From assembly GCA_007133615.1 (NCBI GenBank), contig SLMJ01000262.1, positions 1-33,917 on the forward strand: a stretch of 33,917 nt of DNA, read 5' to 3'. The number at the start of each line of letters is the position of its first letter. Position 1 is the stretch's first letter. The position numbers and the translations under genes were made by a program. Shown here in pieces: positions 1 to 33,917 of this stretch. The notes beneath the pieces are model-generated. The model was given only the letters and a program-made list of their open reading frames with translations, did not search any database and was not told the DNA's origin. The DNA is from Thermomicrobiaceae bacterium. Its GTDB lineage: Bacteria; Chloroflexota; Chloroflexia; Thermomicrobiales; Thermomicrobiaceae.

Positions 1-61
1 CATCATGGGGAACACGCGTAACGTGGTTGACCCGCAGGGCTGGATTCAGGGTAAGAACTAG
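1..61 (+). CDS. 3' end of an unidentified plus-strand gene (partial)
   Basis: Frame 2 is open from the window edge to a TAG at 59-61 and encodes the tail IMGNTRNVVDPQGWIQGKN. The tail is followed at once by a strong hairpin at 107-143, as expected at the end of a transcription unit that converges with the protease gene on the other strand. Only about 19 residues are visible, so no family can be named. The stretch could be open by chance; the composition and the terminator behind it are the only support. Confidence 0.4.
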   Translation, partial: IMGNTRNVVDPQGWIQGKN

Positions 62-106
62 CGAGACGTATCCGGCAACCGATCAACGCAAGCAACATCT
101 TTGAGG

Positions 107-143
107 TCCCGGGTGGACGGAACACGACTTCCGTCCCCCGGGA
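107..143. terminator. Hairpin terminator between convergent genes
   Basis: TCCCGGG-T-GGACGGA pairs with TCCGTCCCCCGGGA around an 8-base loop. The stem is about 14-15 bp with a single bulged T. It sits between the plus-strand gene ending at 61 and the minus-strand protease gene ending at 171, so it could serve both directions. No long T tract follows on either strand, so the efficiency of intrinsic termination is uncertain. Confidence 0.65.
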
Positions 144-170
144 TCCACTTGTGTCGGCCCCGGTGCCGGG

Positions 171-1025
171 TCAGGAGGCAAGTATGAGCAGCACCAGGTT
201 GGCAACCGAGTGGGCGGCGATGACAGCCAGCAGCGACCCCGTAACATACCTGACGTATCCGAAATACAACGATACGCCGAAGATGAACCAGACATTGAGA
301 ATCGAGCCATGGCCAGTGTGCATCACGGCGAACAGGACGCTCACCAGAACGATCCCACCGGTGGTCCCCAGTGCAGCCATCGCGGCAGTCTGCAGCACGC
401 CACGAAAGACGACTTCTTCAACGACGCCGGTACCCAGAATCAGGATGCTTCCAAACAGAACGAGTTGCCCTGTTGTAGATGCTTCCACAGTTATCACCTG
501 ACCGATAAGACTGAACTCGGCCATGCCGATCACGACGCCGGTTGAAATCACAATGATCGTCAGCAACCAGCCCGCGCCGGTCGGCAGTTGCAGGCCGATC
601 TGCCGTCGAGAGAACCCCAGCACCCGGACGGCGGTAATCGCCGCCGCCAGTGGAGGAAGCCCCGCCAGGACGTACCACCATTCGAGGCTGACTGCTCCAA
701 GCGGGAGTCCGAGAGACACAATCCGAATCAGCGGTACCAGTGAGATCGAGAGCCAGAGCGCCATGGCCTTCGGGCGCGGTTCGATCGCTCCGTGAAAGAT
801 AGATGCCGTGAACACCAGCAGATGAATTGACAGCCCGAGCAATGGGCTCGCATACGTTGTCAGTACCTCAGCACAACCGATTGCAATAGCGTACAGGATT
901 GCGAGTTGAACGACTGAAATCGATCTCAACGCCTCCATAGTGCCGACTCTCGTCCCGACGTAGGTAACACGTTGGGCCGGCAGTGATTCCTTCTCAATTG
1001 GTTCTTGTACGGACAACGGGCGCAT
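171..1025 (-). CDS. CPBP family intramembrane metalloprotease (CAAX protease/Abi type)
   Basis: A polytopic membrane protein of 284 aa with about seven hydrophobic segments. The C-terminal half carries the CPBP (CAAX prenyl protease 2/Abi) signature: EEVVFRG around residues 203-209, HTGH at 236-239, and HSVAN at 272-276. These provide the glutamates, arginine, histidines and asparagine that form the glutamate-based active site inside the membrane in this family. In bacteria such enzymes act as intramembrane proteases in bacteriocin immunity or protein maturation; the substrate here is unknown. The longest start (1025) gives a hydrophilic 30-residue leader. An internal ATG at 936-938 (MEALRS) would begin just before the first TM and is a real alternative; neither start has a convincing ribosome binding site. 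It is divergent from the small membrane protein at 1284 and shows no link to the glycan genes. Confidence 0.85.
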   Translation of the reverse strand: MRPLSVQEPIEKESLPAQRVTYVGTRVGTMEALRSISVVQLAILYAIAIGCAEVLTTYASPLLGLSIHLLVFTASIFHGAIEPRPKAMALWLSISLVPLIRIVSLGLPLGAVSLEWWYVLAGLPPLAAAITAVRVLGFSRRQIGLQLPTGAGWLLTIIVISTGVVIGMAEFSLIGQVITVEASTTGQLVLFGSILILGTGVVEEVVFRGVLQTAAMAALGTTGGIVLVSVLFAVMHTGHGSILNVWFIFGVSLYFGYVRYVTGSLLAVIAAHSVANLVLLILAS

Positions 1026-1196
1026 GCTTGCCAGTCCATTTCAAGTGGCGATCTGAGGCGTTTCGCGGGGTTCCAGCTCCCGGCGATATCGAGTCTATCG
1101 AGAGCCAGCATGTGGATTGTGTCAACGCGATTCGCGACGAATGACGATCCGTTCAGAATGGGCAAATGCCTCTAGTATCTGGTTTCTGTCTGCTCC

Positions 1197-1202
1197 TATA
1201 CT
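1197..1202 (+). promoter_or_regulatory. Possible -10 element (TATACT) for the small membrane protein
   Basis: TATACT matches five of six positions of the bacterial -10 consensus and lies about 80 bases before the ATG at 1284. No good -35 hexamer is found 16-18 bases upstream, so this is a weak prediction. Confidence 0.25.
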
Positions 1203-1283
1203 GTTAAGTACGGAACACCGTTAGTACGGCGGCAAATGTCTGGATGGTCCGGACACGGGCACCCGAGAAATGAGAGCCGTCAG

Positions 1284-1523
1284 ATGTCCTCCTCAGTTAC
1301 CGATACGACCGTGAGCACGATAAGTGGAATCCAACTCGCCGGCGCGTTCGGTTTGTTGCTTGTGCTGGCGATGATTGCGTTCTTCGTCTTGAAGGAGATT
1401 GTAGATACCAGTTCTGGTGTGCAATCGCAGAACTGGAGTGGAGCACTGCGGATCGCCACCGTTCCGTTCGTGCTCGCGTTTGCGATCATCCTGGTGATCA
1501 ACGTGGCGTTCTCGCCTCACTGA
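1284..1523 (+). CDS. Small two-TM membrane protein, unknown function
   Basis: A 79-aa protein if read from the ATG at 1284 (MSSSVTD...). The ORF opens at an upstream ATG at 1236, which would add 16 polar residues (MSGWSGHGHPRNESRQ). I prefer 1284 because it leaves a compact protein with a short N-terminus, but neither start has a classic Shine-Dalgarno sequence. The sequence shows two hydrophobic helices, roughly LAGAFGLLLVLAMIAFFVL and TVPFVLAFAIILVINVAF, joined by a polar loop (KEIVDTSSGVQSQNWSG) and ending in FSPH. I do not recognise a family. It stands alone between a divergent protease gene and a convergent response-regulator gene and is followed by a strong hairpin. Confidence 0.6.
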   Translation: MSSSVTDTTVSTISGIQLAGAFGLLLVLAMIAFFVLKEIVDTSSGVQSQNWSGALRIATVPFVLAFAIILVINVAFSPH

Positions 1524-1581
1524 TACAGGCGGAAAGTCTTCCACGATTCGCAGCAGTTGACTGTCACCTGAACGAGCATTG

Positions 1582-1619
1582 AACCCCGGCGGGTAGATCG
1601 CAATCATACCGCCGGGGTT
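1582..1619. terminator. Bidirectional hairpin terminator
   Basis: AACCCCGGCGG pairs perfectly with CCGCCGGGGTT (11 bp, 16-base loop) in the gap between the small membrane protein ending at 1523 and the convergent response regulator ending at 1645. The symmetry of the A/T ends (AA...TT) suits termination on both strands. Confidence 0.75.
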
Positions 1620-1644
1620 ATACGTCTCCACTGAGTTCCGGTCA

Positions 1645-2391
1645 CTAGATCGGAAGAGGGTTGTCGGGACTGGTGTCCCTGGCACTGGAAGATTCAGCTT
1701 GCGGTCTGAACACGTACCCCAGGCCCCGGGCAGTGCGAATATACGTCGGACTGGCCGGATCTGGTTCGATCTTGTTCCGAAGCCGCCGGATGTATACGTC
1801 AACGCGGTTCGAATCACCAACGTAATCGTATCCCCAGATTCGCTCAATGAGTGATTCGCGACTCATAACAATGCCGCTGTTCCTCATCAGGCATTCTATG
1901 AGACGCATCTCAGTCGGGGCGAGTTCAACCTGGTCAACCGCAGAACTGGAGTAGGTGAAGGTGCTGACCGAAAGTTCCGAGTCGCCGACTCGCACTAACG
2001 ATCCGAGCGCTTGCTGATCGGTACTACGATACCGGCGGATGAGTGACTCAACGCGCGCAATCAACTCTGACGGTTCATACGGTTTGACAATATAGTCATC
2101 GGCACCAACATGAAACCCGTTTACCTTGCTCGATACATCATTCTTCCCGGTAACGAATACAACGGGTCCGGTGTACCGGCGCGCTCGAAGTTCAGAACAG
2201 ACTTCGAAACCGTTTGCTCCCGGAAGATTCACATCCAGTAGCACGAGGTCAGTCTCGCGACCCACGATCTCGTGATAAGCCTGGTTTGCAGAAGCGGCCG
2301 ATGAAACATCATATCCTTCTTCCGAAAGGACGTACGAAAGGATCTTGGCCGCGAACTTCTCGTCTTCAACCACCACGATTCGTTTAGACAT
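1645..2391 (-). CDS. OmpR/PhoB-family response regulator
   Basis: A two-domain transcriptional regulator of 248 aa. The N-terminal receiver domain has the acidic pair ED at 9-10, the phospho-accepting aspartate D53 (LLDVNLPG), T81 and K103 (IVKPYEP). The C-terminal winged-helix domain (about 135-235) has the OmpR recognition-helix signature NRVDVYIRRLRNKI and the wing TARGLGYVF. The ORF track extends to 2490, but the ATG at 2391 (MSKRIVVVEDE) starts exactly where the receiver fold begins and has GGGGTG a few bases upstream, so I use it. A very good promoter lies at 2542-2570. No kinase is adjacent; the nearest is the soluble histidine kinase at 5462, 3 kb away on the other strand. Targets are not visible, although the divergent polyprenyl-P-sugar operon is the obvious local candidate. 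Confidence 0.93.
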   Translation of the reverse strand: MSKRIVVVEDEKFAAKILSYVLSEEGYDVSSAASANQAYHEIVGRETDLVLLDVNLPGANGFEVCSELRARRYTGPVVFVTGKNDVSSKVNGFHVGADDYIVKPYEPSELIARVESLIRRYRSTDQQALGSLVRVGDSELSVSTFTYSSSAVDQVELAPTEMRLIECLMRNSGIVMSRESLIERIWGYDYVGDSNRVDVYIRRLRNKIEPDPASPTYIRTARGLGYVFRPQAESSSARDTSPDNPLPI

Positions 2392-2891
2392 AGATGCACC
2401 CCGTTCCGAATTAAGTGACGAGTACCCGTGGACACACCAGCCAGCGTGACCTGTCCATCCGTCGTGTTCGGAACCCGTGGGCCGCCCCAACCAGCTTACC
2501 GACCCCTGGTCCCCATACCCGGTGTGTATGGCGCGGTGTCCAGTATAACTTCTAGCTGCTCAGATGTAAACAACGTAAGCAGGTCAAGTTGTACCAAAGC
2601 CATGATTGCCTCTTACGCCGCAAGTACATCATGTCATGCCAGCGATTCAGCTTATGAGCATTGGAATCTTGAATATGCTCGCCTGACCGGGTGGGGATCA
2701 GCTTCGTGCTCCTCGTTCGGAGGATGAATGACCACTTCGTCATTTCAGTTGTTCGCCAACCACATTCATACGTCACCACTCAGCGCTGTACTGTAAACGG
2801 GTCGAGTAATCCATCGTTACGCGCGCACTGCGCAATTGCCGTTAAGCGGTCTCCGGGCGTGATCCGGTGGATTGGGTGAACGGAGGAGCAA
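2392..2891. other. 500-base divergent intergenic region
   Basis: This region separates the minus-strand response regulator from the plus-strand GT2/GT39 operon. It contains the promoter of the regulator (2542-2570), leaving a leader of about 145 bases. The ORF-track entries here look like shadows: their compositions are rich in Cys, His and Arg and they have no recognisable domain. A GGAGG at 2719-2723 precedes ATGs at 2724 and 2728, giving possible 51-aa and 22-aa leader ORFs before the GT2 gene. I do not call these as genes. Confidence 0.6.
2542..2570 (-). promoter_or_regulatory. Sigma-70-type promoter of the response regulator
   Basis: Read on the minus strand, TTTACA (five of six matches to the -35 consensus) is followed by a 17-base spacer and TATACT (five of six matches to the -10 consensus). 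Both the hexamers and the spacing are near ideal. The predicted transcript starts near 2535 and leaves about 145 bases of leader before the ATG at 2391. Confidence 0.65.
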
Positions 2892-3737
2892 ATGGAACGG
2901 CAGGATACAACATCAATGGTGTCGGTCGTAATTCCCGCCTTCAACGAGTCTGACCGTATCCGGGGATCGATCATCGAAGTTTGCGGTGTCCTGGAGGCGA
3001 TCTGCGCCACACCAGACTGGGAAGTCATCGTGGCCGATGACGGGAGTACTGACGCCACAGCGACGATTGTCCGCGAGCTAATGACGCTCGAACCCAGGCT
3101 GTCGCTGCTTTCGTTACCGCACCGGGGAAAAGGGGCAACTGTTCGCTCGGGAATCCTGGCGGCGAATGGCGAGAAGATTCTGTTTTCAGATGCCGATCTC
3201 GCGACCCCAATGCGGGAGGCCGCTCGTCTCTTTGCCGAACTCGAAGCAGGCGCCGACGTCGCAATCGGCTCTCGTGCGGCTCCAGGAGCGCAACGCCTGG
3301 GCGAACCGTTCTACCGGGAAGCGATGGGAGCAGTCTTCCGTTCTCTTGTCCATCTTCTGCTCCTCAGTGATTTTTGCGACACGCAATGCGGGTTCAAAGC
3401 CTTCTCCCGACGTGCCGCGCATGACGTGTTTTCCCGACTCACTCTGCACACCGACGATTCGCCCGTGATCACACACGCTGCCGTAACGGCGTTCGACCTC
3501 GAGGTTCTGTACCTTGCCGTCCACCTGGGGTATCGGGTGAGAGAAGTACCGGTGGAATGGCATTACGGGGCGGGATCGAAAGTCAATCCGCTTCGCGACA
3601 GCCTCGCATTGCTTCGAGATGTCCTGGAGATCCGTTCACGAGTACGCCGCGGGGTGTACGACCTCGTCCCTGATCTGCCAATCACAGATCCAGCTTCTCC
3701 GCTACCGCTAAAGGATGATCCGCATGTCGCTGGATAG
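2892..3737 (+). CDS. Family 2 glycosyltransferase, polyprenyl/dolichyl-phosphate sugar synthase type
   Basis: A 281-aa cytoplasmic GT2 enzyme. The GT-A fold is clear: SVVIPAFNES near the N-terminus, ADDGSTDAT for nucleotide binding, HRGKGATVRSG, and the metal-binding DADLATP. The later conserved block TQCGFKAFSR and the VPVEWHYGAGSKV stretch are typical of dolichyl-phosphate beta-glucosyltransferase (Alg5-like) proteins. Such enzymes move a hexose from a nucleotide sugar to a polyprenyl phosphate on the inner face of the membrane. Unlike GtrB it has no C-terminal TM helices. The start is well fixed by GGAGGAGCAA directly before the ATG. The next gene, a GT39-type membrane transferase, overlaps its 3' end, and the pair makes biochemical sense: one makes the lipid-linked sugar, the other uses it outside. 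The sugar itself cannot be read from the sequence. Confidence 0.9.
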   Translation: MERQDTTSMVSVVIPAFNESDRIRGSIIEVCGVLEAICATPDWEVIVADDGSTDATATIVRELMTLEPRLSLLSLPHRGKGATVRSGILAANGEKILFSDADLATPMREAARLFAELEAGADVAIGSRAAPGAQRLGEPFYREAMGAVFRSLVHLLLLSDFCDTQCGFKAFSRRAAHDVFSRLTLHTDDSPVITHAAVTAFDLEVLYLAVHLGYRVREVPVEWHYGAGSKVNPLRDSLALLRDVLEIRSRVRRGVYDLVPDLPITDPASPLPLKDDPHVAG

Positions 3738-5058
3738 TAGTGCCGATCGAACGACCAGCTCCAGCGCCGGCAGGCTGACAATCAACGGAGTCACTGGCCG
3801 ACTCGCTGCTTCGCTACGATCACTCGCCCAGAGAATGACAACCCTTCACGTTTTCATTGCCCTGTTCGTTGTCGCCTTCCTGTTCCGGGCGGTCTACTCG
3901 CTGATTGCTGCGACGGTGGACCCGATAATGGGCGGTGACCCGCTGATGGGTGACGCCGCGTCGTACGATCGCATTGCGCGAAGCCTGATGGCTGGAGGCG
4001 GATACGGAGAAGTCCCGGGCGAGCCGTCAGCGTTCTGGCCGCCGCTGTATCCGGCGTTTCTTGCTGGACTGTATTCGATCGCCGGATATGAACTCCTTAC
4101 GGCGCGCCTGGTGAATTCAGCATTTGGAGCCCTGGTTCCGATCCTCGTTTACCTGATCGCGATCCGGCTGTTCGATCGCCGGGTGGCGCTTGTTGCCGCC
4201 GTCGGTTCGGTATTCTATCCACTGTTCATCGTCCTGGGCTCATGGGTGATCCCGGACGGCCCCTACATCGTTTTCGTGTGCCTGATCGTGCTGCTCATGC
4301 TGGAGATTCAGGAGCGGCCGCGTGCGTCGATGTATGTCGCACTTGGTGTGACGCTTGGACTGGCATATCTGCTGAAACCTGTGACCGCCTTCTTTCTGCC
4401 GTTCATGATCCCGTGGTTTCTACTGTCTCTGAGAAGTGTTCCAGTTCGGCACCGTTGGATAGCCGGAATCACGACGGCCCTCGTGCTGGCCGCGGTTCTA
4501 ACACCCTGGACGGTCCGGAATCTGGTGGTGCTTGGTGATCCAATTGTTGGCTCGGCGAATGGTGGATATACGTTCTATGGGGCAAACAACCCGGACGCGT
4601 TCGGCGGGCATTACGAGCACTTTCCCGAGCGAATCCCGGAGATGTCTGAGGGCGAAGAACAGATGCATTTCTATCGGCTTGGAGTGGAGTGGATCCGGAA
4701 TGACCCGGCAGCGTTTCTGTCCGTTCAGGTCCAGAAGTTTCAACGTCTTGCCTCTCCGCTGTCCATTTCCAGCAGTCCGCAGGATCTGACGGTTCCCGGG
4801 GAGCGGATCGTCCGATTCTCCTACACGATCTTCCTTCTGCTCGCGTTTTCCGGCCTGGTGATCGCATCCCGACACCTGCGCCGCAACGGTCTACTCCTCA
4901 TTCCGTTGCTGGCTGTCCTTGCGAGTACTGCCGTCTTCTACGGGGACGCGCGCTATACCATGCCGGCAGTCCCGGTATTGCTGATCTGGGCGGCCGTTGC
5001 GCTTGTCCTGGTATGGGATCGATTAAGGCGCTCCAGAGAGTCTCATCTCGGTTCCTGA
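3724..5058 (+). CDS. GT39/ArnT-like membrane glycosyltransferase (GT-C fold)
   Basis: A 444-aa polytopic membrane protein with a cytoplasmic N-terminal tail of about 40 residues and roughly ten to eleven hydrophobic helices. The first periplasmic loop has the family hallmark GDAASYDRIARSL and then FWPPLYPAFLAGLYSIAG, which matches the PMT/ArnT-type (Glyco_transf_39 or PMT_2) pattern with an acidic catalytic residue just after TM1. A late GDARYTMPAVPVLL block is also typical. These enzymes transfer a sugar from polyprenyl phosphate to a lipid, glycan or protein on the outer face of the membrane. The ORF track begins at 3715, but AAGG at 3711-3714 is spaced correctly for the ATG at 3724. The gene overlaps the upstream GT2 by 14 bases, so translation is probably coupled, and a terminator follows. 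The acceptor is unknown. Confidence 0.88.
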   Translation: MSLDSSADRTTSSSAGRLTINGVTGRLAASLRSLAQRMTTLHVFIALFVVAFLFRAVYSLIAATVDPIMGGDPLMGDAASYDRIARSLMAGGGYGEVPGEPSAFWPPLYPAFLAGLYSIAGYELLTARLVNSAFGALVPILVYLIAIRLFDRRVALVAAVGSVFYPLFIVLGSWVIPDGPYIVFVCLIVLLMLEIQERPRASMYVALGVTLGLAYLLKPVTAFFLPFMIPWFLLSLRSVPVRHRWIAGITTALVLAAVLTPWTVRNLVVLGDPIVGSANGGYTFYGANNPDAFGGHYEHFPERIPEMSEGEEQMHFYRLGVEWIRNDPAAFLSVQVQKFQRLASPLSISSSPQDLTVPGERIVRFSYTIFLLLAFSGLVIASRHLRRNGLLLIPLLAVLASTAVFYGDARYTMPAVPVLLIWAAVALVLVWDRLRRSRESHLGS

Positions 5059-5073
5059 TCTTCGTTCAACAGA

Positions 5074-5120
5074 AGGCCTTTGCTGATCGCTGATAATGAT
5101 CACGCAAAGGTCTGTTTCTT
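5074..5120 (+). terminator. Rho-independent terminator of the GT2-GT39 operon
   Basis: AGGCCTTTGCTGATC pairs with GATCACGCAAAGGTCT (15 pairs including one G-U and one bulged C) around a 9-base loop and is followed by GTTTCTT. It begins 16 bases after the GT39 stop codon. Confidence 0.8.
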
Positions 5121-5461
5121 GCGGTGAGTCAGGCTCTTCGGGCGACGAGCAGCCTGGCATTCAGGCTGGGCGCCAGAATGACTCTGAAACAACGCGAGGC
5201 GCGGAAGGCTTCAATCGCGTGTACTGGCTAGTGATCGCTGGTGCAGTTGACATCATTCGCAGAAGATGCACAATACGATAGTATTCGGTTCACTCGTCCA
5301 GGTTGCAGACCGGTGCAACCGACACAGTCGTACCGCGGATCCTGAATCCTGACCTGGAGCTTCACGGCACACCATCACGCTCTCCCGGGTTTCGGTACAG
5401 GACCATTCCGGTAATCGAGTCCGGAACCTGTCCAGGTTCTGGCATCGGGAAGGTCTCGCTG
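5121..5461. other. Intergenic region before the histidine kinase
   Basis: The ORF-track extension of the kinase into this region relies on a TTG start at 5303 and adds residues with no domain content. A small perfect hairpin lies at 5150-5168 (CAGCCTG, 5-base loop, CAGGCTG), and a candidate promoter at 5247-5274. I see no gene. Confidence 0.6.
5247..5274 (+). promoter_or_regulatory. Candidate promoter of the histidine kinase
   Basis: A perfect TTGACA -35 hexamer at 5247-5252 is followed after 16 bases by CACAAT (four of six matches to the -10 consensus). The transcript would carry a leader of about 180 bases before the ATG at 5462. The -10 is weak, so confidence is moderate. Confidence 0.4.
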
Positions 5462-6241
5462 ATGCCGCGACCAAGGAAGACACGGGAGCACGCCTCGACC
5501 CCGTTACGACGCGATCGCTCAGCTCAGGACACCGATCTCGAGCAGCTCGCGCAATTCATTTCACATGAGCTTCGGAACCCCATTAGTACCCTTCAAGCAT
5601 TTCTTACGATTCTTCTCCGCGAACAGACCGGGCCGCTGAATGACGTACAGCGCGATTTCGTCTCTTCAATGCTATCCATCAGCCACCGACTCGAGCGGCT
5701 CAGTGACGACATCCGGGTGGCGTTTGCTGATGGTTCCGAGGTTTCCGTGCAACCGTCGATGGTGGATGTCCGGGCGGTGGTCGAGTCCTGCCAGCGCGAA
5801 GTGTCATCGATCGTGCATTCTGACGGTCTGAGCATCGAGCTAGACATCGATAACATGCGTGACTGGACGATGACCCAGGATCCCGTTCGTCTGGCGCAGA
5901 TCGCGTCCAACCTGTTAGAGAATGCGGTCCGACATTCGCCGGATGAGGGCACAGTCAGGCTTGCGCTCCGTCAGAGTACGTCCAGATTGTTTCTGGTTGT
6001 GGAAAACGAGTCGTATCAGGATCTGTCAGAGAGTGATCTCGAGGCGTTGTTTGCCCCCTATGCTCGGGGCTCGTCTGCTTCCACTCGCCATCCGGGGGGA
6101 TCAGGGCTTGGTCTCGCGGTGGTCACACATCTCGTCGCCGCACTTAGAGGACGGATTGTGATACGCGCGGGCAAAGGTCGTGTGTCGATTGGAATTGTTC
6201 TTCCCCGAAGCATACCCGGTGAATCTGGCGCGGGGGAGTGA
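5462..6241 (+). CDS. Soluble sensor histidine kinase without a visible sensor domain
   Basis: A 259-aa protein made only of a HisKA dimerisation domain and a HATPase_c domain. The H-box FISHELRNP places the phosphorylated histidine at H35. The N-box is NLLENAVRH (N154) and the G2 box is GGSGLGL at 212-218. The usual G1 box (DxGxG) is missing; the equivalent position reads VVENESYQDLSE. There is no TM helix and no PAS or GAF domain, so the input signal must arrive through a partner protein. The ATG at 5462 has GGGAAGG eight bases upstream; the longer TTG-started version in the ORF track is unlikely. The kinase and the response regulator at 1645 flank the GT2-GT39 operon and could form a pair, but this is inference from proximity. 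Confidence 0.87.
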   Translation: MPRPRKTREHASTPLRRDRSAQDTDLEQLAQFISHELRNPISTLQAFLTILLREQTGPLNDVQRDFVSSMLSISHRLERLSDDIRVAFADGSEVSVQPSMVDVRAVVESCQREVSSIVHSDGLSIELDIDNMRDWTMTQDPVRLAQIASNLLENAVRHSPDEGTVRLALRQSTSRLFLVVENESYQDLSESDLEALFAPYARGSSASTRHPGGSGLGLAVVTHLVAALRGRIVIRAGKGRVSIGIVLPRSIPGESGAGE

Positions 6242-6584
6242 TTCCCAGATTGCGAGCAGCGCCCGATCACTGCCTACCTGAACTACGCGAGATCCGGGTA
6301 GCGAAAGTGAGCGGGCAATCTCGCGGATAGTCTCTGGTCGACCGTCAAGCACCACAACCTGACCAGAGTCCGTCCAATGCTCCGCGAATGTAAGATGGTT
6401 TATACGACCCCGCTTCGCGGTCACGATATGCAACTTTCCAGGTGTTCCCGACAGTTTCCGGATTCTCGCCAGATCTAGTGGTTGTGTCGGGACCTAACTG
6501 CTGAAAGTATGTGTCAAGGTTATGAATCGGAGTCACGAACCGATCAATATGAACCTGACGAGTTTCCCAGTAACTGAAGGCTGG
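6239..6584 (-). pseudogene. Probable decayed coding sequence downstream of the DUF1616 gene
   Basis: Directly after the DUF1616 stop codon, the same frame continues with protein-like sequence (FSYWETRQVHIDRFVTP, then HNLDTYFQQL). The open frame then shifts near 6495. From there another frame reads PLDLARIRKLSG, LHIVTAKRGRINHLTF and VVVLDGRPETIREIARSL, up to about 6240, where it overlaps the end of the kinase gene on the other strand. No ATG with a ribosome binding site opens either part; the ORF-track starts here are GTG and TTG. The pieces read like a truncated, frame-shifted C-terminus, perhaps of a GT-C-type membrane protein or of a once longer DUF1616 protein. No function can be assigned. 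It could instead be chance open sequence. Confidence 0.4.
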
Positions 6585-7532
6585 CTAACCGTCTTGTTCC
6601 AGGGAGTCAACGTTGATTGTCAGATGTCGATGCACTTCGTCACGTCCCTGACTGTAGAGTTCGATTCTGAACGTGCCGTATGTGAGACCTTCCGGCATCT
6701 TCCAGCTAATAGCTTCTGCGTGGGTTGCGCCGGATTCGACCAATAGCGAACTTGATTCTGCGATCGGGCGGCGTTGGGCGGAATCTGCATCCGTCTCGAC
6801 GACAAGGACGAAGTACGTCTGAACGTCGTCAGAGCCGTTGTGGATTCCGAGATTCACCGCAACGTCGCCGCGTGGTTCCACTGCGTACGGATAGTCTCTC
6901 GCTTCTCCTTCACTCCCGAGAATAAAGAACTCGGTATCGAGTTGTTCTGATCGACTGATACTCGACATGACAACGGCGACGAGGAGAAATGCCACCAGCA
7001 AGCTCACAGTGATGGGCACGATCCTGTTGCTCAGCGATCCACCGGATCTGAAATTAACCCCGAATGCTGCCGGAGTCATCTTGTCGGCCGCTTGCTCGAC
7101 ACTCCGATACAGACCGATCGCGATCCAGAAAATGGTCCAGACGGCGAGGGCCGGTAACGTCGATTCTGGCGATATTGCAATACCGGAGAACTCCAGCAAC
7201 AGTGCGACCATCGGGATGATCGCGATGCTGATCCCGAATCCAATGCCGATACCGTACATCCCGGTTGCTTCTATTCGGCCGACGAAGAGCGCCCTCGCGG
7301 TCGCGTAACCAGGAAGCAGAAGCACGAGGGCGATCCCGAGCGGAATGCGGATGTATGCAAAGGGCACGTGCGGCAGCAGAGGCAGAATGATCGCCGAACC
7401 AACGATGATGGTCCAGATCGGCTCATGGAGAAACACGAGGCGCAGTCGTGTGAGCACCGATGGGCCGATCGGCTCAACGAGCGGGCTCTCGAAGCTCTGT
7501 TCGCTGGATCTCGTATGCGGGTCAGTCTGCAT
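6585..7532 (-). CDS. DUF1616 domain membrane protein
   Basis: A 315-aa membrane protein. After a polar N-terminus of about 35 residues there are four hydrophobic helices carrying the DUF1616 pattern: a first pair, then LGIALVLLLPGYATARALF, where the PGY turn after a long helix is the hallmark. A fifth helix (VPITVSLLVAFLLVAVVM) leads to a C-terminal extracellular domain of about 115 residues (EFFILGSEGEARDYPY... to the end). This reads as a beta-sandwich like that of DUF1616 and CARDB-type domains. The biochemical role of DUF1616 is not established; members occur beside glycosyltransferases in archaea and Chloroflexota. The start is supported by AGGA before the ATG, and the gene overlaps the preceding GT4 by 11 bases. 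It is the last intact gene of the large minus-strand operon. Confidence 0.85.
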   Translation of the reverse strand: MQTDPHTRSSEQSFESPLVEPIGPSVLTRLRLVFLHEPIWTIIVGSAIILPLLPHVPFAYIRIPLGIALVLLLPGYATARALFVGRIEATGMYGIGIGFGISIAIIPMVALLLEFSGIAISPESTLPALAVWTIFWIAIGLYRSVEQAADKMTPAAFGVNFRSGGSLSNRIVPITVSLLVAFLLVAVVMSSISRSEQLDTEFFILGSEGEARDYPYAVEPRGDVAVNLGIHNGSDDVQTYFVLVVETDADSAQRRPIAESSSLLVESGATHAEAISWKMPEGLTYGTFRIELYSQGRDEVHRHLTINVDSLEQDG

Positions 7533-8709
7533 TGACCGATTTCCTGTCCTGGTGCTGGATTACCGTCGACTCGCATCGTGCCCTGGTCGCCGCAACTCGT
7601 TCGTAGTGCGCCATCGTCTGCTGCGCAGTGGCATCCCAGTTGAATGCTGATGCCCTGTTGATACCCGCATTCGTGAGAGCCTCATGAAGCGCTGGATCGC
7701 CCAGAACATGGCCTATCGCCGCGGACATTTCGCTGACGTCGTAGGGATCTACCAGAATTGCGGCGTTCCCGGCGACTTCGGGCATGGACGAGATGTTCGA
7801 GGTGATCACTGGGGTTCCGCAGGCCATTGCCTCCAGCACGGGAAGTCCGAATCCCTCATACAGTGACGGGAACAGAAACGCGGTCGCACCCCGATAGATG
7901 CCCGGGAGATCCTCGTCGGGAACGTAACCCGTGAACTTGACAACTCGCTGAAGTACCGGATCCTCCATCACGTGGTCGATAGCTTCCGCTTTCCACTGGC
8001 GCTTTCCGGCGATAACAAGCGCGTACTCCGGATGATCACGATATGCCAGCCGGAACGCCTGGAGCATGCGCGCAATGTTCTTTCGACCGTTGAGCGCTCC
8101 GACGTAGAGCACATACGGAGAGCTGATGCCGTAACGCTGGCGAAGCGTCTGATCATCAGTTCCCAGTCCTCTGCCGGTGAACTGTCGCCCCACGCCTTCG
8201 GGAATCACGGCGACGTCAATATCATCGAGGTTCAGATCGCGGGTGAGATCCTCCTTTGAGGTGTTGCTCACCGTGATCACCGAATCCGTCCGCCTCAGCG
8301 CTATCGGCAGGAACCATCGATAGCGCCAGTTGTCCAGTCGGTTGTGCGATTCTGGCTGAACAAACGGGAATGCATCATGGAGTGTGACCACGCGGCCTGT
8401 TCGCCTCGGAAGAGCCAGGAAAGGCGCAATTCCATTGGGATCATGGATCATGTCCAGCTTCAGATCGTGGGCGGCTCGCCCGATCAGAAGGTTTCCCGCG
8501 GACATCAGCGCAGGCAGCGTGCGACAACCGGGAAGGTTTCTGACAGCACAATGGTTCGCCAGATCTGGATCAAGGGTCTGTTCGGTCGAGAGTATGGTGA
8601 TTTCGTGCCCATGCGTATCCGCGAGGATTGCGAGCAGCAATTCTTTCGCGTATCTGCCGATACCCGTGGGTGCGCGGTCGAGTCCATATGTCAGATAGCC
8701 AATGCGCAT
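7522..8709 (-). CDS. Family 4 glycosyltransferase
   Basis: A 395-aa GT-B enzyme of family GT4. The N-terminal acceptor domain opens with [24 protein letters not shown], whose glycine-rich TGIGRY loop is typical of mannosyltransferase-like members. The C-terminal donor domain has [21 protein letters not shown] and the EX7E motif region [19 protein letters not shown], followed by the [16 protein letters not shown] block that closes the nucleotide site. The donor sugar cannot be read; this subfamily often uses GDP- or UDP-linked sugars. TAGGA about nine bases before the ATG supports the start. It lies 10 bases after the GT-C-like gene and overlaps the DUF1616 gene by 11 bases. It resembles the tandem GT4 pair at 16748 and 17887. 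Confidence 0.92.
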
Positions 8710-8719
8710 GGTTGTGGTC

Positions 8720-10315
8720 CTACCGTTGATAAGGCGTTACCGGACGGATTCGGTACACCTCGGCAGTGCCGTTGTCATAAATCCTGTTGGAATCCGTTGT
8801 GACTGGAAGCTCACGTGTCAACCGTAAACTGCGCATCCGGGATACGTCCGACGTAACGATCGTCTGTGTCGTAGGTGTGCGTGGTCCACCGAAATAGGTG
8901 TTCCCAACCTGTGATTCGGAACGAACAGTGTGATACGCCACGACCAGACGCTGGTCGAACTCGGTCCAGACTTCGGAGTTATCCAGATGCCGTTCCGTCC
9001 AGTCAATCGCTGCAATCTCAGCTGGACGATAGTAGATCCAGGTGTTGCTCACCAGCGGTTCGTTGGTTGCTTTGAACACGGAAAGAGCCGTCACACACAA
9101 TAGCAGCAGTGCAAACCCGAGCCGCAGTGCTCCCGAGTAGCGCTTTGGTTCCCACCTGATGTACGCGTTTACCAGGATTGCGACCGCGAACACGGCGATC
9201 GATGGGAATAGCCGCTGCTGAGCGTTGCTGCTCAACGCCCCGCTGAGATCGACGAGAACCGAGAGAAATCCCTGACCGGCAAACGCCGCATACATCAGCC
9301 AGATAATCAATGATGTCTGAGCCGGGGATTCGGATCGAGTCCAGAACCACCGGATTCCCTGATAGCTCCAGACGATGAACGATGCGCCGAGAACGATCCA
9401 GTTGGCCAGACTGAGGATGAAGTACACGTAGACACTGGTCCACCCCGTAGACACGACTGCGTAGGCGTTCGTCGGCGTCGAGATCTCGGTATTGAGGAGC
9501 AAGGCAGCCATTTGCCCCCAGATAGTCTCGTAGACACTCAGCTGATGCATCGCGGGTGGATAAACGTAGAAAATGAAGAGGTAGACACCGGCGAACGAAG
9601 TAACGAGCACGTATGGAAGCCGGGACAGCGTCGCCGGCACTGCATCCAGCCCGGAACTGCGACGTCGATTGAGTATCCAGCCGACAACAAGGGCGATCCC
9701 GATTGCAAACACGAAGCTGTGCGCGATGAATGAGTTACTGGCGATCAGCGCAAATATTGTGACGTAGAACAGGCTGACGTAAATGGCGAAGACCCGTGGT
9801 TGATTCGACACGTTGATGCTGCGTAATAGCAGAAACAGGCTGAAGAGCATCAGTGCACGGGTGAATTTCTCGTGCGAACTCCGCATCACAACGAAGAGGA
9901 ATTCTGGCTGCGTGAAGAGTAGCAGTGCTCCAATGACTGCTCCGGTGACCCGGCCGCTCAGTTCGCGATACAGGAGCAGCGCCGGCAGGACGACAAGGCA
10001 GGCCAGCAATGGATACACCAGCCGCTGAAGGGTCGCGACCTCGATCCCGGTCGCATGAATCAGAAACGTTGAGATCGCCTGGTAGGAAAAACCATTGGCA
10101 TAAACGTGAACAGAATCCGGGATAAGTCGACCTTGCGATTCGAACTCGACAATGGCCTGAGTGAGTGCGCTGGAATCAGATTCGGCCCAGGCACCGGAGT
10201 AACGCGCCAGGAAGTACACGCCAACCAGGAACATGTAGATGACCGGACCGAGCCAGATGAGGCTGGTAATCGCATTTGAAACTCGTGGAGTAGAGACGTC
10301 ACTCGGAACGCGCAC
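8720..10315 (-). CDS. Polytopic membrane protein, probable GT-C-type glycosyltransferase
   Basis: A protein of about 531 aa with a short cytoplasmic N-terminus, some eleven to thirteen hydrophobic helices and a C-terminal soluble domain of about 100 residues (VWTEFDQRL ... YRIRPVTPYQR). After TM1 comes an acidic external loop (AESDSSALTQAI), then YANGFSYQAISTFLIHATG. This arrangement resembles GT-C enzymes, but I do not see a family-diagnostic motif, so the assignment is tentative. The ORF track starts at 10405, but the first 30 residues of that frame are a shadow of the upstream gene. The GTG at 10315 has AAAGGA eight bases before it, and this start overlaps the upstream stop by 17 bases, matching the coupled style of the cluster. 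A Wzy-like polymerase or ligase is another possibility. Confidence 0.75.
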   Translation of the reverse strand: MRVPSDVSTPRVSNAITSLIWLGPVIYMFLVGVYFLARYSGAWAESDSSALTQAIVEFESQGRLIPDSVHVYANGFSYQAISTFLIHATGIEVATLQRLVYPLLACLVVLPALLLYRELSGRVTGAVIGALLLFTQPEFLFVVMRSSHEKFTRALMLFSLFLLLRSINVSNQPRVFAIYVSLFYVTIFALIASNSFIAHSFVFAIGIALVVGWILNRRRSSGLDAVPATLSRLPYVLVTSFAGVYLFIFYVYPPAMHQLSVYETIWGQMAALLLNTEISTPTNAYAVVSTGWTSVYVYFILSLANWIVLGASFIVWSYQGIRWFWTRSESPAQTSLIIWLMYAAFAGQGFLSVLVDLSGALSSNAQQRLFPSIAVFAVAILVNAYIRWEPKRYSGALRLGFALLLLCVTALSVFKATNEPLVSNTWIYYRPAEIAAIDWTERHLDNSEVWTEFDQRLVVAYHTVRSESQVGNTYFGGPRTPTTQTIVTSDVSRMRSLRLTRELPVTTDSNRIYDNGTAEVYRIRPVTPYQR

Positions 10316-12767
10316 CGTGCTCGTCCTTTCCACGAAGCGACCACAGCAGCCACCAGGAGATACCGGCCATGACAGAGAACGCCAGCAGTGCCAGTGTTCC
10401 GACAAGCAGGAGTGTCCCGCTGGTTCCCAGAAGCAGCATCTGACTCCGGTTTGCTTCCGGGGCCGGCTCTACTTCTATGACCGATGACGCCAGCGCGAAT
10501 TCCTCTCCATCGCTGTCTTCAAGTAGCGGTGTTACGGTCCAGGTCGCGCCATACGGGGCAGTCCAGTCAACTGGAATGGTTCTCACGCCCGTCCCCTGAA
10601 CGTCGATGGAAAACGGACCGATCTCCTGTTCGTAGCCATCGGAGTTCGTGACAAGCAGTGACAGGCTCGCGTCCTCGAGATCCTGCAGTCCGCGATTTCG
10701 CAGTGTCAGTGCGATAGTTCCGGGATCAAGTGCTTGGCGCGGTGAATCCGTAAGCGACGCAGAAAGTTCGGCCGGAGTAAGTTCGACGATCGAGAACTCC
10801 CCGTCGTAGTTGACGAGGTAACTGCCCGGCGCGAGTTCGCCGATATCCAGAAACTCGTTTCCGGTAGACCGTGAACGGGTGCGAATCTCGAGTACGAACC
10901 GGAAGCCATCGTCGGTTTTGCGAAGACCGTGTGCTCGTGCTTTGTCGATTACCTGTGACTCACCGGGTTGCGCTTGCAGCCACTGGCGCAGTCGGAGAGG
11001 ATCTCGCGTCCGTTGCTCGATTTGCCGGTCAATGCCGACGAAATCCTCCCAGGATTCAACGCCCTCAGGAATCGGAACCGCGTCGTATTCAGGAGGTTCA
11101 TCCAGCTCAAGGATTTCAATGGTGCCGGAATCCATATAGATCAGGTAGTTGTCGAGATGATCGAGCGAACGGCTTACACGACCCGGAGATGCGATGGAGA
11201 CTCGGTCGATCAGCGTGGACGTTCTTTCAGGCACCTTTTCGATCCACCAGGAGTCTATGAACTCCCCACCATCCCGGTTCTTCCAGCGCAGGACAGCACC
11301 ATCGCCCAGATTCCAGATACCTTCGGCCGCGTGCTTCAGGTGTATGCGATTGTCGAACGGCGAAACGTAGAGTTCCGGTTGTCCCGGGTATTCCAGGCTG
11401 AACTCCCCGCGGAATCCCTCGCGCAGCCGAAGCGGATGAATCTGCGGAAAATCGAGATACGGGGCGTGCAGATTGGCAAGCGGTTCATGCTCGAGAGTCT
11501 CGAGTGTCAGTTCATCGATTTCCTCCGGCACCTCCTGCGGCTCCGTTGGTGACGCCAGCCGGATTCCACTGAGCCATTCGGTCACCGGATAGTTGTCTTC
11601 CACGCTGAAGTCGTAGATTCCTTCACTTCCGGTCTCACCTTCGGTGGCTTCAACAAAGGTGACGCCTGGCCATTCGCGGGACAGGATCCACTCCGGGTAC
11701 TCGTCGTACTCAATGGCCACGACCTCGGTATCTCCCACGGTGACGGTCTGGTCGTGCTTATGCGGTCCGTTGACAGACAGCGAATAGCGCCAGCGATCCG
11801 GCCGATCGGTTGTCCAGCTCATTCGAACCGCCGTGCGCTGGGCGTAATACGGGAGCGGGCCGTGCCGATGACCTTCCGGCCAGATGTCGCTTCGAACAAC
11901 GAGATTGGCGTACCGACCGGCGTCTTCGTCGAACCGGTAGAAGGCAAACGGGGATTCGAAGTCGGTTGCCGGGGGCAGGGAGATCGAGTTGATCTGATAC
12001 ATCCCTCCGATGTGGAAACCGCTCCAGTTCTGCTCGAGCACCCGGGTTTCGTGCGAGAAGAAGACCGGCTGAATCGATCCCCAGTGACCTTCCTGGTCCA
12101 CCGCACTGAGGTACGGCCAGGTTGGCATCAATGGCTCGGCCATGTCGAACGGGACAGATTCGTCTACCCGTTGCGTCACTCCAAACAGGGGACTGGCGAC
12201 ACCACCATCTTCGAGGAGTGACTCACGTATGAACCAACCGGGCACCCCGGGTTCCTCTTCTCCAATGCGGATCTCCCATTCGAGTTCGCCCGTTGTGGGA
12301 TTGGCTTCGTAGCCTTCAAGGTCGAACACTGGTTTTCCGTCTTCGACCCAATCCTCGCGGTTTGATCGAATGATCAGGTCCGGGCCAAGATCCGGACTCA
12401 TGGTGTAACGGCCGGATTCAATGATGATTGATTCCCGCATGTCCATGGTCTTCGGAACATACAGGCGAGCGACCGGTTTCCCGTTCTCCATCGAGAAGTC
12501 CAGGACAAGGTCGATCAACTGGTCTTCCGACCAGGAAAGCAGATATGCATCAGTTTTCGCGTTACCCAGTCGCCACCACGGTCCATCTTCCGAAAGCTCG
12601 GCTGACGACTCGGTTTTCTGATCGCGGTTTATGACAGCGACGCTCAACTCATGTCCCTGCCACTCTCCGAACCAGTATCGAGTGTTTCCATAGTCCGGAT
12701 TGGACGCAGACACGTTGACGCTTACGAGCAGGGTGAGGCCAAAAAAGATGCCCAGCAAGATCCTCAT
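10299..12767 (-). CDS. Large exported protein with one C-terminal TM, unknown function
   Basis: A protein of about 822 aa. The start at the ATG 12767 gives a textbook signal peptide (MRILLGIFFGLTLLVSVNVSAS), has GGAG nine bases upstream and sits two bases after the asnB stop; the longer ORF-track version is a shadow. The mature part is acidic and rich in Trp, Tyr and Glu, suggesting beta-rich extracellular domains. About 110 residues before the C-terminal helix read like a CARDB/Ig-like domain (ALTLRNRGLQDLEDASLSLLV). One strong TM helix (LLLGTSGTLLLVGTLALLAFSVMAG) is followed by a short basic tail, so most of the protein is extracellular and anchored. I recognise no catalytic motif. Its place between asnB and a GT-C-like gene suggests a role in building, binding or modifying the glycan at the cell surface, which is inference only. 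Confidence 0.85.
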   Translation of the reverse strand: MRILLGIFFGLTLLVSVNVSASNPDYGNTRYWFGEWQGHELSVAVINRDQKTESSAELSEDGPWWRLGNAKTDAYLLSWSEDQLIDLVLDFSMENGKPVARLYVPKTMDMRESIIIESGRYTMSPDLGPDLIIRSNREDWVEDGKPVFDLEGYEANPTTGELEWEIRIGEEEPGVPGWFIRESLLEDGGVASPLFGVTQRVDESVPFDMAEPLMPTWPYLSAVDQEGHWGSIQPVFFSHETRVLEQNWSGFHIGGMYQINSISLPPATDFESPFAFYRFDEDAGRYANLVVRSDIWPEGHRHGPLPYYAQRTAVRMSWTTDRPDRWRYSLSVNGPHKHDQTVTVGDTEVVAIEYDEYPEWILSREWPGVTFVEATEGETGSEGIYDFSVEDNYPVTEWLSGIRLASPTEPQEVPEEIDELTLETLEHEPLANLHAPYLDFPQIHPLRLREGFRGEFSLEYPGQPELYVSPFDNRIHLKHAAEGIWNLGDGAVLRWKNRDGGEFIDSWWIEKVPERTSTLIDRVSIASPGRVSRSLDHLDNYLIYMDSGTIEILELDEPPEYDAVPIPEGVESWEDFVGIDRQIEQRTRDPLRLRQWLQAQPGESQVIDKARAHGLRKTDDGFRFVLEIRTRSRSTGNEFLDIGELAPGSYLVNYDGEFSIVELTPAELSASLTDSPRQALDPGTIALTLRNRGLQDLEDASLSLLVTNSDGYEQEIGPFSIDVQGTGVRTIPVDWTAPYGATWTVTPLLEDSDGEEFALASSVIEVEPAPEANRSQMLLLGTSGTLLLVGTLALLAFSVMAGISWWLLWSLRGKDEHGARSE

Positions 12768-12769
12768 CG

Positions 12770-14644
12770 TCAACGCTCCAGGCCCGCCGCCTGCTGCCAG
12801 CCTTCGAGAATCGCGAGGCTCCAGTCCTGGTAGGCGGCTTGAGCAGGCGAGGTCGGTTTCGTTCGGTGGCCGTTGCCCCGATGCCGATACAGTTCCGGTG
12901 CATGGCGCTTCACCCAACTGTCCAGATGACCGTTCATCCAGCTGACCATTGGCGCCTGAAACGTCTGTTTCTTCCGGTTGCGAACAGCGGCAGGCAGTTC
13001 GTTTGCGAACGCCTGGCAGAGCATGCCTTTCAGTCCGCCATTCATGAGGTCCTGGCGTTTTAGCTGAGCCACGAATGCGATGAGTTCGAGATCCTGAAAG
13101 GGAACCCGTGCCTCGATCGAAGCACTCATGGTCATTCGGTCTAGTCGGGTGTTGTAGTGTTCTGGAACCATCAGGAGCAGGTCCATCCGGGCAAACTGTT
13201 CGGTGTTGCTTTCACCAATTCCGCGCGGGAGAAGGGCTGCACGTGCAAGCGTGTCGTCGAAGATCTGCTGCAGTATTATTTCGAGATCTGATGGATTGAT
13301 TCCTGCATGTTCGGCCGCCTGTTCTGCGGTAAAGTGCACCCCCGAGACAATCTGGTAGCGCTCAAGTGGTGGCCGACGCCAGACACTGGAAGCGCCAAGC
13401 AGATTCGTTCGCGTACCTGGCGACAGGAACGATGAGTCAGCCAGCAGCCGGGCGAACGGTCCAAACCAGGGAATCCGGTTGTAGCGGTCACCCCGCATCA
13501 CCGCGTTGTATGTCGGGTAGCCGAGAAAAACCTCATCACCGCCGTGGCCAGTGAGAACGACTTTGACCCCGTGCTCTCGGGAATGCTCGCTGAGGATCTG
13601 TTCCGCCAGGGCATAGATCTCGGCGACCGGTTCGTCCACCATGTCCATGTTGGTGTCCAGCCGTCTCAGGAGATCTTCCGGCCCGAACGTGACTTCCGAG
13701 TGGTCCAGTCCGAGTGTTTCGGCAAGTTCCCGGGCGAGTTGAGCATCCATTGTTGCGTCAGGGTTCTGATCGGTGGCGCCCGGTTTCAAACTGAACGACG
13801 ACATCCCCGGATTACCTCGTGCGGCGATCGAGGCGATAATCGTTGAATCGATTCCACCGCTCAGGAAGATGCCGACCGGAACGTCGGACAGAAGTTGTCG
13901 GTCGACCGCTCGCTCGACTTCGTGCCGGAGCTGGTGAACGCGATCCGCCCCGCGCGCTTCAAGCTGAGGGGGTGTGGACCAGAACGCGGGAACAATGGTT
14001 TCGCTTCGGAATCGACCGGAAGCATCGAACACAACACGCTCTGCCGGTCGGAGCCTGTTGATTCCCTCGACCAGCGTGTAGGGAGCAGGAACAAATCCGA
14101 AGTAGAGATACACTCCAACCGCATTGCGGTTAGTTCGCCGACTTGTGTAGGGCAACAGTGCTTTGATCTCGGACCCGAAGTAGACCGCCTCGCTGGTTGC
14201 ACAGTAGTACACCGGCTTGATGCCGAGCGGATCGCGTACAAGGGAGAGTTCCTGTGCCTGGCGATCCCAGATGGCCATGGCGTACATGCCGTTGAGTTGC
14301 TCCAGGGTGGCCTGGATGCCCCATTGTTCCAGCGCTTGCAAAACGGTCTCGGTATCGGATTCAGACCGATAGTCTTGTACTCCGTAGCTTGTGAGCTGAG
14401 CACGGAGCTCGTGATGGTTATAGATCTCCCCGTTGTAGGCCAGAACGTAGCGATCGCTCGACATTGGCTGATCTCCCGCGGCGGAGAGATCCTGGATGCT
14501 GAGCCGCCGTGTACCAACACCGAACGGTCCCTCGCAGTGGGTCCCAGCCTGATCGGGACCCCGATGGGCGATGACCGAACTCCAGGCGTCGAGATCTGGC
14601 CGCTCGATATGCTCCGGCATGAGATATCCGACGAAACCACACAT
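12770..14644 (-). CDS. asnB: Asparagine synthase (glutamine-hydrolysing) family amidotransferase
   Basis: A 624-aa two-domain enzyme. The N-terminal class II glutaminase domain begins MCGFVGYL, with the nucleophile Cys2 exposed after Met removal, and has NGEIYN at 71-76 and RDPLGIKP at 137-144. The C-terminal synthetase domain carries the ATP-pyrophosphatase P-loop SGGIDS at 262-267 and LTGHGGDEVFLGY. The family makes asparagine from aspartate, but homologues in polysaccharide clusters (WbpS-like) are thought to amidate uronic acids or other glycan groups. Location between a GT4 gene and a putative surface protein favours such a role, though ordinary asparagine synthesis cannot be excluded. 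Two ATGs are adjacent. The second (14644) forms TGATG with the upstream stop, puts Cys at position 2 and is correctly spaced from AAGGA, so it is preferred over the track's 14647. Confidence 0.93.
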   Translation of the reverse strand: MCGFVGYLMPEHIERPDLDAWSSVIAHRGPDQAGTHCEGPFGVGTRRLSIQDLSAAGDQPMSSDRYVLAYNGEIYNHHELRAQLTSYGVQDYRSESDTETVLQALEQWGIQATLEQLNGMYAMAIWDRQAQELSLVRDPLGIKPVYYCATSEAVYFGSEIKALLPYTSRRTNRNAVGVYLYFGFVPAPYTLVEGINRLRPAERVVFDASGRFRSETIVPAFWSTPPQLEARGADRVHQLRHEVERAVDRQLLSDVPVGIFLSGGIDSTIIASIAARGNPGMSSFSLKPGATDQNPDATMDAQLARELAETLGLDHSEVTFGPEDLLRRLDTNMDMVDEPVAEIYALAEQILSEHSREHGVKVVLTGHGGDEVFLGYPTYNAVMRGDRYNRIPWFGPFARLLADSSFLSPGTRTNLLGASSVWRRPPLERYQIVSGVHFTAEQAAEHAGINPSDLEIILQQIFDDTLARAALLPRGIGESNTEQFARMDLLLMVPEHYNTRLDRMTMSASIEARVPFQDLELIAFVAQLKRQDLMNGGLKGMLCQAFANELPAAVRNRKKQTFQAPMVSWMNGHLDSWVKRHAPELYRHRGNGHRTKPTSPAQAAYQDWSLAILEGWQQAAGLER

Positions 14645-14654
14645 CATCGGATCC
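14642..14654 (-). repeat. 13-base repeat at the GT4-asnB junction (copy 1)
   Basis: GGATCCGATGATG on the minus strand contains the end of the upstream stop region and the two adjacent start codons. The same 13 bases occur at 20244-20256, where they form the same kind of stop-start junction. Confidence 0.45.
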
Positions 14655-15873
14655 TTCGCAGTGAGTGTTCGGAATTGACACCGGCCGACGGTAAATCCGT
14701 ATCGTGCGCTCCGCCGAACCTCAAACCGACTTCTGAGTAAATGTCGTCCAGGCGCCGGGCGACGGATTCCCAGCTGAACTCGCGAGCGCGTTCCCGAGCG
14801 TTCGCCCCAATGCGGAGGCGCCAGTCCGTATTACTGATCAAGGTCAGCAGGGCGCTTCTCAGCGCTTCGGGGTTACTGGAAGGGACGAGCAATCCGGTCT
14901 CACCCTGCTCGACGATTTGAGAGAGTCCGCCCCGAGCAGACGCGATTACCGGGGTACCCGCAGCCATCGCCTCACACGCAACCATTCCGAATGGCTCATC
15001 CCAGGTGGAAGGAACAACGCAGACGTCTGCGGCGGCGTAGACGCCAGCCATCGCCGATGCAGGTACGGGTCCGAGCCAGCGCATTCGGAGACCGGACGCA
15101 AGTTGACGGATCTGGTTCTCATACGCCGTCGACTGCCGGTTGTTCGTGTTTTCAGGAGTCAGCCAGAGCGATGCAGACCCGGCGACGACGATTTCGATGT
15201 TTTCGAGCTGCTCGATCCCGGAAACTGCCTCGAGCAGCACGTGCAATCCCTTTTCGGGCACCAGTGCTCCGGCAAACAACACCACTGGTACGTCGTCCGG
15301 TATTCCCCACTCACGTCTGAGTTCAGCGCCATTCGTGTGTTCGAAGCGCGCCAGGTCCAGTCCGTTGTGCACCTCGAAAACGCGCTCAGCAGGGAATCTG
15401 ACTCTCTCAAGGAACTCCTCGCGAATCAGCCGACCGCAACAGACGACCGCATCAGCACGGTTTACGAGATGTGTGTATGCCCAGCCCGGAAACTCGGGAA
15501 CCGGGGTCTGGTAGTGCAGCAGCTTCAGATGACGGGAAGGCCCGAGCAGGAGGTGAGGATCAGTGTAGGCGTGGAGTACATCCGGAGACTCAGCGCGAAG
15601 GCTCTGCGCGAGAAGTGGAGCGGTAATGCGGAAATCATACGGTCCAAGCCTCGCCCGGCTCCACCCACTGGTTGTCGTGACCGCAACACTGCCGATGGTC
15701 CATCGCCCGGGTGCGTTCGGGTTCCAGCCAAGAATTTCCGCTACGTACCCATTTTCGGACTGCGCGCTGGCGGTGCCGATCGCTACACCAACCAGACCGC
15801 TGCAGGCTTCAGCGGAGACATCTCGAGGCACTGCCCCCAGTCCTGGCGTTATGTGGCGTACCCGAAGACTCAC
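14644..15873 (-). CDS. Family 4 glycosyltransferase
   Basis: A GT4 enzyme of about 409 aa. The N-terminal domain starts LRVRHITPGLGAVPRDVS. The donor domain has VVLFAGALVPEKGLHVLLEAV, the acidic motif WDEPFGMVACEAMAAGTPV and GGLSQIVEQGETGLLVP, all typical of GT4. The ORF track begins at a GTG at 15891, but a second GTG at 15873 is preceded at seven bases by GAGAGGA, which makes it the better start. The reading frame ends in TGA overlapping the asnB start. It is more distant from the other GT4 proteins in the window than they are from each other. It heads the second half of the minus-strand cluster after a 200-base gap that may hold its own promoter, although I could not identify convincing hexamers there. 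Confidence 0.91.
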   Translation of the reverse strand: MSLRVRHITPGLGAVPRDVSAEACSGLVGVAIGTASAQSENGYVAEILGWNPNAPGRWTIGSVAVTTTSGWSRARLGPYDFRITAPLLAQSLRAESPDVLHAYTDPHLLLGPSRHLKLLHYQTPVPEFPGWAYTHLVNRADAVVCCGRLIREEFLERVRFPAERVFEVHNGLDLARFEHTNGAELRREWGIPDDVPVVLFAGALVPEKGLHVLLEAVSGIEQLENIEIVVAGSASLWLTPENTNNRQSTAYENQIRQLASGLRMRWLGPVPASAMAGVYAAADVCVVPSTWDEPFGMVACEAMAAGTPVIASARGGLSQIVEQGETGLLVPSSNPEALRSALLTLISNTDWRLRIGANARERAREFSWESVARRLDDIYSEVGLRFGGAHDTDLPSAGVNSEHSLRRIR

Positions 15874-16073
15874 CGTCCGGTCCTCTCGCACCAGTTTCCG
15901 TTTCAGGCGTCAATTGACACTAGGAGCAAGTCTCCAGCATCCGGGTTTCAGAGGAGATCAAAGTAGTTGCAGTGACTGGTGACGGTATTGTCATCAGGGT
16001 AGCGGCGGGACGCGTTCGCGTGGCGAATCCGCCAGGCTGAACCCGACAGTTCCGCTGACATCGAGGCTCTTGA

Positions 16074-16751
16074 TCAAGCTGACGACTGATTCTGTTGCTC
16101 CCGCGGGCTCTGATCGGGCTTCGCATGTGTTCGTGAGGAATCTGTCATGATGACCGAAACGTTCGACTTCGCGATAAATGCTCCGGCCATAGGCATAAGC
16201 GCGAAGATGGTAAGCGTCATGACATACGGGGCGTAGGCGAGCTCGACAGACGAAGCAGAAAACGGCCACCAGAGCGGAATTCCACCGGTTGCGGCATCGC
16301 GAAACAGGTGGAAAGCGTTTCCGAAACAGATTCCAACGAAGAGCGCTTGATAGCGTCCGCGGGCTAACAGGATCGGCAGAATGAACACTAAAGCTACTAG
16401 CAGCGAATGGCTCGATGGTCGCGAGGTGATCTGTGTGAACTCGATGTCGCTCAACAGGATCGGGATGTGGCCGACATCCAGAATCAGGGAGCCGACAACT
16501 GCCCCGGCGAGGAAGTAATACGAGACCACCCTGAGGAAAGCCGCAAGCAGAATGAACGTCGTCGCCAGGTGTGCGACGTAGTCCATCGCGGCGATCACCG
16601 GAATGGATCGTGTCTCTGCACCGAGATACTGATCGATCAAGGCGATTGCAATGATCCCTGCAATTCCGATCGCCGAGACCAGCAGGCAGTAGCCCAGTCG
16701 GAATGGTTCAGGCCCGTTGTCTCGAGTCACGGCTTCTGTCTGCTCGGTCAT
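16074..16751 (-). CDS. YdjM/DUF457 family membrane protein (metal-dependent hydrolase-like)
   Basis: A 225-aa membrane protein with five to six hydrophobic helices and charged residues within them, as in the LexA-binding inner-membrane hydrolase family (YdjM, DUF457). The diagnostic pieces are MDYVAHLATT, LDVGHIPILL, SRPSSHSLL and GNAFHLFRDAATGGIPLWWPFS. The conserved His and Asp residues in these segments are thought to bind metal. The biochemical activity of the family is poorly defined. The C-terminal tail is polar (QSPREQQNQSSA). Its start overlaps the stop of the upstream GT4 by four bases (ATGA), so it is translated with the glycan genes. That could mean it acts on a lipid-linked intermediate or a membrane glycolipid, which is inference. 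Confidence 0.8.
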   Translation of the reverse strand: MTEQTEAVTRDNGPEPFRLGYCLLVSAIGIAGIIAIALIDQYLGAETRSIPVIAAMDYVAHLATTFILLAAFLRVVSYYFLAGAVVGSLILDVGHIPILLSDIEFTQITSRPSSHSLLVALVFILPILLARGRYQALFVGICFGNAFHLFRDAATGGIPLWWPFSASSVELAYAPYVMTLTIFALMPMAGAFIAKSNVSVIMTDSSRTHAKPDQSPREQQNQSSA

Positions 16752-17890
16752 TTCTGACCGACGACCTCATGCATCACGTCGAGATAGCGTTCGGCTGATC
16801 GCGCCCAACTGAACATGCTGGCCCGCCGTCGCAATTCGGTTCGGTACTCGTCGGGGCATCCTCGTTCGATCGCCGCGAGCAGCCCACTCGCGAGCGATGA
16901 CGGGTCTGGCAGGACGACCTCACCCAGGTTCCCGGCTACTTCGGGTAGCGCTCCGCGGTTTGAGACGACGAATGGTGTTCCAGTCGCCATCGCTTCAAGC
17001 AGGGGCAGGCCGAAACCTTCATACAGGCTTGCCGAAACGTAGAGATCCGACGCGCGATAGCAGCGAGCCAGCGTCATGTCGTCAACCTGGTCCAGGAATG
17101 TGATGTCGTGCCCGGTGGTCAGCCCATGCATCGCGGCGTGCTGTTCCGTCCGCTCGCGCCAATCCGGATTGCCGGGAGCTCCAACTTTCAATAGATGTGC
17201 CTGCGGATGAACATCGCGGATTCGCCGAAACGCTTCGATGAGAGCGCTGAAATTCTTCCGTGGATGCTCGGATCCAACCGCAAGCAAGAGCGGTCGGCCG
17301 ATCGAACAACTGAACTGCTCTCTGAGTGCGTGCTCAGCCTCGGGAACCGTTTCGTCGTATGAGAGAAGTTCTGCGCCGACGCCATTCGGGATTGTAATCA
17401 GACGGTCTTCAATCTCCGGAAGATGCTCGAGCAATCGTCCCGCCGTGAAGTTCGAGACGCTTATCACCCGCGTAGCGTGCACGAGACCGCGGAAGCTCTG
17501 CCGGATTCTCCAGCGCGTGAAAACGTCAAGGGCGATCAGGTCATCTGGAAAATCGACAATGCCGGCATCGTGGACGATCACAACTCCCGCGCAACCCTGA
17601 ACTAATCGAAGTGCTTCGGCTCGGGTTAGCTGCGGCAACAGAATGACGTCTGGTTGATGTGCTCTGGTGATCCCGCGTGGGATGGTCCGAAGCAGAGGAA
17701 GGGATGAACGAATGAAGTGCTCTTCCAGGAGCTCGACGCTCGCTCCCCAGTGATCGGCGAGACTCCAGAGCACCCGACCGACTCCCGAGGCTCTGGGATA
17801 CTGCTGAAGTTCTGGAACTCCGACCCTGATCGGGGTACTAGACACCCGCTGGACATAATCTGAGGCAGCGCCTGAAGTTGTGGCAGTCAT
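16748..17890 (-). CDS. Family 4 glycosyltransferase
   Basis: A 380-aa GT-B enzyme. The N-terminal half has RVGVPELQQYPRASGVGRVL, the glycine loop of this GT4 branch, and VIVHDAGIVDFPDD. The C-terminal donor domain has LLAVGSEHPRKNFSALIEAF, LLKVGAPGNPDW and the EX7E region [23 protein letters not shown], then ALPEVAGNLGEVVLPDP. It is clearly related to the next gene upstream (17887-19143): both share a VGSE-PRKN block, a KVG block and the LYEGFG motif, so the pair looks like a tandem duplication. The start overlaps the upstream stop as ATGA, and its own stop overlaps the DUF457 start the same way. Donor and acceptor sugars are unknown. Confidence 0.92.
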   Translation of the reverse strand: MTATTSGAASDYVQRVSSTPIRVGVPELQQYPRASGVGRVLWSLADHWGASVELLEEHFIRSSLPLLRTIPRGITRAHQPDVILLPQLTRAEALRLVQGCAGVVIVHDAGIVDFPDDLIALDVFTRWRIRQSFRGLVHATRVISVSNFTAGRLLEHLPEIEDRLITIPNGVGAELLSYDETVPEAEHALREQFSCSIGRPLLLAVGSEHPRKNFSALIEAFRRIRDVHPQAHLLKVGAPGNPDWRERTEQHAAMHGLTTGHDITFLDQVDDMTLARCYRASDLYVSASLYEGFGLPLLEAMATGTPFVVSNRGALPEVAGNLGEVVLPDPSSLASGLLAAIERGCPDEYRTELRRRASMFSWARSAERYLDVMHEVVGQK

Positions 17891-19143
17891 TGCATGACCG
17901 TCTTCTGCTGATCGTGTTGATCTGGTTGGGCCTTTCGCCTTTCAGGACGGCGAATCTCGAACAGCCGCCTCGTGCTACGCTTGCGCTCGGTTACCCGTGC
18001 GTATGCGTCGAGGGTTCGATCGGTGGTGTGTTCCCAGGTGAATCTCGCTGCCTGCTCGAATCCTGCATATTTCAGCCGGCGTTCCAGTGCCTGATCTGCA
18101 AGAATCTGGTTGATTGCCAGCGCAAGGCGGTAGTGTGAATCGGCGCCTGGCGCGAACTGGAGCGCCGCATCTCCGGCGAGCTCAGGGAGCGACGCTGCGT
18201 TCGAGCAGACAACGGGGGTACCGCACGCCATCGACTCCAGCACCGGAAAGCCGAACCCCTCATAGAGTGACGGCATTACACAGATCGTCGCGAGCGAATA
18301 CAGCGCCGGTAGATCAGACTCCGGCACATCTTCAAGGAAATGGATCGCATGCCGGATCCCGATTCGCTCCGCATGACTGATAAGTGACGCGCGTTCGGCC
18401 TGATTGTGGGGACGACCAACTTTGATCAGGTCCACGTCGTCGCGTTCATGATGCACGAGAGCCAACGCGTTGAGTAGCGTCTTCAGATTCTTCCTCGGAT
18501 CTTCCGAGCCGACGTAAATCAGGAACCGCCGGCCGGCAGGCAATTGATACCGCTCCAGGAGCTGCTGGAGTGGGGGAGTCGGCCTGAATCGTTGGTGATC
18601 GATACCAAGGTGTACGACGCCGATCCGATCTCCCGGTAGCGAGAGCTCACGAATCAGACTTTGTCTGGTGAATTCTGAATCCGCAACGATGTAGTCCGCT
18701 CTCCGGAGGCCCCGCATTGCCAGGGCATCGAAACGGCGATCGAAGACACCGCGGTAACTGGTGAGATCTGGATTGTCCCGCAGAAGATACGGAATGATGT
18801 CGTGGACGGTAACGATCGTCGGCACTGATGGTTTTCGAATCATCAGCAGCGACGCCAGATTCTGACTGCTGACATGCAGCACGCGAGTCTCCGGGTACGC
18901 CGCCCAGACGGGATAGTTCGACAGAAATGCTGGAACATCGATGTGCAGGCGATCCCTGAGGATCCGCGTGATCATGCGATCTCGAGGGACCCACGGCGAT
19001 ACGCGCTCAATGCCTACACCGCGATTGCGGAGTTTGTGCTCGAGCATGTTGACATAGCGGCCGACGCCGGTGAGAGATTGGCCGGGTTTGGCGAGCAGAC
19101 CGATCGTGAGGTGGCCGTTCGCCTCGTACAGTGAAGTTACCAC
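17887..19143 (-). CDS. Family 4 glycosyltransferase with basic C-terminal extension
   Basis: A 418-aa GT4 enzyme starting at GTG 19143, with AGGAG about nine bases upstream and seven bases of overlap with the preceding gene. The acceptor domain has LAKPGQSLTGVGRYVNML and VTVHDIIPYLLRDNPDL. The donor domain has LIYVGSEDPRKNLKTLLNAL, LIKVGRPHN and LYEGFGFPVLESMACGTPV, then ASLPELAGDAALQFAPG. After the usual end of the fold there are about 35 extra residues rich in Arg, Lys and Gln (KRSTRRLFEIRRPERRKAQ...). Such a tail could bind acidic membrane lipid, but this is a guess. It is the likely paralogue of the GT4 immediately downstream. Confidence 0.92.
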   Translation of the reverse strand: MVTSLYEANGHLTIGLLAKPGQSLTGVGRYVNMLEHKLRNRGVGIERVSPWVPRDRMITRILRDRLHIDVPAFLSNYPVWAAYPETRVLHVSSQNLASLLMIRKPSVPTIVTVHDIIPYLLRDNPDLTSYRGVFDRRFDALAMRGLRRADYIVADSEFTRQSLIRELSLPGDRIGVVHLGIDHQRFRPTPPLQQLLERYQLPAGRRFLIYVGSEDPRKNLKTLLNALALVHHERDDVDLIKVGRPHNQAERASLISHAERIGIRHAIHFLEDVPESDLPALYSLATICVMPSLYEGFGFPVLESMACGTPVVCSNAASLPELAGDAALQFAPGADSHYRLALAINQILADQALERRLKYAGFEQAARFTWEHTTDRTLDAYARVTERKRSTRRLFEIRRPERRKAQPDQHDQQKTVMQ

Positions 19144-20246
19144 GCCTTCCGTCTCCTCTCACTCAGCAGATCGAACAGCGGAAGCGCGGTTACGAAGAAG
19201 TCAATCATCGCCAGCGCTGGTGCCATCACAACGTAACGCGACGGAAATGGCTGCGTTGCCTCGCGTGACGCTGATGCGGCCTGGCGCACTCGCACTGTTG
19301 AGGCATAGATAATCAAAACTGCCCAGATCAGAAGAAAGATCCGGTGAAGCAGCAGTCCAACGACCGGCAATCCCGTCATCACCAGTCCAAGCCCGATCGT
19401 CTTCCATGTCGCAATGACATCATTACGAGCATCGAACTTCGGTCCGAAAAGGATGAGGTTGCGGAGCCATCTCGACTGCTTGCGGCGGTATTCATCGAAC
19501 GTTGTCGGATAGGACGATGCTATGCTGCTGTGTGGCAGATATCTGATCCTGATCCCGGCGGATTGCAGACGTTTGGCGAGGTGATAGTCCGTTCCGGTAG
19601 GCGCTTCAAAATCCAGCCCACCGATTGCATCGATCGCTGAACGTGCAACGGCGGCGTGTCGCCCTAAGATCCCATCGATGTATTCGCCGTTTCGTGCTGC
19701 AGCAGCGAGATCGCGAGCCCAGATGTGGTGTGCCAGGATCGAATTCACCTGCGACTCGAGAGGGTGGGACGTTCCCGTGACCGCGCGTTCCCGGCCAGAG
19801 ATGATCGGCTCCACCAGTTGCCGAAGCGCGTCTTCATCGAACCGGCAGTCTGCATCTGTGAAGTAGATAATGTCGCCGGTGGCGTGCGGCAGGCACCGGG
19901 CGAGCGCCCGCTGTTTCCCTTCTCCGGGGATTTGTTCGATTACGCGAACTCTCGGATGGGAATATCGGCGTGCCCGTTCGTAGGTATCGTCCGAACCGCC
20001 AGCACAGATGATCAGTTCGCAGTTCGGATAGCTCATTCTGAAGAACGATCTGATATGAGCGTCAATGTTGGCCGCCTCGTTCCACGCAGCGACAATCGCG
20101 CTTACGGCGGGCCGTGCAGGATCGTCGCCAGCGAACGTGCCGGGACGTGTGTCCGGTTTTTTCGCACTCGGGACGATTGCCGCGGCAACTCCGAATGCGG
20201 CGGCTACATCCAGAAAGCTGAAGTGTGCTGAGAGTCCTCGTCTCAT
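19137..20246 (-). CDS. Family 2 glycosyltransferase, membrane-bound processive type
   Basis: A 369-aa GT2 protein. A moderately hydrophobic N-terminal stretch (residues 8-26) precedes the GT-A domain: SAIVAAWNEAANIDAHI, IICAGGSDDTYE, the metal-binding DADC at 131-134, GTDYHLAKRL at 218-226 and the acceptor motif KQSRW at 256-260. The last is close to the Q(Q/R)xRW motif of processive enzymes such as cellulose and hyaluronan synthases. Two or three TM helices follow (about 275-305 and 335-360). This suggests a chain-extending or lipid-linked acceptor role at the membrane. Of two adjacent ATGs, the second (20246) forms TGATG with the upstream stop and has better spacing to GGA, as in asnB, so it is used in place of the track's 20249. 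Confidence 0.88.
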   Translation of the reverse strand: MRRGLSAHFSFLDVAAAFGVAAAIVPSAKKPDTRPGTFAGDDPARPAVSAIVAAWNEAANIDAHIRSFFRMSYPNCELIICAGGSDDTYERARRYSHPRVRVIEQIPGEGKQRALARCLPHATGDIIYFTDADCRFDEDALRQLVEPIISGRERAVTGTSHPLESQVNSILAHHIWARDLAAAARNGEYIDGILGRHAAVARSAIDAIGGLDFEAPTGTDYHLAKRLQSAGIRIRYLPHSSIASSYPTTFDEYRRKQSRWLRNLILFGPKFDARNDVIATWKTIGLGLVMTGLPVVGLLLHRIFLLIWAVLIIYASTVRVRQAASASREATQPFPSRYVVMAPALAMIDFFVTALPLFDLLSERRRKAW

Positions 20247-20256
20247 CATCGGATCC
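20244..20256 (-). repeat. 13-base repeat at the (alpha/alpha)6-GT2 junction (copy 2)
   Basis: Identical to 14642-14654. Both copies encode the final Ile-Arg-stop of the upstream protein and the ATGATG start of the next. Confidence 0.45.
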
Positions 20257-21646
20257 AGAACTCTTTCGCGGCGACCTGCGGATGTGCCTCACCTTTGACC
20301 CAGAGGTACCGGAGTTCATCCTCCTTTGTGATTTCCACTCGTTCGCATGTCTCCCGGAACAGGTATTCATCTCTGAGGAATGTGGCTGACCGAACGAACT
20401 CGCTCGGACTAGCCGATGGAAGCGGGTCTTCGGAAACATGTCGGGAGAGATAACGAAAGGCTTTGTCACACCATCCAGCAACATGAAGCAGGTCTCGAAC
20501 ATCCGGGAGTTCAGACGCCTTCCAACCCGACTGGCATTCGAACTTCGTTGCCGTCTGGATTCCTCCAGTCTCGTCCTGGCCGTTGAGCATTCGTGACAGC
20601 ACCGCCTCGTGCGTTGCAAAGGTTTCAAACGGCGAGATCAGATCAAATGCAAGCAGGATGTCGCCCAGAGGCGCAATCCACATCGGCCCGGTGCTGGTCC
20701 GTCCATCCGGGTACACAACTGTCGGGATGGAACCATCGTCAACGACCCACCTATCGATGAAACGCATTGCTGCTACGGCCGCGTCGATATAGCGCTCGGA
20801 ACCAGTGAGCGACCAGGCTTCCAGCAGTGCGGGGATACAGCGCGCAATGTATATGGGGAAATACTTATCAATCTGTTGCGAGCCAAAGCTGTTCTGTGCG
20901 ATCGCTCCATCGAATGGCGAGTCTGCTCGAATTTGATGGTCGAGAATGTGGTTGATCGTCGGGATCGCGTAACGATCAATCAGTTCGGCATCACCAGACA
21001 TTGTCGCGAGGCTGATCAGTGCATTCGACGCCGTGGCGGCCTTGTTTGGAACGAAGGACGCGTCCGGCTTGCCATCCGATATGCGCTGTCGTTCCTCATC
21101 CCAGAGACGCTCCAGATAGACATGCCTGATGTTCTGCCCGGCAGCGTTGAACGGCATCATCCAGGACTCGTTCCCGTCTTGGCGCAGAGCCGACGCCAGT
21201 CGCAAAAGCGCAACGTCGCAGGCCGCCTCGTGCGGAGTCCCCATCCGCGCTGGATTCATCTCGAACCCGGAGAACGCGAACGTGCCGTCGGACTGCTGGC
21301 CGCCGATCAGATCCTGCCCGGCGCGAATTGCCCGCTCTCGCCAGCGTGATTCGCCGGTGCGTTGCCACAGGTTGAGATAGCCGGTGATGATGCCTTCGTA
21401 TCGCCAATCGAGACCCGCTCCGGTATAGGTGAAGCACTGCTGCCACCAGTGGCAGACCGGTCCGCCGTATCCACCGGGACCGTGCATCGTTTCCAGCCAG
21501 GCGTCGAGCCTCGCCACCGCGAGGTTGATCGTTCGACGTTCTATGGAACTCGGGAGTTTGCTATCAGGCTCCGTGGCCAGCGTGTTGGCCATCCGTGGAT
21601 CATCGATCTGTTCACGACGCTGATGCGGTGCCGTTTGCTGAATCAT
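20246..21646 (-). CDS. Six-hairpin (alpha/alpha)6-barrel-like protein, possible glycan-active enzyme
   Basis: A 466-aa soluble protein with no signal peptide and no TM helix. Its sequence is a series of helical hairpins with aromatic-rich turns such as HWWQQCFTYTGAGLDWRYEG, GYLNLWQRTGESRWRERA, LEAWSLTGSERYIDAAVAAM and ALISLATMSGDAELIDRYA. Repeats of the type W-x-x-T-G-x-x-x-[WY] and helix-helix spacing are typical of six-hairpin glycosidases, isomerases and epimerases. I cannot name the exact family or a catalytic acid. It could be a cytoplasmic sugar hydrolase, a lyase, or a non-catalytic scaffold. The ATG at 21646 overlaps the upstream stop as ATGA; an internal ATG (MANTLATEPD) at 21592 is possible. 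Its neighbours on both sides belong to glycan assembly. Confidence 0.72.
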   Translation of the reverse strand: MIQQTAPHQRREQIDDPRMANTLATEPDSKLPSSIERRTINLAVARLDAWLETMHGPGGYGGPVCHWWQQCFTYTGAGLDWRYEGIITGYLNLWQRTGESRWRERAIRAGQDLIGGQQSDGTFAFSGFEMNPARMGTPHEAACDVALLRLASALRQDGNESWMMPFNAAGQNIRHVYLERLWDEERQRISDGKPDASFVPNKAATASNALISLATMSGDAELIDRYAIPTINHILDHQIRADSPFDGAIAQNSFGSQQIDKYFPIYIARCIPALLEAWSLTGSERYIDAAVAAMRFIDRWVVDDGSIPTVVYPDGRTSTGPMWIAPLGDILLAFDLISPFETFATHEAVLSRMLNGQDETGGIQTATKFECQSGWKASELPDVRDLLHVAGWCDKAFRYLSRHVSEDPLPSASPSEFVRSATFLRDEYLFRETCERVEITKEDELRYLWVKGEAHPQVAAKEFWIR

Positions 21647-22218
21647 CTTCGCAGGCCTGTCTTCCGGGCACAGATCAGTGCAACGGTTGAGAACTGTCGA
21701 TCGAGCTGATCCGAGCAGTACAGTTCCTTTGATCGGGCAAGAAACCGATCCGCCATATCGTTCCGACCAACCCGCTCCATGATGCGACCAAGTCCATTGA
21801 GTCCGATGGACCGGGCGGTGTGGATTCCGAAGATCTGTTGAATCGTGAATCCGTGTTGTGCGATCGACTGCGTCAACTCACCGGACCCCGTGAGACGCGT
21901 CCCGATCGCGGAGCGTGTCCAGCACGTGTTGTCTGGCAGCAATCTGGACAGCGGGAGAGATGCGACGATACTCAGAAGTCCCTCATTGCAGAGCCTGGAA
22001 GTGATTTCGAGAAGGTCTTCGTTAATCGAGTGGCGGATCGGTTCGATCCAGATGGCGCTGGCAGTGAGCGAAGGAACTTCGCCGCCGAATCCTCGCAAGC
22101 TCATTTCTTCCTCGAGTTCGGGAAGATTCAAGAGAACGAATGGATGTCCCTGCTGGCCTGAAATCGTTCCGATTGCGTCCAGCGCATAGCGGTATTCGTG
22201 CGGTACCCGGCAGTTCAT
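21643..22218 (-). CDS. Uncharacterised 191-aa protein resembling the C-terminal half of a methyltransferase
   Basis: The last 70 residues (HGFTIQQIFGIHTARSIGLNGLGRIMERVG ... STVALICARKTG) resemble the end of class I SAM-dependent methyltransferases, where an AGF-type strand is followed by a helical cap and a final beta-hairpin. The N-terminal half has no glycine-rich SAM motif (E/DxGxGxG) and starts with a polar stretch, PHEYRYALDAIGTI, like the region in methyltransferases just after the nucleotide-binding part. It may therefore be a truncated or non-catalytic relative, or a different fold altogether. The start has only a weak GGTAG upstream. It lies five bases after the GT4 stop and overlaps the (alpha/alpha)6-like gene by ATGA, so it is firmly within the operon. 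Confidence 0.65.
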   Translation of the reverse strand: MNCRVPHEYRYALDAIGTISGQQGHPFVLLNLPELEEEMSLRGFGGEVPSLTASAIWIEPIRHSINEDLLEITSRLCNEGLLSIVASLPLSRLLPDNTCWTRSAIGTRLTGSGELTQSIAQHGFTIQQIFGIHTARSIGLNGLGRIMERVGRNDMADRFLARSKELYCSDQLDRQFSTVALICARKTGLRR

Positions 22219-22223
22219 TCCAG

Positions 22224-23414
22224 CTACCGCCTCTCGCTCGCTGGCAACGGTGCCGGCTCCAGGGCGCGACGTGGTACCAGAGAGTCGTAGAGCGATTCGA
22301 GTTTGTCGCCAATCGACCGCCAGCTGAACTGACGTTCAACGTACGAGCGCCCCGCGGCACCGAGTTGCTCTCGGTACGTCTTGTTATCAATCATGTGTTG
22401 CAGGGCGGTCCGCAGTTCATCGATTTCTCCCGGCTTGACCAGTCGTCCTGTTTCGTTGTCTCGAACAACTTCGCGGACCCCGGGCAGCCGACTGGCGATA
22501 ACCGGCGTCCCGCAAGCCATCGATTCCACCAGAACCAGCCCGAACGCTTCTCCCATGGTGGTCGATGGCAACACTGTGACGTCAGCTGCCTGATACCAGC
22601 GTGGCAGATCCTCGTTCGTCACTTTGCCGGTGAACCGCACTCTATGGGCGATTCCCAGCGCACGGGCTGTATCCTGGTAATGCGACCTGAGATCGCCATC
22701 GCCGACGATTACCCCGAGAACAGTGTCGTCGAGTCCGCACAGTGCCTGAAGGAAGTGATCGACACCCTTGAAGTAATGTGCCCGGTCGAGACGAGCCACC
22801 AGCACGGCGACGGATTGTTCTATCGGGATATTCAGGCGGCGACGGACTTCCGGCCTGGACTCGGCTGGAATGAACGTATCAACATCGACGCCGTTCGGGA
22901 GCACGCCAACCCTGTCCTGAACATCTTCGAGCATGGGAAAGACGTGGGATTGTTTCGCGTAATCTGCAGTAGTGAAAAGGACTCGCTTCGCGGACCGTAA
23001 CGTGAATCGGCCGGCCGTTTCGCGAAGTCCGCGCTCCAGGTGCCGCATCGGACCGTCCAGAAGAACGTCCTGATGGTACGTAACGACAAGCGGAATTCGA
23101 TTCCAGTAGGCTGAAATCGCTGCCAGTTCACCACCGATGAATGGGTAATGCAGGTGTATCAAGTCAAAATCACGAAGCGCCCGAAACAGCCCTGGTATCG
23201 CCGGCGCGTTGCCGTATCGCAGCCAGACCGGCAGTCGATGCACCGTGATTCCGTCCAGCTGCTCGCGATCGGCCAGACCTGGAGCGCCAGCGGTGATGAC
23301 GTGAACGTCGACTCCCCGACGTACAAGTTCCCGGCAGTTTTCCAGGCAGACATTGCCTGTCCCGCCGGGATACGGCGGGAATGTAGCCGAAACATGTGCA
23401 ACCCGCATCGCCAT
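22224..23414 (-). CDS. Family 4 glycosyltransferase
   Basis: A 396-aa GT4 enzyme. The N-terminus MRVAHVSATFPPYPGGTGNVCLENCREL is the classic GT4 opening with the PGGxG loop. The donor domain has AVLVARLDRAHYFKGVDHFLQAL, VIVGDGDLRSHYQ, the EX7E region MGEAFGLVLVESMACGTPV and LPGVREVVRDNETGRLV. It resembles PimB/CapM-like enzymes more than the other GT4s in this cluster. The ORF-track start at 23504 includes a shadow of rfbC. The ATG at 23414 forms TGATG with the rfbC stop; a second ATG two codons later (23408) is an equally reasonable start. It follows rfbC and rfbD, so a dTDP-deoxyhexose donor or acceptor is plausible but unproven. Confidence 0.91.
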   Translation of the reverse strand: MAMRVAHVSATFPPYPGGTGNVCLENCRELVRRGVDVHVITAGAPGLADREQLDGITVHRLPVWLRYGNAPAIPGLFRALRDFDLIHLHYPFIGGELAAISAYWNRIPLVVTYHQDVLLDGPMRHLERGLRETAGRFTLRSAKRVLFTTADYAKQSHVFPMLEDVQDRVGVLPNGVDVDTFIPAESRPEVRRRLNIPIEQSVAVLVARLDRAHYFKGVDHFLQALCGLDDTVLGVIVGDGDLRSHYQDTARALGIAHRVRFTGKVTNEDLPRWYQAADVTVLPSTTMGEAFGLVLVESMACGTPVIASRLPGVREVVRDNETGRLVKPGEIDELRTALQHMIDNKTYREQLGAAGRSYVERQFSWRSIGDKLESLYDSLVPRRALEPAPLPASERR

Positions 23415-24094
23415 CAGGATTGCCGTTCCGTTGATGCGCCAACTGCGTGCCGTTGATCGAGCGAAGACAGCAGAAAGTGGTCTGACCGCGGATCGACTGC
23501 CCATTGTTCAAGCGTCAAGCCGTTGCGATCTTTGTCGGTTATTCGCGGATTATTCTCGCGCGCCTCGTTTAGCATCGAGACCAGGTCGGGCGATGTCGGC
23601 GACCAGTCGATATCCCGGGAGAATGGCGAGATGCCGGCTTCGCACCCCGGACTGTACTCGCCGGAACAGAGGTATTCGATCGTGGTGTCCTCCGGAAAGT
23701 AGTTGCCGTGGGCGAATCCGGGTGGAACCCAGATCCACTGGTCAATATCCGCGTCTGGATCGGCTGGCATGTCGCAGGCGATCGCCTGCCCGAAGGTTGG
23801 GCTATCCCTCCGGATGTCGAGCACCAGGTCGACCATCCGTCCCTGGAGCGTGCGAACCAGTTTTCCCATGTACGGGTTCCACTGAAAGTGCAATCCCCGG
23901 ATCGTTCCGGCCCGCGAAAAACTCATATTCATCTGCACGAACTCGATCCCGCTCATGAAGTTATCCGGACCGAGTTGCTCGAAATCACTGCGACGGTAGT
24001 GTTCGGTGAAGTAGCCACGATCGTCCCGGAAGCGGGCGAACTGAATGACCCTGATCTCCGGGATGGACAATTCGAAGACGTCATGAATCTTCAT
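23414..24094 (-). CDS. rfbC: dTDP-4-dehydrorhamnose 3,5-epimerase-like enzyme
   Basis: A 226-aa cupin of the RmlC family. DDRGYFTEHYRRSDF, the catalytic-base motif IRGLHFQ (H69), DLVLDIRRDSPTFG and WVPPGFAHGNYF are all present, and a tyrosine in GEYSPG (Y147) matches the position of the catalytic tyrosine. It would epimerise dTDP-4-keto-6-deoxyglucose at C3 and C5, or a related keto sugar. It is about 40 residues longer than a typical RmlC, with an extra tail (DHFLLSSLDQRHAVGASTERQS). The start overlaps the rfbD stop as ATGA. RfbA and RfbB, which would make the substrate, are not in the window. Related 3,5- or 3-epimerases acting on other nucleotide sugars are possible. Confidence 0.9.
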   Translation of the reverse strand: MKIHDVFELSIPEIRVIQFARFRDDRGYFTEHYRRSDFEQLGPDNFMSGIEFVQMNMSFSRAGTIRGLHFQWNPYMGKLVRTLQGRMVDLVLDIRRDSPTFGQAIACDMPADPDADIDQWIWVPPGFAHGNYFPEDTTIEYLCSGEYSPGCEAGISPFSRDIDWSPTSPDLVSMLNEARENNPRITDKDRNGLTLEQWAVDPRSDHFLLSSLDQRHAVGASTERQS

Positions 24095-24990
24095 CGCGGA
24101 ACCGCCTTCCTCGCTGTGCCCCCAACGTGGAAGACCAGGTCTTTCTCACGGAGATACTGCTCGAGGGCCTCGCCCCAATGGCGAAGGCGATCGACCTCGT
24201 TGTTTCCCAGGGTCAGGCTATCGAGGGCCGAGTAGGACGGCCGTCGCGCTCGGTCCCGGGCGTACTCCGTCTGGACTGGTTCGATCGTTGCCCGAACACC
24301 CGCAATCTTGAGCGCTTCGCAGGCGAATTCATACCAGGAGCACTCGCCCTCGTTCGTGACGTGAACCAAACCGGTCACTTCATTCTGAATCAGATCGCGG
24401 ATTGTTCTGGCCAGATCAGCCGTGTTCGTTGGCGATAGCACCTGGTCGTTAACCACCCGGAGTTGTTCTCCCGAGCGCGCCTTGGTGACCATCAGTTCCG
24501 GGAACGTCCACCCTTTGCGACTCGTCGCGAGACCGAAGAGTCCGGCGGTCCGAACGATCAGATGGCGATTCGAACTGGTCATTATCATTCGCTCACCGGC
24601 GCGCTTGGTGACGCCATACATGTTCAGCGGATGCGTGGTGGCATCTTCACGAAACGGGTTGCGGCGTGACCTGACGGCTCCTCCGAACACGTAGTCAGTC
24701 GAAATGTAGGCGACTCCAGCGCCGATCTCGTTGGCTGCCCGCGCGACATTGCAGGCTCCGGAGGCGTTGACTGCGTAGGCAAGCGCCGAGTTACGTTCGC
24801 ATTCTTCAACGTTGTGAACTGCCGCGGTGTTGATAACCCAGTCGGGCCGATACGCCTGCATCGCCGCGATTACGGAAACGGCGTCCCGGACATCGAGGTC
24901 ATCGTGAGTCAGTCCCACTGCCTCATCGTCAAAGACAGACATCAGGTCCTGACCGAGTTGACCGTTCGCGCCGATAATCATCACGGTCAT
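24091..24990 (-). CDS. rfbD: dTDP-4-dehydrorhamnose reductase
   Basis: A 299-aa short-chain dehydrogenase of the RmlD family. The NAD(P)-binding motif is IGANGQLGQDL (G7, G10, G13). The family strand YISTDYVFGG follows at about 95-104, and the catalytic pair is Y125 and K129 in MYGVTKRAGE. Length and motifs are standard for the enzyme that makes dTDP-L-rhamnose from the 4-keto sugar, the step after RfbC. Its start overlaps the stop of the upstream SDR gene by ATGA, and its stop overlaps rfbC likewise, so the three are translated together. The rhamnosyltransferase-like GT2 two genes upstream is a likely user of the product. Confidence 0.92.
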   Translation of the reverse strand: MTVMIIGANGQLGQDLMSVFDDEAVGLTHDDLDVRDAVSVIAAMQAYRPDWVINTAAVHNVEECERNSALAYAVNASGACNVARAANEIGAGVAYISTDYVFGGAVRSRRNPFREDATTHPLNMYGVTKRAGERMIMTSSNRHLIVRTAGLFGLATSRKGWTFPELMVTKARSGEQLRVVNDQVLSPTNTADLARTIRDLIQNEVTGLVHVTNEGECSWYEFACEALKIAGVRATIEPVQTEYARDRARRPSYSALDSLTLGNNEVDRLRHWGEALEQYLREKDLVFHVGGTARKAVPR

Positions 24991-26048
24991 ACGACCACCT
25001 CTTTCCGGATGCCTTCACCGGTCTCGGAGATCAGGGTCTGCTTGAGCCAGGCAATATTGAAGTAGTGCGGGTTGTTCTCCGGCTCAGTTCCGTACTCACC
25101 ACGTTCGAGCTGGTCCCAGATTTCCAGAATCGACTCGCGGGTTCCGCGATCTGCTCTGAAACCGAGTCGTTCGGTGATCTTGTCGCCATTGACGTAATAG
25201 CTTCTGGAGCCGTTTGTCATGCTTCGATCCCGCCGTACTTTGATATCAGCCCCGCGTTCCTGCAGGACCTCCGAAACCCAGTGGGCAAGTTCGAGCACCC
25301 GGTAGTTCTTGTGCACGAGGTTGAACGTTACTCCGCGCACCGAATCGGACGGCACCCAGAGAAGGTGCGCGTACGCATCGACGGCATCTCGGATGTGCAG
25401 CAGTGGTCGCCAGGCTTCACCGTGGCCGTGGACAGTGACCTCACCTTTGCGCCAGGCGTGAAGGGTGAACGTGTTTACCACGAGATCGAAACGCATACGC
25501 GGTGATGCACCGAAGATCGTTCCTTTGCGCAGAATGACCGGGCAGAACTCGGGTGTGCGGTCGGCAACGCGAAGCACTTCCAGTTCGGCCATTCGTTTTG
25601 TCTTGCTGTAGTTTGCGGTCGGAGCGACCGGCAGTAGCTCGGTCATCATCCGGACGTTCAGTTCGTCGGTCGACGCCGGTGAGTAGTAGACGGAACACGT
25701 TGAAGCGAGCAGGAATCGAACTTCTTTGCCGACGCTTGCGGCATGTCGAGCGGTCGCCTCGGCAATGATCCGGGTCGCCAGCACGTTGCTTTCCGAATTC
25801 AGATCCGGTGCAAAGTCGGCTGTCGGGTCGTTCGAGAGCCCGGCAAGATGAATCACCGAGTGCACGTCATCCAGCCATGCATCGCTGAATTCGCGAATAT
25901 CCCCATCAATCAGTTCGAGTCGCTGGTGTGGCGAGAACGGATCACCAAACCAGAATCGATCAACGACCCGCACTCTGTGTCCCTGGGCGAGAAGCTCGTG
26001 AACGAGCAGACTACCAACGTATCCGGCTCCACCTGTTACCAGAATCAT
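24987..26048 (-). CDS. NAD-dependent epimerase/dehydratase (extended SDR)
   Basis: A 353-aa extended short-chain dehydrogenase. The Rossmann motif TGGAGYVGS (G6, G9, G12) is followed by D30 at the end of the second strand, which favours NAD. HLAGLSNDP, the serine of STCSVY and the catalytic YSKTK (Y147, K151) complete the fold. It is not RmlB, because the TDEVYG dehydratase signature is missing. It probably epimerises, reduces or dehydrates a nucleotide sugar made in this cluster. It shares many blocks with the SDR at 31184 (for example LxNDP, RFDLVVN versus RFDLVLN, and WRPLLHIRD versus WRPIVHVED), so the two are paralogues. A GGAAGGG before the ATG supports the start. Its stop overlaps the rfbD start. 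Confidence 0.88.
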   Translation of the reverse strand: MILVTGGAGYVGSLLVHELLAQGHRVRVVDRFWFGDPFSPHQRLELIDGDIREFSDAWLDDVHSVIHLAGLSNDPTADFAPDLNSESNVLATRIIAEATARHAASVGKEVRFLLASTCSVYYSPASTDELNVRMMTELLPVAPTANYSKTKRMAELEVLRVADRTPEFCPVILRKGTIFGASPRMRFDLVVNTFTLHAWRKGEVTVHGHGEAWRPLLHIRDAVDAYAHLLWVPSDSVRGVTFNLVHKNYRVLELAHWVSEVLQERGADIKVRRDRSMTNGSRSYYVNGDKITERLGFRADRGTRESILEIWDQLERGEYGTEPENNPHYFNIAWLKQTLISETGEGIRKEVVV

Positions 26049-26070
26049 CCTGTAATCCCTTCCTGCTTGA

Positions 26071-27186
26071 CTACCCGCTGTATCTCAGCGAAACATCTGA
26101 AACGACCCTGAAGACCCGGCTGACAGCGCGCTCCAACCAGTTCCCGAACCTCCCACTCGTGACCTGCTGCATCGGGAGACCCGGAACGAAGTGCGCCAGT
26201 ACGTCGCGATCGGATACCCGGCGTATCTGCTGTATCCGGGTGCGGTGCTCGGCAATGGTCCCGACGTTTTTCAGTAACCAGAGATAACTTGTTGCTTTGG
26301 CTCGAACGTGGGCCAGCCCATGCGTGAATACGTAGGCCCAGACCATCAGTTCGGTCGCCAGAAGAATCGGGCTGAGCAGGAGCAACGTTCGGACGCTGAA
26401 GTTCTTCGCCAGCATCGCGAGGCGATTCTTCTCGATGTGAAAGCACTTTCGGGCGTTGAACCGGAACTCGTAGTCGTGCCAGACGATTGAATTCGGCACA
26501 TAGATCGAGCGGTGCCCGGCGAGAAGCGCCCGGAGCGAAAGGTCTGTCTCCTCGAGGTAGGCGACGAAATCAGGATCGAACGGCCCGATCTCGTCGATGA
26601 CCGATCGCCTGACCATGAACGCCGCTCCTGACACGGCTGTCACGTCGCACGGATCCTCGTAGTGCCAGGCTGGTTCATTTACTCCCCGACAGAACGTCAG
26701 ACCGGGAAGCGAGACGTTGTTACCGCAGGCGTTGACCATGGATCGATCGCTCATGAGCAGGATTCGCGAGGTTGCAAGCCCGGCGTCCGGATCGGTACTG
26801 AGTGCCTGGACGAGCGATGAGATCCAGTCAGGGTGAACTTCGGTATCCGGATTCAGAACAGCGAGGAAATCACCGTTGGCATGCTCGAACCCCAGGTTGT
26901 TTGCTCCTGGATAACCGAGGTTCCCACCGCTCCGGATCACCCTGACGGTTGGGAACTGCGAATCGATGAACTCGCGGGTTCCGTCGGTCGATTCGTTGTC
27001 GACGACAACCACCTCGTAGTTCGGATATGTCTGACGGGTCAGTGTCGGCAAGCAACGCCTGACGTGATGGATCTCGTTCGTGACAACGATGATCACGCTA
27101 ACCAGCGGGTGAACCGGATGATCGACAGATGGATTATCTGTAGAGGCCGGAACAAATCGTCCAGCTCGGCCTGGTGCCCTGTTCAT
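26071..27186 (-). CDS. Family 2 glycosyltransferase, rhamnosyltransferase-like
   Basis: A 371-aa GT2 enzyme. After a proline-rich leader of about 25 residues the GT-A domain begins with LVSVIIVVTNEIHHVRRCL, then VVVVDNESTDGT, GNLGYPGANNLG and the metal-binding LNPDTEVHPDW. SGAAFMVRRSVIDEIGPFDPDF and YLEETDLSLRALLAGH form the acceptor-side ED motif typical of the WcaA/RfbF-like rhamnosyltransferase branch. A C-terminal hydrophobic segment (LLLLSPILLATELMVWAYVF) may anchor it to the membrane. The presence of rfbC and rfbD just downstream makes a rhamnosyl donor plausible. The gaps to its neighbours are 22 and 52 bases, so it is part of the same transcription unit. The start has GACAGG four bases upstream. 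Confidence 0.89.
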   Translation of the reverse strand: MNRAPGRAGRFVPASTDNPSVDHPVHPLVSVIIVVTNEIHHVRRCLPTLTRQTYPNYEVVVVDNESTDGTREFIDSQFPTVRVIRSGGNLGYPGANNLGFEHANGDFLAVLNPDTEVHPDWISSLVQALSTDPDAGLATSRILLMSDRSMVNACGNNVSLPGLTFCRGVNEPAWHYEDPCDVTAVSGAAFMVRRSVIDEIGPFDPDFVAYLEETDLSLRALLAGHRSIYVPNSIVWHDYEFRFNARKCFHIEKNRLAMLAKNFSVRTLLLLSPILLATELMVWAYVFTHGLAHVRAKATSYLWLLKNVGTIAEHRTRIQQIRRVSDRDVLAHFVPGLPMQQVTSGRFGNWLERAVSRVFRVVSDVSLRYSG

Positions 27187-27238
27187 TACCTGTCAACTCC
27201 CCGTTGATCGTTTCGGAATCGAGCCGCAATACATCCGG

Positions 27239-28231
27239 TCACTTCTCTGAGTGGACGAGATTCAGTAACAGTCCTCGAACCGAGTGAAGGATGATCCCCG
27301 TATACAGCGTGAGCAGCGCGATCGTAGTGATCATGGCCGATAGAACTGTGTAGCCAATTGGTAGAGTCTGACTGGACCGGTAGATGTCGATAACCCAGAA
27401 ACCGGCCCCCATGCCGATGAGAAGCAGAATCAATCCGGGTACACCGAAGAAGAACAGCGGTCGATACTGCCCGGTCAAGCGCATGATCCCATGCAGGACA
27501 GACAGTCCCTGACCGATAACGGAGCGTTTCGGCGCATCGAGGTAATGAATGGTGATCGAAACTTCGCTGACCGAGAGCCCGAGTTCCCGTGCCATGAGCT
27601 GCATTTCCGATTCGACCGAGAAATTCCGGGAACTGAACGTGAGCAAGGCAAGTGCTCGCGGAGAAAATGCCCGGAACCCGCTCTGTGAATCAGTTACATC
27701 CAGCCCGGAGACACTTCTGGTCAATGAATTGAAGAAGCGATGTCCCCAGATCCTGTGAAACGGCACGTCCGAGGTTGGCTTGAGATAACGAGATCCGACC
27801 ACGATATCGGATGCGCCCTCGATGATTGGCGACACGACGAATCTGATCTGTTCAGGTACATGCTGGCCATCGGCGTCGATCGTGACAACCACGTCCGGGG
27901 CGAACTCCCGGGCGCGCCGAAAACCAGTGTTCAGTGCGGCGCCCTTTCCCTGGTTACCGTGATGCTGGATGACATCCGCTCCGGCAGCGGACGCGATCGC
28001 GCTGGTGGCGTCCGTCGAACCGTCGTCAACGACGATCACAGTAGTGACGTGCTGCAACACTTTGAGCACGACTGAACCAATGAAGCGCTCCTCGTTGTAC
28101 GCGGGAATGACCGCCACAACATTCGAGTACCCCAGTGCTACAGAGGGGTAGTCAACAAGATCCTCATTCTGCAGAGCCTCAACCGGCATCAGTTCCGCGC
28201 CGTGTGAAGGAACATTGGAGGCGATGTCCAT
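27239..28231 (-). CDS. Family 2 glycosyltransferase with two C-terminal TM helices (DPM1/GtrB-like)
   Basis: A 330-aa protein and the first gene of the large minus-strand cluster. The GT-A domain has VVAVIPAYNEERFIGSVV, VVDDGSTDAT, GNQGKGAALNTG and the DADGQH metal site, and later TDSQSGFRAFSPRAL, typical of polyprenyl-phosphate mannose/glucose synthases. Two TM helices (about 255-280 and 293-325) close the protein, as in GtrB. It may therefore load a sugar on a lipid carrier for the membrane-bound enzymes of the cluster. The ORF-track start at 28447 adds an Arg-rich shadow; the ATG at 28231 has AGAGGA about ten bases upstream and is used. It is a distant relative of the GT2 at 2892, which lacks the TMs. 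Confidence 0.9.
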   Translation of the reverse strand: MDIASNVPSHGAELMPVEALQNEDLVDYPSVALGYSNVVAVIPAYNEERFIGSVVLKVLQHVTTVIVVDDGSTDATSAIASAAGADVIQHHGNQGKGAALNTGFRRAREFAPDVVVTIDADGQHVPEQIRFVVSPIIEGASDIVVGSRYLKPTSDVPFHRIWGHRFFNSLTRSVSGLDVTDSQSGFRAFSPRALALLTFSSRNFSVESEMQLMARELGLSVSEVSITIHYLDAPKRSVIGQGLSVLHGIMRLTGQYRPLFFFGVPGLILLLIGMGAGFWVIDIYRSSQTLPIGYTVLSAMITTIALLTLYTGIILHSVRGLLLNLVHSEK

Positions 28232-28466
28232 CGTGACCAATCCTCTCCGGTACCTGGTTGCGAAGCGCCCTGGTTGATCGGGAGGGCCGAAACGAGTCCG
28301 GTAGTGACCCGGGCGTCGTTCCCTCAGCAATTGCCGCAGTCCGAACCGCGGCCGCCAGGCATTGCCGCTCAACGTAGGAAAATTGTCGCGGCTACACCGT
28401 GACTTCTGTACTCTGGTGAAACCGGTACCTCGTGAGAATCCTGTCACCTCGAGCGTTCAGGGTCCT

Positions 28467-28484
28467 GTATTGGACTGCCAATAC
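28467..28484. promoter_or_regulatory. Operator-like palindrome
   Basis: GTATTGG-ACTG-CCAATAC is a perfect inverted repeat with 7-base arms and a 4-base centre. It lies about 235 bases upstream of the first gene of the minus-strand operon. The size and symmetry suit a dimeric transcription factor. Confidence 0.4.
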
Positions 28485-28491
28485 CTTCCGG

Positions 28492-28504
28492 CCACGGTCC
28501 GTGG
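28492..28504. promoter_or_regulatory. Second palindrome next to the operator-like site
   Basis: CCACGG-T-CCGTGG is a perfect inverted repeat with a single central base, starting eight bases after the palindrome at 28467-28484. With no loop it is more likely a protein-binding site than an RNA hairpin. Confidence 0.3.
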
Positions 28505-28986
28505 TGCTTTCCTTAAACAAAGAAAATCGAACCATTCCTGGATTAGCTGATAGATCAAGGAACTCTGGGATCCTTGACAGTGCCCCGTTCCAATGTCCAG
28601 CTCGATCCAGCTTCCTCGACCACTAGCGCGCGTTGGCGGCTGGCGCACCTGGTGGGTCCTGTCTGCCGGGACAACGGTCCCGGGTCGTTTCACAAAATTG
28701 ACCTGTACTTCCCCCTGTCAGGAATGTCATCGATAACTATCGTCCGGTGCGTTCAGATGAAACCGAAGACCCCGTAGCCTGCAGATACCGACTGGAGATT
28801 CAGCCGGTACCGCGGCTGTAATAGGTGCGGTTGGCGTGTTGGTTCGAGTGAAAGGTGTGATGGCTGCATGCCGGAGACCGGACCCCCAGGGCGGGGCATG
28901 TACGGGAACAATCTGGATTCCGGTTCGCCAACCTTTCGGTTGCGCGACACCTGTCGAATGTGTCTGTCTATAAGGGAGAGGGTCAG

Positions 28987-30300
28987 ATGATCACGCGAAG
29001 GACGATCAGGTTACTCATCACCATCACGGTCCTAGTTTCTCTTGCGATTCCAACGTTCACGGTACTGGCCGAAGGAACTGAAACACTTGGGCCACCTGAG
29101 ATTACGATTTCCCCCGGTTCCGGTCACGTTGCTGCAGGCACCGGACTGATCAACCAGCCGGGCACAATTGACATCACCGTTCCCGCGGGAGCGAACGTCG
29201 AGCAGGTGCTGTTGTACTGGGAAGGTCACGGGAACTGCGGGATCATGCCGCAACCTTGCGAGCTCGGCAAGGATCTGACAATCAATGGAAACCAGATCAC
29301 CGGGACGTTAATCGGTGGTCCAACGTTCTTCTACACCTTGCCCCCGAATATGTTCAGCCTGAGCTACCGGGCCGATATCACTGGTCTGGGGATTGTCAAT
29401 GCCGGACCGAACACGTTGACAATCAGCGGCGTGAGTTTCGATGCGTCCTCGCCAACCTGGGGAGACGATCCGGGCTTCGCAAACGGCGCGTCGGTTGTCG
29501 TTATCTATGATGACGGCACGTTCGCCGATGTTGACATCCGGGACGGTAACGACAACGCGTATTTCGCCTTCGATCCGCCGCTTGACACAACGGTTCCACA
29601 AACCTTCGAGTTTGCTGCCGAGGGTGCCGATCGCGTGGCTGATCTGACGCTTCTGGTTGGAAGCGTTGAAAGTCCCGAATTCTCGCCACCTGGACCGCGC
29701 GCAACTCGTGTGGTCGTCACATCCGGCGGCATAACGTCCTACGTCGACAACGCACTCATCAGCTCAGATGGCGAGACCTGGGACACGCTGACTATCAATC
29801 CGACGATTCCGGCCGGCGCAACCAGCCTGACGGTCCAGATCCTGTCCGAGGACGCCCTGGACATCGGAGCGCTTCCGGCATCGCTGTCGTGGGTCAACGC
29901 GACACTGTCAGTGCCGATCACCCCGACGAACGGCGCCGGCGTTGGTACTCCAGGCTACTGGAAGAATCATTCTGACGCCTGGCCAGTTGAGGAAATCGTT
30001 ATCGGCGGAATTACCTATACCAAGTCGCAGGCACTGGAAATCATGAACACGTCACCTCGCGGCGATATGAGCTATCAGATGTTCTGGCATCTCGTCGCTG
30101 CGAAGCTGAACGTTGCAAATGGTGCCGACTCGAGCTGCATCGCAGACACGATCGCAGCAGCCGACGACTGGATGGCGACGTACGGTCCGGCAGGCTCCAA
30201 CGTTCGAGCGAACAACGGCGCCTGGGACATTGGCGAACCGATCAAGAACACGCTTGATCAATACAACAACGGGAAGTTGTGCGCACCACCGCGCGACTAG
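28987..30300 (+). CDS. Secreted protein with C-terminal GTPGYWKNH domain
   Basis: A 437-aa exported protein. The ATG at 28987 is preceded by GGGAGAGGG and gives a clean signal peptide (MITRRTIRLLITITVLVSLA... with likely cleavage after VLA, residue 28). The N-terminal domain, about 40-310, is rich in Thr, Gly, Asp and hydrophobic strands (VEQVLLYWEGHG, NTLTISGVSFD, GASVVVIYDDG), like the DUF3344-type beta domains of extracellular proteins. The C-terminal domain from about 320 opens with GTPGYWKNHSDAWP and has AAKLNVANGADSSC, a conserved block found at the end of many secreted, often surface-associated, bacterial proteins. There is no TM helix or LPXTG at the end, so it is released or held non-covalently. 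It is divergent from the glycan operon and could be a substrate or ligand of the glycan, which is inference. Confidence 0.88.
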   Translation: MITRRTIRLLITITVLVSLAIPTFTVLAEGTETLGPPEITISPGSGHVAAGTGLINQPGTIDITVPAGANVEQVLLYWEGHGNCGIMPQPCELGKDLTINGNQITGTLIGGPTFFYTLPPNMFSLSYRADITGLGIVNAGPNTLTISGVSFDASSPTWGDDPGFANGASVVVIYDDGTFADVDIRDGNDNAYFAFDPPLDTTVPQTFEFAAEGADRVADLTLLVGSVESPEFSPPGPRATRVVVTSGGITSYVDNALISSDGETWDTLTINPTIPAGATSLTVQILSEDALDIGALPASLSWVNATLSVPITPTNGAGVGTPGYWKNHSDAWPVEEIVIGGITYTKSQALEIMNTSPRGDMSYQMFWHLVAAKLNVANGADSSCIADTIAAADDWMATYGPAGSNVRANNGAWDIGEPIKNTLDQYNNGKLCAPPRD

Positions 30301-30318
30301 CCCTCTTCACCACAACTC

Positions 30319-30353
30319 TGGGATCCCGGTTGCACCCACCGGGATCCCTCTTA
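30319..30353 (+). terminator. Rho-independent terminator after the secreted-protein gene
   Basis: GGGATCCCGGT pairs with ACCGGGATCCC (11 bp, loop TGCACCC) starting 20 bases after the stop codon, followed by TCTTA. This separates the secreted-protein gene from the rfbF operon, although read-through cannot be excluded. Confidence 0.75.
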
Positions 30354-30408
30354 CCAGATCAATTCGATAGACACGGATGGCAGTTTGTAACTGAAGGGGC
30401 AGGAGAGC

Positions 30409-31209
30409 ATGAAGGTAGCGATCCTCGCCGGGGGTGTTGGCTCCCGACTCGCAGAAGAGACCGAGATCAAGCCAAAGCCGATGGTGGAAATCGGCGGGAT
30501 GCCGATCATCTGGCACATCATGATGCACTACGCAACGTATGGCTACAACGAATTCGTCGTAGCGCTAGGCTACAAGGGCGAAGTCATTAAAAAGTATATG
30601 GCGGACTATAGCTCGCTCAACAGCAACCTTGTTGTGAACATGCGGACCGGTGAGATCCGCATGAACGGCGGTGAGCGACCGGACTGGACCGTGGAACTCA
30701 TCGACACCGGTATTCCAACCCTCACCGGCGGGCGTATCAAGCGGCTTGCTCCCTTCATTGGCAGCGAAACCTTCATGTTGACCTGGGGCGACGGCGTCTC
30801 GGACGTTGATCTCGATGACCTGCTCGCGTTTCATCGGTCACACGGACGCCTGGCAACCCTGACTGCTGTTCGGCCACCTGCCAGGTTCGGACACCTGTCG
30901 TTCGACGGTGACCAGGTACAGCGATTCACCGAGAAACCACAGACCAGTGAAGGCTGGATCAACGGCGCGTTCTTCGTCCTCGAACCCGAGGTGTTCGACT
31001 ACATCGATGGCGACGACACCCAGTGGGAGCGAGAACCCCTGGAGCGGCTCGCAAACGACGGTCAGCTCATGGCGTACCGGCACAGTGGTTTCTGGCAATG
31101 CATGGATACGCTGCGGGACAAGCGACTACTCGAGCAACTGTGGCAAAGCGGTGACGCACCGTGGAAAGTGTGGGAGAAGCAGTATGCGTATTCTCGTAAC
31201 GGGGCATAA
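30409..31209 (+). CDS. rfbF: Glucose-1-phosphate cytidylyltransferase
   Basis: A 266-aa nucleotidyltransferase. The N-terminal signature LAGGVGSRLAEETEIKPKPMVEIGG is diagnostic of RfbF, with the GGxGSR loop binding CTP and the KPKP lysine near the active site. Later blocks are TWGDGVSDVD (metal-binding Asp), RFGHLSFDGDQVQRFTEKPQ, WINGAFFVLEPEVFDY and WQCMDTLRDK. It makes CDP-glucose from CTP and glucose-1-phosphate, the entry step to CDP-3,6-dideoxyhexoses and CDP-linked branched sugars. AGGAG shortly before the ATG fixes the start. The next gene begins inside its last 26 bases, so the operon is tightly coupled. The CDP-glucose 4,6-dehydratase (RfbG) that should follow is not recognisable in the window. 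Confidence 0.95.
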   Translation: MKVAILAGGVGSRLAEETEIKPKPMVEIGGMPIIWHIMMHYATYGYNEFVVALGYKGEVIKKYMADYSSLNSNLVVNMRTGEIRMNGGERPDWTVELIDTGIPTLTGGRIKRLAPFIGSETFMLTWGDGVSDVDLDDLLAFHRSHGRLATLTAVRPPARFGHLSFDGDQVQRFTEKPQTSEGWINGAFFVLEPEVFDYIDGDDTQWEREPLERLANDGQLMAYRHSGFWQCMDTLRDKRLLEQLWQSGDAPWKVWEKQYAYSRNGA

Positions 31210-32281
31210 CGGATACATCGGCACCGTCCTGGTTCCGATGCTTCTGGAAGCCGGGCACACCGTTGTTGGTCTGGATGTCGACCTATTCCGGGCGTGCACC
31301 TTCGGTCAGTCGGTGCCCGCGATCCCATCGATCCAGAAAGACATCCGCGACGTTGCCGAGGACGACGTGCAGGGCTTTGATGCGGTCATACACCTGGCCG
31401 CGTTGTCGAATGATCCGCTCGGAGATCTTAACCCGCGGCTGACGTATGAGATCAACTGGAACGCGTCAGTCCGCCTTGCGACTGTTGCGAAACTCGCCGG
31501 CGTTCAACGCTTCCTGTTCTCGTCGTCATGTAGCACCTATGGAGCTTCCGGAGATGATCTTCTGACCGAAGATGCCGCGTTCAATCCGGTCACGCCGTAC
31601 GGTCATTCAAAAGTGCTGGTTGAACGAGATCTCTCTGACCTCGCTGACTTCAGTTTCAGTCCTGTGTATCTCCGGAACGCCACGGCCTACGGCGTTTCGC
31701 CACTCTTGCGTTTTGACCTTGTGCTAAACAATCTGGTTGCCTGGGCGTATACGACCGGACGAGTCTACATAAAGAGTGACGGCACACCGTGGCGACCAAT
31801 CGTCCACGTGGAAGACATTGCCCGCGCCTTCGTCGCGATGCTCGACGCCCCGAGGGAGAAGATTCACGACCAGGCGTTCAACGTTGGACAGACAAGTGAA
31901 AACTACCGGATTCATGAACTGGCGGATATCGTTCAGCAAACCGTTTCCGGATGCGTAATCGAGTACGCACCAGACGCCGGCCCAGACACGCGTTGCTATC
32001 GCGTTAACTGCGACAGAATCCAGCAGGAGGTTCCGGGTTTCTCTCCTCAGTGGACTGCTCAAAAAGGAGCAGAGCAGCTACTCGATGCCTACCAACGCTA
32101 CGGGCTCAGCCTGGAAGAGTTCGAAGGACCTCGCTACAAGCGAATCGATCACATCAAGCAACTGATCGCGACGGGGACGCTCGACGAATCGCTCCGACGT
32201 CATCCAGCTGATCATCATGAAAACGGAGAGTCGTTCAGCGCCAGGGGCACTGCTCATCTGGAAGGAAATGGGATCAAATGA
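31184..32281 (+). CDS. NAD-dependent epimerase/dehydratase (extended SDR)
   Basis: A 365-aa extended SDR. The Rossmann motif TGHNGYIGT (G7, G10, G13) is followed by D31, which favours [20 protein letters not shown] and the catalytic pair Y139/K143 in [11 protein letters not shown] are present, then [20 protein letters not shown] and [11 protein letters not shown]. The track start at 30908 lies inside rfbF in another frame. The ATG at 31184 begins the Rossmann fold and has GGGAGAAG at good spacing. Its position between rfbF and a C-methyltransferase implies action on a CDP-linked keto sugar, as a dehydratase, epimerase or reductase. The exact reaction is not readable. It is the paralogue of the SDR at 24987. 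The stop overlaps the next start as ATGA. Confidence 0.9.
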
Positions 32282-33507
32282 GCGAATGCGCTGTACCGTG
32301 CCGCTCCTGTGGAGAACGGAATCTGCAACTCGTCATGTCGTTCGGCCGAACTCCTCTGGCTGACAGACTGCTTACCGAAGAGCAACTGGACCAGTCCGAG
32401 CCAACGGCTCAACTCGATCTGGCGTTCTGTCCGGATTGCTCACTGGTGCAGATCACCGAAACCGTTCCGCCGGAGATTCTGTTCTACGATGAGTATCCAT
32501 ACTTTTCGTCCGTGTCGCCTTCACTCCTGGCTCACTTCCGGGCGAGCGCCGAGCACCTCATCAGCGAACGAGGACTGTCAACTGAAAGCCTTGTGGTCGA
32601 AGCCGCAAGCAATGATGGATATATGCTCCGGAACTTCGCGGAGCGCGGGATTCCAGTGCTCGGCATCGATCCGGCCCGGGCTCCGGTTCAGAAGGCGCTC
32701 GAAGCCGGGATTCCCACGTTGCTCGAGTTCTTCGGGCAGAATCTAGCCGGCTCGCTGGCGGCCGAAGGCAAACGAGCAGACCTGTTCCTGGCGAACAACG
32801 TCCTGGCCCACGTCGCTGATCTGAACGGTTTCGTTGCTGGGATCCGTGTGATTCTGAAAGAAGATGGAATCGCGGTCATAGAGGCGCCCTACGTTGTCGA
32901 TCTCGTCGATCACTGTGAATTCGACACGATCTACCACCAGCACCTCTGCTACTTCTCTGTGACCGCACTGGACAACCTTTTCCGGCGTCACGGCCTCTAT
33001 CTGAATGATGTTGAGCGGGTTCCAATTCACGGTGGTTCACTGCGTATGTTCGTCGAACGGCGAGAGAACCAGTCCGACCACGTTCGCAACCTGCTGGATG
33101 AGGAAGCGCGTCGCGGTGTGAACACCTACTCCTACTATCGAGATTTTGCGCATCGGGTGCATGGAATCAAAGACCAGCTTATCGGGATCCTGCAACCGCT
33201 TCGGGACAGCGGAAAGCGTGTTGCCGCCTACGGTGCAGCTGCCAAGGCTACGACGCTTCTGAGTTTCTGCGAAATCGACCGCCAGACCGTAGATTACGTG
33301 GTCGATCTCAACCCCTACAAACACGGACGATACATGGGCGGGAACCGACTCCCGATTCATTCACCTGAAAAACTGATGGAAGACCGCCCTGACTATGTTC
33401 TGATTCTGGCCTGGAACTTTGCCAACGAGATCGTTGAGCAGCAGACGGACTATCTCGACCATGGTGGTCGATTTATCGTCCCGATTCCGGAGCCCAGGAT
33501 CCTCTAA
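32278..33507 (+). CDS. Sugar C-methyltransferase (TylC3/NovU type)
   Basis: A 409-aa three-domain enzyme. The N-terminal zinc domain has C8-x2-C11 and C51-x2-C54 (CRSCGERN and CPDCSLVQ). The SAM-binding domain has [12 protein letters not shown] (about 106-117), and [10 protein letters not shown] at 218-227 matches the catalytic His/Tyr region of sugar C3-methyltransferases. The C-terminal domain has [10 protein letters not shown] and [11 protein letters not shown], a second Rossmann-like unit. Such enzymes add a methyl group to C3 of a nucleotide-linked 4-keto-2,6-dideoxy or 6-deoxy sugar, giving branched sugars such as mycarose, noviose or yersiniose types. With rfbF upstream, a CDP-linked sugar is the likely substrate here. 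Its start overlaps the SDR stop by four bases. A terminator hairpin follows at 33544. Confidence 0.92.
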
Positions 33508-33543
33508 GCGAGGGTTGGTAGTGTCGCGAAGTCCAGTCGTATT

Positions 33544-33569
33544 CCGGCGTAGCGGTAACGCTACGCCGG
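33544..33569. terminator. Bidirectional hairpin terminator overlapping a stop codon
   Basis: CCGGCGTAGCG pairs perfectly with CGCTACGCCGG (11 bp) around the GTAA tetraloop, which is of the stable GNRA class on the plus strand. It lies between the methyltransferase stop at 33507 and the convergent minus-strand gene, whose TAG (33561-33563) is inside the stem. No T tract follows. Confidence 0.7.
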
Positions 33570-33917
33570 CTGGCGACTGGCTTTGATCCGGGTGCCTTGT
33601 GAAGGGGAACGTTGCCGGAACCTGGCCAGGGCGGAATTGCCACGTACTGCGAGATTCCAGATCCCGGCTTTCATTCGGGCGGGAACCGGGAATGCCGCTA
33701 CCAGCCTGGCAAATGGAATGTCGATCCGCCGAATTCCCTCGATGCCGTGAGCACGACTCAGAAGATCCCTGGCGCGATCGGGCTGTTGTGTGCTCAGGTA
33801 GTGGAATCCAAGCTGTGCGTATCGGCTTCGAAGTGCCTCAAGACGCAACGGTTCCAGTTCGGCGCTGCAGGCACCACGGAGTCTGTCGCCGAAGATCTCT
33901 ACTTCCTCGTACAGGCG
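33561..33917 (-). CDS. C-terminal part of a gene cut by the window edge, possibly a glycosyltransferase tail with a TPR-like repeat
   Basis: The minus-strand frame is open from the window edge (RLYEEVEIFGDRLRGACSAELEPL) to TAG at 33561-33563, giving 118 visible residues. The ORF-track start at 33848 is a TTG within the open frame, so the true start is outside the window. The visible sequence is helical: ALRSRYAQLGFHYLSTQQPDRARDLLSRAH fits a tetratricopeptide-like helix pair, followed by RIDIPFARLVAAFPVPARMKAGIWNL and a basic, disordered tail. Such tails are seen at the end of some GT2 glycosyltransferases, which would fit the neighbourhood, but the catalytic part is not visible and the assignment is tentative. 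Confidence 0.65.
   Translation of the reverse strand, partial: RLYEEVEIFGDRLRGACSAELEPLRLEALRSRYAQLGFHYLSTQQPDRARDLLSRAHGIEGIRRIDIPFARLVAAFPVPARMKAGIWNLAVRGNSALARFRQRSPSQGTRIKASRQPA

Follow-up and report, generated by a model that had tools for sequence, protein, structure and literature searches.

In the window, meaning the whole 33,917-nucleotide stretch of Thermomicrobiaceae bacterium DNA analysed here, four coupled genes encode a large exported protein (EXPORT), a GT-C-like protein (GTC), a GT4 glycosyltransferase (GT4_A) and a DUF1616 membrane protein. Often joined by a CPBP protease, they would form a mobile module serving the extracytoplasmic stage of surface-glycan assembly, a reading to which we assign a probability of about 0.5. 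The module's role is probably to finish sugar chains outside the cell membrane; in the best reading of the evidence it would carry out an extracytoplasmic glycosyl transfer, with EXPORT keeping this step at the flippase. To our knowledge, this finishing stage is poorly known in Chloroflexota and many archaea, and a literature search found no paper on the module.

Organization of the locus

The relevant genes of the window are as follows.

171-1025, minus strand: CPBP (CAAX/Rce1-like) intramembrane protease
2892-3737, plus strand: GT2 of the polyprenyl-phosphate-sugar synthase type (DPMS/ArnC-like)
3715-5058, plus strand: GT39/PMT_2-type GT-C protein, paired with the GT2
6585-7532, minus strand: DUF1616 membrane protein with an external beta domain, 315 aa (core)
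7522-8709, minus strand: GT4_A, cytoplasmic GT4 glycosyltransferase, 395 aa (core)
8720-10315, minus strand: GTC, GT-C-like protein, GTG start, 531 aa (core)
10299-12767, minus strand: EXPORT, exported protein, 822 aa (core)
12770-14647, minus strand: AsnB, 625 aa
14644-15891, minus strand: GT4_B, with a 4-base overlap with AsnB

An earlier note on this DNA proposed an uncharacterised surface-glycan module of five genes, AsnB, EXPORT, GTC, GT4_A and DUF1616. The module is real, all five genes lie on the minus strand, and their junctions in this order (a 2-base gap, a 17-base overlap, a 10-base gap and an 11-base overlap) are exactly as described. The number five is nevertheless an arbitrary cut of a coupled run, because GT4_B overlaps AsnB and the run continues past it. 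Between 6200 and 16200 no promoter-like sites were found by the sigma-70 consensus, which is uninformative for this phylum. The module sits next to ordinary sugar-coat genes. Missing from the earlier note are the CPBP gene, the GT2/GT39 pair (2892-5058) and an archaeal copy described below; the GT2 resembles dolichol-phosphate-mannose synthase and ArnC, and in one relative (L060) homologues of both the GT2 and the GT39 sit between EXPORT and GTC.

A core conserved across Chloroflexota and shared with a haloarchaeon

By sequence comparison, the conserved core across Chloroflexota is EXPORT, GTC, GT4 and DUF1616. The possibility that EXPORT and GTC homologues mostly occur apart is not borne out: GTC is present in all 15 genomes carrying EXPORT in the class sample, and in the phylum sample of 400 genomes full-length EXPORT occurs in 14, every one of them among the 15 genomes with full-length GTC (hypergeometric 6e-25, a value that ignores the relatedness of genomes). 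EXPORT lies directly beside or near GTC in 27 of the 31 loci having enough upstream sequence; of 34 GTC loci, 27 have EXPORT no more than 3 kb away, 27 have DUF1616 at up to 8 kb and 16 have CPBP at up to 10 kb. Three divergent GTC loci (L086, L126 and L129) have none of the remaining core genes close by. GT4_A is 42-55% identical across Chloroflexota loci, and several relatives have a GT4_B homologue shortly upstream of EXPORT. Correlation between the trees of EXPORT and GTC is weak (Spearman 0.24, with 107 of 2000 permutations equally good), whereas those of GTC and GT4_A correlate well (0.59), which suggests that EXPORT may have been exchanged between loci.

A GTDB-wide scan with a single EXPORT sequence as query gave zero matches, and one with a GTC profile recovered 23 loci, all in Chloroflexota. 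That GTC is restricted to the phylum was, however, disproved by a plasmid search: a haloarchaeal plasmid (DL31) carries EXPORT-GTC-GT-DUF1616-CPBP, with scores of 510 bits for EXPORT, 295 for GTC, 164 for DUF1616 and 106 for CPBP. Judged by these matches, the module crosses domains, occurring in Chloroflexota and at least one haloarchaeon, and this copy points to gene exchange between the two groups. DUF1616 also occurs outside the module, at four archaeal plasmid loci with other contexts; Methanohalobium keeps the DUF1616-CPBP pair.

The window DUF1616 protein scores 85 bits against PF07760 (gathering cut-off 31.6). In the literature DUF1616 appears in one paper (PMC8241124), and there solely as a Haloferax protein that is N-glycosylated. 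In relatives DUF1616 is often followed by CPBP, and the window CPBP is the sole homologue in its own genome of the copy at L071. The window CPBP scores on the models of CPBP sortase-like proteases (myxosortases MrtC/P/X and MrtJ), but below all curated cut-offs (for MrtJ, 42.6 versus 75 bits), and no conserved motif was seen before the C-terminal helix of EXPORT.

AsnB contains both GATase_7 and Asn_synthase domains and scores 380.8 bits against asn_synth_AEB (cut-off 267.1); it probably starts at the second Met (MMCGF), with the catalytic Cys then directly following the start. Of the five genes expected to stay together across Chloroflexota, it is the one that does not: it lies near GTC in only three loci and one fragment and is missing at most loci, so that by this neighbourhood comparison AsnB is an accessory outside the core. 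It recalls the amidotransferase of XrtA/PEP-CTERM EPS clusters (TIGR03108) as an AsnB-type amidotransferase within an EPS cluster, but scores 312 bits where the cut-off is 817 and is not conserved with the module; amidation as the module's function is not supported.

GTC is a predicted GT-C glycosyltransferase and EXPORT an anchored ectodomain

Neither EXPORT nor GTC has a sequence match in Pfam, NCBIfam or PDB, in line with the earlier view that two of the five genes lack an assigned role, and profiles of both yielded nothing useful against PDB sequences. The topology analysis agrees with the earlier description, GTC being polytopic and EXPORT carrying one C-terminal helix (785-803) besides an N-terminal hydrophobic segment (3-21). 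Structure prediction with fold search was informative for GTC but not for EXPORT. The GTC model has a pLDDT of 82.6 and a pTM of 0.83; all 19 PDB matches at E ≤ 0.001 are GT-C enzymes, led by PglB/STT3 (E 2e-7) and followed by ArnT and AftD/AftA. The GT-C fold of GTC is therefore predicted with confidence, and the protein would be a membrane glycosyltransferase. It has a loop 1 acid motif (W-A-E-x-D47), a loop 2 motif (R145-S-S-H-E149) and a soluble C-terminal domain; the acidic residue in the first external loop is a trait of the GT-C superfamily. D47, R145, H148 and E149 are invariant among 22 Chloroflexota GTC proteins and the archaeal one, and E45 is nearly invariant in Chloroflexota but not in DL31.

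GTC shares with PglB/AglB/STT3 (GT66) the fold, the loop-1 acid, a polar second-loop motif and the soluble C-terminal domain, but matches neither PF02516 nor the NCBIfam STT3 models, has a smaller soluble domain and keeps EXPORT as a regular genetic partner. Membership of the STT3 family is rejected on the missing WWDxG motif and a weak hhalign result. The comparison with ArnT/PMT (GT83, GT39) is similar: the fold is common and GT2 genes like polyprenyl-phosphate-sugar synthases lie in the window, yet GTC does not match the PMT or PMT_2 Pfam models and its motifs differ.

In EXPORT a beta-rich ectodomain ends, at the C-terminus, in a CARDB-like Ig domain and a single transmembrane helix. Its fold search gave no informative match (whole-chain TM ≤ 0.13 among the matches listed) and no known enzyme; the Ig-plus-helix end alone resembles TRAP-alpha. 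Long N-terminal extensions of EXPORT at L069 and L061 are probably out-of-frame readings, being of low complexity and without a flippase match in that frame.

Association with flippases

At two loci a single protein joins a Polysacc_synt flippase to EXPORT, the flippase coming first, with PF01943 above the cut-off at L051 and below it at L079. About ten relative loci have a flippase gene in the locus or fused, and in relatives such a gene often precedes EXPORT. From the fusions in two genomes and this gene order, the module most likely works with a flippase instead of replacing one. A Wzy_C protein is encoded at L076 (partial), L079, L081 and L083. The window has no flippase beside the module; other parts of its genome code for Wzx flippases and Wzy_C proteins. 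The module resembles Wzx-dependent surface polysaccharide pathways in the flippases that adjoin EXPORT or are fused with it in relatives, in Wzy_C near some copies and in the surrounding nucleotide-sugar and glycosyltransferase genes. Foreign to the classical pathway are its GT-C enzyme, its large ectodomain with a membrane anchor, DUF1616 and CPBP, and in the window its cluster is flippase-free.

A working model and its alternatives

In the preferred reading, GT4_A would attach a sugar to a cytoplasmic lipid-linked oligosaccharide, as its family suggests, and a Wzx-type flippase, to which neighbours and fusions point, would turn the lipid-linked glycan outwards. GTC would then carry out a transfer outside the membrane from a polyprenyl-linked donor, as its predicted fold suggests. 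EXPORT may be the membrane-anchored partner that keeps glycan or acceptor in place at both flippase and GTC, a role inferred from its near one-to-one co-occurrence with GTC, its adjacency and the flippase fusion. DUF1616 and CPBP would be membrane proteins with an accessory role, perhaps in assembly or processing, and AsnB a locus-specific tailoring enzyme. More tentatively, EXPORT, GTC, DUF1616 and CPBP could be an undescribed membrane machine of Chloroflexota and haloarchaea that couples a flippase directly to an extracytoplasmic ligase or polymerase, GTC representing a new GT-C family.

GTC could instead be an oligosaccharyltransferase-like ligase transferring the complete glycan, once flipped, off its lipid carrier to an acceptor, possibly EXPORT or an S-layer protein. 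PglB/STT3 being the closest solved folds, the flippases nearby and an hhalign alignment that pairs the loop-1 acid with the STT3 loop-1 motif and R-S-S-H-E-K with that of loop 2 all speak for it. Yet that alignment has a probability of only 2.4%, the segment judged equivalent to WWDxG reads W-x-x-F/Y-D-E-R, sequons are not enriched in EXPORT (53 seen versus 57 expected), and ArnT and other sugar-by-sugar GT-C enzymes fit about equally by TM-score; we consider such a ligase less likely than the preferred reading. Less likely still, EXPORT would be a polysaccharide-processing enzyme or a calcium-dependent glycan-binding or sheath-anchoring protein acting on a glycan that GTC and DUF1616 simply supply. 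Hints of this are the DxDxDG calcium-loop-like repeats of many relatives, their weak FG-GAP/CARDB matches and low-quality Foldseek matches to sialidase and integrin beta domains, but no glycosidase or lyase fold appears at whole-domain level, invariant acidic residues are few, the calcium-loop pattern is largely lost from the window copy, and the flippase fusion suggests a membrane-proximal assembly role.

The earlier note's own proposal, in which a five-gene set with AsnB stands in for flippase, polymerase and ligase by exporting, ligating or amidating a glycan, has become very improbable: the tight junctions and the AsnB-type proteins near the module at L048, L066 and L057 favour it, but neighbourhood comparison largely refutes it, most loci lacking AsnB, relatives having flippases or Wzy_C next to the module or fused with it, and the window's own genome encoding both elsewhere. 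That the genes are chance neighbours in a generic exopolysaccharide locus and share no function is refuted by the phylum-sample co-occurrence and the counts around GTC loci; the window locus is indeed crowded with unrelated glycosyltransferases, and loci of this kind shuffle their genes, yet the same order recurs in many Chloroflexota families and a haloarchaeon, often with overlapping starts.

Collectively, linkage, fusion and a cross-domain copy tie two protein families without name or model to the part of surface-glycan assembly that takes place outside the membrane. The module is a defined, testable gene set, and the flippase offers a concrete partner for its large ectodomain.

Gene organization of the module

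The five genes that the earlier note described as a coupled set are present at the claimed positions, and all four claimed intergenic junctions match exactly. They are listed here with the two genes discussed alongside them.

171-1025 (-), CPBP, CAAX-type intramembrane protease
6585-7532 (-), DUF1616, membrane protein
7522-8709 (-), GT4_A, GT4 protein
8720-10315 (-), GTC, GT-C-like protein of 531 aa, GTG start at 10315
10299-12767 (-), EXPORT, exported protein of 822 aa, ATG start at 12767
12770-14647 (-), AsnB, amidotransferase
14644-15891, GT4_B, GT4 protein sharing 4 bases with AsnB

The coupled run thus extends upstream past AsnB to GT4_B. In Pfam, DUF1616, GT4 and AsnB are clear members of their families; EXPORT and GTC have no match in Pfam, NCBIfam or PDB sequences.

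GTC and EXPORT occur together

In a class-level sample of 158 genomes, EXPORT was found in 15 and GTC in 17 (16 real relatives and a marginal match in G101), with GTC present in all 15 EXPORT genomes. A phylum-level sample of 400 genomes, counting full-length matches, gave 15 with GTC and 14 with EXPORT, all 14 also carrying GTC, an overlap with a chance probability of about 6e-25 if the genomes' kinship is ignored. GTC lacks EXPORT in G344, the two lie about 15 kb apart on a single contig in G342, and they fall on separate contigs in the fragmentary assemblies G158 and G170. Neither GTC nor full-length EXPORT occurs in any other listed member of the window's genus and family; the spread is therefore patchy, a pattern that a mobile surface-glycan island would be expected to show.

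Across 34 GTC loci, EXPORT lies within 3 kb of GTC in 27; three of the loci without it (L062, L070 and L085) have less than 1 kb of upstream sequence. DUF1616 lies within 8 kb, also in 27 of 34, and in several others the contig stops before that. GT4_A homologues (42-55% identity in Chloroflexota) are mostly located between GTC and DUF1616. Sixteen of the 34 loci have CPBP within 10 kb; the window copy, 5.5 kb beyond DUF1616, is its genome's sole homologue of the CPBP that comes after DUF1616 in L071. L060 carries homologues of the window GT2 (2892-3737, 49% identity) and GT39 (3715-5058, 44%) between EXPORT and GTC. Only three loci (the window, L048 and L066) have an AsnB-type gene near GTC, and in the fragment L057 one occurs near EXPORT; AsnB is therefore an accessory gene.

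CPBP and DUF1616 form a close pair in many relatives, split in the window by response regulator and histidine kinase genes (1645-2490 and 5303-6241). On the Methanohalobium plasmid pMETEV01 (L139:8905-10652), a CAAX-type protease directly follows DUF1616, and neither GTC nor EXPORT is among the nearby annotations. DUF1616 with CPBP may represent an older pairing.

A copy in a halophilic archaeon

Plasmid CP002989.1 of the halophilic archaeon DL31 carries a copy of the module, with profile scores of 510 bits for EXPORT, 295 for GTC, 164 for DUF1616 and 106 for CPBP. It was the sole match when plasmid and phage records were searched with GTC; phage records gave none.

Genes of the module copy on the DL31 plasmid
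Halar_0596, EXPORT, overlaps GTC
Halar_0597, GTC
Halar_0598, GT4
Halar_0599, GT2, 45% identity to the window GT2 at 26071-27186
Halar_0600, GT4, 33% identity to window 22224-23504
Halar_0601, DUF1616
Halar_0602, CPBP
Halar_0603-0607, dTDP-rhamnose genes

Predicted structures of GTC and EXPORT

The GTC model (pLDDT 82.6, pTM 0.83) adopts a GT-C fold. Among solved structures PglB and STT3 match best (E 2e-7 to 4e-6, TM about 0.5), followed by DPY19, ArnT, AftD and AftA. Among the invariant residues kept in the archaeal copy are D47 (first external loop), R145, H148, E149, D356, N364, Q366, R368, K415, W426 and R456. H148-E149 sits at a helix start opposite the second acidic motif of STT3, in a weak hhalign register. 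The WWDxG motif of STT3 was not found in GTC. The predicted fold thus places GTC among the GT-C enzymes, and its sequence sets it outside the oligosaccharyltransferase family.

The EXPORT model (pLDDT 76.9) comprises several mostly beta domains. Specific fold matches are confined to the C-terminal Ig domain and helix (TRAP-alpha, local), and the fold search found no enzyme. Among EXPORT relatives, CARDB was detected in three and weak FG-GAP in three; many contain DxDxDG loops, mostly lost from the window copy, and EXPORT shows no sequon enrichment. EXPORT and GTC tree distances agree weakly (Spearman 0.24), and those of GTC and GT4_A agree well (0.59); of the three, EXPORT may be the one most freely exchanged.

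Links between the module and flippases

In two loci EXPORT forms the C-terminal part of a fusion with a Wzx-type flippase. The L051 protein (1325 aa) matches the flippase profile over 18-431 and EXPORT over 519-1321, and scores 30.4 bits against PF01943 (cut-off 28.2); for the L079 protein (1252 aa) our own flippase profile is positive and PF01943 gives 24.8 bits, slightly under that cut-off. In L048 and L060 the gene immediately upstream of EXPORT encodes a flippase; in L066 and L077 a flippase gene stands one gene away. Wzy_C proteins are encoded nearby in L079, L081 and L083, and the window's own genome encodes both kinds of protein on contigs other than the window's. The module thus most likely works alongside flippase and Wzy_C proteins and does not replace them, contrary to the earlier proposal.

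In L082 (174-2705) and L133, a GT4_B-type domain and the flippase profile apparently match one long open frame, which suggests a GT4-flippase fusion directly upstream of EXPORT.

Other genes of the glycan cluster

Two proteins of 466 and 191 aa without a Pfam match (20246-22218) reappear, as a pair or one without the other, at other copies of the locus (466-aa homologues in L051, L060, L071, L075 and L079, 36-53% identity); this recurrence marks them as conserved unknowns of these glycan clusters. The GT2 at 27239-28447, with C-terminal helices, shows similarity to AglJ of archaea and to polyprenyl-phosphate sugar synthases, scoring 135.7 bits against TIGR04182, under the cut-off of 325. The cluster also encodes a YdjM (DUF457-type) membrane protein (16074-16751); on the DL31 plasmid a DUF457 protein, Halar_0613, lies about 13 kb from GTC. 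An exported 446-aa protein without Pfam or NCBIfam matches (28960-30300) adjoins dTDP-sugar genes.

Proposed mechanism

We propose that GT4_A would act on a lipid-linked glycan on the cytoplasmic side, a flippase would flip it outwards, and GTC would perform transfer outside, with EXPORT keeping glycan or acceptor in place beside the flippase and GTC; DUF1616 and CPBP would assist. A polyprenyl-phosphate donor for this scheme would fit the polyprenyl-phosphate-sugar synthase-like GT2 enzymes predicted in the window. The main rival is a ligase-like reaction, in which GTC would transfer the glycan en bloc.

The analysis shows the predicted GT-C fold, the co-occurrence, the gene order, the flippase fusion and the archaeal copy. 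The module is real and uncharacterised and is most likely a surface-glycan assembly system; this part of the earlier reading stands, and AsnB as a core member falls away. Its reach across domains is unusual.

Follow-up and report, generated by a model that had tools for sequence, protein, structure and literature searches.

An exported, membrane-anchored protein from a Thermomicrobiaceae glycan gene cluster represents an undescribed divergent family linked with a GT-C-like membrane protein in Bacteria and a haloarchaeon

The window, that is, the whole stretch of DNA analysed, comprises 33,917 nucleotides of contig SLMJ01000262.1 from a Thermomicrobiaceae bacterium of the Chloroflexota (GCA_007133615.1). 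A co-directional run of glycan genes on the minus strand spans 28447 to 6585 in this window, and glycosyltransferases and an AsnB-like amidotransferase in the run were assigned by Pfam, which confirms the glycan-operon placement proposed in an earlier reading made without database searches (the sequence-only reading). The open reading frame singled out there with no strand stated is real and lies on the minus strand (10299..12767). It starts with ATG at 12767, ends with TGA at 10301-10299, forms one uninterrupted frame in the window's own genome and encodes a protein of 822 aa (Q822).

The gene directly upstream of Q822 encodes the AsnB-type amidotransferase (12770..14647, minus strand; Pfam), and such a gene also adjoins a homologue in Sulfobacillus (locus L045). 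On the other side, overlapping the Q822 gene by 17 bp, is the gene of a GT-C-like membrane protein of 531 aa (8720..10315, minus strand), starting with GTG at 10315. It is followed on the same strand by a GT4 glycosyltransferase of 395 aa (7522..8709; PF00534, E 2e-37), which is syntenic in relatives, and by a DUF1616 membrane protein of 315 aa (6585..7532; PF07760, E 7e-24), whose synteny extends from Bacteria to the haloarchaeon. A CPBP/Rce1-like intramembrane protease (171..1025, minus strand; PF02517, E 8e-17) adjoins DUF1616 in many relatives and lies about 5.5 kb from it in the window. The conserved cassette can be written as (Wzx flippase)-822-GT-C-like 12-TM protein-GT4-DUF1616-(CPBP protease), and the order from 822 to DUF1616 is found in most loci and also on the haloarchaeal plasmid phalar01. 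The window has no Wzx gene, and no Wzy-like gene was recognised among the window proteins searched.

The translation and hydropathy of Q822, with family alignments (A1 and A3) and an AlphaFold model, agree with the sequence-only reading on a signal peptide, an acidic Trp-rich ectodomain and a single C-terminal helix with a short tail. The signal peptide or N-terminal hydrophobic segment (residues 1-22; 12702..12767, minus strand) was found by hydropathy and is kept in relatives. The predicted ectodomain (residues 22-772) has a pI of 4.36 and 3.3% Trp, being acidic and moderately Trp-rich. It is followed by a TM helix, modelled at residues 784-813 (10329..10418, minus strand) and found in complete members, and by a short charged tail, RGKDEHGARSE. 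The whole layout of hydrophobic signal, ectodomain, TM helix and tail is retained in complete family members; in those fused to Wzx, the flippase is followed by a similar hydrophobic stretch that forms an additional TM.

By itself, Q822 had no match in Pfam, NCBIfam, PHROGs or PDB, and a first scan of genome contigs with this single sequence as the query found no relatives. An alignment-based scan of the contigs recovered about 40 distinct homologues with 19-32% identity, in Chloroflexota, Sulfobacillus/Bacillota and a haloarchaeal megaplasmid; one weak and short match (L042 in genome G147) was left out of this set. Among genomes closely related to that of the window within its family (G006-G019), short matches are confined to the CARDB region of other proteins, and the GT-C-like gene is absent from all of these genomes. 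The alignment of 39 sequences (about 23% identity) has ten residues invariant from Bacteria to Archaea, namely E271, Y277, R292, W318, W366, E382, R453, D472 and H476 in the core, all kept in the haloarchaeal member, and P567 in the linker domain. The most conserved core in this alignment (residues 270-507; 11247..11960, minus strand) has the family consensus FENPFAFY, RYSW, SEGIY, GFRGEY and LYxSPVDxxLHL. Judged from these comparisons, Q822 is far beyond a chance open reading frame, given the ten invariant residues and the full-length homologues from Chloroflexota, from Bacillota and from a haloarchaeon, and it truly belongs to a family that is very divergent and hitherto undescribed. The invariant polar set (E271, Y277, R292, E382, R453, D472 and H476) indicates a putative functional site.

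AlphaFold with the single sequence gave a useless model (pLDDT 38.7), which was superseded by one from the 39-sequence alignment (pLDDT 85.3, pTM 0.80). The latter predicts an all-beta ectodomain (residues 29-512; 11232..12683), an alpha/beta linker domain that includes P567 (residues 530-663; 10779..11180), a C-terminal Ig domain of CARDB type (residues 664-767; 10467..10778) and the TM helix, all on the minus strand. Foldseek searches of PDB and BFVD gave no global fold match with a meaningful TM-score (all at most 0.13); the top-ranked matches were integrin alpha chains, with TM-scores of only 0.10-0.13.

The CARDB-like segment noted in the sequence-only reading is detectable at the family level, with a Pfam match (PF07705) in 13 of the 39 members (best E 2.2e-4) and matches of the family profile at residues 664-766 to the PDB CARDB domains 3idu (E 4e-4) and 2kl6 (1e-3), but not in the window protein alone, for which no Pfam family was found at E<1. 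The same reading recognised no other domain, and here the relatives correct it. Most of them carry FG-GAP-like DxDxDG calcium loops in the ectodomain at up to five fixed places (alignment positions 35, 105, 169, 319 and 497), and 11/39 members match FG-GAP_3 (best E 7e-4). Since none of these loops is present at the five positions in the window protein, they were rejected as a universal family feature; the window's branch has lost them. The family resembles CARDB (PF07705) and FG-GAP (PF13517/PF01839) proteins, such as integrin alpha-like ectodomains with a propeller plus Ig domains, in having a CARDB Ig domain before the TM helix and calcium loops in most relatives; unlike them, the window protein lacks the loops, and given the low TM-scores a propeller is a candidate fold.

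The GT-C-like protein was characterised by alignments (A2 and A5), a TM scan, co-occurrence and a fusion. Hydropathy gives 12 TM segments, and its first extracytoplasmic loop has an acidic motif (WxExD) with D74, numbered from 10396, invariant just past TM1 in 25 sequences. No Pfam or PDB match was found, and hhalign against a PMT-type family is in register at the catalytic loop, but with a probability of only 1.8% (P 0.028). The neighbour may be a GT-C enzyme, an assignment that is weak by sequence.

Linkage between the two families is strong. Among 187 genomes, the GT-C-like gene is present in all 20 with a full-length Q822 homologue, and such a homologue is present in 20 of the 21 with the GT-C-like gene; the Fisher test of this co-occurrence was made without phylogenetic correction. 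Distance matrices correlate as well (r 0.70). In one genome (G265), some 15 kb separates the two genes. Four homologues (L033, L057, L059 and L061) carry a Wzx-type flippase (PF01943) as an in-frame N-terminal fusion, and in five further loci a flippase gene lies directly upstream, making nine loci in which it is fused or adjacent. In L052, it is the homologue that forms the N-terminal part of a fusion with the GT-C-like protein. Both types of fusion imply one topology, with the tail inside and the ectodomain outside, on the same side as the first acidic loop of the GT-C-like protein.

We lean towards the view that Q822 is a membrane-anchored extracytoplasmic subunit of a glycan-assembly module, which holds the flipped lipid-linked glycan or an acceptor for the GT-C-like enzyme and bridges flippase and transferase. 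Cytoplasmic glycosyltransferases would build a lipid-linked glycan, a Wzx-type flippase would flip it, and the 12-TM GT-C-like enzyme encoded by the adjacent gene would use it outside; Q822 would keep the flipped glycan or acceptor beside the active-site loop of this enzyme and physically link flippase and transferase. What was observed comprises the family with its topology, the conserved cassette, both kinds of fusion, the co-occurrence of the genes, the set of invariant residues and the member from an archaeon; the role would be one of bridging and substrate presentation, not of catalysis. Points against this view are the lack of a Wzx gene in the window, the weak sequence case for a GT-C neighbour and the distance between the two genes in G265. 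The sequence-only reading had suggested a glycan-handling surface protein or a scaffold; the fusions to Wzx and to the GT-C-like protein, the strict co-occurrence and the synteny even in a haloarchaeon speak for this, whereas the binding part is inferred. The beta-rich architecture with an Ig domain was counted in favour of glycan handling, and the ectodomain may bind glycan through the putative site of invariant residues. Since no CBM or lectin family was matched in Pfam or PDB and Foldseek TM-scores were so low, "binding" rests on architecture and context. No confident match to a functionally known non-glycan family, set beforehand as the refuter of that reading, arose in the profile and structure searches.

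The ectodomain could itself be an enzyme (a glycoside hydrolase, lyase, transglycosylase or sugar-modifying enzyme) that uses the invariant acids and histidine to trim, polymerise or release the glycan after flipping. The invariant polar residues, shared with the archaeal homologue and in several cases located in predicted loops, would suit this equally well, so that the absence of a recognised catalytic motif, claimed in the sequence-only reading, leaves catalysis possible. We judge such an enzyme unlikely, because no glycoside hydrolase, polysaccharide lyase or other catalytic family was matched over the ectodomain in Pfam, NCBIfam and PDB sequences, no hydrolase fold was found at a meaningful TM-score (GH2 structures appear only at about 0.09), and a candidate membrane enzyme is already present in the cassette. 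It is quite improbable that Q822 is instead a cell-surface glycoprotein that acts as the acceptor for the glycan assembled by the adjacent enzymes. It is exported, anchored and encoded within a glycan cluster, and HVO_2173, a DUF1616 protein of a haloarchaeon, carries N-glycans itself (PMC8241124), but no N-glycosylation sequon is conserved (about three per protein, the best position being shared by 6/39 members), and the invariant core and the fusions better suit a machine part than a displayed substrate. Very improbable is a surface protein whose C-terminus is processed by the linked CPBP protease, as MYXO-CTERM proteins are sorted by the intramembrane protease myxosortase (PMC11980579): the gene linkage and the TM helix with its short tail would fit, but the compared family C-termini share no motif ahead of the helix, and in L052 the TM runs on into the GT-C-like protein, leaving no removable tail there.

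The favoured module of Q822, flippase and transferase can be compared with known systems. A precedent comes from the three-component extracytoplasmic glycosylation systems of a MATE flippase and a GT-C enzyme (GT136): there the enzyme has an Ig-like CBM with which it binds its glycan, and the same holds for EmbC and AftD (PMC11127046). Common to both are a flippase, a GT-C-type enzyme and a beta-rich extracytoplasmic module, with glycan work outside the membrane. In the present case, however, the beta-rich part is a membrane-anchored protein in its own right, at about 750 aa far larger, and its family is undescribed; neither a CBM nor a known GT family was matched in Pfam or PDB, and the cassette is conserved with DUF1616 and the CPBP protease and occurs in an archaeon. 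The mycobacterial Emb/Aft arabinosyltransferases likewise have an extracytoplasmic, C-terminal Ig/lectin-like domain, which aids the GT-C transferase by glycan binding (PMC3044687; PMC11127046); it is a recognised CBM within the enzyme, whereas Q822 lacks a CBM match and, apart from the fusion in L052, stands as a protein of its own. The flippase recalls Wzx/Wzy assembly, but the outside enzyme is apparently the GT-C-like protein, and the Q822 family has no known Wz* counterpart.

To our knowledge, how surface glycans are finished and attached outside the membrane is poorly known in Chloroflexota and haloarchaea. A bolder proposal, possible but doubtful at present, is a previously undescribed flippase-coupled transferase complex common to Bacteria and Archaea, in which the Q822 family would serve as a dedicated receptor. 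It would accept the lipid-linked glycan from Wzx and pass it on to a new GT-C family, to be polymerised or attached, and the complex would thereby stand in for Wzy/ligase or oligosaccharyltransferase in these organisms. Two undescribed families, neither having a full-length match in Pfam or NCBIfam, form a nearly inseparable pair that spans the divide between Bacteria and Archaea. Our analysis names E271, R292, E382, R453, D472 and H476 and the 12-TM partner as targets for tests and, if the proposed role is true, the pair would provide a concrete, testable candidate for a complex in which a lipid-linked glycan is flipped and, in a coupled step, used outside.

The 822-aa open reading frame at 10299-12767 is real and lies on the minus strand, from an ATG at 12767 to a TGA at 10301-10299, and its product has the N-terminal signal, acidic ectodomain (computed pI 4.36, Trp 3.3%), C-terminal TM helix and short tail described in the sequence-only reading. 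As a single sequence it gave no family match in Pfam, NCBIfam, PHROGs or PDB. About 40 distinct homologues, with 19-32% identity to the window protein, were found in whole genomes and a species-genome collection; the latter, of 85,000 genomes, was scanned with a single conserved peptide pattern, and the count is non-exhaustive. Bacterial hosts are several Chloroflexota classes and Sulfobacillus/Bacillota. In the family tree, the window protein has a long branch and groups with members from genomes G265 and G458 and from Bacillota in a well-supported set of seven. Since the searched genomes of the window's own genus and family have no full-length homologue, the gene is patchy in distribution.

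In an AlphaFold model based on a 39-sequence alignment (pLDDT 85.3, pTM 0.80), residues from about 29 to 512 form an all-beta ectodomain, 530-663 an alpha/beta linker domain, 664-767 an Ig domain and 784-813 the TM helix; we drew these domain borders from its secondary structure. The Ig domain of the family resembles CARDB (PDB 3idu, E 4e-4; 2kl6, E 1e-3) and Pfam CARDB was matched in 13 of 39 members, which bears out the CARDB-like segment noticed earlier. Most relatives have between one and five DxDxDG calcium-type loops, drawn from a fixed set of alignment positions (35, 105, 169, 319, 497), and the window protein has none of them; FG-GAP_3 was matched weakly in 11/39 members (best E 7e-4). 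Integrin alpha ectodomains (propeller, Ig and TM) ranked top in Foldseek, with translocon TRAP subunits (Ig and TM) likewise near the top, and because TM-scores over the query were about 0.1, no global fold can be claimed. Ten residues are invariant in the alignment (E271, Y277, R292, W318, W366, E382, R453, D472, H476 and P567), which in so divergent a family indicates a putative functional site.

The adjacent minus-strand gene (8720-10315) encodes a 12-TM protein of a second undescribed family of 25 sequences, for which no match was found in Pfam, NCBIfam or PDB. Its start is probably GTG at 10315, which gives a 17-bp overlap with the 822-aa gene. R65, D74, R172, H175, K442, T444, P447, W453 and E460 are invariant, and hhalign aligned the family to a PMT-type family in register, yet with P 0.028. 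From the TM number, the position of D74 in loop 1 and this alignment, it is a candidate new GT-C family. Among 187 genomes of two groups, the 12-TM gene was present in all 20 with a full-length 822 homologue, and such a homologue in 20 of the 21 with the 12-TM gene (Fisher 5e-26, uncorrected for shared ancestry); the two families' distance matrices are correlated (r 0.70). Part of both associations comes from the genes being inherited together as one block.

Most loci share the order 822 homologue, 12-TM GT-C-like protein, GT4 and DUF1616. It is kept in the halophilic archaeon DL31, where a plasmid search found Halar_0596 on phalar01 (E 8e-17), which matches the family profile over nearly its whole length (542 bits) and has all ten invariant residues. 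Halar_0597, Halar_0598, two further glycosyltransferases, the DUF1616 protein Halar_0601 and Halar_0602 follow. The last is annotated as "Abortive infection protein", a frequent annotation name for CPBP-type proteases. Since homologues of the window's CPBP/Rce1-like protease (171-1025, minus strand) adjoin DUF1616 in about 11 other loci, it seems to belong to the module, though separated from DUF1616 in the window. The haloarchaeal megaplasmid locus (CP002989.1, 571710-602975) also carries dTDP-rhamnose genes and flanking transposases. This setting of the cassette suggests that it was transferred on mobile DNA, perhaps from one domain of life to another.

Several other genes of the window were noted. 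The pair made up of a 466-aa protein lacking a Pfam match and a GT2 (20246-21646 and 19137-20249, minus strand) is seen again in many loci, upstream of the 822 homologue. In locus L037, inserted homologues of the GT2 and adjoining PMT_2-type protein at 2892-5058 (plus strand) separate the 822 homologue from the 12-TM gene; in L053 the PMT homologue alone does so. At 28960-30300 (plus strand), adjoining the glycan cluster, is the gene of a 446-aa protein that probably has a signal peptide and is unmatched in Pfam and NCBIfam.

In four loci (L033, L057, L059 and L061) a Wzx-type flippase (PF01943) continues in frame into the N-terminus of the 822 homologue, and five more have the flippase as immediate upstream neighbour. 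A single polypeptide comprises both 822 homologue and 12-TM protein in L052. In the family tree the four flippase-fused members lie in different parts, except for L057 and L059, which are close relatives, so that these fusions count as roughly three independent cases or losses. Most genomes examined were fragmented or MAGs; that with the L033 fusion (G343) has 5 contigs and is 95% complete. The window has no recognised Wzx gene, and PF01943 matches, four above the cut-off, are on other contigs of its genome.

The fusions fit one common membrane topology. The flippase C-terminus would be inside, the former signal peptide would span the membrane and place the 822 ectodomain outside, and the C-terminal helix would span back, so that the GT-C-like protein would start on the inner side and have its acidic first loop on the outer one. 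This topology suits a subunit that would take the flipped lipid-linked glycan and present the glycan or acceptor to the membrane enzyme. The earlier proposal of a glycan-handling surface protein or scaffold gains from linkage and fusions, which are established together with the family, topology and invariant residues; its glycan-binding and bridging parts we infer. In the GT136 system, an Ig-like CBM of the GT-C enzyme, which partners a MATE flippase, binds the enzyme's own glycan and is dispensable for the reaction under tested conditions, and EmbC and AftD follow the same principle (PMC11127046). An Ig-like CBM aiding a GT-C enzyme is a precedent for the help that the 822-aa protein may give.
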